Both the position numbers and the translations under genes were made by a program. The notes below the pieces were generated by a model, which saw nothing but the letters and a program-made list of their open reading frames with translations, searched no databases and was not told the origin of the DNA. A DNA stretch of 64,000 nucleotides. Source: Rhizomicrobium sp. GTDB taxonomy: Bacteria; Pseudomonadota; Alphaproteobacteria; Micropepsales; Micropepsaceae. Of this stretch, positions 1 through 64,000 are shown in pieces. The stretch's first letter is position 1, and each line of letters opens with the position of its first letter. The stretch lies in assembly GCA_037200045.1 (NCBI GenBank), contig JBBCHM010000001.1, positions 682,001-746,000 on the forward strand. The letters are read 5' to 3'.

Positions 1-447
1 AACCGCCAGGACGCCGAGGACCTGACCCAGGAGACCTTCAGCCGCTTAATCGCATCCCAATCGTTCAACGCCGACGTCAGGGTCACGGGCTTTGTGTTCC
101 GGGTGGCCGCAAATCTTTTGCGAGACCAGCGACGCAAACAGGCTGTCCGCAAGCAGAAGCCTTTCTCCGCCTTTGAGGGCGATCTAATCGAGGCGATCTC
201 CGACAAAATGGTGGAGGCCCGTCAGCCCGAGCGCGTTCTGATAGGACAGGAAAGCCTGGCCGAGGTCTACAAGGTTCTCGATAGCTTGGGTGAGCGGACC
301 CGCAACGTCTTCATTCTGTATCGGCTGGAGGGCATGAAGCAGAGAGAAATTGCGGCACTTCTGGGCCTTGGTCTGTCGACGGTCGAACGCCATTGCATGG
401 TGGCGATGGCGACCTTGGCCGCGCATTTTCCGGGGCGAACGTCATGA
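1..447 (+). CDS. ECF-type RNA polymerase sigma factor, FecI-like (5' end outside window)
   Basis: The reading frame is open from base 1, so the start lies outside the window. The first visible residues (AEDLTQETFSRL) are the conserved end of sigma-70 region 2. The C-terminal part carries region 4, a helix-turn-helix (GMKQREIAALLGLGLSTVERH) used for -35 recognition. Its stop overlaps the ATG of the FecR-like gene by four bases (ATGA), so the two are translationally coupled. With the anti-sigma factor and the STN-containing receptor downstream, it forms a classical cell-surface signalling unit: the receptor senses a ligand, FecR passes the signal across the inner membrane, and this factor transcribes the receptor gene. 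The ligand cannot be read from the sequence. Confidence 0.93.
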   Translation, partial: NRQDAEDLTQETFSRLIASQSFNADVRVTGFVFRVAANLLRDQRRKQAVRKQKPFSAFEGDLIEAISDKMVEARQPERVLIGQESLAEVYKVLDSLGERTRNVFILYRLEGMKQREIAALLGLGLSTVERHCMVAMATLAAHFPGRTS

Positions 448-1451
448 GCGATCGCTCCAATGCCCAGCGCCTGATCGAAGCTACCCGCTGGCAGATGCAG
501 CTAGACGGCGAGACCGCGGAAACCAGAGCCGATTTCGAGGCATGGCTGGACCAGCCCGATAATGCAGCGGCCTGGGCACGTCTCAAACAGCCCTGGGATC
601 TGATCGGCGAACATGCGAGTGATTCCAAGATGGTGACTTATCGCCAGGCGGCGCTTAGCGACGCCAAGCGGACCAGCGCGCGCCTGAACAAGAAACCGAC
701 ACGGTGGATGGCGGCCGTCGCCGCCGCCCTCGTCGTCTCGCTAGTCGGCACCCTTGCCTACCAATGGATAACCAGCCCCGACGACTACGCGACCGCGTTC
801 GGCGAGCGCCGCACCATAACCTTGGCGGATGGCTCGAAAATCTCGCTCGACTCCGATAGCGAAGTAACGGTGGAATATTCGAAGGATGCGCGCGAGTTGC
901 GCCTCCTCAAAGGTCAGGCGCGGTTCGACGTCGCCCATGACGTCGAACGGCCGTTCTCGGTCCTGGCGCGGACTCAAAAGGTGATCGCCACCGGCACCGC
1001 TTTCAACATCGACATCACCCAGCCCAAGGTTCTGGTCACCCTCATCGAGGGGCACGTGGTCGTGCTTGATGAAACCGCGCGCCCGCGCGCGGCAGCCGAC
1101 ACCGCACGGATGCCGCAATTAAGGCCCGGGATCGAACTAAGAGCGGGCCAGCAACTGGCGGCCGCCGTCGATGCCCCGCCCAGCGTCTCGCGTGCCGATC
1201 TCCATCAAGCGACCGCCTGGACGGCGGGACAATTGGTATTTGACGACCAGCCGCTCTCCGAGGTGGTGGTCCGGATAAATCGCTATGCCACGACGCCGAT
1301 CACAATCGCCGACGCCAGCATCGGCAAGCTCAGACTCAGCGGCTCCTTCAACACGGGCGACACGGTCGGTTTCGTCGACATCGTCACCCATTATTTGCCG
1401 GTTGAAGCGGCGACAGCCGCAGATGGCTCCATAGCCCTCATAAGAAAATGA
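444..1451 (+). CDS. fecR: FecR-family anti-sigma regulator
   Basis: A 335-residue protein. The start at the ATG of the ATGA overlap is preferred over an in-frame upstream start inside the sigma gene. Residues 1-85 form the cytoplasmic sigma-binding part (the FEAWL and AAAWARL patterns are typical of the DUF4880 region). Residues 88-109 are a single membrane segment. The FecR periplasmic domain follows (ERRTITLADGSKISLDSDS, then GQARFDVAHD). The C-terminal 80 residues resemble the STN-like DUF4974 region that contacts the receptor signalling domain. It would regulate the sigma factor encoded just upstream in response to the receptor downstream. Confidence 0.93.
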   Translation: MSDRSNAQRLIEATRWQMQLDGETAETRADFEAWLDQPDNAAAWARLKQPWDLIGEHASDSKMVTYRQAALSDAKRTSARLNKKPTRWMAAVAAALVVSLVGTLAYQWITSPDDYATAFGERRTITLADGSKISLDSDSEVTVEYSKDARELRLLKGQARFDVAHDVERPFSVLARTQKVIATGTAFNIDITQPKVLVTLIEGHVVVLDETARPRAAADTARMPQLRPGIELRAGQQLAAAVDAPPSVSRADLHQATAWTAGQLVFDDQPLSEVVVRINRYATTPITIADASIGKLRLSGSFNTGDTVGFVDIVTHYLPVEAATAADGSIALIRK

Positions 1452-1547
1452 GTTTGTGACGGAGCAACCAAGGGGATTTTCGAAGACCCGCGTTTGTATG
1501 GACGGGGGACGCGCGAGGGGCGCGTGGGCTCCAGAACCGGGGGACCG

Positions 1548-4160
1548 ATGCAGCCGAGGTCAATGCGTAGCGTATGGGTGCGGAGCACCGCACTGGCGAC
1601 CGTCTTGATGACACTTTCTCCTGCGGCATGGTCGCAGACGCCGGCCTACAGTTTCGACATCCCTGCAGAACCGCTGGCCACCGCATTGCACGACTTTGCC
1701 CGAATTTCGGGCCAGCAGATCATCTTCTCGTCCGATCAGGTTGCGGGCAAATCGGTCGCGGCTCTCAGGGGCGAGTATTCGAGCGAGGACGCCCTCTCAC
1801 GCCTTCTCGCCGGCACTGACCTTGTTGTCGATCGCGCCGCGTCCGGCGGCATCATGGTCCGCCCAAAAAACGCCGAAGCCGCCTCAAATGACAGGGCGGC
1901 AGAAATTCCGGGAGTCGAGACAGTTGTCGTTACGGGCACCAACATTCGGGGCATCGTGAACCCGACGTCGCCGGTGTTCTCGTATAGTCGCGCTGACATC
2001 GACAAGACGGGATACGCGACCACTCAGGAATTTACGCGAAGCCTGCCGCAGAATTTCTCAGGCGGCACCTTTGGCGCCACAGAAGATGGTCCTCTGGGCG
2101 CCGGTGCCCATGGCCAATCCAACGTCGAAGGCGCGAGCACTGTGAATCTTCGCGGTCTTGGCGAGGATTCGACGCTTATCCTGCTCGACGGGCATCGGAT
2201 GGCGCCGTCCGTTCTGGGCTCTACGGTCGATATATCCGTCATTCCGTTGTCCGCCATCGACCGCATCGATGTGGTCGCTGACGGCGCGTCTTCGATTTAT
2301 GGATCGGACGCCGTCGCGGGTGTCGTAAATTTCGTCCTGCGCAAGGACTTCGACGGCGCCGAGTCGGAAGTGCGCTACGGTTCGGTCACGTCCGATTCCT
2401 TCGACCAGGTCACTGTCGATCAAATCGTCGGCAAGAGCTGGGAAACCGGCAACATCCTGGCAAACGTTCAGTACGACTACCAAAGCAGTCTGCCGACGAC
2501 GGACCGATCGTTCACCTCCGGCGCCGGACAGCCGACGGACCTTCTGCCCGCGTCGAACAAGCTTTCGGTGGTGGCCTCGGGACATCAGGAATTGTTGCCG
2601 GACCTGGACATATCTGGCGATATTCTATTTTCCGACGACAACACAAAACGCCGCGACACCTTCGATCCGGCCGATGCAAGTTCAATAAAAATACCGCACA
2701 CCACGGTCAACATCAGCGCCGGCGTCGGATATGAGCCATTTGGAGACTGGCGCGTCGAGTTGACCGGCCTTTATGCGAAAGAAAATACTGACACAGTCTA
2801 TTTGAGCGTCACGCCGGCAATCTTTGGCTATACGCCCGGCACGGTCGCATATCGCGATGCGGCCCTTCTCGCGTCTGTCGATCTTAAAGCCGATGGGACG
2901 CTGCTCGTTCTCCCCGGCGGTGCCGTTAAGGCGTCAATCGGAGGAAGTTTTCGAAGCGAAGATACAACTGACTTTACGACCTATTCCGGCTCGTCGCGCG
3001 ACAGCGCTCGACATGTCTCGGCAGTGTTCGGCGAGCTCTACATACCCCTGATTGGCGATGACAATCGCTTCGCCTTTGCGCGACATCTGGATATCTCGGC
3101 CGCCATTCGATACGACCACTACTCAGACGTCGGCGGCACGACGAATCCCAAGATTGGCATCCTCTGGTCGCCGATCGACGGTCTCAATGTGCGCGCGACA
3201 CTGGGAACGTCTTTTCGAGCTCCAAACGGCGCCGACCAGCTCAACAGCGCGAGCGGGCTGAGCATTCTCAACTACGCATTTGCTTCGCCGACGGGGCCGG
3301 GCACAGTGCCGGTATTTGCCTTGGTTGGCATTGCGCTGCCGCTATTGCCGGAAAAGTCCCGTAACTGGACGGCGGGGTTCGACTATCAGTCACCGCTGGT
3401 ACCCGGCGCGAAACTGTCGTTCGACTATTACAACGTCGACTTCACGAACAGGATCGTTTCTCCCCTGTTCGACGTCAATGCCTTGCTTCATCCGCAGGTC
3501 TATGGCCCGCTCATCACGCCTCTTGCGAACGATGTGGCTTCGGCTGCGTACCTTGCCAGCGCCATCGCCCATGGGGACACGTTCTATGACTTTCTGGGTA
3601 CTGGGTCCGCCGGCATACGCTATGCTTTCAATACGGCAGAGCAAAACGCGGCAGTCGCCCGTCAGAACGGGTTCGACATTACGGGCGACTACCAGTTCGG
3701 TTGGAGCGAGGATCATTTCGACGCCCGGGCGAACGCCGCAATTATCAACGAAATCGACACGCAGTTCGCGCCGGACTCGGCCGTCACCGATCTCGTAAAC
3801 ACCTACAGCAATCCGCTGCATGTAAAATTGCGTGGCGATGTGACCTGGACTCGCGGCCCGCTCAGCGTCAATGGCGCCATCAATTACAGCAATGCCTATG
3901 TCGATACGACGGCGACGCCGTACGGAACGATCGCGGCGTCTACGACCTTTGACTTGGCCATGCGGTACGCGCCCACGGATTGGAATGGCTCGACGTTGTT
4001 GAGCGGTACGTCGATCGGCGTCGCTGCCGTCAATTTGTTCGACAGCGACCCTCCCTATGTCGTCAGTTCGGGAGGATTTTTTACGGGCATTCACTACGAT
4101 GTCGGCAATGGCGATCCGCGGGGGCGGTTTGTGTCGATTGATATACGCAAGACATGGTAG
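1548..4160 (+). CDS. TonB-dependent transducer receptor with N-terminal STN domain
   Basis: An 870-residue outer-membrane receptor. The ATG at 1548 follows a GGGGGA ribosome site and gives a good signal peptide ending near AWSQ; an in-frame start at 1494 would add an arginine/glycine-rich stretch before it. Order: signal peptide, STN domain (FDIPAEPLATALHDFARISG, the region that talks to FecR), a TonB-box-like ETVVVTGT, plug domain (RGLGEDSTLILLDGHRM, then IYGSDAVAGVVNFV), and a 22-strand type barrel ending in an aromatic residue. The STN domain and the fecIR neighbours make it a transducer rather than a simple uptake receptor. The substrate is unknown; the peptidase gene downstream suggests a peptide or protein-derived ligand. 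Confidence 0.93.
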   Translation: MQPRSMRSVWVRSTALATVLMTLSPAAWSQTPAYSFDIPAEPLATALHDFARISGQQIIFSSDQVAGKSVAALRGEYSSEDALSRLLAGTDLVVDRAASGGIMVRPKNAEAASNDRAAEIPGVETVVVTGTNIRGIVNPTSPVFSYSRADIDKTGYATTQEFTRSLPQNFSGGTFGATEDGPLGAGAHGQSNVEGASTVNLRGLGEDSTLILLDGHRMAPSVLGSTVDISVIPLSAIDRIDVVADGASSIYGSDAVAGVVNFVLRKDFDGAESEVRYGSVTSDSFDQVTVDQIVGKSWETGNILANVQYDYQSSLPTTDRSFTSGAGQPTDLLPASNKLSVVASGHQELLPDLDISGDILFSDDNTKRRDTFDPADASSIKIPHTTVNISAGVGYEPFGDWRVELTGLYAKENTDTVYLSVTPAIFGYTPGTVAYRDAALLASVDLKADGTLLVLPGGAVKASIGGSFRSEDTTDFTTYSGSSRDSARHVSAVFGELYIPLIGDDNRFAFARHLDISAAIRYDHYSDVGGTTNPKIGILWSPIDGLNVRATLGTSFRAPNGADQLNSASGLSILNYAFASPTGPGTVPVFALVGIALPLLPEKSRNWTAGFDYQSPLVPGAKLSFDYYNVDFTNRIVSPLFDVNALLHPQVYGPLITPLANDVASAAYLASAIAHGDTFYDFLGTGSAGIRYAFNTAEQNAAVARQNGFDITGDYQFGWSEDHFDARANAAIINEIDTQFAPDSAVTDLVNTYSNPLHVKLRGDVTWTRGPLSVNGAINYSNAYVDTTATPYGTIAASTTFDLAMRYAPTDWNGSTLLSGTSIGVAAVNLFDSDPPYVVSSGGFFTGIHYDVGNGDPRGRFVSIDIRKTW

Positions 4161-6270
4161 GCGCCGTTCTCGACGCGGCCGGTGCCTTTTCTGCGCGCGG
4201 TGGCACAACGACGTTGTGGGCGCGCCGGGAGGGGCGTGTGCAAGCCCTCGCGTCTGCGATCACCGTGTGCGCGGGCATCATTTTGGCTATTGGGACGGTC
4301 CAGGCCCGGGCGGCCATGCCCGTTACGGTGATGCGCGTGCTGTCCCTCTCAACGGAACGGGCGCGACGGGTTGCGCTGGGAAATAGCGACTTTTCCTGGA
4401 TTGCCGGCGGACACAGGTTGATTTTTTCCACGACCGCAACGAACGGTTCGCACTCGATCTACGTCTATGATGTCGAAGCGAAGCGAACTTTTCGAATCAT
4501 AGGCGGCGAAAAGCCCGAGCCTTCGCCCGATGGACGCAAGCTGGCCTTCATCGCCGCCGACAGCCGTAAAAGTCTCGGCACCAAAGATGTGCTGCAGATC
4601 TGGATTTGCAATTCCGATGGCAGCAATCCTGTACAAATCACAAAGTCTCCCATCGGGTTCGGCTCTTATGTCGTCTCGAGCTTTCACTGGGCGCCAGACT
4701 CGAGGCACCTCCTCTATGGCCGCATCGATTTCACTCCCCCCGCCGCGGTGGCTGGACAGAGTACGGTTGAGGTTTACACGCGCGGCTACAAAGGGCCCCA
4801 GCCGCATTCTTCGCTTCATGTATTGGATCCGGCCAATGGCACCGACCGTGAGGTCATTTCGCGATCGGGCTTTATCGGGACCTATGGCTGGCTCAATGCC
4901 ACAAGCATCTTCTATTCCTTTTCGCAGGTTGTGGCTCCGGGTACCGATGCGAAGGTGATGGCGCGCTCAATCACATCTGGCGATGAACGCGTGCTCATTT
5001 CCGGTTACAATCTCGAGGATGTCTACGGCCCCACCGTCAGCCCCTCGGGAGACCGGATCGCCTTCATTGCCGATCCGGGCGAGGCGGTGCGCTACCCGGT
5101 GCGTCGCGAACTGGCGGTCTATTCAGTAGCTTCAAAAGACGTTGCGATACTTACGCATTACGCCATCGTATCGCCTTGGCTCGTATGGCGCCCGGATGGG
5201 CAAGGTGTTATCCACACGGAAGGGCGCTTCAACTCACGCGAGCTGTTCTCCACGTCTCTCGATGGACAATCTCGTGCGCTGACCAGGGGGCCAGGGCTTA
5301 ACAGCGCGCCAAAATTCTCGAGTGATGGAAAATACCTCGTATGGCAATACACGTCGCTCGATCAGCGGCGGGTGCTGAGAATCGCCCGTTGGGGCGGCGG
5401 CGCCCTGATGGATGTCCGAGATTTGCTCGAATTGGAAAATCCTCTTGAAGGGTTTCGGGTTGGCCCGACCAAAGCCCTTCAGTGGAAAAGCGCGGATGGA
5501 TCGATCGTCGACGGCGTGCTCATACTGCCACCGGATTATGACAGGCGACGTCGCTATCCGCTTATTGTCGATCTGCATGGTGGTCCGGAAGGTGTTAGTG
5601 CTACGCTGGCGCAATCGGGAATGCCAACTGAAGGCTTTTTCCCCTACATCATGGCGAACTTCGGCTATGCGATCCTTGTGCCGGATTATCGCGCGAGCGG
5701 CCTCATGGGGTACGACAAAATACTGTCGGCGCGCGATCACAATCAGCTGTTTGAGCCGGATTTCGAGGACATCGACAAGGGCGCGGATTCGCTCGTTGCA
5801 GGCGGCATCGCGGATCCACGGCGCTTGTTCTTGATCGGTCACAGCTGGGGCGGTGATGAGACCAATTATATCATCACACACAGCCATCGGTACCGCGCCG
5901 CGATCTCCTACGAAGGATCTGATGCGCTCACGAGTTGGGCCTGGATAAATGCTACCGTACACGGCGTGAATACCAGCAGCGAGTGGGACATGCGCGGCTC
6001 TCTCCCTTGGATCACATCGGCATGTACTTGCGAGAGTCCGCAGTGGTAAATGCCGCCGCCATCACCACTCCCACCTTATTCATCGCGTGTGAAAACGGGG
6101 TCAATGATCCGGCGTTGGAGTGGCTTTACGTGGTGTCGCAAAAGCTGAATGTGGATAGCCAATATCTTTTCTATCGCGGCGAACCGCACTCGATTGCCAA
6201 ACCGGAAAACATTGCCGACTTGATGGGCCGTATAATTGGCTGGTTTGGGCAGCACGACAACCGGCATTGA
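4154..6270 (+). pseudogene. S9-family serine peptidase (prolyl oligopeptidase/DPP type), frameshifted near 6000
   Basis: The frame from 4154 gives a signal-like segment, a beta-propeller part and an alpha/beta-hydrolase domain with the nucleophile elbow GHSWGG, but it runs out at 6049 with an unrelated tail after MRGSLPW. The missing C-terminus lies in another frame and reads on from PLDHIGMY to ENGVNDP (likely catalytic Asp) and GEPHSI (catalytic His), ending at 6270. The break falls in a CTCTCT run at about 5998-6005; removing one CT dinucleotide restores the protein. The start may be ATG 4154, which overlaps the receptor stop, or GTG 4238, which has a GGGAGGGG ribosome site and starts directly at the signal peptide. 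It probably digests peptides in the periplasm for the adjacent receptor. The break could be a real slippage mutation or an assembly error. Confidence 0.82.
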
Positions 6271-6994
<724 letters not shown>

Positions 6995-8128
6995 ATGATG
7001 ACGACGACGATCCATTCGGCGGACAGCGACTTGTTCGAGCCGGTGCGGCTTGGCCGTTACCGGCTTTCCAACCGCATCGTCATGGCGCCGCTGACGCGCA
7101 GCCGCGCGACCGCGGACGGCGTGCCTCGGCCGATCATGACGGAGTATTATCAGCAGCGCGCCTCGGCCGGGTTGATCGTCTCGGAAGGAACCAACATCTC
7201 TCCGCAAGGTCGCGGCTATGCCTTCACGCCGGGGATTTACAGCCCGGCACAGATCGAAGCCTGGCAGCCGGTCACCGAGGCCGTTCACGGCCGGGGCGGG
7301 CGCATCTTCGTGCAGCTCTGGCATGTCGGGCGCATCTCGCATCCCTCCCTTCAGCCGGGCGGTGCGCTTCCGGTCGCGCCTTCGGCGATCAGGCCGGCGG
7401 GCCATGCCTTCACCGAGTCCGGCTATCAGCCCTGCGTCACGCCGCGCCCGCTACGGACGGACGAAATGCCCGAAATCGTCGAGCAATATCGCCTGGCGGC
7501 GCGGAACGCGCTGGCGGCCGGCTTCGACGGCGTCGAAATTCATGCGGCGAACGGCTATCTGATCGAGCAGTTCCTGCGCGACAGCACCAACCAGCGGACC
7601 GATGTCTATGGCGGCAGCCGCGAAAACCGCGCGCGGCTGTTGCTCGAAGTGACCGAGGCGGTGGCGTATATCTGCGGCGGCGATCGCGTCGGCATCCGGC
7701 TCTCGCCGGTGACGCCGGCCAACGATATCGGCCCCGACAGTGATCCGCAATCGACCTACGGCTACGCGGTCGACCAGCTCAATGCGTTCGACCTGGCGTA
7801 TCTGCATGTGATCGAGGGCGCCACGCAGGGACCGCGCGAGGTGTCCGGCGGGTTCGATTTCCAGGCGCTGCGGCGGTCGTTCAAAAGTCTTTATGTCGCG
7901 AACAACGGGTACGATCGCGCTCTTGCGCTGGAGGCGCGCCGACACAACGACGCAGACCTGATCGCCTTCGGCAGACCGTTCATTTCCAATCCCGATCTGG
8001 TCGAGCGCCTACGCATCGGTGCGCCCCTGACGTCGCCCAACAGCGCGACGTTCTTCGGCGGCGGCAAGGAAGGCTACACGGACTATCCCGTCCTGACGAA
8101 GGATGAGCGCAAGGCGACGGCGGCATGA
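6995..8128 (+). CDS. Old yellow enzyme family alkene reductase (NemA-like)
   Basis: A roughly 377-residue FMN-dependent ene-reductase. It reduces activated C=C bonds of enones, maleimides or nitro compounds with NAD(P)H. Recognisable family blocks are LFEPVRLGRYRLSNRIVMAPLTRSRA at the N-terminus, the QLWHVGR block, the active-site block GFDGVEIHAANGYLIEQFLRD (with the H-x-x-N pair that binds the substrate carbonyl), YGGSRENRARLLLEV, and FGRPFISNPDLVERL. Two adjacent ATGs at 6995 and 6998 follow a TGAGG ribosome site; either could be used, while a start at 6944 would add an unconserved extension. The stop overlaps the next ATG (ATGA), so it is coupled to the flavin reductase gene. Confidence 0.93.
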   Translation: MMTTTIHSADSDLFEPVRLGRYRLSNRIVMAPLTRSRATADGVPRPIMTEYYQQRASAGLIVSEGTNISPQGRGYAFTPGIYSPAQIEAWQPVTEAVHGRGGRIFVQLWHVGRISHPSLQPGGALPVAPSAIRPAGHAFTESGYQPCVTPRPLRTDEMPEIVEQYRLAARNALAAGFDGVEIHAANGYLIEQFLRDSTNQRTDVYGGSRENRARLLLEVTEAVAYICGGDRVGIRLSPVTPANDIGPDSDPQSTYGYAVDQLNAFDLAYLHVIEGATQGPREVSGGFDFQALRRSFKSLYVANNGYDRALALEARRHNDADLIAFGRPFISNPDLVERLRIGAPLTSPNSATFFGGGKEGYTDYPVLTKDERKATAA

Positions 8129-8655
8129 AGGGGCTTCCTCTCGCCAAGGTCTATCAACTGCTTGAGCCCGGCCCGGTGGTTCTCCTGACGACCGCGGATA
8201 AGGGCCGGCCGAACGTCATGACGATGTCGTGGCACATGATGCTCGATTTCGAGCCGCCGCTGCTTGCCTGCGTGGTCTCGCAAGGCGATTACAGCTTTGC
8301 CGCGCTGCGCCGACACGGCGAATGCGTGATCGCGATTCCCGCCGTGGCGCTCGCGTCCAAGGTGGTGAAGATCGGCAACGCGCATGGCGATGCCATCGAC
8401 AAATTCAAGTCCTTCGGCCTTACGCCGGTTCCCGCGCAAAGCGTGGCCGCGCCGCTGGTCGCGGAATGTTTCGCCAATCTCGAATGCAAGGTCGTCGATA
8501 CGCGCATGGTGAAACGGTACGATCTCTTCGTCCTGGAAGTGGTCAAGGCCTGGATCGAGCCCGCGCAGAAGAACCCCAGGACGATTCATCATCACGGCTA
8601 CGGCACGTTCGTGGTGGATGGCCGAACGCTCAAGCTCAAATCGAAGATGCGGTGA
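8125..8655 (+). CDS. Flavin reductase-like (DIM6/NTAB) protein
   Basis: A 176-residue protein of the FMN-binding split-barrel type. The N-terminal block PVVLLTTADKGRPNVMTMSWHMMLDFEPP is the family flavin-binding signature, followed by SFAALRRHGECVIAIP. Proteins of this fold bind FMN and either reduce flavins with NAD(P)H or act as flavoprotein oxidoreductases. It starts inside the stop codon of the ene-reductase gene (ATGA), so both are probably made from one transcript. A hairpin with a T-rich tail lies after it. The exact substrate is not visible. Confidence 0.9.
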   Translation: MKGLPLAKVYQLLEPGPVVLLTTADKGRPNVMTMSWHMMLDFEPPLLACVVSQGDYSFAALRRHGECVIAIPAVALASKVVKIGNAHGDAIDKFKSFGLTPVPAQSVAAPLVAECFANLECKVVDTRMVKRYDLFVLEVVKAWIEPAQKNPRTIHHHGYGTFVVDGRTLKLKSKMR

Positions 8656-8723
8656 ATATAGCGCCGGTGTGACGAGCCCGCCGCCGATGGAAGATCGGGC
8701 CAAGAACCGCGCCGACCTCGGCG

Positions 8724-8752
8724 GCACCGGCTGCGCGCCGGTGCTATTTCTT
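8724..8752 (+). terminator. Hairpin with T-rich tail between convergent genes
   Basis: Inverted repeat GCACCGGC (8724-8731) and GCCGGTGC (8737-8744) with a five-base loop, followed by TATTTCTT. Read on the plus strand it resembles an intrinsic terminator for the ene-reductase/flavin reductase pair. Its right arm touches the stop codon of the convergent permease-monooxygenase gene. The T tract is interrupted, so confidence is moderate. Confidence 0.4.
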
Positions 8753-11557
8753 GAGCGGCGCGTAGAGCGCGTCGCTTGGGTCGGGCCAGCCGAACTGCTC
8801 GCGGCGCTCCGCCAGGACGCGCCGATAGATCGCGACGTCGACATAGTTCGCATGTCGCGGCGAGTCGACATAGTTCTTCGTGCCGCGCAGATTGGGCCGG
8901 TCCTCGCGCTTCAGGCGCTCCCACTCCGCGGCGCCCTGTCCGCTCTGTTCGATCCACGCATCCATCGCCGCCATCTGGGCCATCTCGTCGAAGCGCTGAT
9001 ATCCGGCGGAGGCAAACTCCACGAATCCCACGATCGCCAGGCCGTGCAGACGGCGGTGGAAGATGTTGAGATACAGCTCCGGGTGACCCTGCTTCCAGCT
9101 GAACAGCTGCTCGTCGAGATAGGGAATCTTGTAGTTGTAGCCGGTCGCGAACAGGACGAGATCGAAGCTCTCCTCGCTGCCATCGGCGAAGATCGCGCCG
9201 GTCTCGGTGAAGGTCTTCACGTCGCGCTTGGCCTTCAGATCGCCATGCGCAAGGTAGTGCAGGATCTGGGTGTTCATGATCGGATGCGATTCCAGCGCCT
9301 TGTGATCGGGCGCCGGCAGGCCATAGCGCGTCAGGTCGCCGACGACCGCATCCAGCATCTTGCTGGGATCGTCCGGGATCACGACGCCCTTGGGCGGATG
9401 GACGCCGCTCAGGAACACGTCGGTCGGTATGCCGAAGATATGCTTGGGCACGAAGCGATAGCCGCGGCGAACGCTGATGAAGGCGGCATCCGCCGTGCGC
9501 GCCGCGTCGCAGGCGATATCGACGCCGGAATTGCCGGCGCCGACGATCAGCACACGCTTGCCGCGCAGGATGTCGGCGCTGCGATAGGACACCGTGTGCA
9601 TGACCTGGCCTTTGAAGCGGTCGAGACCGGGATAGTCGGGCAGGCTCGCATGCCAGGTCACGCCATTGGCGCTGACGATGCCGCGATAGATCCGCGTCTC
9701 GCCGTTCGACAGCGTCACGCGCCAGCCGTCCTTCGCGTCCTCGCCCAACGGTTCGGCATGGCGCACTTCGGTGTTGAACGTGATCGCGCTTCGCAAGCCG
9801 AAGGTTTCGGCGAAATCGCGAATATAGGCGAGAAGCTGACGATAATTCGGATAGTCGGGATAGTCCTGCGGCATCGGTAGGCCGAAGAAGTTCGACGTGT
9901 ATTTCGACGAGATGAAGTGCGCGGACTCGTACATCGACGAGCCCGGATTATCGATATCCCAGATGCCGCCGACATCGCCGTGGCGCTCGAATTGATCGTA
10001 GGGTATTCCGGCGAGCCGGAAGGCGCGCGCCGCAAGCAGGCCGCAAGGCCCCGCGCCGACGATGCAATAGCGGCCGTCATAATGCGTCATGGGCACCGCG
10101 CGTGCGCTCTCTGTGCGCAGATCGGCTTCGGCCATCACGCTGTAATCGGCCGGCCGGTTCGCCCGCATCCAGGCGGCGAAGCCGATGCCGGCGAGGATCA
10201 CGGCGGGATAGATCGCCGGCAGCCACTTGACCCAGGCGAGGTCGGCCGTCGCCAGCAGCGGGAAGTTCACGGAAACCAGGATCGCCGCCGCTACAAGTCC
10301 CGCGGCGCCGATGACCGACGCCACCAGCAAGCCCACATTCCCCAGCATTTTGCGCCGCGCCAGCCACGCGATGATGGCAAGGGCCGCGAATGCCTGCAGC
10401 ACGATGATGCCGAGCGTGCCGGTGCCGATCAGCACGGGGATGCCGGCCTGATAGGGATCGACGCCGCTCGCGGCGAAAGCTGCGACGCAGATGAGCGTGA
10501 GCACGCTGACGGCAAGGCTGGCATTCGACGGCGCATAGCGCGCCGGATGGAAACGGCCCAGAAACTGCGGCAGGAGCTTCTCGCGGCTGAGCGCAAAGAG
10601 GTAACGCGCGGCGGCGTTATGGATCGCGAGGTAGGACGCCAGGATCGAGGTGCAGACGAGAAGCGCCGAGATATCCGACATCGTCTGGCCGCAGAACCGT
10701 GCGAACAGGCTGAACATCAGCATGCCGCCGCCCGCCGCCGCCGCGCTTGCGGCATGCTCGAAGGTCAGCGCGCCCACCGTCACCCAGGCGGTGAAGAGAT
10801 AGAACACGCCGATCAGGATCACCGCGGCATAGGTCGCGGTCGGAATGCTGCGCTTGGGGTCTTTCGCCTCCTCGCCATAGAGCGCGGCGGATTCGAAGCC
10901 GATGAAAGACGTGAAGGCGAACATCAGCGCCACGCCGAAGCCCGGCGAGAACAGCACCGCCGGCGCAAAGGAGTCGGCGGGAAATGCCATCAGGCCTTTC
11001 TGCGTGATCACGGCCGCGTCGAACACCGCCAGCACCAGGATTTCCGCCGTCATCAGCACGCCGAGGATCCGCGACGACAGGTCGATGGAGCGGTAGCCGA
11101 GCACGGCGACGATCGCGATGCCGCCGGCCGCATAGACCAGCCATGAGATCGTCACGCCCAACGGCGCCAGCGCAAGCGCCAGGAAGTATCCCAGGAACGC
11201 CGCCATGCCGATGGTGAAGCTGACATAAGCGATCATGGCGATGAACGCCGCGCCCACGCCAAGTGGCTTGCCCAGCCCCTGCGCGACATAGGTGAAGAAC
11301 GCGCCGGTGCTCACGATGCGCCGGCTGATCGCGGCATAGCCGACGGAGAAGCAGATCAGCGTCAGCGTCGCGAACAGGAAGGCGGCCGGCACGCCGCCGC
11401 CATTGCCCCTGGCGAGCGCGATGGGAAGGTTGCCGATCATCGCCGCCAGCGGCGCGGCCGCGGCGACGACCAGGAAGATGATGCGCGGCGTGGAAAGGAC
11501 GCGGCGGTGCTTGCCGGTCTCGAAACGTCGCGTGATGTCGCGGAGCGAGGCGTCCAT
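8744..11557 (-). CDS. Fusion of APC-type permease and flavin-containing monooxygenase
   Basis: A single 937-residue frame with two complete proteins joined. Residues 1 to about 475 are an amino acid/polyamine/organocation permease with about 12 hydrophobic segments (N-terminal IIFLVVAAAAPLAAMIGNLP, GFESAALYGEEAKDPKRSIP before a membrane helix). From residue 490 there is a full FMO: FAD site GAGPCGLLAARAF, FMO fingerprint FKGQVMHTVSY, NADP site GAGNSGVDIACDAA, and LVLFATGY. The FMO half has its own methionine at 490 (base 10090), but no good ribosome site precedes it, so a fused product is expected. Its ATG lies four bases after the SDR stop, with GGAGGG inside the SDR end. Transporter and oxidase would act on one imported substrate; which one is unknown. 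Confidence 0.88.
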   Translation of the reverse strand: MDASLRDITRRFETGKHRRVLSTPRIIFLVVAAAAPLAAMIGNLPIALARGNGGGVPAAFLFATLTLICFSVGYAAISRRIVSTGAFFTYVAQGLGKPLGVGAAFIAMIAYVSFTIGMAAFLGYFLALALAPLGVTISWLVYAAGGIAIVAVLGYRSIDLSSRILGVLMTAEILVLAVFDAAVITQKGLMAFPADSFAPAVLFSPGFGVALMFAFTSFIGFESAALYGEEAKDPKRSIPTATYAAVILIGVFYLFTAWVTVGALTFEHAASAAAAGGGMLMFSLFARFCGQTMSDISALLVCTSILASYLAIHNAAARYLFALSREKLLPQFLGRFHPARYAPSNASLAVSVLTLICVAAFAASGVDPYQAGIPVLIGTGTLGIIVLQAFAALAIIAWLARRKMLGNVGLLVASVIGAAGLVAAAILVSVNFPLLATADLAWVKWLPAIYPAVILAGIGFAAWMRANRPADYSVMAEADLRTESARAVPMTHYDGRYCIVGAGPCGLLAARAFRLAGIPYDQFERHGDVGGIWDIDNPGSSMYESAHFISSKYTSNFFGLPMPQDYPDYPNYRQLLAYIRDFAETFGLRSAITFNTEVRHAEPLGEDAKDGWRVTLSNGETRIYRGIVSANGVTWHASLPDYPGLDRFKGQVMHTVSYRSADILRGKRVLIVGAGNSGVDIACDAARTADAAFISVRRGYRFVPKHIFGIPTDVFLSGVHPPKGVVIPDDPSKMLDAVVGDLTRYGLPAPDHKALESHPIMNTQILHYLAHGDLKAKRDVKTFTETGAIFADGSEESFDLVLFATGYNYKIPYLDEQLFSWKQGHPELYLNIFHRRLHGLAIVGFVEFASAGYQRFDEMAQMAAMDAWIEQSGQGAAEWERLKREDRPNLRGTKNYVDSPRHANYVDVAIYRRVLAERREQFGWPDPSDALYAPLKK

Positions 11558-11561
11558 CTGG

Positions 11562-12380
11562 TCAGCCCTCCGCCGTCAGGCCGCGGCTTTCCAGGAAGCG
11601 CTTCAGGCCCTTCTCGCCCTGCTTCTGGAAGGTCGGGATCATGCGCGGCAAAAGTCCCGGCGCGATGCAGACGATTTTCGCCGTCACGCTGTCCCAGAAG
11701 GGCAGGTGGGTCTCCAGCCTCGTGCCGTCGAGCGCGCGCAGGCAGGCGGCGGCGACGTCCTCGGCGCTCAGCACGTCCTTGTTGAGGAAATTCAGCACCG
11801 AGCCGCCATGGGTGGCTTCGTAGCGCAGCATCGGCGTGTCGACCGCGCCGGGAAACACGCCCACCACCTTCACGCCGTGCGGCGCAAGTTCGAGGCTTGC
11901 CGCCGTCAGGAACCCGCGCAGCCCGAATTTCGAGGCGCTGTACGCGGCGCTTCCCGGCAGCGCGACGAGACCGGCGGCGGAGACGATCGACAGGATCGCA
12001 CCGGTCTTGCGCTTCACCATGACCTCGGCCGCCGCTTTGGTCAGTTGCATCGGCGCGATCAGGTTGATGGCGATGTGGCGCTCGATCTCGGCGAAGGAAA
12101 GATCGACGATATTGCCGGGGCGGATGATCCCGGCATTGTTGACCAGCAGATCGGGTTCGGGGCGCGCCTGGATAAGCTGGGCGACGGACTCGCGGCCCGC
12201 GCCGGTGGACAGGTCGGCGACCACCGTCTGCGTGCCGTCCGGCAGCGCGGACCGGTTGGTGGCCAGTCGCGCCTCGTCGATGTCCACGAGGGTGAGCGCA
12301 TAGCCGCGCTCCGCCAGCTTGCGCGCCAGCGCCGCTGCGATGGCGCCGCCGCCGCCGGTGATGATCGCCGTTTTGCCCAT
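11562..12380 (-). CDS. SDR-family NAD(P)-dependent oxidoreductase
   Basis: A 272-residue short-chain dehydrogenase. The cofactor motif TGGGGAIAAALA is a variant of TGxxxGxG, followed by NNAG (residues around 85) and the catalytic YSASK with an upstream serine (SIVSAAG). The C-terminal 40 residues extend past the core fold. An ATG at 12380 starts directly before the cofactor strand; a GTG at 12395 adds five residues. It is the first gene of a two-gene transcript with the permease-monooxygenase and is divergent from a TetR gene; the palindrome between them probably controls both. Confidence 0.9.
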   Translation of the reverse strand: MGKTAIITGGGGAIAAALARKLAERGYALTLVDIDEARLATNRSALPDGTQTVVADLSTGAGRESVAQLIQARPEPDLLVNNAGIIRPGNIVDLSFAEIERHIAINLIAPMQLTKAAAEVMVKRKTGAILSIVSAAGLVALPGSAAYSASKFGLRGFLTAASLELAPHGVKVVGVFPGAVDTPMLRYEATHGGSVLNFLNKDVLSAEDVAAACLRALDGTRLETHLPFWDSVTAKIVCIAPGLLPRMIPTFQKQGEKGLKRFLESRGLTAEG

Positions 12381-12412
12381 GACCCGTCCGCACACAGATG
12401 TTGAATTTCAAT

Positions 12413-12431
12413 ACGTGATACAGTATCACGT
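12413..12431. promoter_or_regulatory. Perfect 19-bp palindrome, likely TetR operator
   Basis: ACGTGATAC-A-GTATCACGT is a perfect inverted repeat around base 12422. It lies in the short gap between the divergent SDR and TetR genes, five bases before the TetR ATG. Length and position fit an operator bound by the adjacent TetR protein, repressing its own gene and the SDR/permease-monooxygenase transcript. Confidence 0.7.
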
Positions 12432-12436
12432 TTTTC

Positions 12437-13087
12437 ATGACAAGCTGGAACGCTCGGAAAAAGAAGCAGCCGCGCAAGGTGGCCCGGACGAAGGCGCAGC
12501 AGGTACGCTCGAAAGAGACCGTGCAGCGCATTCTCGATTCCGCGATGGCGCTGACGGCGGAGAAGGGCGAGGCGGTCACGATGTCGGAGATCGCCAAGCG
12601 ATCGAGCGTCGTGATCGGCGCGGTCTATCGCTATTTCGCCGACAAACGCGCGATCAACCGCGCCATCCTGTTGCAGCATTTCGCGCAGGTGGAGGCGATG
12701 CTGCGCGAGCACATCTGGGCGGCCGCCAGCGCGGACGAGTTCATCGCCACGGTGCAGTCGGTCTATGAGCTCTATTTCGAGATGCACCAGCGCGATCCGC
12801 TCTATCGCAACATCTGGTCGGTCGTGCAGACCGACGCGGCGCTTCAGGCGCTGGACGTCGCCGATACGCTGAAGAACGCACGGTTATTTTACGATGTGGC
12901 ACGGCCCTTCTTCCCGAAGGCCGACCGCGAGGAGTTGATGGCGGTCTGCGTGTTCCTGCTCCACTTCGCGGCATCGAGCAGCCGGCTCGCGCTCGCGCTG
13001 CCCCGGCCGATGGGCCGGCGGATGCGGCCGATCTATCAGGAGGTCATCGCCAATGCGCTGCAGAATCTCGTGCTTGCCGGGCGTTAA
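12437..13087 (+). CDS. TetR-family transcriptional regulator
   Basis: A 216-residue protein with a basic N-terminal tail and the TetR DNA-binding domain at about residues 25-75 (ETVQRILDSAMALTAEKG, then MSEIAKRSSVVIGAVYRYFADKRAI). The rest is an all-helical ligand domain. No strong ribosome site precedes the ATG because the operator-like palindrome occupies that place. It is divergent from the SDR/permease-monooxygenase genes, which it probably represses. Its stop overlaps the stop of the convergent MFS gene by four bases. Confidence 0.9.
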   Translation: MTSWNARKKKQPRKVARTKAQQVRSKETVQRILDSAMALTAEKGEAVTMSEIAKRSSVVIGAVYRYFADKRAINRAILLQHFAQVEAMLREHIWAAASADEFIATVQSVYELYFEMHQRDPLYRNIWSVVQTDAALQALDVADTLKNARLFYDVARPFFPKADREELMAVCVFLLHFAASSSRLALALPRPMGRRMRPIYQEVIANALQNLVLAGR

Positions 13088-14322
13088 CTCCCGGGCCGGG
13101 CACGGTAATGCGCGATCATCGACACCGCGAACATCGCCGACCCGAGCGTCGTGAGCGCGGCGGCGATCCAGAACGCGCCGCGCACATCGCCCGGCGTGAC
13201 GCCGAACGAGGAGAGGAACGGCCCGGCGCTCAGGCCGAAGATGGTGATCGCGGTTCCCAGCATCACGGCGCGTCGCGACGGCTCCATGTCGATTAGCAGG
13301 CGCACCTGGAACGGATTGAGCGCCAGCCAGAACAGGCCGAACAGCGCCGTTGCCACGACATAGGCCGCGGTCGATTGCGCCGTCGCGATCAGCGCGATCA
13401 CGATCGCCTGGCACAACGGCCCCAGCACGGTGACGGCGCGAAACGGCAGCCGCCAGGCGAAGCCCGCGACGGCGAAGGCGCCGGCCACCTGGGCCAGAAG
13501 GCTGAAGGCGAGCGCGGACCCCACGACGTCCGGCGCGATGTGATATTGCGCGGCGATGCGCTCAGCATAGTCCCACGCCCCGCCGATCGCGGCGTTCTGC
13601 AAGGTGATGCCCGCCAGGATCCCGATGACGGGCAGCGTCCACACCTTGCCGCCGGCCGCGGCTTCGGCGCTGGGCGGCGGCCGTCGCTCGGTGAGGACGA
13701 ACGCCGCCGCGGCGGAAATCGCGGCTATCGCGGCCAGGATGAGAAAGCCGCCATCGGCGCCGATCCGCGGCAGCAGGATCGCGGGAAAGACATAGGCCAG
13801 CACGGCCTGCGGGATCGTCTGCAGCGCCAGGAACAGTCCGTTCAGGCGATCGGGACTCTTCGAATGGGTGATGACCACGATGGCGGCGCCCAGGATGAAG
13901 CCTTCCAGGAAACCGGCGGCGCCGCGCGTGGCGAACAGCATGAGCGTGGTGTGCGAGACATAGATCGCCGCATCCAGCAGCGCCAGCAACACCGCGCCGG
14001 CGGCGACCTTGGCGGCGATCCTGCCCCGGCTCAGGACCTGTGCGCCCACCGCCGATCCGATCGCCAGCGCCAGCACCTCCACCGTCGCGAGCCGGCCGAG
14101 CGAGGCTTCATCGACGCGGCCCTCCTGCGCCAGCGCGCCCAGCAGCACCGGCTGCACGCCCAATATCATCAGCGAGGCGGTGCCGATCACCATGCTGCTG
14201 GCGATGACGTGCCAGGAATCTCGCGGGCCGCTGGGCACGAGGCCCGATTCCAGTTCCAGCCCGGCGACGCCGCTCGGCGCCGGGCCGAGCGGGGGGACAG
14301 TTTCGGATGAAACGGATTGCAT
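13084..14322 (-). CDS. MFS-type transporter
   Basis: A 412-residue protein with a roughly 35-residue hydrophilic N-terminal tail and about 12 hydrophobic helices. The layout of two six-helix halves with a longer cytoplasmic segment near residues 215-230 (TERRPPPSAEAAAGG) fits the major facilitator superfamily. No substrate-specific motif is visible. It faces away from the second TetR gene; the short gap between them (14323-14470) holds a candidate operator. Confidence 0.82.
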   Translation of the reverse strand: MQSVSSETVPPLGPAPSGVAGLELESGLVPSGPRDSWHVIASSMVIGTASLMILGVQPVLLGALAQEGRVDEASLGRLATVEVLALAIGSAVGAQVLSRGRIAAKVAAGAVLLALLDAAIYVSHTTLMLFATRGAAGFLEGFILGAAIVVITHSKSPDRLNGLFLALQTIPQAVLAYVFPAILLPRIGADGGFLILAAIAAISAAAAFVLTERRPPPSAEAAAGGKVWTLPVIGILAGITLQNAAIGGAWDYAERIAAQYHIAPDVVGSALAFSLLAQVAGAFAVAGFAWRLPFRAVTVLGPLCQAIVIALIATAQSTAAYVVATALFGLFWLALNPFQVRLLIDMEPSRRAVMLGTAITIFGLSAGPFLSSFGVTPGDVRGAFWIAAALTTLGSAMFAVSMIAHYRARPGS

Positions 14323-14444
14323 CTGGCCTTCACATCATCGCATGTCGCCGGCAGGCTAACAGCGGCGCCCCGGCACGGCCAGCGCACACCGCGTCCTGCG
14401 GCGAAGATTCTTCCGCGCACGGCGCGCGGTCCTTGCCAGAATAG

Positions 14445-14456
14445 TAGCGGTCGCTA
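14445..14456. promoter_or_regulatory. Short inverted repeat upstream of second TetR gene
   Basis: TAGCG-GT-CGCTA is a perfect 12-base inverted repeat in the gap between the divergent MFS and TetR genes. It sits within a slightly longer ATAG...CTATC context, and a similar ATAGT...GCTATC stretch occurs at 15216-15230, upstream of the TonB receptor. It could be bound by the TetR protein at 14471, but the short length makes this tentative. Confidence 0.3.
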
Positions 14457-14470
14457 TCTTCTTTCGGTCG

Positions 14471-15205
14471 GTGAACACGGATGGTCGAGCTGTCGATATG
14501 CAGAAGCGGGTGACGCCACGCGCCGGCCGGCTCGCGAAGAAAAGCCGCCCGGCGCCGCCGAAGGTTCGGCTCGAGATGAACGGCCCGCCGCTGCAGGATC
14601 GCTCCCGCTCCACCTACGATGCGATCCTCAGGTCGGCCGGCGAGATTCTGGTCGAAGTGGGCATCGAGCGGCTGTCGACGAACCTCGTGTGCAAGCGCGC
14701 GGGGCTCACGCCGCCGGCACTCTATCGCTACTTCCCGAACAAATATTCGCTTCTGAAGGAGCTCGGCGCGCGCCTCATGACGGTGCAGGACAAGGCGGTC
14801 TTCGCCTGGCAGGACCGTTACGGCAGCGCCTGGCCGGCAAGCGTTGGCGGCATGGCGAAGGCGCGGCAGGCCATCCTGCGCGATGTCGATCGCATCACGA
14901 AGACATTCCCGGGCGGCGGCTGGATCATGCGCGCCCTGCGGGCCGTGCCGACGCTCAGCGCGGTGCGCATTGCGTCGCGCGAACAGGTGGCGGAGCGCGA
15001 CTTTGCCGCGCTGGTCGAGCGCTATCCGGACGCCGACCGGAAGACGCTGCGCGTCGCGGCCACCCTGTGCGTCGAGGTCATGCACGCCACGCTGGAACTG
15101 GTCGTCGACCAGCCTGAACTCGACGGCGATCTCTTCCTGCGGGAGATTTCGTACATGACCGCGCTCTACGTGGCGTCGTTCGCGAAGCCGCGAGTCAAAA
15201 AATAA
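14471..15205 (+). CDS. TetR-family transcriptional regulator
   Basis: A 244-residue regulator. The HTH domain spans about residues 45-95 (STYDAILRSAGEILVEVGIERLS, VCKRAGLTPPALYRYFPNKYSLLKEL). The N-terminal 40 residues are basic and unconserved; ATG 14498 is an alternative start. It lies 56 bases before a TonB-dependent receptor gene and divergent from an MFS transporter, so it may control one or both. The gap before the receptor contains two short palindromes (AACTATAGTT at 15212-15221 and ATAGCTAT at 15222-15229). Confidence 0.9.
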   Translation: MNTDGRAVDMQKRVTPRAGRLAKKSRPAPPKVRLEMNGPPLQDRSRSTYDAILRSAGEILVEVGIERLSTNLVCKRAGLTPPALYRYFPNKYSLLKELGARLMTVQDKAVFAWQDRYGSAWPASVGGMAKARQAILRDVDRITKTFPGGGWIMRALRAVPTLSAVRIASREQVAERDFAALVERYPDADRKTLRVAATLCVEVMHATLELVVDQPELDGDLFLREISYMTALYVASFAKPRVKK

Positions 15206-15261
15206 CTTGCAAACTATAGTTATAGCTATCATATTTTTGTTGCACTTGCGTAGGGGGAATT

Positions 15262-17580
15262 ATGTTGCGTATTCGCCTCCAGTCGGCAGTACTCTGTTTG
15301 GCCATTCCCTGTGCAATCGCTCCGGCATTTGCACAAACTTCGGACACCGCCGGCGGCGTCGAGACGGTGGTGGTGACGGCGGAGCGCCGCGGCGAAGACA
15401 TCCAGGCCGTCCCCATCACGATCCAGGCGATCACCGGCAAGCAGATTTCCGACCTCGGCATCAAATCATCGACCGATCTCAGTCAGTTCACGCCGAATGT
15501 CGCCATCGCGCTGCCGGCCGGTGCGGGCAATCAGCCGATCATCACGATCCGCGGCGTCGGCCTGAACGATTACGACACCAACAATGCCGGCCCCAACGGC
15601 GTCTACATGGACGAGGTCTATCTCGCCTCGCCGGCGTCGCAGACCTTTCAGGCGTTCGACCTGGAACGGATCGAGGTCCTGAAAGGGCCGCAGGGCACGC
15701 TCTATGGCCGCAACACATCGGGTGGCGCGATCAACTTCATCTCGGCAAAGCCGACCGACGCCTTCACCGGCAACCTGCACGCCGAGTTCGGCTCCTTCGA
15801 CGACTACCAGGTCGAAGGCGCGCTGGGCGGCGCCATCACCGATAACCTGGACGGCCGCATCGCCATCGTGAAGAACGGTTCGGGCGGCTACACCTACAAC
15901 AGCTTCACGGGTACGCGCGAGAACGGCGCCAACAACATCGCCGGCCGCGCCCAGCTTCTCTGGAAGCCGACTTCGGACCTCACGTTCCTTTTGAACGTCC
16001 ATGGCGGCTCAGTGGCGAACCGGCCCGCGGAATACCGCCACCTCGGCGCTCTCGATCCCAACACCTTCGCGGAATGCAGCCCGCAGCAGGTCTCCTCTGC
16101 GAACAGCACCTGCGTCGACCTGTTCGGCTATGGCACGCCGAAGAACTTCTACAGCGGCGCCTATAACCGGCGCGAGCATCTGGATGTCCGTTCGGGCGGG
16201 GTCTCGCTGCGCGCCGACTATACGCTGGGCTCGCTCACGATCACCTCGCTGTCCTCGTTCGAGCGGGACGACAAGAACCATCCGGAGGATACGGACTCCG
16301 GGCCGAACCGGCTGCTGGAGATCAATTTCGGCGTCCATTCGACGGACGTCTCGCAGGAACTGCGCATCTCGCAGTCCACCGATACCTACAATTGGCTCGT
16401 CGGCTTCTATTATCTCGGCGAGAACCTGCACCAGAACCAGCCGATCTCCGAATTGCTCGACGTCGACGATTTCTTCGGTCCGGGCGCCGGCGACGCTTCG
16501 CCCGACCCCAACAATCCCAACCCGCTGACCGCGACAATCCTTTTCGACAACAGCCGGCAGATCACGAACTCCTACGCGGTGTTCGGGCAGGGCGACTACA
16601 GCATCACCGATGCGCTGAAGGTCACGCTCGGCGCCCGCTTCACCGGCGAGAGCAAGAGCTTCCTCTACAATTCGGGGCAGCAGGTTCAGGTGAACGGGAT
16701 CGACAATCTCGGCCCCGTCACGCCGATCGTGTCGGGGTATTTCAACAAGCTCGCCGACCAGTCGTTCAACTGGAAGGCGGCGGTGGATTATCACGTCAGC
16801 GACACGGTGATGACGTATGCATCGGTTTCGACCGGCTTCAAGAGCGGCGGCTTCAACGGCAGCTTCCTGTCCACCGACCCGGCGCAGGCCGTGGCCCAGC
16901 TCCAGCCGGTCAAGCCGGAGAACGTCACGTCGTTCGAGGTCGGCGCCAAGACGACGTTCTTCGACGACCGCCTGCTGTTCGACGCGTCGCTGTTCTACAA
17001 CCAATACCGCGATCTGCAGATTTTCGTGCTGACGCCGGTTCTCGGCACGCTCACCGAAGCGAACGTGCTGTCCAATGCGCGGCATGCGCACATGATGGGC
17101 GCCGACCTCAGTGTCGTCGGCAAGCCGATCGACAACCTCACGCTGACGGCCCAGATGGGCCTTCTGCAGGCGAAGGTCGATTCCGACGAGACCCTGTCGC
17201 TCGATCTGGCGGGCAACCCCGTCACCGACCATGGGCACCAGCTTCCGCTGGCGCCGCATGTCACGCTGACCACGTCGGCCGACTATCGCGTGCCGTTCGA
17301 GGACGGCAATCTCGACTTCCAGGTGAATGCGTCGTTCAAGAGCCACCAACTCTTCGACATCGCCAACAGCCCGTATCTCGCCCAGCGGGCCTACTGGCTT
17401 GAGAATGCGCGCATCGCCTATTCCTTCGATGACGACCAGTGGGAAGTCGCGGGCTTCGTCCACAACCTGTCCGGCCAGAAATATTATCTCGACATCTTCG
17501 ATCTGAGCTCGGTCGGCTTCTTTCAGGGCATCATGGGCGAACCGCGAACATTCGGCGGCGAGCTGAACTACCGTTTCTGA
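15262..17580 (+). CDS. TonB-dependent outer membrane receptor
   Basis: A 772-residue receptor with a signal peptide (cleavage after PAFAQ), a TonB box ETVVVTAERR at about residues 34-43, a plug domain (ITIRGVGLNDYD, LYGRNTSGGAINFIS), and a beta-barrel ending in LNYRF. It lacks the STN domain, so it is an uptake receptor rather than a transducer. The barrel type resembles the large group often named catecholate or plant-product receptors. The aminotransferase gene starts 12 bases after its stop, and a peptide ABC transporter lies further on, which may indicate uptake of an amino-containing compound. Confidence 0.92.
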   Translation: MLRIRLQSAVLCLAIPCAIAPAFAQTSDTAGGVETVVVTAERRGEDIQAVPITIQAITGKQISDLGIKSSTDLSQFTPNVAIALPAGAGNQPIITIRGVGLNDYDTNNAGPNGVYMDEVYLASPASQTFQAFDLERIEVLKGPQGTLYGRNTSGGAINFISAKPTDAFTGNLHAEFGSFDDYQVEGALGGAITDNLDGRIAIVKNGSGGYTYNSFTGTRENGANNIAGRAQLLWKPTSDLTFLLNVHGGSVANRPAEYRHLGALDPNTFAECSPQQVSSANSTCVDLFGYGTPKNFYSGAYNRREHLDVRSGGVSLRADYTLGSLTITSLSSFERDDKNHPEDTDSGPNRLLEINFGVHSTDVSQELRISQSTDTYNWLVGFYYLGENLHQNQPISELLDVDDFFGPGAGDASPDPNNPNPLTATILFDNSRQITNSYAVFGQGDYSITDALKVTLGARFTGESKSFLYNSGQQVQVNGIDNLGPVTPIVSGYFNKLADQSFNWKAAVDYHVSDTVMTYASVSTGFKSGGFNGSFLSTDPAQAVAQLQPVKPENVTSFEVGAKTTFFDDRLLFDASLFYNQYRDLQIFVLTPVLGTLTEANVLSNARHAHMMGADLSVVGKPIDNLTLTAQMGLLQAKVDSDETLSLDLAGNPVTDHGHQLPLAPHVTLTTSADYRVPFEDGNLDFQVNASFKSHQLFDIANSPYLAQRAYWLENARIAYSFDDDQWEVAGFVHNLSGQKYYLDIFDLSSVGFFQGIMGEPRTFGGELNYRF

Positions 17581-17591
17581 GGGCGCGCGCG

Positions 17592-18806
17592 ATGGCCATG
17601 ACGAACTCGCAAGACCGTGCGCTGCGCGACCGCGCCTTCGCGGTCATCCCCAACGGCATGTACGGGCACGAATCCGTGCGGATGCAACCGGAGAACTATC
17701 CGCAGTTCTTCGCGCGCGCCGAAGGCGCACGGCTCTGGGATGTCGACGGCAACGGCTACCTCGATTTCATGTGCGGATTCGGCCCCAATCTTCTCGGCTA
17801 TGGCCATCCGGGCGTCGCCGAGGCGGCGGCGCGGCAACAAAAGCTGGGCGACGCCATGACAGGACCCGCTCCGGCGATGGTGGAATTCGCCGAGAAGCTC
17901 GTCGCGATGGTCGGCCATGCCGATTGGGCGATGTTCTGCAAGAACGGAACCGACGCCACGACGATGGCGATGATGGCGGCGCGGGCGCACACCAAGAAGC
18001 GCAAGATACTGGTTGCCAAGGGCGCCTATCATGGTGCCGCGCCTTGGTGCACGCCCAATCCGACGGGGACGCTGCCCGAAGACCGGGCGCACCTCATCAC
18101 TTATATATACAACGATATCGAAAGCTTCGACGCCGCGGCAAAGGAAGCCGGAAACGATCTCGCCGGCGTCTTCGCCGCCCCGTTCAAGCACGACGCCTTT
18201 GTCGATCAGCAAATGCCCGACCCGGCCTATGCGAAGCGCGTCCGGCAGCTTTGCGACGAGCGGGAGGCGGTTCTGATCGTCGACGACGTGCGGGCCGGCT
18301 TCCGCCTGGCGCGCGATTGCAGCTGGTCGCTGGTCGGCGTGACGCCGGATCTCTCCTGCTGGGGAAAGGCCATCGCGAACGGCTATCCGATTTCCGCGCT
18401 GCTCGGCTCCGACAAGCTTCGCGCGGCCGCCGGCTCTCTCTACGTGACGGGGTCGTTCTGGTTCGCCGCCGTCGCGATGGCCGCGGGCGTCGCGGCCATG
18501 GAGATCATAAAGACCACCGATTATCTGGAGCATACGACGCGGGTCGGCCAGCGGTTGCGCAGCGGGCTCGCCGCCATCGCGCGGGACCGCGGCTTCGGCA
18601 TCCGCCAGACCGGGCCGGCCCAGATGCCGCTGATCCTGTTCGACGGCGATCCGGAGCTCAAGAAGGGCTATGCCTGGGCATCGGAAATGGTCCGTCGCGG
18701 CATCTACGTTCATGCCTGGCACAACATGTTCATGTGCGCGGCAATGACCGACGCCGACATCGACGAGGCGCTGAACAAGGCCGACGAAGCCTTCGCCGCG
18801 CTCTAG
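17592..18806 (+). CDS. Class III PLP-dependent aminotransferase (glutamate-1-semialdehyde aminomutase-like)
   Basis: A 404-residue protein. Conserved blocks are the N-terminal WDVDGNGYLDFMCGFGPNLLGY, the PLP phosphate-binding region CKNGTDATTMA, the AYHGA block, the cofactor aspartate in VLIVDDVRAGFR, and the Schiff-base lysine in SCWGKAIANGYP. It falls in the GSA-aminomutase/omega-aminotransferase group. No heme genes are nearby, so a catabolic transamination or isomerisation of the compound taken up by the adjacent receptor is more likely. ATG 17592 is chosen because upstream in-frame starts lie inside the receptor gene. Confidence 0.88.
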   Translation: MAMTNSQDRALRDRAFAVIPNGMYGHESVRMQPENYPQFFARAEGARLWDVDGNGYLDFMCGFGPNLLGYGHPGVAEAAARQQKLGDAMTGPAPAMVEFAEKLVAMVGHADWAMFCKNGTDATTMAMMAARAHTKKRKILVAKGAYHGAAPWCTPNPTGTLPEDRAHLITYIYNDIESFDAAAKEAGNDLAGVFAAPFKHDAFVDQQMPDPAYAKRVRQLCDEREAVLIVDDVRAGFRLARDCSWSLVGVTPDLSCWGKAIANGYPISALLGSDKLRAAAGSLYVTGSFWFAAVAMAAGVAAMEIIKTTDYLEHTTRVGQRLRSGLAAIARDRGFGIRQTGPAQMPLILFDGDPELKKGYAWASEMVRRGIYVHAWHNMFMCAAMTDADIDEALNKADEAFAAL

Positions 18807-18856
18807 AAAGCCGCTTGCGCGATATCACGGCACGAGCGCCGGGATGCCCGGCCAGT

Positions 18857-20476
18857 TCAGTTGCCGCGCTCGGGCGTCGCGGTCGGGTCGATCCATAGCC
18901 AGCGTGAGCGGTTCATGTCGCGGATGTTGGGAATCCACCCCTTCACATAGGGCTCCACGATGTCCTGCGTGACGTTGAAGCGGCCCGGAATGACGCCGAC
19001 ATCGTCCAGCACGATCTGTTCCGCGTCGCGCAAAAGCTCGCCGCGCGCCTTGAGGTCGAGCGTCTGGTAGGACTTCGCCAGCAGTGCGTCGAATTTCGGA
19101 TTGTTGTACTTGCCGTAATTGTTGCCGCTCTCCGATTGCAGCAGATCGAGGAACGTGCCGGCGTCGTCGAAATCGCCGATCCAGGCGCTGGTGGCGATTT
19201 CGAACTGGCCTTCCTGCAATTTCTTGTAGAAGAACTGCCCATCCGAGGTGACGATATCCACGTCGATATAGACCGCGCGCAGCATCGATTGCAGCACCGC
19301 GGCGCTGCGCTTCGAGTCGGGCGTGGTCGAGGTGTCGAAGGTGGTGCGGAAGTGGTTGTTCGGGCCATAACCCATCTCGACCATCAGCGCACGGGCCTTG
19401 GCCAGGCGCTGCTCATGCGTCAGGGACTGGAAGTCCAGATGGGCGCCGCCCGGATAGTTCGCCACGCCCGGCGGCACGAAGTGATAGGCCGGAACGTCGC
19501 CCAGCCGCAGGATCTTGTTGCACAGGATCTCGCGGTCGAGGGCGAGCGCTATGGCCTCGCGCAGGCGGCGGTCCTGGAACGGCTTGCGCTGGAAATTGAC
19601 CACCAGATAGCTCACCGCCAGCGTCGGGTTGAGCTGGAGGGCGCGGGGAATGTTGTGGCGCATCCAGGCGATCTCGGCCGCGGGGATGAGGGTCTGCGTG
19701 TCCTGCTCGCCGGCGCGGATCGATTTGAGCGCCGCCAGCGTGTCCGAGGTCGGCTTGTAGATGACGGTCTGCAGCCGCACATTGGCCGCGTCATAGAAGC
19801 GCGGATTCTTGACGAGCGTCAGATGGTCGTTCGGCACCCATTCCTTCGGCAGGAACGGGCCGTTTCCGACATAGTTTTCCGGCTTGGCCCAGGCGTCGCC
19901 CTTCGCCATCACGACGTGGCGCGGCACGGGAAACACCGCCTGGTGCAGAAGATATTCGAGCATGTAGGGCGCCGGATGTTCGAGCTGCACGACCAGCGTC
20001 TTGTCGTCCTTGGCGGCCACGCCGAGCGCGTCGGTCGGCAGCTTACCCTCGCTGATCTTCTGGGCGTTCTTGATCAGCCAGAGATAATAGGCATAGGGCG
20101 CGCCGCGCGCCGGCTCCAGGATGCGGCGCCAGGCGAACACGAAATCCTGCGCCGTCACCGGCACGCCGTCGGACCAGACATGGTCGCGCAGGTGGAAGGT
20201 CCAGGTCTTGCCGTCCGGCGAGGTCTCCCAGCTCGTCGCGGCGCCCGGGATCGGCTTGCCGTTGGCCGCCTCGGTCGTCAGCCCGACCAGCAGGTCGCCG
20301 ACGACGAAGGCCTCCCAATTGCCGTCGATATAGTGCGGGTCGAGGCTCTTGATCTCGCTGCCATTGCCGCGGACGAGATAGTCGGGCGAATGGATCGTCC
20401 GGCTCGCCGTGCCGAACTTGGTGCAGGCGCTGAGCAGGATCAGGACGGCGATAGCGGCGAACCGCGCTGCGGACAT
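18857..20476 (-). CDS. Peptide ABC transporter substrate-binding lipoprotein (OppA/DppA family)
   Basis: A 539-residue SBP of the family 5 type. The ATG at 20476 begins a lipoprotein signal peptide with lipobox LLSAC; longer in-frame starts reach into the neighbouring gene. Family blocks: GNGSEIKSLDPHYIDG, TSWETSPDGKTWTFHLRDHVWSDG, DFVFAWRRILEP, NGPFLPKEWVPNDHLTLVKNPRFYD. It is the second of two similar binding proteins in tandem, 62 bases after the first, and would deliver peptides to the DppBCDF-like membrane complex encoded nearby. Confidence 0.92.
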   Translation of the reverse strand: MSAARFAAIAVLILLSACTKFGTASRTIHSPDYLVRGNGSEIKSLDPHYIDGNWEAFVVGDLLVGLTTEAANGKPIPGAATSWETSPDGKTWTFHLRDHVWSDGVPVTAQDFVFAWRRILEPARGAPYAYYLWLIKNAQKISEGKLPTDALGVAAKDDKTLVVQLEHPAPYMLEYLLHQAVFPVPRHVVMAKGDAWAKPENYVGNGPFLPKEWVPNDHLTLVKNPRFYDAANVRLQTVIYKPTSDTLAALKSIRAGEQDTQTLIPAAEIAWMRHNIPRALQLNPTLAVSYLVVNFQRKPFQDRRLREAIALALDREILCNKILRLGDVPAYHFVPPGVANYPGGAHLDFQSLTHEQRLAKARALMVEMGYGPNNHFRTTFDTSTTPDSKRSAAVLQSMLRAVYIDVDIVTSDGQFFYKKLQEGQFEIATSAWIGDFDDAGTFLDLLQSESGNNYGKYNNPKFDALLAKSYQTLDLKARGELLRDAEQIVLDDVGVIPGRFNVTQDIVEPYVKGWIPNIRDMNRSRWLWIDPTATPERGN

Positions 20477-20538
20477 GTACAAAAGCCCCTTGTCGACACA
20501 ATCTATATAGCGGATTCGCCGGCGACCCGTGCTGCGGC

Positions 20539-22131
20539 TCAATGGGCCGCCCGGTCGAGCCACAGCCAGCGGGTCCGGTGCAGATCGCGCGGATTGTCCA
20601 CCCAACCCTTTACATAAGGCTGAACGAGGTCCTGGCTGGTGCGGAAGCGCATCGGGATCCAGGGATAGTCCCTGAGCGCCACGCGTTCGGCCGCGGCCAG
20701 AAGCCGGCCGCGCCTGGCCGCGTCCGGTTCCTGCTGGGCCGTGTTCAGCATGGCGTCGAAAGCCGGGTTCCGGTAGCGGCCGTAATTGTTGCCGGCGTCG
20801 GACCGCAAGAGGTCGAGGAAATTGCTGGCGTCGTTGAAGTCGGCGTACCAGGACGCGGCGCCCAGGTCGAAATTGCCCTGGTTCATGTTGCGGCCGTGCA
20901 CGGCGGCGTCGATGGCGCTGATGTCGATATAGACCCAGATCTCGCGCAGCATCGCCTGAAGCACGGCGGCGACGCGCTTGTTGTTCGGCTCGTCATAGGT
21001 CTCGAAATTGAGCCGCAACGGGTTGTCGGGCCCGTAGCCGGCGCGGTTCATCAGCCATTGGGCCTTTTTCAGGCGCTCGGCGGCGGAGAGGGGCCGGAAG
21101 TCGTAGGACTGCTCGCCCGGATAGTTCGCGGTGCCCGGCGGCACGATGCCATAGGCGGGCGGCTCGCCCAGCCGCAGGACCTTCTGCGTCACTATCTCGC
21201 GGTTGAAGGCGAGGTTGAGCGCGCGGCGCACGCGCAAATCGTTCAGCGGCGGGTGCTGCAGATTGATGGAGATGTAGGACAGGGCAAGCGCCGGCTTGGT
21301 GTGGAGCAGGGCCGGCATGGTCCGGCGAAGCCATTCGATCTGCGTCAGCGGGATCGGCGTCTGGATGTCGAGTTCGCCGGCGCGGATCTGGCGCAGCGCC
21401 GCGTTGCTGTCGGCCGTGGGATAGAAATTCACGACGTCGATCCGCACGCGCTGGGCGTCGTAGAAGCGCGGATTCTTGACCAGCGTCAGGTGGTCGTTCG
21501 GAACCCATTCGCGAGGCACGAACGGCCCGTTGCCGACGAAATTGCCGGGCCTGGACCAGCCATTGCCCTGGGCGAGCACGACATGGCGCGGCAAGGGATA
21601 GGTGGTGTCGTGGGTCAGAAGCTGCGGCAGATAGGCGGCCGGGTGCTCCAGCGTGACCACCAGGGTCCGGTCGTCGACCGCCTGAACGCCCAAGGCCGTG
21701 GGCGGCAGCGTCGCCGCGCTGATCGCATGGGCGTTCTTCACGACCCACAGATTATAGGCATAGGAGGCCCCGGTCCGGGGATCGAGCAGGCGCCGCCAGG
21801 CGAAGACGAAATCCGCCGCCGTCACCGGCCGCCCGTCCGACCAGACATGCTCGCGCAGGTGGAAGGTCCAGGTCTTGCCGTCGGGCGACACGGTCCAGTC
21901 CGTCGCCGCGCCGGGGATCGACACGCCCGCCGCGTCCGACGTCGTCAGGCCGATCAGGAGGTCGCCCTCGATGGTGGATTCGGCGACGCCGTCGATGAAA
22001 TGGGGATCGAGGCTCCGGATTTCCGATCCGTTGCCGCGATTGAGCACCGTCAGGGCCGAGGCCGGCGCCGCGCCGGTGCCTGCGGCAAGCCCCGCAAGAA
22101 GGACGGCACGCGCCCATCGGTTCATTGCCAT
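20539..22131 (-). CDS. Peptide ABC transporter substrate-binding protein (OppA/DppA family)
   Basis: About 530 residues. ATG 22131 (or 22125) gives a Sec signal peptide (RAVLLAGLAAGTGAAPASA) without a lipobox, unlike its tandem paralogue. The mature part keeps the same blocks: RGNGSEIRSLDPHFIDG, VSPDGKTWTFHLREHVWSDGRP, VGNGPFVPREWVPNDHLTLVK, and AGNNYGRYRNPAFDAML near the C-terminus. The two genes probably arose by duplication and may give the transporter two specificities. The frame continues upstream across an opposite-strand gene, but that extension is a shadow without signal peptide features. Confidence 0.92.
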   Translation of the reverse strand: MAMNRWARAVLLAGLAAGTGAAPASALTVLNRGNGSEIRSLDPHFIDGVAESTIEGDLLIGLTTSDAAGVSIPGAATDWTVSPDGKTWTFHLREHVWSDGRPVTAADFVFAWRRLLDPRTGASYAYNLWVVKNAHAISAATLPPTALGVQAVDDRTLVVTLEHPAAYLPQLLTHDTTYPLPRHVVLAQGNGWSRPGNFVGNGPFVPREWVPNDHLTLVKNPRFYDAQRVRIDVVNFYPTADSNAALRQIRAGELDIQTPIPLTQIEWLRRTMPALLHTKPALALSYISINLQHPPLNDLRVRRALNLAFNREIVTQKVLRLGEPPAYGIVPPGTANYPGEQSYDFRPLSAAERLKKAQWLMNRAGYGPDNPLRLNFETYDEPNNKRVAAVLQAMLREIWVYIDISAIDAAVHGRNMNQGNFDLGAASWYADFNDASNFLDLLRSDAGNNYGRYRNPAFDAMLNTAQQEPDAARRGRLLAAAERVALRDYPWIPMRFRTSQDLVQPYVKGWVDNPRDLHRTRWLWLDRAAH

Positions 22132-22221
22132 GCCGTTCGAAGCCCTCGCAGACCGCCCGTCGATACCATATTCTTCGCGCTCTCGACCGCCGGCCGGAAG
22201 CCTCAAGACGGATAACCATCG

Positions 22222-22902
22222 ATGACATTCTCCCGCCTCGCCGCCGTTGCCCTCCTGGCGCTGATCCCGCTGGCCGCCCAGGCCGATCCCCGGCAGGATC
22301 TGGTGGACGGCTTGGCGAAATGCGGGGTGATCGCCGATAGCATCGACCGGCTCTCCTGCTACGACGCGCTTTATGCGCAGGCCCGGGCGGCGCCGCGCGT
22401 GGCGCCGTTCGTGGCGACGGGCCCTGCCGCGCCGGCAGCGACTGCGCCCGTTGCGGTGGCCCCGCCGGCCGCTGCCTCGCCAGTCGCTGCCGCACCGTCC
22501 ACCCCGGCAGCCGCTCCGCCGGTCGCCGACAACCGGTCCCCGCAAGCCGCTACGCCCGCCTTGGGCGTGTCGCCCAACGCGCAGACCAAGCCGGAGCAGT
22601 TCGGCGGCGAGAACCTGGCGCCGCCGCCTCCGCCGCCGGGCGAAGTGGCCGCGAACCAGCCGCCGCCCGGGCTCGACAGCATCACCGCCATCGTACAGGA
22701 CTATTCTTTCACCCCTTACGACAAGTTCATCGTAGTGCTGGACAACGGACAGATCTGGCGCCAGCTCGAGAGCGACAGCAACAAGGCGCACTTTATGAAA
22801 GGCGCGCAGAACACGGTCACCATCAGTCGCGGGCTGCTCGGTTCGTACAACCTCGTGGTGAACGACTCCATGATGCCGTTCAAGGTGAAGCGGCTGAAGT
22901 GA
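22222..22902 (+). CDS. Secreted protein of unknown function with proline/alanine-rich linker
   Basis: A 226-residue protein with a signal peptide (LAAVALLALIPLAAQA). A short N-terminal segment has two cysteines in the pattern KCGVIADSIDRLSCYDAL, seen in several small periplasmic proteins. A roughly 90-residue Pro/Ala linker follows, then a small beta-rich C-terminal domain (ITAIVQDYSFTPYDKFIVVLDNGQIWRQ). I know this layout from alphaproteobacteria only as a conserved hypothetical. It sits on the opposite strand inside the peptide transporter cluster, and its stop abuts the stop of the fused ATPase gene. Confidence 0.82.
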   Translation: MTFSRLAAVALLALIPLAAQADPRQDLVDGLAKCGVIADSIDRLSCYDALYAQARAAPRVAPFVATGPAAPAATAPVAVAPPAAASPVAAAPSTPAAAPPVADNRSPQAATPALGVSPNAQTKPEQFGGENLAPPPPPPGEVAANQPPPGLDSITAIVQDYSFTPYDKFIVVLDNGQIWRQLESDSNKAHFMKGAQNTVTISRGLLGSYNLVVNDSMMPFKVKRLK

Positions 22903-24711
<1,809 letters not shown>

Positions 24712-24712
24712 G

Positions 24713-25651
24713 TCAGCGGTCCTTCGGGTCGAGGGCGTCGCGCAACCCGTCGCCGATGAAATTGAAGCAGAACAGCGTCACCGCCATAAAGGTGGCCGGG
24801 AAGATGAGCATCCACGGCGCGGTTTCCATCTGCGCGGCGCCCTCCGAGATCAGCACGCCCCACGAGGTCAGCGGTTCCTGAATGCCGAGGCCGAGGAAGG
24901 AGAGGAAACTCTCGGCCAGGATCGATGCCGGAACGGTCAGCGTGACGTAGACGATCACCGGTCCGAACACGTTGGGGATGATGTGGCGGGTGACGATGCC
25001 GAAGCCGCTGACGCCGCCGGCGCGGGCGGCCTCGACGAATTCCTTCTGCTTGAGCGACAGGGTCTGGCCGCGCACGATGCGCGACATGGTGAGCCATTCC
25101 ACCGCGCCGATGGCGACGAACAGAAGGTAGAAATTGCGGTTGAAGATCACCATCAGGATGATGACCAGGAAGATGTAGGGGATCGAATAGAGCACGTCGA
25201 CGAAGCGCATCATCAACTCGTCGACCCGGCCGCCGATATAGCCGGCGGTGGCGCCGTAGGTGACGCCGATCACCAGGCTGACCAGCGTGGCGATCAGGCC
25301 CACCGCGAGCGACACGCGCGCGCCGACCAGGGTGCGGGCGAGAAGGTCGCGGCCGAGCGAATCGGTGCCGAACCAGTGCGTGCCGCCGGCATGGCACAGC
25401 ACGACCTTGTCCGGCCACCAGTCCGGCGCGCAGGAGACGATGTCGTAGTTCTGGTAGGAATAGTCGTAGGCGAGCAGGAAGGGGCCGAAGATCGCGGCGA
25501 GCGCGATGAGGCCGAGGACCGCGATGCCGACCACGGCCGCGCGGTTGCGGATCAGGCGGCGAAACGCGTCGTCCCACAGGCTGCGGCCCTGCACGTCGAG
25601 CGTGCGCTCCATGACCTCTTCGATGCGGTCGGGCGTGAAGGGAATGCTCAT
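24713..25651 (-). CDS. Peptide ABC transporter permease (OppC/DppC type)
   Basis: A 312-residue inner-membrane permease. The ATG at 25651 overlaps the stop of the upstream permease gene (ATGA). The N-terminal cytoplasmic stretch [21 protein letters not shown], the [21 protein letters not shown] block and the coupling loop [24 protein letters not shown] (EAA motif) are family hallmarks. It pairs with the OppB-type protein and the fused ATPase. The frame continues far upstream inside the other permease gene, but that part is a shadow. Confidence 0.94.
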
Positions 25652-26595
25652 CGCGCATACCTCACGCGCGGGTCGAGCACCGCATAGACCAGGTCGGCCA
25701 GGAGGTTCAGCAGGATCACCGCCGCGGCGTAGTAGATCAGGACGCCCATCACCAGCGTGTAGTCGCGGTTGAGCGCGCCCTGCACGAAATAGCGGCCAAT
25801 GCCGGGAATGCCGAAGATCTGCTCGACGATCAGCGAGCCGGTCAGGATGCCCGCGATGGCCGGTCCCAGATAGGACACCAGCGGCAGGACGGCGGCGCGC
25901 AGGGCGTGGCGCACGACGATCATGAAGCTCGACAGGCCCTTGGCGCGGGCGGTGCGGACGTAGTTGGAATGCAGGACCTCGACCATGCTGCCGCGCGTCA
26001 GCCGCGCGATATAGGCGATCTGCGGCAGCGCCAGCACGACGACCGGCAGGATCATGTTGCGCAGCGCCCCGCCGCCCCATCCCGCCACCGGCAGCGACAG
26101 GTCGTAGCCGAACAGCGTGATGCCGTAGACGCCGAACAGCAGCGTCAGGATCGGGGCGGTGACGAAGGTCGGGATCGTGATGCCCACCATCGCGGCCGAC
26201 ATCACGGCATAGTCGGTGATCTTGTTCTGCTTCAGCGCCGCGAGCGTGCCCAGCAGCATGCCGATGAAGATCGCCAGCACGATGGCCGACAGGCCGAGCC
26301 GCACCGTCACCGGCAGCCCGTCGGCGATCAGCTCGGTGACCGTGAAATCCTTGGTCTTGTAGGACGGCCCGAAATCGCCATGCGCCAGCTTGCCCAGATA
26401 AATGAAATATTGCTCGTAGACGGGCTTGTCGAGGTTATAGGCCGCCTCGATGTTGTGCTCGATCTCGGGGGGCAGGCGGCGCTGGCTGTCGAACGGGCCG
26501 CCCGGCGCCATGCGCATCATGAAGAACGACAGGGTGATGATGATGAACAGCGTGGGGATCGCGCCCAGAAGCCGCCGGATAGCATAAGAGAACAT
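25648..26595 (-). CDS. Peptide ABC transporter permease (OppB/DppB type)
   Basis: A 315-residue permease with the typical N-terminus (YAIRRLLGAIPTLFIIITLSFFMMRMAPGGPF) and the coupling loop YVRTARAKGLSSFMIVVRHALRAA. It is the first gene of the transporter transcript (permease, permease, fused ATPase). The 150 bases upstream of its ATG hold no other gene and should contain the promoter, which I could not define. Confidence 0.94.
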   Translation of the reverse strand: MFSYAIRRLLGAIPTLFIIITLSFFMMRMAPGGPFDSQRRLPPEIEHNIEAAYNLDKPVYEQYFIYLGKLAHGDFGPSYKTKDFTVTELIADGLPVTVRLGLSAIVLAIFIGMLLGTLAALKQNKITDYAVMSAAMVGITIPTFVTAPILTLLFGVYGITLFGYDLSLPVAGWGGGALRNMILPVVVLALPQIAYIARLTRGSMVEVLHSNYVRTARAKGLSSFMIVVRHALRAAVLPLVSYLGPAIAGILTGSLIVEQIFGIPGIGRYFVQGALNRDYTLVMGVLIYYAAAVILLNLLADLVYAVLDPRVRYAR

Positions 26596-26747
26596 CGCTT
26601 GCTGCCGGCCCCACCCACGCTGCTTCGGCGTTAATCAAACTCGGCGACGGTTAAGGCGATGTCAATGCGCGATAGCGCGCGACGGGGCGGACGCCGCCGA
26701 AGATTTCAGCGAATCGTGCGTGCACGTAATATTCGCAAAAAGCTGCC

Positions 26748-27851
26748 TCATTGAGCGGCGATCCAGACCTCCCAGCGCGGGTCGATGTCGGCGCCGTGGA
26801 GCTGCCACCACTCGTCGTCCACCGCGAAGGCGGTCGCGAAGTGCGACGGCACCGTGGGAAGGTAGGGCGTCATGTCGGTCCCAAGCTCCGGATTCTTCCC
26901 GACCAGGGGCAGGGCGGACCTGCGCGCCGGCCCATAGGGTACCCAGCTCGCGACGCCCGCGAGCCGCGGCGCGGCGGTCGCAAACCGTACGAAATCCATC
27001 GCGATGTCCTTGTGCGGACTGGCCTTGGGCACGCCGAACACGTCGAGCTCATAGAGCTGGTCGTCCCAGATCACGTCCACGGCCCGATGGTGCTGGGCGG
27101 CGTCGTAGACGTCGCCGTCGAGCACCGTCGCGAAGGCGGCCCGGCCGTCATTCAGCATGGCGATCGCGTCGGCCGAATTGCTCCACCAGACCAGCGAGCC
27201 CTTGAGGGTGGAGAGTTTGGTCAGCGCCCGGTCGATCCCGACCGGGGTCAACAGAGCATCGTAAACATCGTCCGGCTTCACGCCGTCGGCGAGGAGCGCG
27301 AGCTCCAGGTTGAACTTGGCGCCGCGGCGCAACGCCCGGGGGCCGGGAAACCGCTTCAGGTCGAAGAAATCGGCCGCCGTCTGCGGCCTGGCCTCGCCAT
27401 AGCGGCGCGGCGCATAGGCAATCACCTGCGAATAGACCACGCTGCCGACCCAGCAGGGACCGATGGCGTTCTTCACGAAATCCTTCGCGGCCGGCGTTCC
27501 GTCGGCGCCCGGCGGCAGGCTGGCGACGTCGATATGCTCGAGCAGGCCCTGACGGCAGGCCGCGATGGCATCGGGCAGCTCGAAGTCCATCACGTCCCAC
27601 TCGTAGCGGCGGTTGACGACCATCTGCTGCAGCTCGTTCAGGCCGCCATCGTAAAGCGCGATGCGGACGTCATAGCTCTTGGCCTCGCCGAAGGTGCGGA
27701 ACATGGCGTTGGCCTGGGCGCGGCTGTAGGGCCCGGACCAAGTGGCGACGGTGAGCACGGGCAGGGTGCGCGTCAGCCAGAAATAAGCGCCCACGAGCAC
27801 GACCAGCACCGCGCCGGCCACGCCCAGGATGATGATCGTGCGTCTCGCCAT
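26748..27851 (-). CDS. Extracellular solute-binding protein (PotD/family 1-like)
   Basis: A 367-residue protein with an N-terminal membrane segment (IIILGVAGAVLVVLVGAYFWL) that acts as a signal or anchor. The mature part has the type II binding-protein pattern seen in spermidine/putrescine and iron-binding proteins: LTVATWSGPYSRAQANAMFRTFGEA, WDVMDFELPDA, LVWWSNSADAIAMLNDGRAAF. No permease or ATPase of the matching type lies next to it, so its partner is elsewhere or it works with the nearby system. It ends the tail of the AsmA gene transcript (eight bases apart). Confidence 0.83.
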   Translation of the reverse strand: MARRTIIILGVAGAVLVVLVGAYFWLTRTLPVLTVATWSGPYSRAQANAMFRTFGEAKSYDVRIALYDGGLNELQQMVVNRRYEWDVMDFELPDAIAACRQGLLEHIDVASLPPGADGTPAAKDFVKNAIGPCWVGSVVYSQVIAYAPRRYGEARPQTAADFFDLKRFPGPRALRRGAKFNLELALLADGVKPDDVYDALLTPVGIDRALTKLSTLKGSLVWWSNSADAIAMLNDGRAAFATVLDGDVYDAAQHHRAVDVIWDDQLYELDVFGVPKASPHKDIAMDFVRFATAAPRLAGVASWVPYGPARRSALPLVGKNPELGTDMTPYLPTVPSHFATAFAVDDEWWQLHGADIDPRWEVWIAAQ

Positions 27852-27859
27852 GCTTCGCC

Positions 27860-29803
27860 TCAGTGGATCCCGAACATGCCCTTTAACGTATCGCCGACCG
27901 ATTTACTTTTCTTCTTCGTGCCCGCGGGCGGCCCCGCCAGGCCGTCCAGGAGCCCCTCGATGGGCGCGGTGCCCTTGCCCAGCACGCTGCCGATCAGGCC
28001 GCTCACGGCGCCGGCGAGGTCGGGCACATAGCGCAGATGGCTCCAGGACCCGGTGATGGCGAAGGGCACGCCGACATCCAGGAGGTTCAGTTTGCCGCCG
28101 ATCGAGGCCTTGGGCTCGATCCGATAGGCGATGGTCTGGTTGCCCAGGTCGAGATGGCCGGCGCCCGTCATGTTGATGAAAGGACTGGATAGTTTGAGAT
28201 CGTTGTTCGTCAGAATGCCGTTCGCGATCGTGAAACTGCCGCCGAACCGGTCGAAATCGGTGGCGGCGCTCGTCCCGGTCGCCCCGGCGCTCAGGATCGT
28301 GGTGACCGTCCGTGCGACCATGCCCATGTCGACGCCGCGGACGCTGCCATGCCCGATGACGACCGAGCCCTTGCCCGACAGGCCGCGCATGATGGCGTCC
28401 GGCGAGGCGCCCTTGGACGTGACGTCGAGCATGATCGTGCCGCGGCCGTCGATCTTGTCGACGCCGATCGTGTCGGCGAGGAACGGCCCGAATGCGATGT
28501 TGCTGAAAACAAGCTTGTTGGCGACGAGCGGTGCGGCCGCGCGGGCATCGACGATCAGCGTCGCCGCGCCGGTGCCGCCATAGAGCTGCATCGGGCTCAT
28601 CGTCGCGGTCATCGATCCGCCGGCGAGCGTGGCGGCGATGACGGTTTTCCCGAGCTTGAGGTGCAGCACGTCCAGCCGGCCGACATTCAGCGTCAACCGT
28701 CCGTTCATCAGCTTGAGCAGGTCGAGATTGATCGCGGTCTTGCTCCAGCCGCCGCCCGGCGGCCTGATCGGGGCCGGGGCTTTCGGCGCCCCGGGAGCCG
28801 GCGGTCCGCCGCGCAGATAGGTGTTGAGATCGAGCCGGTCGACCGAAAGCACGCCGTTCACCGCCGGCACGGGCGCGCGCAGATCGGCGTCGAGATAGCC
28901 CGAGACGGTCATGCCGTCGATCTTCGCCGCAATATTGGTGAGCGACGCGCTGCGATCGTGCACCGCGACCGCGGCACGGATATCGAGCGGACCAAGACCG
29001 GCTCCGGCCGAGGCGGGACGGCCGAGCCACGCCGCCACGTCCTTCAAGGACGGCGTGCGCAGCGAACCGGTTCCGCTGATCAGCCCGTCGCTGCCGATTG
29101 CGCCGAAGAACCCGGCGTTGAGAAAATCCGACGCGATGGCGACCGTGACGCGGGTGCCCTTGCCGGCCAGCAGCGTCTGGGTCGTCGCGGCGGACAGGCT
29201 GTAGTTCAGGCGGCGGCCGCGAAACGCGAAGGCGCCGCTCACGCCGGCGGGGCGGTCGAGCCGGGTCAGCGCCACCCTGGCGCTGAGATGGTCGATCTCG
29301 CGGCGGCTGCCCAGCCGGGCATTGTCGTAGGTGACCGTGCCGTCGCTGACCGCGATGCCCGCGAATGCCGTCTTGACGGCGACGCCGGTGCCGGCCTCGG
29401 CGCCACGGCCCGGCCTGAGCTCCCAATTGGCGCGGCCGTCGCGCGCGACTTCGAGCGCGAGCAGCGGCCGGTCGCATTCGATCTCGTCCGCCTCGATCCG
29501 TCCCGACAGCAGCGGCAGCAGCTTGACGCCGATGCGCAGCACGTCGATCTCCGCCAGATGCGGCGCGCGCCCGCCGGGCATGTTCGCCAGCGTCACATGA
29601 TGCGCGGTGAACCCCAGCGCCGGAAACAGCGTGAAGGCGAGGCCGCCCTCGATCTTGAAGGCGCGGCCCGTCGCCTGGCTGACGCGCTGCTCGATCTCGC
29701 CGCGAACCGCGCCGGTCGGCACGACGAAAGGAACGGCCGCGACGGCGACCGCGACCAGCGCGGCCAGTCCGCCCAGAAAAATGAGGAGAAATCGACGATT
29801 CAT
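27860..29803 (-). CDS. AsmA-family protein
   Basis: A 647-residue protein with one N-terminal membrane segment (LLIFLGGLAALVAVAVAAVPFVV) and a long periplasmic beta-rich part. The N-terminal AsmA block (LFPALGFTAHHVTLAN, DRPLLALEVARDGRANW) and the C-terminal block (GKGSVVIGHGSVRGVDM, ITGSWSHLRYVPD) are recognisable. AsmA-like proteins act in lipid transport to, or assembly of, the outer membrane. The gene is read away from tRNA-His and followed closely by a solute-binding protein gene. Confidence 0.9.
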   Translation of the reverse strand: MNRRFLLIFLGGLAALVAVAVAAVPFVVPTGAVRGEIEQRVSQATGRAFKIEGGLAFTLFPALGFTAHHVTLANMPGGRAPHLAEIDVLRIGVKLLPLLSGRIEADEIECDRPLLALEVARDGRANWELRPGRGAEAGTGVAVKTAFAGIAVSDGTVTYDNARLGSRREIDHLSARVALTRLDRPAGVSGAFAFRGRRLNYSLSAATTQTLLAGKGTRVTVAIASDFLNAGFFGAIGSDGLISGTGSLRTPSLKDVAAWLGRPASAGAGLGPLDIRAAVAVHDRSASLTNIAAKIDGMTVSGYLDADLRAPVPAVNGVLSVDRLDLNTYLRGGPPAPGAPKAPAPIRPPGGGWSKTAINLDLLKLMNGRLTLNVGRLDVLHLKLGKTVIAATLAGGSMTATMSPMQLYGGTGAATLIVDARAAAPLVANKLVFSNIAFGPFLADTIGVDKIDGRGTIMLDVTSKGASPDAIMRGLSGKGSVVIGHGSVRGVDMGMVARTVTTILSAGATGTSAATDFDRFGGSFTIANGILTNNDLKLSSPFINMTGAGHLDLGNQTIAYRIEPKASIGGKLNLLDVGVPFAITGSWSHLRYVPDLAGAVSGLIGSVLGKGTAPIEGLLDGLAGPPAGTKKKSKSVGDTLKGMFGIH

Positions 29804-29916
29804 GGCGCGGCGAGCATAGCGCGCCGGCCTCGATTTCGCAGGCGGGATTGCCGGGGCGGAAAGCCTTGCTTTTGCGGGGGGCGGGCCATATTTTCCCGCT
29901 CCCCGCGCGGGAACGT

Positions 29917-29993
29917 GCAGTTGTAGCTCAGCTGGTTAGAGCGCCGGATTGTGGATCCGGAGGTCGGTGGTTCGAGCCCACCCAACTGTACCA
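29917..29993 (+). tRNA. tRNA-His (GTG anticodon), CCA encoded
   Basis: A 77-base cloverleaf: acceptor GCAGTTG pairs with CAACTGT, D arm GCTC...GAGC, anticodon stem CCGGA/TCCGG with loop TTGTGGA (anticodon GTG), T arm GGTGG-TTCGAGC-CCACC, then A73 and CCA. The base before G1 is T, not the usual G-1, and the discriminator is A rather than C. A clade of Alphaproteobacteria is known to lack the otherwise universal G-1 in this tRNA. The 3' end is the integration site of the downstream element. Confidence 0.95.
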
Positions 29994-30376
29994 TTCCGTT
30001 TCCCAAAAACTCCGAACCTCCACTTGCCGGCGCGAATGACGCCGATTGCGGCGGCATTGGGCGCGTGTCCGGTCTCCGGCCTTACGGCAGAGACTCAAAG
30101 ATCAGGGAATTTTGGCGCCATCCGGCCGCCAGTCTCCATCGCCAGATCGCAGACCTCCACTTCGGCCCGAACTGGAGGTTGGGAGTTTATGCCGGGGCAG
30201 TCTGATCGACGAACCATGCTCCCCCGCAGACGAAGTATCAGGGATAAATACAGGGAAGATTCCCAGTTGAGCGCACATTTCGCGCGCGTACGGGTCAGAA
30301 AACATCGATTCCATGGTTTTTTGTGCGATTTCTCTGCCCGAAATCGCGCTGGTGATAACAGGGAACGCGCGGCGCG
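29986..30376. repeat. Left copy of a roughly 390-bp repeat (attL and flank)
   Basis: The first 43 bases match 52704-52746 exactly; the rest is clearly similar to 52747-53096 with scattered substitutions and few indels, ending with GGGAACGCGCGGCGCG in both. No protein is encoded convincingly here. It lies between tRNA-His and the recombinase stop and probably includes the recombinase-side attachment sequence. Confidence 0.8.
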
Positions 30377-30408
30377 ATAACAGGGAAAGAATTTCAGGTA
30401 ACAGGGAA
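30354..30408. repeat. Three short direct repeats with 22-base period
   Basis: GATAACAGGGAA at 30354 and 30376 and GTAACAGGGAA at 30398 start exactly 22 bases apart, just after the recombinase stop side. A related TACAGGGAAG occurs at 30250. The right-hand repeat copy (around 53074) keeps only one unit. Such phased repeats could bind the recombinase or a helper. Confidence 0.6.
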
Positions 30409-30417
30409 GAATGGCGC

Positions 30418-32082
30418 TTACATCCCCTGTTTTTCGCGCACCGCCGTGTTCGGGAAAAATGCCAATTCCTGCTCTCGCCATGAGAGGGGTACCCCATCGC
30501 GAAGGAGACGATTGAGCCGCAGACCCGGGGGCTGCTCGCCGCGCACGATGGCACGAGTCAGGGTGGGGCTCAGGAAGGCAAGGTTCAGAGTGAGACCGAC
30601 GTGCCCGCGATCCATACCGAAGCGCCTTGCCAGATCCTCCATCGAGGTGGCTTCGCCGCTCAGAAGCATCTTGCGCCACTGGTGGGCTCGGGCGAGGGCC
30701 TTGATAAGCGTCATGTCGGGGCGCGGCGCCGCCTTGCCGGCTGGGTCGGTCATCGTTGCGGCACCGCCCCGGAAGCGCGCGCGGATCGGCAGGGACAAGA
30801 TGAGATGCTCGCCGTCATCGATGAGCGTCTCACCGGGTTGGAGAAGCTCCTGCCGGTCGCTGAGAATTTGCCGATCGGTCAGCGAATGGGCGCCAGGCAC
30901 ATCTGACCGCCAGGCTGCGAGTGCGTCGGCTCGCTTGAGGCGGATGACGATATCGTTGGCCCGAACATCCATCCGGTGCATAGCCGCCCACGGTTCGTCC
31001 GATGGAAGGCCCACTCGCCGCAACGCTCCGAACACGAGACTTTCAAGTGGCGGAGCCGAGATGTGGGAGATGGCGGCTTTGGAGGTTTCACCCTTCGTGG
31101 CTGGCCTACTCACATAATATCGATAGCGATGGCTCCCTCCTTTGACCGTATAGGTCGGAACCATCATCGTCCCCGTGTCGTCAAACAGTCGACCTGCAAG
31201 GGGGGCTTCCTGCGGCGCACGCGTGCCGGCAGTCACGGGTGGCCGCTGTTCCGCCAGCCTCCGATGGACTTGGTCAAACAGGCCGCGGGGCACGATGGCC
31301 TCGTGCTCACCAGGGTACGAGTTACCCTTGTGGGTAGTCTCGCCGATGTAGGCTCGGTTGTTGAGGATACAATAGATGGCACTGCGTTCGATCGGCTTGC
31401 TACCGCGCACAGCGCCAGTACCTGACAACCTGGGCTTGGACAGCACACCTCGTTCTTTGAGATCGATGCAAAGAAGACGCGCGCAGCCCAGGTCCAGGTA
31501 CCGCTGGAAGATGAAACGGACTGTCGCTGCTTCGGCGGGTTTCACCACCAACTTGCGGTCCAAGACATCATATCCAAGAGGCGGGTTGCCTCCCATCCAG
31601 ATGCCCTTGCGCTTGGAGGCGGCAAACTTGTCGCGGATGCGCTCGCCAGTAACCTCGCGCTCGAATTGGGCGAAGGACAACAGCACATTGAGCGTCAACC
31701 GCCCCATCGAGGTTGTCGTATTAAACGACTGGGTGACCGACACGAAGGTCACGCCAATTCGGTCGAACACCTCGACCAGCTTGGCGAAGTCCATCAGCGA
31801 GCGGCTGAGGCGGTCGATCTTGTAGACGACCACGACGTCGACGGCGCCGTGTTCGATATCCTTGAGGAGACGTTGCAGGGCAGGGCGCTCCAGCGTTCCG
31901 CCCGAATAGCCGCCGTCGTCGTATCGGCCGGCGACCGCGGTCCAGCCCTCGGTCTTCTGGCTGGTGATATAGGCAGCACATGCCTCCCGCTGGGCATCGA
32001 GGCTGTTGAAATCCTGCTCAAGACCCTCCTCAGTCGATTTGCGGGTGTAGATCGCGCAGCGGATCTGGCGTTTGGTGCTCAT
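30418..32082 (-). CDS. Large serine recombinase (site-specific integrase)
   Basis: A 554-residue protein. The resolvase catalytic domain (about 1-150) has the nucleophile Ser16 in YTRKSTEEG, YDDGGYSGGTLERPALQRLL and the arginine motif DRLSRSLMDF. The recombinase domain follows (GYDVLDRKLVVKPAEAATVRFIFQRYLD), then a zinc-ribbon/coiled region and a C-terminal HTH-like part (SMEDLARRFGMDRGHVGLTLNLAFLSPTL). Its ATG overlaps the stop of the DUF2924 gene (ATGA). Located beside tRNA-His and the direct repeat, it is the likely integrase of the element. Confidence 0.93.
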   Translation of the reverse strand: MSTKRQIRCAIYTRKSTEEGLEQDFNSLDAQREACAAYITSQKTEGWTAVAGRYDDGGYSGGTLERPALQRLLKDIEHGAVDVVVVYKIDRLSRSLMDFAKLVEVFDRIGVTFVSVTQSFNTTTSMGRLTLNVLLSFAQFEREVTGERIRDKFAASKRKGIWMGGNPPLGYDVLDRKLVVKPAEAATVRFIFQRYLDLGCARLLCIDLKERGVLSKPRLSGTGAVRGSKPIERSAIYCILNNRAYIGETTHKGNSYPGEHEAIVPRGLFDQVHRRLAEQRPPVTAGTRAPQEAPLAGRLFDDTGTMMVPTYTVKGGSHRYRYYVSRPATKGETSKAAISHISAPPLESLVFGALRRVGLPSDEPWAAMHRMDVRANDIVIRLKRADALAAWRSDVPGAHSLTDRQILSDRQELLQPGETLIDDGEHLILSLPIRARFRGGAATMTDPAGKAAPRPDMTLIKALARAHQWRKMLLSGEATSMEDLARRFGMDRGHVGLTLNLAFLSPTLTRAIVRGEQPPGLRLNRLLRDGVPLSWREQELAFFPNTAVREKQGM

Positions 32083-32627
32083 TGCGCAACCTCTCGCGAG
32101 GAGCGTTGCTCCCTTTGCTCCAACCCGAAAAATCGGGGACCAGACCAGCGCGTGCCGGTTATGGTGCGGGCTATGTCCGAAAGGCTACGGTACTTCTTAC
32201 CCCGATAATCAAAGCCTTCGACGGCTACCGTCACGCGATGAACGATGCCCTTCCACTCGCGAGAAAATATCACGCCGGGCGAAAAACCACTTCGTATCTT
32301 GGGTTCGTATGAGCCGTCGCGCTGCAGGGCTTCTGCAATCTTCGTCAACGCGCGCTCGGTGGCGCTATCCAAGCTGCCAGCTGCGTCGGACTGAAGTTTC
32401 CACGCGAGCAGCTGGCATAGAATGGCGCGAGAGCGGATTGGCGGCGCATCGCCTGTGACCTGGGTCTTCCAAGCTTGGTGTAGTTCAGAAATGGTCAGCT
32501 CAGCGAGCGCCAGAATCCTGGCGTCAAGTAAGCGGGTACTGTCGTGGGAAACGGCCTTTGATCGGTGCCTTGCGCTGATGGCCAAATCCTCAATCTCCAG
32601 AGCTGCACGGGATGGACGCTCCAACAA
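32079..32627 (-). CDS. DUF2924-family protein, recombinase partner
   Basis: A 182-residue protein. The core has the DUF2924 pattern: LTISELHQAWKTQVTGDAPP, RAILCQLLAWKLQSDA, then FSREWKGIVHRVTVAVEGFDYRGKKYRSLSDIARTITGTRWSGPRFFGL. In alphaproteobacteria this family is regularly encoded directly before large serine recombinases, as here with an ATGA overlap. A role as a DNA-binding or directionality factor is plausible but not shown. The N-terminal 40 residues are less conserved, so the true start may be internal. Confidence 0.85.
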   Translation of the reverse strand: MLERPSRAALEIEDLAISARHRSKAVSHDSTRLLDARILALAELTISELHQAWKTQVTGDAPPIRSRAILCQLLAWKLQSDAAGSLDSATERALTKIAEALQRDGSYEPKIRSGFSPGVIFSREWKGIVHRVTVAVEGFDYRGKKYRSLSDIARTITGTRWSGPRFFGLEQREQRSSREVAQ

Positions 32628-34148
32628 GCGCCGAAGTCGAGGAAAAAGGAGAGCAATCTTCTGGCGAACTTTGCTCTGTTCACGCCACTAATGGGCAGCA
32701 GGCCTAAAGACCCTTTGTTACAAGTCGGGCGCCTGTAACAGCCGCCGCCCCAAGGAGAATATGAATATGCTCGTCCGGGCCTAGTGCAACCCCAGCCGAA
32801 ATCGGCTTTCGGTAGCAATCGAATAGCTCGAGAAGGTCACCGGCACAGGAGAACGACGGCACACGCGGTAGCGCAATCTGCAAATTCAATATGCGGACGC
32901 ACAATCAATGTGCTTTCAGCCAAGCGAGTATTTGCTTTTCGCCTACGACCACAAGGTGCGTACGAGCGCGCGAAAGCGCAACATATGCGAGCTCCGCTTC
33001 ATCAGCCAACTCACGCGATGTTGCGAGAATAATTACCTTCCGCTCAAGGCCTTTGAAATTCCTGATAGTCGACACCTCCACGCCTTCAGGAAAACCAGTA
33101 CGATTTCGTATGACTGCACCGGATTCCTCCTCTGCAGTAAGGACCACAATTTCTCCGGGAACGACTTTCTCTTTGATTAGACGTCTCGCGGCTGCCACCG
33201 CCGACGAATGAATCTCCCCACTACTTACCTCAAGCCATTCGACAGTCAGTCCTTCGGGGCCATCTGCCGTGATTGGAATGCCCCTATAAAAGCGTGAGGC
33301 TGTCTCATGGATGTTACGAGTGTTACGCAGATTGCGTGTCAGGTGAATCGGAACAATTTTGAACGCGGCAAGCTCCTTAGCCAAATCACCATATACGCTC
33401 TGGTTTGTGTCGAAATACGCGTGTAGCCACGAGGCCTCGTGATCCTTGACGGCTTCCTCTATAGCAATCCACCAGTGAGTCCGGAAATCCTGCGCTTCAT
33501 CGACGACTATCGCGTCGAATTTCAGCGACGGCTTTGCTCGAACCGCTTTCATGAGACACTCAATGCGCCTTTCCACGTCGTTTGTTGCTTCGCAGTCATA
33601 TCCAGCATCTTGTGAAAGTGCAGAACACAGTGCGCCCAGACTCCATACACCGACGCTCGGGACGACCTTCGACAGCTTTTTCCGCATGTACGCTGCCAAC
33701 GGTTCTGAATAACAAATAAGGGCTGTTCTCAGGCCGCGCTGCGCCAAGCGCACCGCGTCTTCCATGGCGAGAATGGTCTTGCCGGTGCCCGCTCCTCCAC
33801 CAGCGGCAACGCGGTTCAGGTGGCCGACGGAATCCAGAATATGAAATTGTTGTGGTGTAAGAGCCGCTATTACCTGATCGTCGTCGTCCAGATAATGCCC
33901 CAGCGGAACGCGAAGCGTAAACGGCTTGGCAAGCAACTCTTCAAACGCGCGTATGCCATCTGCTCCCAGTTCATCTGCCGTTCCATCTGAAAGCCGGGAC
34001 TTGATCCAGCGAGCGATTGTAGGCAGTTCACTCCTGCAGCAGAAGATCTCGCGCGGACTATCAGCGCCGAGTTTGCCGGGTGGGGTTTCAGAGTCCGGAA
34101 AGATCACCCCGTGCCTCTGCCTGATGAATCTGCCCGGCCAGCTACTGA

Positions 34149-35093
34149 GAGCCGATCCGGAAAGAAGTTGAGTCGGGTGAATCGGTTGTGATTCCGTTGT
34201 GGGTGCTGATTCGCAACAGGAGCACCCGATGTGGAAGCCGGAGCACCGGCTGTCGGCGAGACGCAATGGTCTTCGCTATTCCAGCGACATGACGGATGAG
34301 GAATGGTCACTTGCGGCGCCGTTGATACCCCCGGCCAAGCGCGGCGGGCGCAAGCGCACGACGGATGTGCGTGAAGTCTTGAACGCCATTTTCTATGTGC
34401 TTTGGACGGGCTGCCAATGGCAGGCGCTGCCGAAGGATTTTCCGCCCAAGAGCACGGTTCACGACTATCTCGAACTGTGGAACTGGGACGGGACGTTGGA
34501 GCGCATCCATCACGCGCTCTATGTGGCAGTGCGCGAGAGCCAAGGCCGCGAGGCCAGCCCCACCGCCGCCATCATCGACAGCCAGAGCGCCAAGGGAGCG
34601 CTCAAAGGGGGGCTCTGCTCGATCCTTCAGGCTACGACGCGGGCAAGAAGGTCAAGGGCCGCAAGAGGCACATCCTCGTCGATACGCTCGGCCTGTTGCT
34701 GAGCGTCGCCGTCCACAGCGCCGACATCCAGGATCGCGACGGCGCAGCGCTGGTCCTCGACAAGCGGACGCGGCGATCGTTTCCCTTCATCGAACGTATC
34801 TTCGCCGACGGCGGTTACAACGCCAAAAAGACCGCCGATGCCGTCGCCGCCACCGGAACCTGGGTCATCGAGATCGTCAAGCGCAGCGATGCCCACCGCT
34901 TCGTGGTCATGCCAAAACGCTGGATCGTCGAACGCACCCTGGCCTGGATCAGCCGCAACCGACGCCTGGCGCGCGACTTCGAGCGCTACGCCACAACCGT
35001 CGCGGCCTTCATCCGCCTCGCCATGATCCGCATCATGCTCAGGCGACTTGCCGCAAATCCCTCAAAATGATTCAGTTCTTTCCGGATCGGCTC
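34149..35093 (+). mobile_element. IS5-family insertion sequence, copy 1 (945 bp)
   Basis: Terminal inverted repeats start GAGCCGATCCGGAAAGAA at both ends. It is flanked by TGA on each side (34146-34148 and 35094-35096), a 3-bp TNA-type target duplication typical of part of the IS5 family. It is inserted in the NERD-helicase gene. Two further nearly identical 945-bp copies occur at 37575 and 40218. Confidence 0.92.
34229..35070 (+). CDS. IS5-family transposase, two frames joined by -1 frameshift
   Basis: The first frame (34229-34702) carries the DUF4096-type N-terminus (MWKPEHRLSARRNGLRYSSDM...EEWSLAAPLIPP) and the first catalytic Asp in IIDSQSAKGA. The second frame supplies LLDPSGYDAGKKVKGRKRHILVDTLGLLL, IFADGGYNAKK (second Asp) and IVERTLAWISRNRRL (catalytic Glu). 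They join by a -1 shift at the slippery CAAAGGGGGG near 34605. This is a known mode in IS5-group elements. The full product is about 280 residues. Confidence 0.9.
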
Positions 35094-35465
35094 TGAGAGT
35101 TTTCACCTGTTTAAGCAGTTCATGCTTGGACGCAACTGCCTGTCTGACGGGGTTTTTGATGTTGTGCCGAATATTGTGACGATCAATTGTTCTCCATTGG
35201 TCTTTCACGGGGTCATACGAAATTCCTCCGCCCTTAACCTCCAATGTCAGATAGCCCCAGGCTGGATGCATCACGACGAAATCACACTCTCCATCTTTCT
35301 CTTCGCCCGAAGGGGTCATGCCAAGCCAGGGGCGGCTGTAAAACACTACCCATCCACTGCCGAGTGTATTTGCCAGCAGATCGTATACCTTCACCTCAGA
35401 AGCGCGCAGTGAACTCTCGCGTATCTGACGTGGCAGGATCGCTGGCCACATGCGCGGTCCGGCCA

Positions 35466-37301
35466 TCATGCAGCTCCCGGAAGCAAGCCCTTGAAAAAGC
35501 CAGAGTCGGGATCAGCTGGCGTCCCCACCAGCGTTGCCCGGTCGAGAAATCTGTTGAACTCCTCGCAGGAGGTCTCCGGAGAAAGTACACACGAGTGGCA
35601 GGCAGCAAGAGAAAGTCCATCATCTCCGCTGAGTACATTTTCGATACAGAGGGGATCAGACGAACACCACGTCTGCGCTTTCAGAGCCGATCTTACGGTG
35701 CGTTCAATACGAACTGGGTCGCCCTCACGTTGAAGCCCACCAAGCGTGCCATCGTCATCAGTGGTCGCTGTGTAGATAAGTACTCCCGCCATCGCGGTGT
35801 CACCACTTTCGACGTAGAGGCGCTCCCGCAACGCTGTTGATGAATAACCACATTCAAGGGTCAACTGACGCATCAATGCATGGGCAAATGTATGTACGAG
35901 CAGAAAGCGCGGTGTGATCTCCCGCGGCGACACTGAATCCGCTCCATGACGCTCCTTCCATTCCTTAGACCAGCGAGCCTGAATTTCGGCGGCCCGCGCA
36001 GCCATATTTGAGCCCGCTTCCCACGACGCAAGTTCGGCGGCCGCGAATTCCAGAAAAATACCCTCGCCACGTACTTCTATCGCAGGGAGCCAGCCCAGTT
36101 CCTCATTTATGGATAGCGGAGCTATATTGGTGTCCGATGAATCCCCCGGAGGCTGAATCCTTGTAAACCCTATCAGCGCCCTCACTTCGCGCAGGCGAGT
36201 AACTTTTAACAGCCTGGAAAACCATTTCTGCAGGGCAGCTGGCACGGGCTGAGGTCGAATTTCAAATTCGCGATCCAGGCCCTGCACCGGAACGCCGCCA
36301 GTAAATTGCCGATACTCCTCCAGGCGGAGATTATCTGTATCAATTGCATCCTGTGCACGCAGCCGCCTGTCGATCTCGCCTGCCAGATCTTCCGGAGAAA
36401 GATTCAGTTCCTGAAGGACTGCAGCCAAATCAGCCTTTGCAACCATCCGGATATATTGTGCACGGTCCTCCGGCTCAACGCTGATGATCGTATTCCAGTG
36501 GACTCCCAGCGCTTCCTGCAACCGGTCCGACCATGGCGGAATGCTCAGTGCTGATTCAATTAACGGGAAATAGAGATTGGATGCTCCGCGCTGTACGGTC
36601 CGGGGCTTATGCGGACAGAGTTCAGGACCGGTGGCCAGCCAGGGGCGGCGCCCCCTACAATTGGAGAAGCGCTTCCATGTATCCTTGGAAAAAATGCCGT
36701 CCATCGAACGTCGGGCATTGCATTTCGGACAGCTGAGAATGAGACCTGCGAGGCCGGGCTGCTCCGATTGCAATTTCAAGAGGCCTTCGCGATTGGTACA
36801 TCCTTCGCGGTGCCCAACCCACATGTGCCAGGGAAACTCATCAAGGTGACCAGCCTCACAGGCCATGACGAAACGCACCGGGATAGCAAAAACGTTCTGA
36901 CGTGACGGCGCCTTGTTTGTGCAGCTCTGGCAGATACGGCCAGCACGTCCCGGTTCATCGTTCCAGCGATCTTCTTGCCCGATCCGGTCACATTGGGGGC
37001 ATTGCAGCCATAGGGGGAAACGCACGGCGACGAGCGCGCGTTCGTTGTCGGACTCCTTCGCAGGGTCTCTTACCGGAGGAAGGCGAAAGCCCCTGACGTT
37101 CAGCTTTTTCTGAAGCCGCTCCTCCCTGATGGCCTGCGGATGCAGCATCCCCCCAGGAGGAAAATTACGGTCCCATTCTTCAAGGCCTGCGACAATAGCT
37201 GAAATTGTTGCTTCACCAGCCCGAAAATCTACGACAGCACCAGGACCAAAGGTCGTAGCGGCTGCGCTTCTTCGCAACGGTCCGATTTCGTTGGACGTCA
37301 T
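35466..37301 (-). CDS. drmB: DrmB-like DUF1998 protein of a DISARM-type defence system
   Basis: A 611-residue protein. The N-terminus (RRSAAATTFGPGAVVDFRAGEATISAIVAGLEEW) is typical of DrmB. Zinc-binding cysteine pairs follow (CPQC...CQSC, CPKC). The C-terminal DUF1998 region has LLVHTFAHALMRQLTLECGYSSTALRERLY and the diagnostic CHSCVLSPETSCEEFNRFLDRATLVG. DrmB is a core DISARM protein that works with the helicase DrmA against phage DNA. Here the upstream drmA is reduced to its tail and the downstream helicase is interrupted, so the system is very likely inactive. Confidence 0.85.
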   Translation of the reverse strand: MTSNEIGPLRRSAAATTFGPGAVVDFRAGEATISAIVAGLEEWDRNFPPGGMLHPQAIREERLQKKLNVRGFRLPPVRDPAKESDNERALVAVRFPLWLQCPQCDRIGQEDRWNDEPGRAGRICQSCTNKAPSRQNVFAIPVRFVMACEAGHLDEFPWHMWVGHREGCTNREGLLKLQSEQPGLAGLILSCPKCNARRSMDGIFSKDTWKRFSNCRGRRPWLATGPELCPHKPRTVQRGASNLYFPLIESALSIPPWSDRLQEALGVHWNTIISVEPEDRAQYIRMVAKADLAAVLQELNLSPEDLAGEIDRRLRAQDAIDTDNLRLEEYRQFTGGVPVQGLDREFEIRPQPVPAALQKWFSRLLKVTRLREVRALIGFTRIQPPGDSSDTNIAPLSINEELGWLPAIEVRGEGIFLEFAAAELASWEAGSNMAARAAEIQARWSKEWKERHGADSVSPREITPRFLLVHTFAHALMRQLTLECGYSSTALRERLYVESGDTAMAGVLIYTATTDDDGTLGGLQREGDPVRIERTVRSALKAQTWCSSDPLCIENVLSGDDGLSLAACHSCVLSPETSCEEFNRFLDRATLVGTPADPDSGFFKGLLPGAA

Positions 37302-37574
37302 CAGGTCGCCCTCCTGAGTCCGTTCACCAACTTGTAAATCGTAGCCGGCTCAACCCCGCGCATTGAATTAGGCGTTGGCCAAGCTTGCCCCACTATACGT
37401 CCTGCGGCACGCAATGCGGCAGCTCTCTCTGCGCTCTGGAGCAGAGAAGTCTTCGGATACTGACTCCAATATTGCTGGGGAGCGCGGCGGACCCAGCGTG
37501 CAAGTCTCTCTCTCAGCTCAATTTCCACACCGGTCTCAAACGGGTCGACGCGTTGTGCCCGTGCGCCGGTCTAA
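37301..37574 (-). pseudogene. drmA: C-terminal remnant of the gene upstream of drmB (probably drmA helicase)
   Basis: An open frame enters from the IS boundary at 37574 and ends at 37301, sharing a base with the drmB start (TGATG). It reads RVDPFETGVEIELRERLARW and PTPNSMRGVEPATIYKLVNGL. The order drmA-drmB with overlapping codons is usual in DISARM loci, so this is most likely the tail of drmA; about 90 residues alone do not prove it. The rest has been lost next to IS copy 2. Confidence 0.5.
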
Positions 37575-38519
37575 GAGCCGATCTGGAAAGAAGTTGAGTC
37601 GGGTGAATCGGTTGTGATTCCGTTGTGGGTGCTGATTCGCAACAGGAGCACCCGATGTGGAAGCCGGAGCACCGGCTGTCGGCGAGACGCAATGGTCTTC
37701 GCTATTCCAGCGACATGACGGATGAGGAATGGTCACTTGCGGCGCCGTTGATACCCCCGGCCAAGCGCGGCGGGCGCAAGCGCACGACGGATGTGCGTGA
37801 AGTCTTGAACGCCATTTTCTATGTGCTTTGGACGGGCTGCCAATGGCAGGCGCTGCCGAAGGATTTTCCGCCCAAGAGCACGGTTCACGACTATCTCGAA
37901 CTGTGGAACTGGGACGGGACGTTGGAGCGCATCCATCACGCGCTCTATGTGGCAGTGCGCGAGAGCCAAGGCCGCGAGGCCAGCCCCACCGCCGCCATCA
38001 TCGACAGCCAGAGCGCCAAGGGAGCGCTCAAAGGGGGGCTCTGCTCGATCCTTCAGGCTACGACGCGGGCAAGAAGGTCAAGGGCCGCAAGAGGCACATC
38101 CTCGTCGATACGCTCGGCCTGTTGCTGAGCGTCGCCGTCCACAGCGCCGACATCCAGGATCGCGACGGCGCAGCGCTGGTCCTCGACAAGCGGACGCGGC
38201 GATCGTTTCCCTTCATCGAACGTATCTTCGCCGACGGCGGTTACAACGCCAAAAAGACCGCCGATGCCGTCGCCGCCACCGGAACCTGGGTCATCGAGAT
38301 CGTCAAGCGCAGCGATGCCCACCGCTTCGTGGTCATGCCAAAACGCTGGATCGTCGAACGCACCCTGGCCTGGATCAGCCGCAACCGACGCCTGGCGCGC
38401 GACTTCGAGCGCTACGCCACAACCGTCGCGGCCTTCATCCGCCTCGCCATGATCCGCATCATGCTCAAGCGACTTGCCGCAAATCCCTCAAAATGATTCA
38501 GTTCTTTCCGGATCGGCTC
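37575..38519 (+). mobile_element. IS5-family insertion sequence, copy 2 (945 bp), flanks not matching
   Basis: Same ends and length as copy 1. The three bases on the left are TAA and on the right TCA, so there is no target duplication. The right flank is the last 101 bases of another IS type (the IS427-like element at 48497). This fits insertion into that element at a TCA site followed by a deletion that removed the left flank together with most of drmA. Confidence 0.9.
37655..38496 (+). CDS. IS5-family transposase, copy 2 (frameshifted pair)
   Basis: Same two-frame organisation as copy 1, with the -1 shift at CAAAGGGGGG near 38031. It differs by a Lys for Arg near the end (IMLKRLAANPSK). 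The near identity of the three copies points to recent transposition inside this island. Confidence 0.9.
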
Positions 38520-38620
38520 TCAGCCAAAACAGGTTGTTCCGCATCCCAATGCCTCCGAATCACGAAGCAACGGAATCATCAACCGATTCAACCGACAATG
38601 ACTTTTTTGGGTTTCGGCCC
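38520..38620. mobile_element. 101-bp end remnant of an IS427-like element
   Basis: Identical to 49243-49343, the terminal part of the IS427-like element, including its end GGGTTTCGGCCC. The body is missing; IS5-family copy 2 abuts it. It lies just before vsr, so the native upstream region of vsr has been replaced by IS sequence. Confidence 0.9.
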
Positions 38621-38629
38621 TAGTGTTTT

Positions 38630-39064
38630 ATGGCGGATGTTCTCACCACTGAGCAACGACGGCTCAATATGAGCCGCATACGCGGTAAAAACACGAAGCC
38701 AGAGATGCTTTTGCGTAAGGCACTTTATTCCAAGGGATTGCGTTTCCGGATTCACCGCAATGATCTTCCAGGCGCGCCGGATATCGTTTTCGCATCTCAG
38801 AAAATTGCAGTTTTTGTAGACGGCTGTTTCTGGCACGGGTGCCCAGATCATGCGGTTGAACCGAAAACGAATCGCCTGTTCTGGCGAGACAAAATTGATA
38901 AGAACAAAAAAAGGGATGATCGGGCTACTGACGAATTAAGGGCGCTTGGGTGGAAAGTCATACGCATCTGGGAGCATGACATTAAGCAAAGTATTTCTCA
39001 CGCCGCTAGAGCATCTTCCCTGAAACGCGAGTCGGAAGGGATTCCCGGCTTGTGCGATCTGTGA
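38630..39064 (+). CDS. vsr: Very short patch repair endonuclease (Vsr), C-terminus replaced by IS630 sequence
   Basis: A 144-residue protein. Family blocks: NMSRIRGKNTKPEMLLRKALYSKGLRFRIH, LPGAPDIVFASQKIAVFVDGCFWHGCPDH (active-site Asp and His) and WKVIRIWEHDI. Vsr nicks T:G mismatches that arise from cytosine methylation and accompanies m5C methyltransferases; none remains here. An IS630-family element inserted at a TA (39007-39008) cuts the gene near its end, so the last 16 native residues are replaced by about 18 residues from the IS. The native end (SSLERVVRARRRKT) still lies after the IS at 40060-40103. All catalytic residues are kept, so activity may remain. Confidence 0.92.
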   Translation: MADVLTTEQRRLNMSRIRGKNTKPEMLLRKALYSKGLRFRIHRNDLPGAPDIVFASQKIAVFVDGCFWHGCPDHAVEPKTNRLFWRDKIDKNKKRDDRATDELRALGWKVIRIWEHDIKQSISHAARASSLKRESEGIPGLCDL

Positions 39065-40057
39065 TTCGCTTCATCTGGATTTTGGCAGGAGATTCGGGTG
39101 GGCAAGCCCTACAGCATGGATTTACGCGAGCGCGTGATCGCGGCGATTGAAGGCGGGGAGTCGACGGGGGAGGCGGCGAAGCGGTTTGCGATCGGCAAGG
39201 CGACGGCGGGGGCCTGGGCGCGGCTGAAGCGGGCGACGGGGGGCGTGAAGCCGCCCCAGCAAGGCAAGCCGAAGGGTTCGGTGCTGGACGCCCATGCAGA
39301 CTTCATCTTCGAGCTGATCGAGGCTCGGCGCGACATCACGCTGGAGGAGATCGCGGACCGTGTCGCCAGCGAGCGCGGTGTTCGGGTGGTGTCGACGGCG
39401 GTGTGGAAGTTCCTCGATCGCCACGCCATGACACACAAAAAAAGACCGCTCATGCCAGCGAACAAGAGCGCGCCGATGTGAAGGCGGCGCGCCGGGCATG
39501 GTTCGCGCGCCAGCCCGAACTCGATCCAGCGCACCTGTTCTTCGTCGATGAGAGCGGCCTGTCGACGAAGATGGCGCGGCTGCGCGGCTGGGCGCCCAGA
39601 GGTGAGCGCTGTCGGGCATCGGTTCCGCACGGCCATTGGAAGACAACGACCTTCGTCGGCGCGCTGAGCCTGTCGGGCATGGGCGCACCCATGCTGATCG
39701 ATGGGGCAATGGACGGCGAAGCCTTCCGGGACTGGTGCGAGCAGATGCTGGCGCCGCTCCTGGAGCCGGGCGACAGCGTCATTATGGACAACCTGCCGGC
39801 CCACAAGGTCGCCGGCGTGCGCGAAGCCATCGAAGCGACCGGGGCGACGCTGACCTACCTGCCGCCCTACAGTCCCGACTTCAACCCCATCGAGAACGCC
39901 TTCTCAAAGCTCAAAGCCCACGTGCGAAAGGCCGCCGCAAGAACCGTCGAAGCCTTGGACGAAGCCGTCGCAACAGCACTGCTGACCTTCAACCCGAGCG
40001 AATGCGCAAACTTCTTCGCTCATGCCGGATACGACTTGGATTAATGGGAGTCTGCTC
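39009..40057 (+). mobile_element. IS630-family insertion sequence, copy 1 (1049 bp)
   Basis: Flanked by TA on both sides (39007-39008, 40058-40059), as usual for this family. The ends begin GAGCA and end TGCTC. It interrupts vsr. A second copy of the same length lies at 50515-51563 and differs at only one base near the right end that I noticed. Confidence 0.93.
39098..40044 (+). CDS. IS630-family transposase, two frames joined by -1 frameshift
   Basis: The first frame (39098-39481) holds the N-terminal HTH ([24 protein letters not shown]). The second frame carries the DDE domain: [12 protein letters not shown] (Asp), [12 protein letters not shown] (Asp) and [16 protein letters not shown] (Glu). 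They join by a -1 shift in the seven-A run near 39435-39441. The combined protein has about 314 residues, normal for the family. Confidence 0.92.
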
Positions 40058-40099
40058 TAGTTCACTTGAACGAGTTGTGCGAGCGAGGAGGAGGAAGAC

Positions 40100-40217
40100 A
40101 TGACAACGTCTTGGTCGAATCTCCTTACTCAGAGTGATCTCCTTATCGACAAGGTCTACACGGGCGGTCGTAATGGAAATTCGTCCGATGATCCGCTTTC
40201 ACATCTCACCGGTGTTA
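40100..40217 (+). pseudogene. 5' fragment of a gene coupled to vsr, cut by IS5-family copy 3
   Basis: The ATG at 40100 overlaps the native vsr stop (ATGA). About 39 codons are left, reading MTTSWSNLLTQSDLLIDKVY and GGRNGNSSDDPLSHLTGV, before the IS at 40218. Tight coupling to vsr and the wording of this stretch suggest a restriction-type (HNH?) endonuclease gene, but the piece is too short to be sure. The rest of the gene is not seen on the other side of the IS. Confidence 0.45.
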
Positions 40218-41162
40218 GAGCCGATCCGGAAAGAACTGAATCATTTTGAGGGATTTGCGGCAAGTCGCCTGAGCATGATGCGGATCATGGCGAGGCGGAT
40301 GAAGGCCGCGACGGTTGTGGCGTAGCGCTCGAAGTCGCGCGCCAGGCGTCGGTTGCGGCTGATCCAGGCCAGGGTGCGTTCGACGATCCAGCGTTTTGGC
40401 ATGACCACGAAGCGGTGGGCATCGCTGCGCTTGACGATCTCGATGACCCAGGTTCCGGTGGCGGCGACGGCATCGGCGGTCTTTTTGGCGTTGTAACCGC
40501 CGTCGGCGAAGATACGTTCGATGAAGGGAAACGATCGCCGCGTCCGCTTGTCGAGGACCAGCGCTGCGCCGTCGCGATCCTGGATGTCGGCGCTGTGGAC
40601 GGCGACGCTCAGCAACAGGCCGAGCGTATCGACGAGGATGTGCCTCTTGCGGCCCTTGACCTTCTTGCCCGCGTCGTAGCCTGAAGGATCGAGCAGAGCC
40701 CCCCTTTGAGCGCTCCCTTGGCGCTCTGGCTGTCGATGATGGCGGCGGTGGGGCTGGCCTCGCGGCCTTGGCTCTCGCGCACTGCCACATAGAGCGCGTG
40801 ATGGATGCGCTCCAACGTCCCGTCCCAGTTCCACAGTTCGAGATAGTCGTGAACCGTGCTCTTGGGCGGAAAATCCTTCGGCAGCGCCTGCCATTGGCAG
40901 CCCGTCCAAAGCACATAGAAAATGGCGTTCAAGACTTCACGCACATCCGTCGTGCGCTTGCGCCCGCCGCGCTTGGCCGGGGGTATCAACGGCGCCGCAA
41001 GTGACCATTCCTCATCCGTCATGTCGCTGGAATAGCGAAGACCATTGCGTCTCGCCGACAGCCGGTGCTCCGGCTTCCACATCGGGTGCTCCTGTTGCGA
41101 ATCAGCACCCACAACGGAATCACAACCGATTCACCCGACTCAACTTCTTTCCAGATCGGCTC
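40218..41162 (-). mobile_element. IS5-family insertion sequence, copy 3 (945 bp)
   Basis: Inverted orientation relative to copies 1 and 2. It is flanked by TTA on both sides (40215-40217, 41163-41165), an intact TNA target duplication, so it is a simple insertion. Confidence 0.93.
40241..41082 (-). CDS. IS5-family transposase, copy 3 (frameshifted pair)
   Basis: Same two-frame gene as the other copies, with the -1 shift at the G6 run near 40706. It keeps the Arg variant (MLRRLAANPSK) of copy 1 but the outer-end base of copy 2, so it is not an exact duplicate of either. Confidence 0.9.
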
Positions 41163-41479
41163 TTAGCGCGCGGGATCGGAACGAAGCGCCACCGGCGTGA
41201 GACTTTCGAAGTCTCACATGAGACTTGGGGCCGGCATGCCCGTCACTCGCCATCGCATCCTTGAACATCGCGGACCGTCCGGCGACGGCTGGATGCGCCA
41301 GTTCGCCCTCACGGGCGGCGATGTCGAGGCCTTCGTGCGCTACATCGCGATGGACCATGGCCACAACTACAAGCCTGCGCTGGCGCCGCGTGGGCCGCAA
41401 AGTGTTAGTTTAATATAAGACATAGTACTCGATTCATTTGAATTGCAGAAGAAGTGTCTTTTGTGGTTAATTGTTTGTG
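41163..41479. other. Gap between IS copy 3 and the exporter genes, with a hairpin
   Basis: Holds a perfect inverted repeat GTGAGACTT-TCG-AAGTCTCAC at 41197-41217 with a third GAGACTT half shortly after. A short plus-strand frame (to 41418, containing DGWMRQFALTGGDVEAFVRYIAMDHGHNY) looks protein-like but is not recognised; it may be a gene remnant. The AT-rich 80 bases before 41480 probably contain the exporter promoter. Confidence 0.4.
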
Positions 41480-42772
41480 ATGAGCCAATCAGATGGTGGT
41501 TCCGACGAGATTGGCGCCGTTGCACCAATTAACTTGTTTCGCCCTGAGGCGCTGCAGGCAAGATCAGCTTCGCTGGATGGCGATGTCATCATACCTTCAA
41601 GCAAATTCATCAGGATCGCGTCTGGGGCATTGTTCGCAATACTTCTGCTGATCGCCGTCAGTCTTTGCTTCGTACAGTTCTCCCGCGTGCAACAAGTTCC
41701 AGGCTGGTTGACCACAACGCGGGGCCTTGTGCTCGTGCAGCCCTTCCGGGCCGGCGTCGTGGAGTCCGTGCGGGTCGCCGAAGGACAGTTGGTGAAGCCC
41801 GGCGATGTCCTCGCGACGGTGCGGATCGAGGAAATGCAACCCGATATCGGCGGGACCCCGCAGGTGGCATCCCTTGCGTATATCGCGCAACAGGATGGGT
41901 GGCTGAAACAGCAAATCGATATTACGGCGCAGCAGACGGAAGAAGATCGCAAGCGGTTGCAGGACCAGATTTCGATGCTGCATCTCGAGATCGCGGATCT
42001 GGATGCGCAGATCGTTCAGCAGCAGGTGGTTGCAGCGGTCGCCCATCAGGACGCCGACGCGGGCAAGAGCCTGGCCGAACAGGGCTACCTGCCGCAGCGC
42101 GAAGCGAGCAACCGGCAGAGCGCGTGGGCGGTTACAGTCCGTGACCTGGCAGCCTTGCGCGAACGGCGCGCCGCGCTGGGAGAGCAGATGTCGGCGGCTG
42201 AAAACGCCTTGGGCAAGCTGGATACCGACAAGGCTTCGAAGATCGCCGATCTTCAAGGCAGCCGCGCTGCGCTCCTGCAACACCGTGCCGAAACACAGGG
42301 CGAAAGGCTGTATGCGCTTACGGCGCCGATAGCGGGCCGTGTCTCGAACCTCAGTGCCCGGCCCGGCTACCCGGCCGATACCAAGCGTCCGCTGCTCGCC
42401 ATTGTGCCGCAAGGCGCGGCGCTCGAGGCGGAGTTGTTCGTTCCTTCGAGTGCTGCGGCGTTCATTCGGCCGTCGCAGGAGGTACGACTGCTTTTCGACG
42501 CCTTTCCCTTCGAACGGTTTGGCAGTCAGGCCGGCCATATCAAGATCATCTCGGGAAATGCCATCTTGCCGACAGACGTGGCGGCGCCCGTCGAGATCAA
42601 GGAGCCCGTATATCTCGCCTCCGTCACGCTGGACCAGCAGGCGGTCCAGGCTTTCGGCTCGCGTGTTCCCTTGCAGCCCGGGATGACGCTGCGCGCCGAC
42701 GTGATACTGGAACATCGCTCGCTGTTCGAATGGATTTTCGAGCCGTTGTTTGCCGTCAAGGGGCGACTGTGA
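41480..42772 (+). CDS. HlyD/CvaA-like membrane fusion protein of a type I exporter
   Basis: A 430-residue adaptor with one membrane segment (about 46-67), a biotinyl/lipoyl-like half (GVVESVRVAEGQLVKPGDVLATV), a long coiled coil (about 140-260), the second half motif APIAGRVSNLSARPGYPADTKRPLLAIVPQGA, and a beta-barrel end (ILEHRSLFEWIFEPLFAVKGRL). The PGWLTTTRGLVLVQPFRAGVVESV pattern matches adaptors of bacteriocin exporters such as CvaA. Its stop overlaps the GTG start of the peptidase-ABC transporter, so the two are one unit. No TolC-like gene is in the island; a chromosomal one would complete the channel. Confidence 0.92.
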   Translation: MSQSDGGSDEIGAVAPINLFRPEALQARSASLDGDVIIPSSKFIRIASGALFAILLLIAVSLCFVQFSRVQQVPGWLTTTRGLVLVQPFRAGVVESVRVAEGQLVKPGDVLATVRIEEMQPDIGGTPQVASLAYIAQQDGWLKQQIDITAQQTEEDRKRLQDQISMLHLEIADLDAQIVQQQVVAAVAHQDADAGKSLAEQGYLPQREASNRQSAWAVTVRDLAALRERRAALGEQMSAAENALGKLDTDKASKIADLQGSRAALLQHRAETQGERLYALTAPIAGRVSNLSARPGYPADTKRPLLAIVPQGAALEAELFVPSSAAAFIRPSQEVRLLFDAFPFERFGSQAGHIKIISGNAILPTDVAAPVEIKEPVYLASVTLDQQAVQAFGSRVPLQPGMTLRADVILEHRSLFEWIFEPLFAVKGRL

Positions 42773-44901
42773 CCGGCGCGGCAGATCTCTTGCGGACGTT
42801 CTCCAACCGCAAGCTTCCTTTGATCCTTCAAACGGAAGTGACGGAATGCGGCCTTGCCTGCCTGGCAATGATCGCTGGCTATCATGGACTGAACGTCGAT
42901 TTGACGGCGCTGCGACGGCGGTTTTCGGTATCCCTCAAGGGAACCTCGCTCAAAAGCCTTATGACGATCGCCGATGCGTTGGGCTTCTCGTCGCGCGCGG
43001 TCAGACTTGAAATCTCCGAATTGTCGTCCTTCCAATCGCCCGTGATTTTGCATTGGCATATGAGCCACTTTGTGGTTTTGAAAGGCCGTTCGGGAGACCG
43101 CTGGGTCATTCACGACCCGGTGGCTGGCGTCAAAAAATTGAGCGCTGCCGAGATGTCCGCCGCATTCACCGGCGTCGCTCTCGAGTTGACGCCCGCAGTC
43201 AATTTTCAGGAAACGCCGAAAATTCCGGGCATCAAGCTCACACAGCTATGGACGCGGATGGTCGGACTCGGCCAATCGCTTACCCAGGCGTTGATGCTCA
43301 CTTTCGTTTTGCAGGCCTGGGTCATCGGCAGTCCGCTTTTTCTCCAGATTGCCATAGACGACGTCCTGCCCCGCAGCGACATGCCGCTGCTCAGCGTTCT
43401 GCTGGTCGCATTTGCGTCCTTCGCCATCATCAACGCCGTGGCATCCGGCGTCCGGCAATTGCTTTTTTTGGTCGTGGGAAACCTGCTCAGTTTTCAAATC
43501 GCGTCGAACGTCGCCAAGCATCTGCTGAGGCTGCCCATCTCCTATTTCGAGCGGCGCCATGCCGGCGACATTATTTCTCGCTTCGGCAGCATCCTGCCGA
43601 TCCAGAACGTCCTCACGAGCGGACTTATCGATGGTGCGATCGGTGGGCTCATGGCGCTCATCCTGTTGATTTTGATGCTCGTCTACAATCCATGGCTCGC
43701 GCTGATCGCGGTGGTGGCCGTCGGATTGATCGCCATCGCGCGGCTTTCGTCGTTTCAGGCGATGAAGCGCAGAAATGACAGCTCCATCGTCGCGCAGGCA
43801 AAACAGGACACCTACCTGCTTGAAACCGTACGGGGCATATCCACGCTGCGCCTGTTTGCTGCGGAGATTCCACGTCATGCCGCGTGGCAGGCGAAAATGG
43901 TGGACGTTACGAATGCCCGCATCGGATATGGCCGGCTGCAGGCTTTTTACAACGCCTCGAACGAGGCGCTGGTTGGCCTGGAACTCGTCATCAGTGGCTA
44001 TGTCGCCGTGCGCCTTTCGCTCGATGGCGGATTTTCCGTCGGCATGCTGTTCGCGTACATGGCTTACAAGGGCCAGTTCATATCCAAGGCAAACACGCTT
44101 CTCGACCGCTGGATGGATTATCGGATGCTCGACCTTTATCTGCGGCGGCTGGGCGATATTGCTCTCAGTCCCGCCGACCCGGCTCTCGCCAGGCCGACGG
44201 CATACGAGCGCTTGACGCCACTCGAAGGCTCGCTGGAGTTGCGCGGCATCTCCTACCGGTATGGCGAAGGCGAGCCTATGGTTCTGCGTGATCTCGATTT
44301 CACGGTGGCGCCGGGCGAGCATGTGGCGATCATCGGCCCGAGCGGCGGCGGCAAGACCACGCTCATGAAGATAATGGTCGGGCTGCTGCGGCCCGACCAG
44401 GGGCTGATCCTGATCGACGGTGAGCCCGTCGATCAGTTCGGTCAGCGCGAATTCCGCCGCCAGATCGCGGCCGTGATGCAGGAGGACCGTCTTTTCGCCG
44501 GCTCGATCGCCGACAATGTTGCCTTGTTCGATCCGCAGCCCGATATGGCGCTGCTGCAGCATTGCGCCCAGCTCGCCGGCATTCATGTCGAAATACAGAA
44601 AATGCCGATGCGCTATGAAACGCTCGTGGGAGACATGGGCAGCTCGCTTTCGGGTGGGCAAAAGCAGCGCGTCCTTCTCGCGAGGGCGCTATATCGCAAG
44701 CCCAGGATGTTGTTCATGGACGAGGGGACTTCGCATTTGGACCCGCTGAACGAAGCGTCCGTGAACAAGGCCATATCGGAACTGGGCATAACACGGATCG
44801 TCATCGCGCACCGGCATGAGACGATAAGGCATGCCGATCGCGTCCTGCTGCTGGCCGATGGACGCATCGCCAGCCAGCGGGTGCGCGCGGTCAAGCCGTA
44901 G
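42769..44901 (+). CDS. C39-peptidase-containing ABC exporter (bacteriocin processing and export)
   Basis: A 710-residue protein from GTG 42769, which overlaps the adaptor stop (GTGA) and has AAGGGG before it. Residues 15-140 form a C39 peptidase with Gln21 and Cys27 (QTEVTECGLACL), His100 (HWHMSHFVVL) and Asp116 (VIHDPVAG), all catalytic positions intact. Six membrane helices follow (about 170-430), then the ATPase: Walker A GPSGGGKTT, signature LSGGQKQRV, Walker B MLFMDEGTSHLD, H-loop IAHRHE. Such proteins cut substrates after a double-glycine leader and export them. Matching leaders are present in the three proteins encoded 1.8-3.6 kb downstream. Confidence 0.95.
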   Translation: MTGAADLLRTFSNRKLPLILQTEVTECGLACLAMIAGYHGLNVDLTALRRRFSVSLKGTSLKSLMTIADALGFSSRAVRLEISELSSFQSPVILHWHMSHFVVLKGRSGDRWVIHDPVAGVKKLSAAEMSAAFTGVALELTPAVNFQETPKIPGIKLTQLWTRMVGLGQSLTQALMLTFVLQAWVIGSPLFLQIAIDDVLPRSDMPLLSVLLVAFASFAIINAVASGVRQLLFLVVGNLLSFQIASNVAKHLLRLPISYFERRHAGDIISRFGSILPIQNVLTSGLIDGAIGGLMALILLILMLVYNPWLALIAVVAVGLIAIARLSSFQAMKRRNDSSIVAQAKQDTYLLETVRGISTLRLFAAEIPRHAAWQAKMVDVTNARIGYGRLQAFYNASNEALVGLELVISGYVAVRLSLDGGFSVGMLFAYMAYKGQFISKANTLLDRWMDYRMLDLYLRRLGDIALSPADPALARPTAYERLTPLEGSLELRGISYRYGEGEPMVLRDLDFTVAPGEHVAIIGPSGGGKTTLMKIMVGLLRPDQGLILIDGEPVDQFGQREFRRQIAAVMQEDRLFAGSIADNVALFDPQPDMALLQHCAQLAGIHVEIQKMPMRYETLVGDMGSSLSGGQKQRVLLARALYRKPRMLFMDEGTSHLDPLNEASVNKAISELGITRIVIAHRHETIRHADRVLLLADGRIASQRVRAVKP

Positions 44902-44909
44902 AGACCGCG

Positions 44910-45722
44910 GTGAGCGGGCCGGCCAAAACGTTGCGGTATGGGCGCAAGATCGCACCGCTCTTTCCGATTCCCGCTCTCGATTCCATCTCGCGGGCTGGGC
45001 GCGGATTGTTGGAGCAGATCGACTGCCTTGCCGGCTCGGCGCGCGAGTCGGACATGCATTTCATCTTGCAATGGCTTGCAAAAGACCCCGCGAACAATCC
45101 GCGCACGCAGCCTTTGCCGGTTGCCGTCCTGCGGCACGATCTGTCCGAGTATTTCATGGCGCTGTCGCCGCCGAAATCGCGCCCCGCGCGATCTTTGGCC
45201 GAAATCGGCGCACTGTCGGCCTTGTCGACAAGCGCCCGCGAGCTCTTCACAAAAACGCCGGACGGGATGCAGCAGGCCGTCGTGCGGATTGCGGGGACAG
45301 TTTCCGGTGACGATGCCGCATTGCGCTCGGGTCCGGTGCGCACGACACAAGACCTCGCAGGAAATTATGTTCTTTACCCGCCAGCAGCGGACGTTCCCGC
45401 CCGGCTCGACGCGCTCGGACTGTTCCTTGAGCGTTATGGAACGTGCGCGCCGTCCTTTGCCGCGATGGTGGTGATGAACGGAATTTGCAATTGCCATCCC
45501 ATCGCCGACGGCAATGGGCGGGTTTCGCGCATTGTGTTCAACGCGATACTGCGAGAACGAGCCGGGACGCGCTTCTATCTGCCCCTGTACGAGCTGGCCG
45601 CGCTCTCCGACGGCGGCTTCACCATCCGCCAGCGGCAGGCGCAATACCGCGGCGACTGGGATCCTCTTATCGCCTATTTGTTCGACGCGGCGCGCATCGT
45701 GCTTTGCCGCGGGGATCGCTAG
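44910..45722 (+). CDS. Fic-domain protein
   Basis: A 270-residue protein starting at GTG 44910, eight bases after the exporter stop. The Fic active-site loop is present in full: HPIADGNGRVSR, preceded by helix-forming sequence. Fic enzymes transfer AMP, UMP, phosphocholine or phosphate to proteins, using the His as base. No inhibitory helix motif ([ST]xxxE[GN]) is obvious in cis. It is in the exporter transcript, so a role in modifying the exported proteins, the transporter or a host target is possible; none of this is shown. Its stop overlaps that of the convergent sulfotransferase gene. Confidence 0.88.
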   Translation: MSGPAKTLRYGRKIAPLFPIPALDSISRAGRGLLEQIDCLAGSARESDMHFILQWLAKDPANNPRTQPLPVAVLRHDLSEYFMALSPPKSRPARSLAEIGALSALSTSARELFTKTPDGMQQAVVRIAGTVSGDDAALRSGPVRTTQDLAGNYVLYPPAADVPARLDALGLFLERYGTCAPSFAAMVVMNGICNCHPIADGNGRVSRIVFNAILRERAGTRFYLPLYELAALSDGGFTIRQRQAQYRGDWDPLIAYLFDAARIVLCRGDR

Positions 45723-46486
45723 ATACTGGCGGCTGCCGCGCTTTGCGCGTGGGCCTCTTTGCGATAACGGGCGAGCCATTCGCGATTGATGGCGTCCGAC
45801 TGTACATCCGTGCCGGGAATATCGAGCCTGGCGTCGGCGGATACTGCGACGCCGATATGGGCGGCGACCCGCTCAATGGTCCCGGCAGGGTCCTTTCTCA
45901 CTTCGCCATATTCCAGGCGCAAGGGACAGGCGTTCGTTAGATTGAAGATCCGTTCCCACGTTGCTTCCTGGTTGTCGATCATTCCAAGGCAGCGGCTGAT
46001 CGCTTCAAAGCTGTACTCCGGCGCGCGCTCGGGCTCGACGCCGGCAAACCAGATTCGGGTCTGCATCGCGCGCGCGTAAGAAACAGCCTGCGCGAGCTTG
46101 TCGCCGCGGACGAGATAGATCACGTGCGCGGGCGCCAGATGCGGCAGCAGCTGCGGAAATCGCCGGCTGATGTTGAGAAAATTCATCGCGAACGACTTGT
46201 AGCCGAACACCCCGTTCGGCCCCGTTCGCCGGGCCTGCACCTCCGACCAGTAGCGCAGGATGTCGCCGCCCCCCAAACGCCCCGTGATGGCGCCGATGTT
46301 GCCGACGTTTATATATTCGAGCGGCGACCCGAGTACGCCGCTGCGCCACAGCTCGATGGACAAATGTGTGCTGCCCGATCGCGGCAGTGTCGCAATCGTA
46401 TAGGAAATATCCGGCGCCTCCGTTCTCAATGGAAAGTCGAACTCGTCACTATAAAGGCGGCCGATGACGTGCATGTGCTGTCTCAT
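45719..46486 (-). CDS. Stf0-type sulfotransferase
   Basis: About 255 residues from ATG 46486 (46474 also possible; a TTG at 46531 would extend it). The PAPS-binding loop TLPRSGSTHLSIELWRSGVLGSPLEYIN is the hallmark of the Stf0 group, which sulfates trehalose in mycobacteria and appears in other bacteria with unknown targets. Further family features are GVFGYKSFAMNF and HVIYLVRGDKLAQAVSYARAMQT. It is read towards the Fic gene and divergent from the leader-protein genes. The substrate is unknown; it may modify a surface molecule or an exported product. Confidence 0.85.
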   Translation of the reverse strand: MRQHMHVIGRLYSDEFDFPLRTEAPDISYTIATLPRSGSTHLSIELWRSGVLGSPLEYINVGNIGAITGRLGGGDILRYWSEVQARRTGPNGVFGYKSFAMNFLNISRRFPQLLPHLAPAHVIYLVRGDKLAQAVSYARAMQTRIWFAGVEPERAPEYSFEAISRCLGMIDNQEATWERIFNLTNACPLRLEYGEVRKDPAGTIERVAAHIGVAVSADARLDIPGTDVQSDAINREWLARYRKEAHAQSAAAASI

Positions 46487-46621
46487 TTCTGCAATCTTCG
46501 TACGAAGCGCGAGTGTTGCGGCCGGGCACAAGAATAGAATAGCGAACGACGAAGTGGAAAGTTCGATATTGTTCTGATGACCGGTTGTCAGAAAAATAAT
46601 GAGATTTCAGTGAGAGAATTC

Positions 46622-46650
46622 TTGATCGCGTATTCTTTGAGTCTTATCTT
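46622..46650 (+). promoter_or_regulatory. Candidate sigma70-type promoter for the leader-protein genes
   Basis: TTGATC and TATCTT are separated by 17 bases and lie 28 bases before the first leader-protein ATG, in an AT-rich gap between divergent genes. It is the only reasonable hexamer pair seen there. Confidence 0.35.
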
Positions 46651-46677
46651 AGCGACAGACGATCGGCAGGCTGAAAC

Positions 46678-47205
46678 ATGCGTGGATTGACGCCGGAAGA
46701 ATTGGAGCTCGTCGCAGGTGGTTATGACACTGCATATACAAACGTCACCGGGACGGGGGGCGTAAGCGAGCAAGACGATCCCTTTGCATTGTCGTTGTCG
46801 GTCGGTGCGCTGCACGGCACTGGGTACGGCGATACCGTTGCCCATGCTGCGCCCGCCCATTATGCCGTCGTCAACAATCCGGCAATGACTTTCGACAACC
46901 TCGACCATGTGGAAGCCGGCGTATCAGCGATGACGACGAGGGATGCCGCGGATTCTCATTTGCGACCGGGCGAAATGGACGAAATCGGCGCCAATGCGGG
47001 GAACCATGCCGTTGAGCAAAACCTGGTGGTGTTGACGATCGAGGATTCGGCTGGCGTTGCGCATAGCTATTCGTACGCGCCGGAGTCCTATTATCGAAGT
47101 TTGAATCCGATGATGACGGCAGCCGCCGCGCATTTGAGCGCTGATGGCGAGACCAGCGCCTCGGTTTCGCCGTCGCGTGGTGTGATATCTGCGCAGTCTG
47201 GCTGA
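46678..47205 (+). CDS. Double-glycine-leader secreted protein 1 (possibly degenerate paralogue)
   Basis: A 175-residue protein with leader MRGLTPEELELVAGG, matching the C39 consensus (hydrophobic residues at -4, -7 and -12, then GG). The mature part has no clear HxH motif. Its C-terminal stretch LVVLTIEDSAGVAHSYSYAPESYYRSL clearly resembles VFTMTVEDTNGVARDFAYSQESTYKGL of the next gene, so it is a paralogue that has lost or never had the metal site. A GGCAGG ribosome site precedes the ATG. Unlike the other two, no small Sec-signal gene follows it. Confidence 0.82.
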   Translation: MRGLTPEELELVAGGYDTAYTNVTGTGGVSEQDDPFALSLSVGALHGTGYGDTVAHAAPAHYAVVNNPAMTFDNLDHVEAGVSAMTTRDAADSHLRPGEMDEIGANAGNHAVEQNLVVLTIEDSAGVAHSYSYAPESYYRSLNPMMTAAAAHLSADGETSASVSPSRGVISAQSG

Positions 47206-47259
47206 ATTGAATCGTCAATGGCTTGGTGAAGAAGCGGAATAAAATCACGGAGATATCAA

Positions 47260-47955
47260 ATGCGCGCATTGACCAGGGAAGAACTGGAACTTGTAGCGGG
47301 TGGTGACGGGACGACCGGGTCGGGCCCGACCGAAACGGTCACCGTGACAGGGACGTACGATCCTTATGGCGGAGACGGCGGCGGCTTCGACCCGGGTGGC
47401 GACGGTGGTGGTGGCGGCGGCGGCAACCCGGGCGATCCTCCGCCGCAGAACACCTTCGAAGGGCAGCATTGCGCGGTCAACGCGATTAAGGACGACATCG
47501 CCCAACAGTCGGACCACACGTCAGCGGAGCATCTCGGGATCGTCTATCACGACAGCACCGGCTACCACACGAGTCCGACCTTCACCGGAAACGGATCGCA
47601 GGCCTCTCTGACATCCCTGTTCACATGGATGACCGACAATGGCGTTGCCTTCAGCGAGGTCACGGATTTTTACCACAACCATGATCAGGCCCAATATGGC
47701 CAGGATTCCGCGACGGCGGAGGTGAATCGCTATCCATCGGGTACGACGGCGCTGGGCGGCCAGGATTGGAATACCGCGGATTATTTCGTCGCGCATGGCG
47801 CTGATGCCAGTGTTTTCACCATGACCGTTGAGGATACAAATGGGGTCGCGCGCGATTTCGCCTATTCGCAGGAGTCGACTTACAAGGGATTGTCGCTTGG
47901 TCAGCTGGAGGCGGGACATGATCTGCCAACGGCTGATGCGCCTTGCGGCGGTTGA
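47260..47955 (+). CDS. Double-glycine-leader secreted protein 2 with JAB/JAMM-like domain (candidate toxin)
   Basis: A 231-residue protein: leader MRALTREELELVAGG (1-15); mature N-terminus with TonB-box-like ETVTV (25-29); Gly/Asp-rich linker to about residue 55; then a folded domain. That domain has Glu90 (AEHLGIVYHD), His139 and His141 (FYHNHD) and Asp169 (GGQDW), the E...HxH...D order of JAMM/JAB metal sites. Cys71 and a Cys at the very end (APCGG) may form a disulfide. The domain recalls JAB-like toxin domains such as DUF4329, from memory. CGGAG serves as ribosome site. The small secreted protein gene follows within five bases. Confidence 0.82.
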   Translation: MRALTREELELVAGGDGTTGSGPTETVTVTGTYDPYGGDGGGFDPGGDGGGGGGGNPGDPPPQNTFEGQHCAVNAIKDDIAQQSDHTSAEHLGIVYHDSTGYHTSPTFTGNGSQASLTSLFTWMTDNGVAFSEVTDFYHNHDQAQYGQDSATAEVNRYPSGTTALGGQDWNTADYFVAHGADASVFTMTVEDTNGVARDFAYSQESTYKGLSLGQLEAGHDLPTADAPCGG

Positions 47956-47959
47956 TCCC

Positions 47960-48394
47960 ATGCATCGTCTCAAGAGTGTGGCTATAGGGCTGGTGGCGGC
48001 AGGCATGCTTGCCGCCCCAGCGCTGGCGGGTGCGGCGCCGAATGTCATGGTGGACGGCGGCAGCCATGCGCCAAGCCGAACGCAAAAGTCGCTCGTCTTC
48101 GAATGCGATGGGCAGCGATATGCCATTGCTCTGGATATGCACCCGGCGCGGCAAGACGTGCGTCTGGTTCGCCTCGACGTGGCCGGCCGCGCCTTATCGT
48201 CCGGCGACCGCGCCAAGGTCCAGGCGGCGCTGGATAGGTTTTTCGTGGTGTACGAGATTGGACTGCGCTGCGGTGATAAGGACGATTTCTATATCAACGG
48301 GCCGCCGCGCTTCAGCGGCACGACGCCGGCGGCCGGAAACTTGGGTCTCGTCCTCAGGTTTAACGACGGTCACCTAGTTTCTGTCATTGAATAG
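47960..48394 (+). CDS. Small Sec-exported protein paired with leader protein 2 (candidate immunity protein)
   Basis: A 144-residue protein with a signal peptide (MHRLKSVAIGLVAAGMLAAPALAGA). Starts at 47936 or 47918 are possible and would overlap the preceding gene. The mature part contains ECDGQRYAIALDM and GLRCGDKDDFYI, a two-cysteine pattern also found in the protein at 49993 (LCDGETVSV, VLRCTDDWD). Being periplasmic and directly behind a secreted enzyme-like protein, it could neutralise that protein in the producer, but this is inference. Confidence 0.72.
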   Translation: MHRLKSVAIGLVAAGMLAAPALAGAAPNVMVDGGSHAPSRTQKSLVFECDGQRYAIALDMHPARQDVRLVRLDVAGRALSSGDRAKVQAALDRFFVVYEIGLRCGDKDDFYINGPPRFSGTTPAAGNLGLVLRFNDGHLVSVIE

Positions 48395-48496
48395 GGTTGG
48401 CGTTTTAAGGCGCAGCTTTCAACTTTCTTTGGATTTCATAACTGCAACACCGGAGTTAGGGGTCGCACAATGCGCGCTTTGACACGAGAAGAACTA

Positions 48497-49343
48497 GGGT
48501 CCAGACTCATAAAGTCCACCACACGATAGCAGCGACGAGGCATACGGAGGCTAGGAAGTTTCTGGCGAGCCTGTCGTAGCGTGTGGCGATGCGCCTGAAG
48601 TCCTTGAGGCGGCAGAAGGCGTTCTCGATCTTGTGTCGCTGCTTGTAGGATTTTCTGTCGAAGCTGAAGGGCTGCTTGCGGTTCGATCTGTTGGGCACGA
48701 CGGGTTTTGTGCCGCGCGCCGTCAGCCATAATCGCAGTTCTTCGCTGTCATAGGCTTTGTCGCCGAGCAGCTTCCTGGCGATCTTGCTTCGGCGGATGAG
48801 ACGCTGGGCTGGCGGGCAATCGTGCGCCTGGCCGCCGGTCAGGAGGATGGAAAGAAGACGGCCCTTAGCATCTGCGATTGCGTGGATTTTCGTGTTTCGC
48901 CCGCCGCGCGAGCGGCCGATCGCCAGCTTAAGCTCCCCCTTTTTGCGCCCGAGGCCGAGCGGTGGGCTTTGACATGCGTCGAGTCGATCATCTGGGTATC
49001 GGTGGATCGTCCGCGCTCCGCCAATTTGCGGAACAGCCGCTCCCAGATGCCGCGCTCGGCCCAGCGCACGAAGCGATTGTAGATTGTCGTATGGGGGCCG
49101 TATTCCGGCGGGCAGTCGCACCACCGGCAGCCGCTCTTCAAGACATGTAGGATGCCGCTGATTACGCGACGGTCGTCCACACGATCTTTGCCGCGCACGT
49201 CCGTCGGCAAGTGCGGCGCGATCCGAAGCCATTGCTCGTCGCTCAGCCAAAACAGGTTGTTCCGCATCCCAATGCCTCCGAATCACGAAGCAACGGAATC
49301 ATCAACCGATTCAACCGACAATGACTTTTTTGGGTTTCGGCCC
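48497..49343 (-). mobile_element. IS427-like IS5-family element (847 bp)
   Basis: Ends GGGTCCAGACTCATAAAGTC and (reverse) GGGCCGAAACCCAAAAAAGTC are imperfect inverted repeats. It is flanked by TA, or read more widely CTAG, on both sides, so the duplication is 2 or 4 bp. It is inserted in codon 9/10 of leader protein 3. The last 101 bases also occur at 38520-38620. Confidence 0.9.
48507..49267 (-). CDS. IS427-like transposase, two frames joined by -1 frameshift
   Basis: The first frame (49267-48839) begins MRNNLFWLSDEQWLRIAPHL and carries the first Asp (QMIDSTHVKAHRSASG). The second frame supplies LGRKKGELKLAIGRSRGG, LLGDKAYDSEELRLWL (second Asp) and KIENAFCRLKDFRRIATRYDR (Glu). The -1 shift fits the slippery AAAAAGGGGG near 48932-48941. 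It is read against the disrupted host gene. Confidence 0.88.
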
Positions 49344-49992
49344 TAGAACTGGTGGCCGGGGGCGACGGGACAACGGGATCGGGTCCGACCGAAACGGTGA
49401 CCGTGACGGGGACGTACGACCCTTATGGCGGAGACGGCGGCGGCTTCGACCCGGGCGGCGATGGCGGCGGCGGTGGTGGAAGCGGGGGCTCTGGAGACGA
49501 CGGTCATCCGGGGGGAGTTGCGCTGGATCATGAAGACTGCAAGGCCAATCACATCGCGGCGGATATAAAATCGCAGGGCGATTACGCCGGCTCCGCCGAC
49601 CAGCATGCGGCGCATGAGTTCGGCAGCCTCCTGTATCTGGATCCGGACGGCAATCTGCAGTCGACGACACTGTCGGAAAGTCCGGCAAGCCTGACCGAGC
49701 ATCTGTCGATTTCCGGCGGCATTCCGGCCGGGTCCACGATTGTCGGCATCATTCACGATCATCCCGCCGCAGCGGGCACGGATGAAAGCGAGCCGAGCGC
49801 CTACGACTGGGGTCAGGTGCGGAGCCTGGAAGACACCAGTTCAAGCGGCTTGCTGGCGCAGCTCGGGCTGCACGACATCAACGTCGACCCCAACCTCGAA
49901 GAATACATTTTGGACGACAAGTCGGGGCAGCTCTTCCGGTACGATATGAGTCAGATAGACGACACCACGCACCCGGGCACGGCGGTCGCGCC

Positions 49993-50469
49993 ATGCGGCT
50001 AATGCTGCGCGGTCTCGCCGCGATGGTGCTGATCGCTTCGCCGGCGCTTGGCCAAAATCGGATCGTGACGATGCAGACGTCCGAGCCGTCGCCTGCACAG
50101 GGCGCGCACCAAATCGCCGCGGGCTTATGTGATGGCGAGACTGTTTCGGTTCTTGTGCAACCAAGAGGGCAGGATATCGACGGGAAAATCGTTTTCCAGA
50201 TCGGGCGGCACACGGCCGAGGTACCGCGGGACAGCGCGTTCTCGTCCGATCTCACCAGTCCGCGCCGTATCTTCCGCCTGGTATTGCGGTGTACCGATGA
50301 CTGGGACCCGCACATCGAACTCGGCTGCATCGGCGCGGAATTCGACCGCGACGGAACGATGCGCGCCTTTCGCCTGAAGGCCGAAGTGTCGTCCAAAGGC
50401 ATCATCGAGCAATACTCGGGCCTGGACTACAGGGATCCGGCGGAGTTTGGGCATGGCTTGTCTGATTGA
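49993..50469 (+). CDS. Small Sec-exported protein paired with leader protein 3 (candidate immunity protein)
   Basis: A 158-residue protein with a signal peptide (MLRGLAAMVLIASPALGQ). Its ATG lies inside the end of the leader protein 3 gene (ten-base overlap), so it depended on that gene for translation. It shares the spaced cysteine motifs LCDGETVSVLVQ and LVLRCTDDWDPH with the protein at 47960 but is otherwise quite different, as expected if each recognises its own partner. Two further residues pairs (IELGCIGAEFDRDGTMRAF) resemble signatures of small periplasmic binding proteins, without a family I can name. Confidence 0.72.
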   Translation: MRLMLRGLAAMVLIASPALGQNRIVTMQTSEPSPAQGAHQIAAGLCDGETVSVLVQPRGQDIDGKIVFQIGRHTAEVPRDSAFSSDLTSPRRIFRLVLRCTDDWDPHIELGCIGAEFDRDGTMRAFRLKAEVSSKGIIEQYSGLDYRDPAEFGHGLSD

Positions 50470-50514
50470 GTGCAGGCCAAGTTTTATGCCCGGCAGTTGC
50501 GAGAAGGCGCGCTA

Positions 50515-51563
50515 GAGCATCTTCCCTGAAACGCGAGTCGGAAGGGATTCCCGGCTTGTGCGATCTGTGATTCGCTTCATCTGGATTTTGGCAGGAGATT
50601 CGGGTGGGCAAGCCCTACAGCATGGATTTACGCGAGCGCGTGATCGCGGCGATTGAAGGCGGGGAGTCGACGGGGGAGGCGGCGAAGCGGTTTGCGATCG
50701 GCAAGGCGACGGCGGGGGCCTGGGCGCGGCTGAAGCGGGCGACGGGGGGCGTGAAGCCGCCCCAGCAAGGCAAGCCGAAGGGTTCGGTGCTGGACGCCCA
50801 TGCAGACTTCATCTTCGAGCTGATCGAGGCTCGGCGCGACATCACGCTGGAGGAGATCGCGGACCGTGTCGCCAGCGAGCGCGGTGTTCGGGTGGTGTCG
50901 ACGGCGGTGTGGAAGTTCCTCGATCGCCACGCCATGACACACAAAAAAAGACCGCTCATGCCAGCGAACAAGAGCGCGCCGATGTGAAGGCGGCGCGCCG
51001 GGCATGGTTCGCGCGCCAGCCCGAACTCGATCCAGCGCACCTGTTCTTCGTCGATGAGAGCGGCCTGTCGACGAAGATGGCGCGGCTGCGCGGCTGGGCG
51101 CCCAGAGGTGAGCGCTGTCGGGCATCGGTTCCGCACGGCCATTGGAAGACAACGACCTTCGTCGGCGCGCTGAGCCTGTCGGGCATGGGCGCACCCATGC
51201 TGATCGATGGGGCAATGGACGGCGAAGCCTTCCGGGACTGGTGCGAGCAGATGCTGGCGCCGCTCCTGGAGCCGGGCGACAGCGTCATTATGGACAACCT
51301 GCCGGCCCACAAGGTCGCCGGCGTGCGCGAAGCCATCGAAGCGACCGGGGCGACGCTGACCTACCTGCCGCCCTACAGTCCCGACTTCAACCCCATCGAG
51401 AACGCCTTCTCAAAGCTCAAAGCCCACGTGCGAAAGGCCGCCGCAAGAACCGTCGAAGCCTTGGACGAAGCCGTCGCAACAGCACTGCTGACCTTCAACC
51501 CGAGCGAATGCGCAAACTTCTTCGCTCATGCCGGATACGACTTGGATTAATGGGTGTCTGCTC
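50515..51563 (+). mobile_element. IS630-family insertion sequence, copy 2 (1049 bp)
   Basis: Same element as at 39009, flanked by TA at 50513-50514 and 51564-51565. It is inserted between the small secreted protein gene and the aspartic protease gene and breaks no recognisable gene. Confidence 0.93.
50604..51550 (+). CDS. IS630-family transposase, copy 2 (frameshifted pair)
   Basis: Identical in organisation to copy 1: the N-terminal HTH frame (50604-50987) and the DDE frame joined by a -1 shift at the seven-A run near 50941-50947. The predicted protein sequences of the two copies are the same. Confidence 0.92.
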
Positions 51564-51591
51564 TAGAACCACGATATGAACTTGCACGCCT

Positions 51592-52461
51592 TCAACGCGC
51601 CGGCGCGATATAGAGCGTCTGCGTGTTCGCTGCCATGAACAGCCGGAACATCTTCAGCGTGTTCATTCCGATGATAAGGCGCGGCTGGCGCGGTCCCGGC
51701 TTGCTCGAGAGGCGGACAGGCACGCTGCCCAAGTCAAGACTTCCCAGATGCAGAGACTTCAGCACCAGAAGGTCGTTTCCGCGCGCATCGGGTTTTGAGT
51801 CGACGGCGTCCTCCCGCCAACCCAGGGCAGTGCGCGCATCGTCCTGGTTCATATGCGTGATGCTGCTTCCCGTATCAATCAGGACCTCGATGGGCCGTCC
51901 GTCTGCGTCGGCCGATGAGAGAATGTGACCGAAGGCGTCGCGATGAATGGGAACGGCGGAATAGCCGGCATCGTCCGGGAGCGGCGGCGGGCTGGAACAA
52001 CTGCCCCCCGCGAACAATGCCAGTTTTCCGAGCGCAAAATCGAAGGCCAAGTCGGAGCTGGCAAAAACGTCGAGTGCGAGGGTGCCGGCGTCGCTCGCCG
52101 GCACCACGCCGTCTGGAATGACAAGAAAGTGGAGATCGGATACTGCAAGACCGCCAAACGACAGCTTCTTGACGATCGCGCTTTCGCGGATCGCAACGCC
52201 GTGCGCCGTCAGCGCAAGGCGCGGTGGCAACGGGCGTCGCGCAAGCGCCAGCTGATCGCTGACGGTCCGGGTCAGCATGCTTGCGGCGCCGCCGGTATCG
52301 ATGAGCATGGTCTCGGGGTGATCGTTGATGGTTGCAGCAACGGTCGGACCGCCAGCCGGATCCATGCCGAGATCGAGCACCGCCAGCTTTTCGCACTCGC
52401 CTTCGGCCGCAAGAGGACTAAAAATCACAAGACATATGCAGAGCGCAATCGGGATTCTCAT
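51592..52461 (-). CDS. Secreted retropepsin-like aspartic protease with two DTG motifs
   Basis: A 289-residue protein from ATG 52461 with a signal peptide (PIALCICLVIFSPLAAEG). Two active-site motifs are present, MLIDTGGAASML at about residue 52 and VLIDTGSSITHM at about residue 193, each in a beta-rich lobe. This is a pepsin-like two-lobe arrangement with retropepsin-type motifs, common in alphaproteobacteria as predicted periplasmic or outer-membrane aspartyl proteases. It lies at the right edge of the island, read towards the leader-protein genes. A role in handling the exported proteins is possible but unsupported. A hairpin (CGGCGTCG...CGACGCCG, 52595-52618) lies upstream. Confidence 0.85.
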   Translation of the reverse strand: MRIPIALCICLVIFSPLAAEGECEKLAVLDLGMDPAGGPTVAATINDHPETMLIDTGGAASMLTRTVSDQLALARRPLPPRLALTAHGVAIRESAIVKKLSFGGLAVSDLHFLVIPDGVVPASDAGTLALDVFASSDLAFDFALGKLALFAGGSCSSPPPLPDDAGYSAVPIHRDAFGHILSSADADGRPIEVLIDTGSSITHMNQDDARTALGWREDAVDSKPDARGNDLLVLKSLHLGSLDLGSVPVRLSSKPGPRQPRLIIGMNTLKMFRLFMAANTQTLYIAPAR

Positions 52462-52703
52462 GGTTTGGAGCCTCTGCCGATGCGACGCGGAGATTATACA
52501 GCGCCAGATTAGTTCAGGCTGCAAAAAAAAGTCTTTCGACGCTCGTGCCGCTTCGGGAATCTTGAGCAGATTTTCGCCGCCAGGAATTCACCTACGGCGT
52601 CGACGATAACCGACGCCGCCTTGGTCTGAGCCGCGGGAAGTTGGGGCGAATATGCTCTTGCGAATAGCTTTTATTGCGGAGCAAATTTCAGGCAAAAAGC
52701 CCG

Positions 52704-53096
52704 CTGTACCATTCCGTTTCCCAAAAACTCCGAACCTCCACTTGCCTTCGCGAATGAGGCCGATTGCGGCGGCATTGGGCGCGTGCCCGGTCTCCGGCCC
52801 TTCGGCAGAGACCCGCAGATCAGGGAATTTACGCGCCGCCCGGCCGCCAGTCTCCATCCCCAGATGGGAGACCTCCGCTTCGGCCCGTACTGGAGGTCGG
52901 AGTTTATGCCTGCTCGGGCTGATCGATCGAACGGTGCTCCCCCCTCAAGCAAGAATATCAGGGATAAAAACAGGGAAGATTCTCCGTTGAGCGCAAATTC
53001 GGTCCGCCGGCGTGTCCGGAAAGCGCGATTCCATGGGCACGTGTTCGATTTTTGTGCCTGAAATCGCGTTGGTGAAAACAGGGAACGCGCGGCGCG
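52704..53096. repeat. Right copy of the roughly 390-bp repeat (attR and flank)
   Basis: Starts with CTGTACCA, the tRNA 3' end, and is exact to the left copy for 43 bases, then similar to its end. Since the left copy is the element's own integrase-side flank, a similar sequence outside the right end suggests an earlier related element at the same tRNA that has since lost its integrase gene. Confidence 0.8.
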
Positions 53097-53162
53097 CATC
53101 CAGTTCGGCGGCGGTCCGCAAGGTGATGGCATTGTCGAAGATGGACGGTGCTGTACCGGTTC

Positions 53163-53500
53163 TCACAATCTGAGCGCCACGCCAACGCCGACCGCGATCT
53201 GATAGATCACCGCGGTGATGTCCTTGAGGATCGCTAGAGTCTCGGGGGGCTCTTCGGGCAGCACGATGATGCGATCGCCGGCGCGCACCGGCGTCGAGAC
53301 GCCCAAAACGGTCTCGCCGCTCGCCCGCTGCACGATGACATGACTCGTATCGCCGCGCGCCGTCACGCCGCCGGCGAGTTCGAGATAGTCCGAGGCCGAG
53401 AGCTTCTCGTCCCACACCACGGCCTGGGGAATGGTCACCTCGCCCGTGACGTCCACCAGATCGGTTCGCGGCGGAATGACGATGACGTCGAAGCTCTGCG
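53163..53500 (-). pseudogene. C-terminal fragment of an SLBB polysaccharide export protein
   Basis: Reads FDVIVIPPRTDLVDVTGEV, KLSASDYLELAGGVTARGDT (SLBB-type fold), RAGDRIIVLPEEPPETLAIL and the membrane-like end VIYQIAVGVGVALRL. This is the typical end of capsule/exopolysaccharide export proteins. The upstream coding part stops at about 53495-53505, where an opposite-strand wecB fragment begins, so a deletion or inversion joined two broken genes. Confidence 0.75.
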
Positions 53501-53963
53501 CACACTATCGGAGCGTGGCGATGTCGAAATCGTCTACCCGGTCCACCTCAATCCCAATGTCGCCGGCCCGGTGCGGAAGATACTGGGCGGTCTCGCCAAC
53601 GTTCATCGTATCGCGCCGCAAGGTTACATCGCCTTCGTCCATCTGATGAAGAGCTGCGATTTGATCCTGACCGACTCGGATGGCGTTCAGGAGGAGGCAC
53701 CGTCCCTGAACAAGCCGGTGCTGGTGATGCGCGGCATGACCGAGCGTCCCGAAGCCGTCGAGGTCGGCACTGCGCGTCTCGTCGGCGCGATCCGCGAGAA
53801 AATCGTGGAGGGGGGGCATGGCCTGCTCGACGACGCCGGTGCGGCGCGCCGGATGACCGGCGTCGCCAATCCCTATGGGGATGGCCACGCGGCGGCGCGC
53901 ATCGTGCGGTCGCTGCTCGACACGGTGGCAGTGCACCCGGGTCAGCGTGCTCGTTCTTGCTGA
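53497..53963 (+). pseudogene. wecB: C-terminal fragment of UDP-GlcNAc 2-epimerase
   Basis: In frame from the junction it reads VEIVYPVHLNPNVAGPV, CDLILTDSDGVQEEAPSLNKP, RGMTERPEAVEVGTARLVG and ANPYGDGHAAARIV, the C-terminal half of WecB. The usual TDSGG is TDSDG here. The N-terminal half is missing. With the adjacent export-protein fragment it marks a lost surface polysaccharide locus. The 190 bases after it, up to the efflux gene, contain no gene that I recognise. Confidence 0.82.
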
Positions 53964-54149
53964 CATGCGTGGCGAAAGCGGTCTTGCCGCTCTCGACATT
54001 GGGCGCGGTCAGGATGGTTTCGGTGATAAAAAACTGCGGTTCGGTCTGGCGGCGGGGCCGGGTTCCAGAAGCATTCGAACTGCTCCGCCGCAAAGCCGAT
54101 TACAGATCCAGACAAACACTCCCAACCGGAGCGCGGTGAACAGTTGCTC

Positions 54150-55589
54150 CTATCCCTGCCAACCACCGCCCAAAGCGCGAAAAGACGAAACCGCCGCACG
54201 CGCCGCGTCCGATTGGGCAGTAACACGCGCATCGCGCGCTTGAAGCAGCTGACCGGTGGATTGCAGCACGTCGATCAAGCTGACGACTCCGCGCGCCTGT
54301 GCCGCACGAAGACTCTGGAGCTCCCGGTCGAGCGAACCTTCGCTCGACTCAAGCAGGCGTGCCCGCTCCTGATTCTTGGCCAGCGATGTGAAGGCATTCT
54401 CCACGTCGGACGTGGCTTGGAGTACCGAAAGTCGATAAGCGGCCAAGGCTTCGGCATAGCGCCCATGTGCCGTGGCGACTTCGGAATCGACGCGACCGAA
54501 ATCGAACAGGCGCCAGCGCACGCCCGCAATCGCCTGTGCCTGTGCCGCGCCGGAACCGAACAGGCTCGCCGCCGATGCGCTCGAAAAGCCGAGAAGCGCG
54601 GAAATCGAGAAGTGCGGGTAATATTCGGCAATCGCGGCGCCGATCCGTGCGCTGGCGGCGGCGAGCCTGCGCTCGGCGACGATGATGTCCGGGCGGCGGC
54701 GCAGCAGGCTTACAGGACCCTCCGCGTCCACAATGGCGGGCGGGGCAGGGATGGGGGAAGGCGCGGCGAGCGCCGCATGCCAGCTTCCCGGCGCTGCTCC
54801 CATCAGCACCTCGAGCGCATTGGTGGCCGTCTCGAGCGACGATTCGAGCACCGGGACTTGGGCGGAGACAGTGCTGCAGACGCTTTCGGCCTGGTGCAGG
54901 CTGGCGCCGGCGATGACGCCGCGCGAGAATTGCTGGCGCACAAGGTTCAACAAATGCTCCTGCGTCGCCAGTTCCTCGTGCGCGACGGTCAGGCGCGCTT
55001 GCAGCGTGCGCACGAGGATGTAGATGTCGGCTGCCTCGGCGACCACCTCGACGCGCGCTGCGGCCGAACCGGCATCGGCGGCTTGGTAGTCCGCCAGCGC
55101 CGCCTGCCGGTCTCGCCGCAGGCCACCGAAAATATCGGCCTCCCAGCTCACGCTGCCATCGACGTCGTAGAGATTGCCGTCACGGTCGACGCCGAGGGCT
55201 TGCTCGATTTGTCCAATAGGAGTCTCCACCGATTGATGGGCAGCCGCCGCCGAAGCATCGAACGCGCCGCTCGGCAGCAACGCCGCACGGGCGACGTCCG
55301 CGGCGGCGCGCGCCTGGCGGACACGCGCGACGGCTTGCGCGAGATCGAGATTCTCGGCGAGCGCCTGGTCAATCACCTTATCGAGCATCGGATCGCCGAA
55401 TGCGCGCCACCAGGAAGCGAGGTCGGCTTGCGGCGCCGCTGCGGGCGGCAGGCCGGCGGTGGCGCGGAAGCTGGCAGCCATCAGGGGATGCGGTGGCGTA
55501 TAATCCGGACCGACCGCGCAACCGCTCAACACGATGCCGGCGGCGAGCAGGACGGTGAACCGCATTGAGCGTGCCAGAAGGTTCGGCAT
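54150..55589 (-). CDS. RND efflux outer membrane factor (NodT/OprM family lipoprotein)
   Basis: A 479-residue protein from ATG 55589, preceded by GGAGGAG. A lipoprotein signal ends in LSGCAVGPDYTPP, the standard start of this family. Two outer membrane efflux repeats follow (ASWWRAFGDPMLDKVIDQALAENLDLAQAVARV; LLRRRPDIIVAERRLAAASARIGAA). It forms the TolC-like channel for the adaptor and pump encoded on the other side of the TetR gene. The operator-like repeat at 55619 lies just upstream, so it is probably co-regulated with them. It could also serve the type I exporter in the island, but nothing shows that. Confidence 0.93.
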   Translation of the reverse strand: MPNLLARSMRFTVLLAAGIVLSGCAVGPDYTPPHPLMAASFRATAGLPPAAAPQADLASWWRAFGDPMLDKVIDQALAENLDLAQAVARVRQARAAADVARAALLPSGAFDASAAAAHQSVETPIGQIEQALGVDRDGNLYDVDGSVSWEADIFGGLRRDRQAALADYQAADAGSAAARVEVVAEAADIYILVRTLQARLTVAHEELATQEHLLNLVRQQFSRGVIAGASLHQAESVCSTVSAQVPVLESSLETATNALEVLMGAAPGSWHAALAAPSPIPAPPAIVDAEGPVSLLRRRPDIIVAERRLAAASARIGAAIAEYYPHFSISALLGFSSASAASLFGSGAAQAQAIAGVRWRLFDFGRVDSEVATAHGRYAEALAAYRLSVLQATSDVENAFTSLAKNQERARLLESSEGSLDRELQSLRAAQARGVVSLIDVLQSTGQLLQARDARVTAQSDAARAAVSSFRALGGGWQG

Positions 55590-55618
55590 GTGGGGCTCCT
55601 CCGTGGGCGCGCGGGACG

Positions 55619-55644
55619 AGTGACGAAAATACATATCCGTCACT
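55619..55644. promoter_or_regulatory. Operator-like repeat O1 between outer membrane factor and TetR genes
   Basis: AGTGACG, 12 bases, CGTCACT: perfect 7-base arms. The same 26-bp layout occurs at 56325 and 56352. It lies 30 bases upstream of the outer membrane factor ATG and 37 before the TetR ATG, so one site can control both directions. An extra CCGTCA half follows it. Confidence 0.75.
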
Positions 55645-55680
55645 ATCCGTCAATCGGGAAACTGGTGTAGGAAAAGAAGC

Positions 55681-56310
55681 ATGGACAGCGTCACCGACAA
55701 GCGGCGCCCCAAGCGGACCGGGCAGCGCGGGCCCGTCGAGCATCAGCGGCGCGAGCAGATCATCCGCGCGGCCGAGCAGCACATCCACCAGGTCGGCTAT
55801 CGCCGCACCTCGGTCGTCGATCTCGCGCGCGCGATCGGCTTCTCGACGGCCTATATCTACAAATTCTTCGATTCGAAGCGGGCGATCGGCGAGGCGATCT
55901 GCGCGATGACGCTGGGCGGGATCGACGAGGCGCTCTGGGCGATCGCCGAAGGGCCCGGCTCGGCCGAGACGCGGCTCGGGCAGATATATAAAGCGCTGGC
56001 AGAGCAGGGGCGCGCGCTGTTCTTCAACGATCGCCAGCTTCACGAAATCACGCTGGTCGCCGTGGAGGAGAATTGGAGCTCGGTCGGTGAGCATGTCGAG
56101 GCGCTGCGGCAGATCATCCGCCGCATCGTGCTCGATGGGCGCGAGGCCGGCGAATTCGAGCGCAAGACGCCGATCGACGAAGTATCCGGCGCCATCCTCC
56201 AGACGATGGCGCCTTTCTCCCATCCGATGCTTCTCCAGGCCAGGCTGGATCATCTGGAGGAGAGTGCCGGCGCCGTGGCGCGGCTGGTGCTGCGCAGCCT
56301 GGCGCCGTGA
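55681..56310 (+). CDS. TetR-family repressor of the RND efflux genes
   Basis: A 209-residue regulator. The HTH domain is at about residues 20-70 (REQIIRAAEQHIHQVGYRRTSVVDLARAIGFSTAYIYKFFDSKRAIG). The ligand domain has the TetR_C pattern of regulators beside RND pumps. AGGAAAAG serves as ribosome site. It sits between the divergent outer membrane factor gene and the adaptor-pump genes, with matching 26-bp inverted repeats on both sides, which strongly suggests autoregulation and control of all three pump genes. Confidence 0.93.
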   Translation: MDSVTDKRRPKRTGQRGPVEHQRREQIIRAAEQHIHQVGYRRTSVVDLARAIGFSTAYIYKFFDSKRAIGEAICAMTLGGIDEALWAIAEGPGSAETRLGQIYKALAEQGRALFFNDRQLHEITLVAVEENWSSVGEHVEALRQIIRRIVLDGREAGEFERKTPIDEVSGAILQTMAPFSHPMLLQARLDHLEESAGAVARLVLRSLAP

Positions 56311-56324
56311 CGTCGCAGCCTGAG

Positions 56325-56350
56325 AGTGACGGATTGACTGGATCGTCACT
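56325..56350. promoter_or_regulatory. Operator-like repeat O2 upstream of adaptor-pump genes
   Basis: AGTGACG-N12-CGTCACT, the same arms and spacing as O1, located 15 bases after the TetR stop and 44 bases before the adaptor ATG. Confidence 0.72.
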
Positions 56351-56351
56351 G

Positions 56352-56377
56352 AGTGACAGTTTGTAAAAATCGTCACT
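56352..56377. promoter_or_regulatory. Operator-like repeat O3 upstream of adaptor-pump genes
   Basis: AGTGACA-N12-CGTCACT, one base different from O1/O2, one base after O2 and 16 bases before the adaptor ATG. Two adjacent sites suggest cooperative binding at this promoter. Confidence 0.7.
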
Positions 56378-56393
56378 CATTCAGGGTTGTTCC

Positions 56394-57476
56394 ATGCGCG
56401 GTCCGTTTCCTTCGTCGCGGTCGGCGGCCGCGACGCTCGTCCTGCTTTTGGCCGGCTGCGGCGGTGCCGCCGATCGCGATCCGCGCGCTGAGCCGCCGCT
56501 GGTGCAGGTCGCGACCGTCCGCCCGGCGAGCAACGCCAGCCGCAGCTTCACCGGCGTGGTCGCAGCGCGCGTGCAGAGCGACCTCGGCTTCCGCGTTGGC
56601 GGCAAGGTAGTCGAGCGGCTCGTAAACGTCGGCGACCTTGTGCGCCGCGGCCAGCCTTTGATGCGCATCGATCCCACCGACCTCGGGCTCGCGGTTGCCG
56701 AACAGCAGCAAGCCGTCGCGGCCGCCCGCGCCCGCGCGGCACAGACCGCAGCCGACGAGAGGCGGCTGCGCGGGCTCGATCAGACAGGCGCGATCTCGGC
56801 CCAGGCCTATGACCAGGCCAAGGCGGCCGCGGACAGCGCGCGGGCGCAGCTTGCCGCAGCCGAAGCCATCGCTCGCACGGCCGGCAATGCGCGCGACTAT
56901 GCGGTGCTGCGGGCCGATGCCGACGGCGTGGTGGTGGATACGCTCGCCGAGCCGGGCCAGGTGGTCGCGGCCGGGCAGGTGGTGGTCCGGCTCGCCCAAG
57001 GAGGGCCGCGCGAAGCCGCCGTCAGCCTGCCGGAAAGCGTCCACCCGGCGATCGGCTCGACGGCAGTGGCGACGATCGAGGGCGCCACCGCCGCTTCGCC
57101 CGCGCGGCTGCGCCAGCTCTCCGACGCCGCCGATCCGCGCACGCGCACCTTCGACGCGCGCTATGTGCTGACGGGCGATGCCGCGCAGGTGCCCCTGGGG
57201 CGCACGGTCGATGTCGCGCTCGTCATGCGTGGCGACGGCAACGTCGCCGTGCCGCTCGGCGCGTTACATGATTTCGGCTCCGGGCCGGGCGTCTGGGTGC
57301 TACCGCCCGGCACCGGCCGGGTGCAGTGGCGCGGTGTGCGCGTCGCGCGGCTCGATGCCGAAAGCGCCGTGGTGGCCGCTGAGCTGCGCCCAGGCGAGCG
57401 CGTGATCGCGCTCGGCGCCGACCAGCTTCACGCGGGCGAGATCGTCCGCATCCTCGGGGCTGAGGCGGCACGGTGA
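56394..57476 (+). CDS. RND efflux periplasmic adaptor (membrane fusion lipoprotein)
   Basis: A 360-residue adaptor with lipobox LLLAGCGG, a biotinyl-lipoyl half (LGFRVGGKVVERLVNVGDLVRRGQPLMRID), a helical hairpin (about 90-165), the second half (VLRADADGVVVDTLAEPGQVVAAGQVVVRL) and beta-barrel/MP domains. Its stop overlaps the GTG start of the pump gene (GTGA). It links the inner-membrane pump to the NodT-type channel encoded divergently. Confidence 0.94.
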   Translation: MRGPFPSSRSAAATLVLLLAGCGGAADRDPRAEPPLVQVATVRPASNASRSFTGVVAARVQSDLGFRVGGKVVERLVNVGDLVRRGQPLMRIDPTDLGLAVAEQQQAVAAARARAAQTAADERRLRGLDQTGAISAQAYDQAKAAADSARAQLAAAEAIARTAGNARDYAVLRADADGVVVDTLAEPGQVVAAGQVVVRLAQGGPREAAVSLPESVHPAIGSTAVATIEGATAASPARLRQLSDAADPRTRTFDARYVLTGDAAQVPLGRTVDVALVMRGDGNVAVPLGALHDFGSGPGVWVLPPGTGRVQWRGVRVARLDAESAVVAAELRPGERVIALGADQLHAGEIVRILGAEAAR

Positions 57477-60400
57477 GCGGCTTCAATCTTTCCGCGCTCG
57501 CGGTGCGCGAGCGCGCCGTCACGCTGTTTGTGCTGATCATCGTGGTCGTCGCCGGCGCGCTTGCTTTTCTGAACCTTGGCCGCGCCGAGGATCCGACATT
57601 CACGGTAAAGGTGCTGACCGTGACGGCCGCGTGGCCCGGCGCGACGGCGCAGGAAATGCAGGACCTGGTCGCCGAACCCCTCGAGAAGCGCCTCCAGGAG
57701 CTGGAATATTACGACCGGGTGGAGACCTTCACCCGGCCCGGTCTCGCCTTTCTCATACTTACGCTGAAGGATTCGACTCCTCCCGGTGCCGGGCCCGATC
57801 AATTCTACCAGGCGCGCAAGAAGCTGGGAGACGAAGCCTCGCGCCTGCCGCAAGGCGCGCTCGGGCCTTTCATCAATGACGAATATTCGGACACCGATTT
57901 CGCCCTTTATGCGGTCAAGGCCAGGGGAATGCCGCCGCGCGAACTCGCCCGCCATGCCGAAACGCTGCGCCAACGGCTGCTGCACGTGCCCGGCGTCAAG
58001 AAGATCGACCTGATCGGCGAGCAGCCCGAACGCATCTTCGTGGATTTCGCCTTCCCGAAGCTGGCGACGTTGGGCGTGCCGGTCGGCGACGTGCTGAGCG
58101 CGCTCGCCCGGCAGAACATCGTGGCGCCGGCCGGCTCGATCGAGACGGCGGGGCCGCGCGTGTTCGTCCGGCTGGACGGCGCTTATTCGGATCTCGACCA
58201 GATCCGCGCCACGCCGATCGTGGCCGGCGGCCGCACGTTCCGCCTCTCCGATATCGCGACGGTTTCGCGCGGCTATGAGGACCCGCCCACCTTCCTGGTC
58301 CGCAACGGCGGCGAGCCGGCGATTCTCCTCGGCATCGTGATGCGCGACGGCTGGAACGGTCTTTCGCTCGGCAAGGCGCTGGAAGCAGAAGAGCAGGCGA
58401 TCACGCGCGACTTGCCGCTGGGGCTGCAGCTCAGCAAGGTCTCCGACCAGGCCGTGAACATCGACGAGGCGGTCGGCGAGTTCATGCTGAAGTTCTTCGT
58501 GGCGCTCGCCGTGGTGATGGTGGTGAGCCTGATCAGCCTCGGCTGGCGCGTGGGCATCGTCGTCGCCGCCGCCGTGCCGATCACGCTCGCCGCGGTGTTC
58601 GTGGTGATGGAAGCAACCGGCCGCGTGTTCGACCGGATCACGCTCGGCGCGCTGATCCTCGCCCTCGGGTTGCTCGTGGACGACGCGATCATCGCCATCG
58701 AAATGATGCTGGTGAAGATGGAGGAGGGCTGGGAGCGCACCAAGGCCGCAGCCTACGCCTGGACCTCCACCGCCGCGCCGATGCTCGCAGGCACGCTGGT
58801 GACGATCATCGGGCTGATGCCGGTGGGATTCGCCAAGTCGAGCTCGGGCGAATATGCCGGCAACATCTTCTGGGTGGTGGGTTTCGCGCTCATCGTATCC
58901 TGGATCGTGGCGGTGACCTTCACGCCCTATCTCGGGGTGCGATTGCTGCCGGCGATCAAGCCGGTGCCGGGCGGGCACCAGGCGATCTATGCGACGCCGC
59001 GCTATGAGCGCTTCCGCGCGCTCGTCCGCCGCGCGATCGCGGGCAAGTGGATCGCGGCGGGCGCCGTGGTGGCCGCGTTCCTGCTCTCGGCGCTGGGCAT
59101 GGGGCTGGTGAAGCAGCAATTCTTCCCGATTTCCGAGCGGCCCGAGCTGATCACCGAAATCTACATGCCCGAAGGCAGCAGCATCGAGGCGACCGAGGCC
59201 GCCACGCGCAAGGTCGAGCAATGGCTGCGCGCCCAGCCCGAGGCGAACGTGGTGACGAGCTATGTGGGACAGGGTGCGCCGCGCTTCTTCCTTTCGCTCA
59301 GCCCCGAACTGCCGGACCCGGCCTTCGCCAAGATCATCACGCTCGCACCCGACGCCAAGGCGCGCGATACGCTCAAGGCGCGGTTGCGCGCGCGCATCGC
59401 CGGGGGCCTGGCGCCTGAAGCGCGCGTACGCGTGACACAGCTCCTGTTCGGCCCGCCGGTGCCCTATCCCGTGTCGTTCCGCGTCGGCGGTCCCGATCTC
59501 GATCGGCTGCGCGCGATCGCGGATCAGGTCGCGGCCGCCCTGCGCGCCAACCCACACACGCGCCAGGTCAACACCGATTGGGGCGACCGCGTGCCGACCG
59601 CGCATTTCGTCCTCGACCAGGCGCGGCTGCGGGCGATCGGACTCGACCCGCAGTCGGCGGCGCAGCAACTTCAGCTCCTGCTGAGCGGCGTGCCGGTGAC
59701 GCAAGTGCGCGAGGACATCCGCACGGTGGAAATCGACGCCCGCGCCGGGGGCGCGCAGCGCTTCGATCCCGCGCGACTCGCCGACCTGTCGCTGGCTACG
59801 GCGGACGGGCGAAGCGTGCCGCTCGACCAGATCGGCCGCGTCGAATACCGGCCCGAAGCGCCGATCCTCAAGCGCCGCGACCGCGTTCCCACCATCACCG
59901 TGCGCGGCGACATCGACGAAAGTCTCCAGCCTGCCGAAGTGAGCGCACAGGTGGAAGAGGCATTGGCGCCGATCCGCACCGCGCTGCCGCAGGGCTACAG
60001 TATTGACACCGGCGGCGCCGTGGAGGAATCCGTTAAGGCCAATGTGGCGCTGGCAGCGGTGTTCCCGACAATGATCGTGCTGATGCTTGCGGTGATCATG
60101 CTGCAGGTCCGCTCTTTCGCGGCAACGGCGATGGTGTTCCTGACGGCGCCGCTCGGGCTGGTGGGTGCCGTTCCGGCGCTCCTGCTCTTCCAGCAGCCGT
60201 TCGGGTTCAATGCCATCCTGGGCATGATCGGCCTCGGCGGCATCCTGATGCGCAACACGCTGATCCTGATCGGCCAGATCCACGACAACCAGAAGGCCGG
60301 GCTTTCCACCCATGACGCAATCGTCGAGGCGACGGTGCAGCGGGCGCGGCCGGTCCTGCTGACCGCGCTCGCGGCCGTGCTCGCCTTCATCCCGCTGACG

Positions 60401-60523
60401 ACGTCCAGCTTCTGGGGACCTATGGCCTTCGTGCTGATCGGCGGCACCGCGGCTGGCACGCTGCTGACTTTGCTTTTCCTGCCGGCACTCTACGCCATTT
60501 GGTTTCGCGTCGCGGCGAACTAG
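57473..60523 (+). CDS. RND-type efflux permease (AcrB/MexF-like family)
   Basis: A 1016-residue protein starting with GTG 57473. It has two halves, each with a periplasmic loop of about 300 residues, and 12 membrane helices. Helix 4 carries the proton-relay aspartates (LALGLLVDDAIIAIE). The N-terminus ALAVRERAVTLFVLIIVVVAGALAFLNLGRAEDP and the C-terminus FWGPMAFVLIGGTAAGTLLTLLFLPALYAIWF are typical. The sequence resembles the branch of smaller RND pumps with VexF/MdtB-like sequences rather than AcrB proper. Together with the adaptor and channel it should expel hydrophobic toxic compounds. Confidence 0.95.
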   Translation: MSGFNLSALAVRERAVTLFVLIIVVVAGALAFLNLGRAEDPTFTVKVLTVTAAWPGATAQEMQDLVAEPLEKRLQELEYYDRVETFTRPGLAFLILTLKDSTPPGAGPDQFYQARKKLGDEASRLPQGALGPFINDEYSDTDFALYAVKARGMPPRELARHAETLRQRLLHVPGVKKIDLIGEQPERIFVDFAFPKLATLGVPVGDVLSALARQNIVAPAGSIETAGPRVFVRLDGAYSDLDQIRATPIVAGGRTFRLSDIATVSRGYEDPPTFLVRNGGEPAILLGIVMRDGWNGLSLGKALEAEEQAITRDLPLGLQLSKVSDQAVNIDEAVGEFMLKFFVALAVVMVVSLISLGWRVGIVVAAAVPITLAAVFVVMEATGRVFDRITLGALILALGLLVDDAIIAIEMMLVKMEEGWERTKAAAYAWTSTAAPMLAGTLVTIIGLMPVGFAKSSSGEYAGNIFWVVGFALIVSWIVAVTFTPYLGVRLLPAIKPVPGGHQAIYATPRYERFRALVRRAIAGKWIAAGAVVAAFLLSALGMGLVKQQFFPISERPELITEIYMPEGSSIEATEAATRKVEQWLRAQPEANVVTSYVGQGAPRFFLSLSPELPDPAFAKIITLAPDAKARDTLKARLRARIAGGLAPEARVRVTQLLFGPPVPYPVSFRVGGPDLDRLRAIADQVAAALRANPHTRQVNTDWGDRVPTAHFVLDQARLRAIGLDPQSAAQQLQLLLSGVPVTQVREDIRTVEIDARAGGAQRFDPARLADLSLATADGRSVPLDQIGRVEYRPEAPILKRRDRVPTITVRGDIDESLQPAEVSAQVEEALAPIRTALPQGYSIDTGGAVEESVKANVALAAVFPTMIVLMLAVIMLQVRSFAATAMVFLTAPLGLVGAVPALLLFQQPFGFNAILGMIGLGGILMRNTLILIGQIHDNQKAGLSTHDAIVEATVQRARPVLLTALAAVLAFIPLTTSSFWGPMAFVLIGGTAAGTLLTLLFLPALYAIWFRVAAN

Positions 60524-60957
60524 CGATCTCGTTTGGGCGTCGCCACATGACGTCGGTTTGAGACGCGGAAGCGCTCGGCACCGCGATCGCGATCCAGCTC
60601 ACGCAAAATTCCGATTTCCGGAAGAAATACGAGGCCGCTGCCACCGAACTCACTGACGCGCATCTTCGATAGCGCGACCGCATCGAGGAGGAAGCCTTCA
60701 GAGGTGCCTGGCATGTCCGCGCCAAGGATCACGCGCCCCGAATCTCGCAGATCTGTATCCTTGCGCGAACGCGATCAGACGCGAGCGGAGCGCGGCCTTC
60801 TCCTGGTCGATGACTGTGGTTTGTTGCGTCGGCTTGATCCGAATTGCCCACGAGTCCGTTGGCTGTCCGCGCTCGCCTGTTCGAAATCCCGTCAGTGTGC
60901 TGCGTTTGCCCGACGATGGGCGGCGGCCGACCCTGTCGTCTCCGACCGCCGACATAT
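60524..60957. other. Region without a recognisable intact gene
   Basis: A minus-strand frame (60732-60520) contains GTSEGFLLDAVALSKMRVSE and LVFLPEIGILRELDRD, which looks protein-like; an upstream frame (RSRLIAFAQGYRSARFGARD) may belong to the same decayed gene. I do not recognise the family. No RNA or repeat was seen. Confidence 0.35.
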
Positions 60958-61825
60958 TCAAATCTGTGTCGTCGATCCGGCCGTGGCTGGCGGCGTGATG
61001 CCGCTGTCCGCCGGACGGCGCATCGCCAACGAAGCGACGAGGGCGAGGGCGAATGCAGCGGTCATATACCAGTAAAACCAGGTCTCGTGCCCGGCCTTCT
61101 TGAAGCTGAGGGCGATCAGTTCCGACGTTCCGCCGAAGATCGACACGGAGGTGGCGAAGGATATGCCAACTGCCATGGCGCGGATTTCGGTAGGGAACAG
61201 TTCCGCCTTGAAGATCGCGCTCACGGCGGTGTAGGGGCAAAGCAGCACCATGTCCAGCAGCAGCACCCCGAACGCCAAGTGAGGATCGGTCGTGGTCGAC
61301 AGAGTCATCATGATCGGCACGGTGGCGACGAGGCCTGCCGCGGAAAATGCGATCAGCATGGGCTTTCGTCCGATTCTGTCGGAGAGCCAGCCCATGGGGG
61401 GATGGATGACGGTGTAGACCAATAGGGCTGCCATGGTGATTTCGGTCGACAGGTCAGGGCTGAAGCCCGTGGTGTTGACCAGATATTTCGGCATATAGGT
61501 GCCGTAGGTCTGGAACGCGATCGTGCCCGCCATGGTGATGACGAAGACGATGAGCAATTCGCGCCAGTGCTTGGCGAACAGCGCGCCGTGGCCGGCACGG
61601 GCGGTGTTCGTTTGCACGGCGGCGAAGGAGTCGCTTTCCTTGACGTTGAGCGTGATGAGCAAGGCGAGGATCGCCAGCAGCGCGCCGACGAAGAACGGTA
61701 TGCGCCATGCCCATGCCGCGATCTCCTTGTTGGCGACCGTATGCTGAAGCACGTACAGCAGACCGATGGCGAGCAGGAGGCCAAGCAGCAGCGTCACATA
61801 GTGGAAACTCGTCCAGAAGCCGCAA
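60958..61825 (-). pseudogene. C-terminal part of an MHS-type MFS transporter (KgtP/ProP-like), N-terminus lost
   Basis: The frame reads from FWTSFHYVTLLLGLLLAIGLLYVL through AWAWRIPFFVGALLAILALLI (central helix), PPMGWLSDRIGRKPMLI (MFS loop motif) to LFPTEIRAMAVGISFATSVSIFGGTSELIAL, the signature of metabolite:H+ symporters for dicarboxylates or betaine. Roughly the first 140 residues of a normal 430 are missing. At about 61825 it meets a lactonase fragment on the other strand, so a rearrangement joined two truncated genes. Confidence 0.8.
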
Positions 61826-62375
61826 TCGCATGGACGTCTATGGCATTAACGCGGACAGCACGCTCACGCGCGAGGCGCTTTTCATGCGAAGCACGCTGCG
61901 CGATCCGAACGACACCCACATACTGGGTCAGGGACCGGGACCGATCCACGCCCATCCCAATGGCCGCATCGTCTATGTCGGCAATCGCAGCGAGCGCACG
62001 GCGGATTGGCAGGGAAAGAAGGTCTGGATCGGCGGCGAGAACAACATCGCGGTGTTCTCCATCGATCAGAGCACCGGCGAGCCCACGTTGATCCAGACGG
62101 CCGACACGAACAGCATCGAGCCGCGCACCTTTGCGATGGACCCGAGCACGAGGATTCTCGTCGCGGCCAGTCAAGAAGCCATGCCGATCCTGACGCAGGA
62201 TAAGGGCATCGCGCCATCGATGATGAGCGCCGGGCTTTCCGTCTTCCGCATCGGCGACGGCGGCAAGCTTGCCTTCGTGCACAAGTACGACGTGGACACC
62301 GCGTGCTGCAAGCTGGGCGAGTCGCCGGCCGCCGCGGGCATCCAGTTCTGGTGCGGCACGCTGGCGGTCGTGTGA
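61826..62375 (+). pseudogene. C-terminal part of a lactonase-family (beta-propeller) protein
   Basis: From the junction it reads RMDVYGINADSTLTREALFM, GQGPGPIHAHPNGRIVYVGNR, NIAVFSIDQSTGEPTLIQT, PRTFAMDPSTRILVAASQEA and ends AAGIQFWCGTLAVV. This pattern matches the 6-phosphogluconolactonase-like (Pgl/YbhE) seven-bladed propeller. The N-terminal blades are missing. An unrelated upstream extension overlaps the MFS fragment. It precedes a mannonate dehydratase-like gene, which suggests a former sugar-acid catabolic cluster. Confidence 0.75.
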
Positions 62376-62439
62376 AACGGCTTGGGCAAAGCGGTGTGGA
62401 ACGTCGGCATGGGGCAGTCGACTCGAAAAGGATAACCTC

Positions 62440-63687
62440 ATGAAAGACGAACAGCCGGATTTCGCGCACCGCGCCAAGCGGTCACGGCAGTATTTCGAGA
62501 CGGACGCCGGACTTTCAAGGCGGGCGCTCGGCCTTATTGCGATGGGCGGGGCGGCCGCGGTGGCGGCGCTGGGCAACCTGCGCGCGGCCAATGCCATGGC
62601 AAGCGACTCTCTCAAGAACGGCGGCGGCATCAAATTGTGCGGTCAGGGAAGCACCAATCCGACTGACGACGACCTCAAATTTATGAATGAGGTGGGCTAC
62701 AACTATGTCTACGCCACCGCGACCCGAGGCGCGATGTTGACGACCGATGAGCAGCTCGCGGCGAAGAAGCGTTATGCGGATGCGGGCATTACCCTGCATT
62801 CGATCCGTTATCTGCTGGGCGGCAAGGGCGGAAACGACATCAATACAATGCTGCTGGGTCTTCCGGGCGCCGACGAGTCGCTCGAAAGCGTGAGGTCCTG
62901 GATTCGCAGCACCGGAAAGGATGGCGCAGGCTTCGACTATACCGGCTCACGGCTGATGATCACCGGCGTGTGGGAGGACGGCATGGTCGACATACGCGGC
63001 GGCGCCATGGAGCGCGAATTCGACCCCACGAATCCGAACGTGCATCGCGGAGATTTTCTCGGCGATCTGGCGCCGGATGCCAAGCATCCGGAACGTGGCC
63101 TGAATACGCTCTACTGGGGTCGCGAGTGCGGTTACGACGAGGTCATGGCCAATTTCAAGAAATACATCGCCGAGGGCCTTGGTCCGGTGCTGGACGAGAA
63201 CAATGTGTTTCTCGCCTTCCATCCTGATGATCCGCCAGTATTCGAGAGTCTTGGCGGCGTGGCGCGCATCATGTGCAATTATGCACGCTACAAAGCCATG
63301 TTCGCGGCGGCCAACAGCTCCCATATCGGCATCCAGATGTGTTGCGGCACCTGGAACGAAGGCGGCCCTAAGATGGGCAAGGATCTGCTGTCGGTGTTGA
63401 AGGAATTCAACACACTCAAGAAATACCGCGAGATCCATTTCCGCAACATCTCGAGTCCGCCGGTCAAGGGCGTACCGAACTTCCATGAGACATTTCAGGA
63501 CAACGGCTATTACGACATGTACAAGATCATGAAGACGCTGATGGATATCGCCTTCCAGGGTCTGGTGCATCTCGACCACCATCCCAACAATATGCCCGGT
63601 TCGCCCTATTCATATCTGGCCTACGTGGCCGGTTTCATGCATGCCTGCCTGGTCCGTGCCAAAGCTGAACCGAAGGGCACGCTATAG
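62440..63687 (+). CDS. Mannonate dehydratase-like TIM-barrel protein with Tat signal
   Basis: A 415-residue protein from ATG 62440, with AAAGGA before it. A twin-arginine signal is visible (SRRALGLIA at residues 26-34, then AAAVAALGNL and cleavage near ANAMA). The barrel has the UxuA-type block LAFHPDDPPVFESLGGVARIM, GIQMCCGTWNEGG, REIHFRNIS and DHHPNNMPG near the end. UxuA dehydrates D-mannonate to KDG in the cytoplasm; export by Tat would be unusual, so this may be a secreted sugar-acid dehydratase or isomerase of the same superfamily. In-frame starts further upstream lie in the lactonase fragment. Confidence 0.85.
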   Translation: MKDEQPDFAHRAKRSRQYFETDAGLSRRALGLIAMGGAAAVAALGNLRAANAMASDSLKNGGGIKLCGQGSTNPTDDDLKFMNEVGYNYVYATATRGAMLTTDEQLAAKKRYADAGITLHSIRYLLGGKGGNDINTMLLGLPGADESLESVRSWIRSTGKDGAGFDYTGSRLMITGVWEDGMVDIRGGAMEREFDPTNPNVHRGDFLGDLAPDAKHPERGLNTLYWGRECGYDEVMANFKKYIAEGLGPVLDENNVFLAFHPDDPPVFESLGGVARIMCNYARYKAMFAAANSSHIGIQMCCGTWNEGGPKMGKDLLSVLKEFNTLKKYREIHFRNISSPPVKGVPNFHETFQDNGYYDMYKIMKTLMDIAFQGLVHLDHHPNNMPGSPYSYLAYVAGFMHACLVRAKAEPKGTL

Positions 63688-64000
63688 CTACGGGGAAAGA
63701 TGGCTGAGCGGCGGCCGACGCTCGGCCGGGAAATCGAAATCAGTTTGGCATGCTGCTCCAATTCTTGAGACAATGGCGAGCAGAGTTAGGTTCAGGCGGC
63801 GCGCTGTACCAGCCGTCTCTCCGCAAAATGCCCCGCTTCTCCGGACCTCGCGAACGCCGCCCCTGACGCCGCGCATCGTGCCGAAATAATGGTCGAAGGA
63901 GCGGTTCTCCTGCGTGAGGATGACGACATGGCCGACATCCTTCAACGTGCCCGTCCGGCGATCGGCGGGGATCTTCAGGGCGCGGGCGATGGCGGGGGTG
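63688..64000 (-). pseudogene. N-terminal fragment of a phospholipase C/acid phosphatase family protein
   Basis: The frame enters from beyond the window end and reads IARALKIPADRRTGTLKDVGHVVILTQENRSFDHYFGTMRGVRG, the start of the phosphoesterase (PlcN/AcpA) family, including the metal-binding ENRSFDHYFG. After GVRG the expected GDR block is replaced by unrelated sequence and the frame ends at 63688, so the gene is broken at about 63860. The true start lies outside the window. Confidence 0.75.

Follow-up and report, generated by a model that had tools for sequence, protein, structure and literature searches.

Carrier-enzyme fusions are known as a kind, and both halves of the protein considered here have described relatives. 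The APC amino-acid carriers ApcT, GkApcT and AdiC share the membrane fold and the AA_permease_2 match of the permease half, whereas this half differs from the solved carriers in its approximately 14% identity, in a first transmembrane helix (TM1) without the Gly-rich motif and in the enzyme on its C-terminus. The class B flavin-containing monooxygenases (FMOs), with DiatB (8z12/8z17) as the nearest solved member, share with the enzyme half the FAD/NADPH Rossmann motifs, FxGxxxH, ATGY and 30% identity; unlike these enzymes, the present protein carries Ile549 in place of an Asn and is joined to a transporter. Moreover, plasmid pCRE138 of Rhodococcus erythropolis R138 carries permease, SDR and FMO homologues, and its FMO falls within the clade of the fusions, but there the permease and the FMO are two genes. 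Separate FMO-SDR modules (L106-L109, with TetR, and Burkholderia ambifaria L123) encode FMOs that are 47-51% identical, have an adjoining SDR gene and show the same Ile in the rows compared, whereas no permease is fused to these FMOs, which are proteins of their own. The fumonisin (fum) cluster of Sphingopyxis MTA144 resembles the present region in its FumI-like aminotransferase; unlike in this region, no fusion is mentioned in the portions of the published accounts consulted.

A permease and a flavin monooxygenase in one chain

In this study, a stretch of 64,000 nucleotides of Rhizomicrobium DNA (the window) was analysed. An earlier note had described an uninterrupted 937-codon frame at 8744-11557; the frame is present, and its strand, which had been left unstated, is minus. 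It runs from 11557 to 8744 with 0 internal stops, and the same interval read on the plus strand in frame 1 is interrupted by stops. The features of the locus are as follows:

8744..11557, minus strand: gene of the permease-FMO fusion, with its ATG at 11557 and its stop codon at 8744-8746 (937 codons; full-length homologues)
10145..11557, minus strand: permease half (residues 1-471) of APC/AA_permease_2 type, with about 12 membrane helices (Pfam, hydropathy, fold match to ApcT)
10076..10144, minus strand: linker, residues 472-494, of near-constant length, Arg481 invariant in 21/21 aligned fusions (alignment)
8747..10075, minus strand: FMO half, residues 495-937, with FAD and NADPH Rossmann motifs, FxGxxxH, ATGY and Ile549 (Pfam, alignment, fold match)
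11562..12395, minus strand: SDR oxidoreductase, co-directional with the fusion gene and upstream of it across a 4-bp gap (homologue in 21/30 loci)
12437..13087, plus strand: divergent regulator of the TetR type (in 11/30 fusion loci a homologue lies no more than 2.5 kb away)
13084..14322, minus strand: MFS transporter, with homologues close to the fusion in L050 (50%) and L065 (32%)
14471..15205, plus strand: second TetR regulator, with homologues close to the fusion in L050 and L065
15262..17580, plus strand: TonB-dependent receptor (homologue near the fusion of G390/G426, L050/G426)
17598..18806, plus strand: FumI-like class III aminotransferase, the homologous part of an ORF that opens at 17439 (match to 6hbs)

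In the 937-residue protein, Pfam matches covered residues 26-438 (AA_permease_2, E 4e-27) and 496-850 (FMO-like, E 3e-56). Both domains exceeded the gathering score, which upheld the earlier description of a complete APC-type transporter and a complete FMO; the permease scores were 95.5 against 27 for AA_permease_2 and 51.9 against 24.6 for AA_permease. Among the 21 aligned fusions, FMO-like and AA_permease were each matched in 21 and AA_permease_2 in 20, and AlphaFold on 20 fusions gave a mean pLDDT of 82.3 and a pTM of 0.75. The chain is a genuine two-domain protein, composed of a complete APC-type permease and a complete FMO-like domain. Two long plus-strand frames (8618-9880 and 9917-11146) face the gene and probably reflect nothing more than the open antisense frames that GC-rich DNA usually has. 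Elsewhere in the window, a peptidase-like gene, judged by eye, at 4154-6270 (plus strand) appears to be split near 5935-6049 into two frames that overlap (631 and 111 codons).

The junction (residues 466-494, around position 10090) has a coding-type GC3 of 0.76 and could be aligned in 21/21 fusions aligned, among which the distance from residue 465 to Cys498 varies by a few residues. In the window copy and five close copies, this linker changed most at third positions (0.52 against 0.38), and the nonsynonymous to synonymous codon differences were 244:87 in the linker and 1749:1587 in the FMO. Residues 466-494 are thus under less constraint than the domains. The chance of an artefact in which a sequencing error or the loss of a stop merged two genes is practically negligible. 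An internal ATG at codon 490 could in principle start a separate FMO, but 20 other aligned fusions have no Met at this place, and such an internal start was rejected. Furthermore, the fusion occurs in 30 loci of three phyla, cultured strains included, which ruled out a sequencing error, a frameshift and a lost stop; relatives with two genes and a frameshift at about 10090, as envisaged in the earlier note, were not borne out. The fusion is real because the same joined protein is found in several unrelated bacterial groups.

Topology of the permease and active site of the flavoenzyme

The APC-type permease domain spans about residues 20-470. Its hydropathy profile consists of 16 overlapping raw windows, best read as 12 helices, and the N-terminus of the fusion is rich in K/R. 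By the positive-inside rule, 12 hydrophobic helices behind such an N-terminus would place both ends of the domain in the cytoplasm. Structural alignment of model residues 16-481 to ApcT (3gia) gave a Z score of 36.1 and an rmsd of 3.1 over 416 residues, and the termini of ApcT are cytoplasmic. The helix count, the charged N-terminus and this fold match are all consistent with the earlier proposal that the FMO domain faces the cytoplasm, which is the orientation predicted here. AdiC was also among the fold matches. Across the aligned fusions, the membrane domain of the permease half is retained in full and many of its residues are invariant, the row of L068 having been cut to start at residue 42, and identity to ordinary separate permeases was 41-46%. 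The two nearest separate permeases with surroundings examined lie on Streptomyces plasmids in biosynthesis-like clusters.

In known amino-acid carriers, a Gly-rich motif in TM1 binds the carboxylate of the amino acid. TM1 of the present permease half, AAAAPLAAMIGN, lacks this motif, so that even the class of the transported substrate is unsure; to our knowledge, the motif is not required across the whole APC superfamily.

The enzyme half (model residues 495-915) was aligned to DiatB (8z17) with a Z score of 37.2 and an rmsd of 3.0 over 409 residues. The FAD GxGxxG motif was present in 24/24 fusions and the NADPH GxGxxG in 23/24, L102 having GxGxxA. FxGxxxH was likewise found in 24/24, with the terminal aromatic residue of the fingerprint FxGxxxHxxx(Y/F) in 22/24 (His in L049 and L131), and ATGY in 23/24, with CTGY in L072. 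The nucleotide sites and the fingerprint were therefore as the earlier note had reported them; the picture of the motifs needs correction at one place, where Ile549 replaces the classical FMO Asn. The position is occupied by Ile in 24/24 fusions and, among the 23 separate relatives compared, by Ile in 19, Asn in 3 and Asp in 1. Ile549 aligns with N57 of DiatB, and the residue is Ala in 8z16. The conserved Asn is N61 in the human FMOs. The loss of this catalytic residue from all 24 fusions makes simple N- or S-oxygenation doubtful, and it weakens the earlier suggestion of an amine or sulfide as the direct substrate of oxygenation. The Asn is also missing from Baeyer-Villiger enzymes and from the plant YUCCA enzymes, so carbonyl chemistry is a fair candidate. 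Judged from the residues of the active site, a Baeyer-Villiger-like attack on a carbonyl, or another non-classical reaction, would be at least as likely as N- or S-oxygenation.

Distribution, neighbours and origin of the fusion

The database search that the earlier note had called for returned 30 fusion loci in Alphaproteobacteria, Actinomycetota and one Acidobacteria MAG, the contigs of MAGs being open to misassignment; a scan of GTDB species genomes seeded by two short peptide patterns, which was not exhaustive, contributed to the count, and the count includes two contigs of one MAG (L066 and L067). Repeat fetches were counted once (L050/L022/L119, L047/L128, L073/L129/L142, L048/L130, L049/L132 and L131/L140), and two loci stand outside the 30, namely L070, a separate FMO, and L104, a 59-residue fragment at a contig end of the MAG that also contains L054. 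One open frame across the permease and FMO domains was unbroken in 24/30 loci; four frames run off the contig (L066, L067, L069 and L071) and two have one in-frame stop (L048 and L102). The stop of L048 lies in the FMO half and that of L102 in the permease half. Full-length homologues in a single frame were found in a Caulobacterales MAG (G390; 69% identical over residues 1-936) and in Agrobacterium sp. T29, where residues 16-937 have a 50% identical counterpart that is encoded on a plasmid and annotated as one protein. Further copies occur in Caulobacteraceae, Phenylobacterium aquaticum, several Rhizobium/Rhizobiaceae, Methylobacterium hispanicum, Streptomyces and freshwater actinobacterial MAGs; the copies of T29, P. 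aquaticum, Rhizobium wuzhouense, M. hispanicum and Streptomyces sp. GESEQ-35 come from records of named strains rather than MAGs. The open frame of the Methylobacterium fusion (L068) continues about 300 codons further upstream (7086-8000, plus strand), to 1229 codons in total. No Pfam domain was found in this extension at E 1e-5, and a third N-terminal domain was rejected; the extension is probably a wrong start.

The distribution of the fusion is patchy. It was found in 1/61 genomes searched, the genome of the window itself, and was absent from the other 60, some of which have a separate FMO homologue (up to 52%); in the scanned loci of this sample, no permease homologue lies beside the separate FMO of L106, L112 or L114. 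Genomes at a greater distance do carry the fusion. It was present in 2/385 genomes of the class sample and 2/398 of the phylum sample (own genome included in each), in 6/299 Caulobacteraceae, one of them with an in-frame stop, and, at a query coverage of 80% or more, in 1/72,556 plasmid records.

In 21/30 loci, the fusion has an SDR homologue at a distance of 2-162 bp, on the same strand in 12 and on the opposite strand in 9. The other nine loci showed none: four run off their contig on the 3' side, L048 has 482 bp there, and L049, L051, L063 and L068 have more flank, the upstream flank of L063 being only 563 bp. An SDR homologue was also found within 100 bp of the separate FMO in 7/18 loci scanned (L106-L109, L123, L134 and L135); the FMO-SDR pair is therefore likely older than the fusion. 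In nine actinobacterial MAG loci (L052-L058, L060 and L061; one Nanopelagicaceae), the SDR gene is on the opposite strand, 2-47 bp downstream of the fusion. A fixed wider operon was rejected, since the SDR was the only gene clearly shared among the actinobacterial loci scanned (10 proteins of L053, L054 and L056; also L058). An aldo/keto reductase occurs near the fusion in L053 and L056. Outer-membrane proteins of uptake type were found near several fusions: a TonB receptor in the window and G390, the Phenol_MetA_deg type in L021, L064 and L065, and the FadL/TodX type in L068. Within the window, old-yellow-enzyme and flavin-reductase-like genes at 6944-8655 (plus strand, 4-bp overlap) converge towards the fusion, and an old-yellow-enzyme type gene also occurs near the P. 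aquaticum fusion (L073). A serine recombinase with Resolvase and Recombinase domains at 30418-32082 (minus strand) is a possible sign of a mobile element.

The best solved relative of the aminotransferase is FumI, the aminopentol aminotransferase (6hbs; E 1e-151 over 398 residues). In the window, L050 and L065, the aminotransferase gene is no more than about 6 kb away from the fusion, and in T29 it occurs alone, 7 kb off; together with the MFS transporter and the second TetR it recurs near the fusions of L050 and L065, and in Novosphingobium (L124) it occurs with MFS, TetR and TonB homologues but without the fusion. Eight of 13 fusion genomes carry the aminotransferase, and it was not found at E 1e-80 in the other five. 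The class sample has it in 7/289 genomes, the own genome included. In Caulobacteraceae it is present in 6/6 fusion-bearing genomes against 122/299 overall (p 0.004, with kinship ignored), and in 5/6 of those genomes either a different contig or a distance of 0.7 Mb or more separates it from the fusion. The family background of 122/299 therefore explains much of the co-occurrence. A role as core partner was weakened by this abundance, by the distance from the fusion and by the five genomes without it, and the aminotransferase is not part of the core module. Moreover, being common in Caulobacteraceae and rare in the class sample, it probably has no fumonisin-specific role there, and no FumD-type carboxylesterase domain was found among the window proteins scanned by Pfam. 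Two family-5 solute-binding proteins in tandem and an oligopeptide-type ABC operon (18857-26595, minus strand) adjoin the gene in the window, and FumI-like genes elsewhere also adjoin ABC transporter genes.

In the FMO tree, a clade supported at 100/100 united the halves of 24 fusions with a single separate protein, from the R138 plasmid, and forcing the fusion halves into a single clade was not rejected (p-AU 0.262). In the permease tree, the halves of 23 fusions formed one clade (98/96) against 8 separate permeases; the separate sets of both trees were small and picked from hits in hand, and R138 was a long branch in both. On pCRE138, separate genes in a stretch of 7 kb encode the APC permease (41%), the SDR (30% to the T29 SDR) and the FMO (54%), with the permease and FMO genes about 4 kb apart. 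This split version may represent a fission or an early branch. On the simplest reading, there was probably a single fusion event, followed by spread between phyla and perhaps by one split.

Proposed coupling of import to oxidation and the competing readings

Our tentative reading, which we hold to be quite possible, is that of an APC (LeuT-fold) importer with a cytoplasmic C-terminal class B FMO, in which import would be coupled to NADPH/O2 oxidation within one chain. The permease half would import an organic amine or a similar small molecule, and the tethered FMO at the cytoplasmic exit would oxygenate this substrate or an early product of it by way of NADPH, O2 and a C4a-peroxyflavin, so that the substrate would be trapped inside the cell. 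The adjoining SDR may perform a neighbouring alcohol/ketone step, and the divergent TetR may control the set. Putative channelling from the permease to the FMO is plausible; the fusion by itself does not prove it. An amine or amino-alcohol as the substrate is a guess. In the same manner, the FumI-like aminotransferase, the MFS transporter and the TonB receptor nearby suggest, as a guess, the catabolism of an amino-alcohol or a long-chain amine. The full scheme, in which a handover from APC permease to FMO and redox trapping would make uptake one-way, as a redox counterpart of group translocation, by a module that moved with its SDR between phyla, is rather unlikely.

It is also conceivable, if doubtful, that the permease serves mainly as a membrane anchor or a device of stoichiometry, with the FMO acting on a cytosolic substrate and without channelling. 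The split genes of R138 and the family FMOs of L106-L109, which have SDR and TetR homologues and no permease match beside them, show that the FMO can work without a fused permease; however, a whole membrane domain with many invariant residues would be superfluous for a mere anchor. We think it quite improbable that what the FMO produces leaves the cell through the permease half, by efflux or exchange. Antiporters such as AdiC, a fold match here, do occur among the APC proteins, and the biosynthesis-like surroundings of the two nearest separate permeases on Streptomyces plasmids would suit export, whereas the outer-membrane proteins near several Proteobacterial fusions are of uptake type. More improbable still is a sensor or receptor that does not transport, to which the unusual TM1 might point; the conserved full set of helices and the identity to ordinary separate permeases argue against it.

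The searched portions of the open-access literature, including PMC2933618, PMC7711896, PMC5408185 and PMC10746191, contain no description of a permease-FMO fusion. With its conservation across phyla, this agrees with the earlier remark that the architecture is not known as a standard one, and a fusion of an amino-acid-type carrier with a flavin monooxygenase, kept across three phyla, is apparently an undescribed kind. In conclusion, the fusion offers a case in which the coupling of import to oxidation can be tested directly. It also links a permease family without known substrates to a reaction and marks an FMO subfamily with an altered active site.
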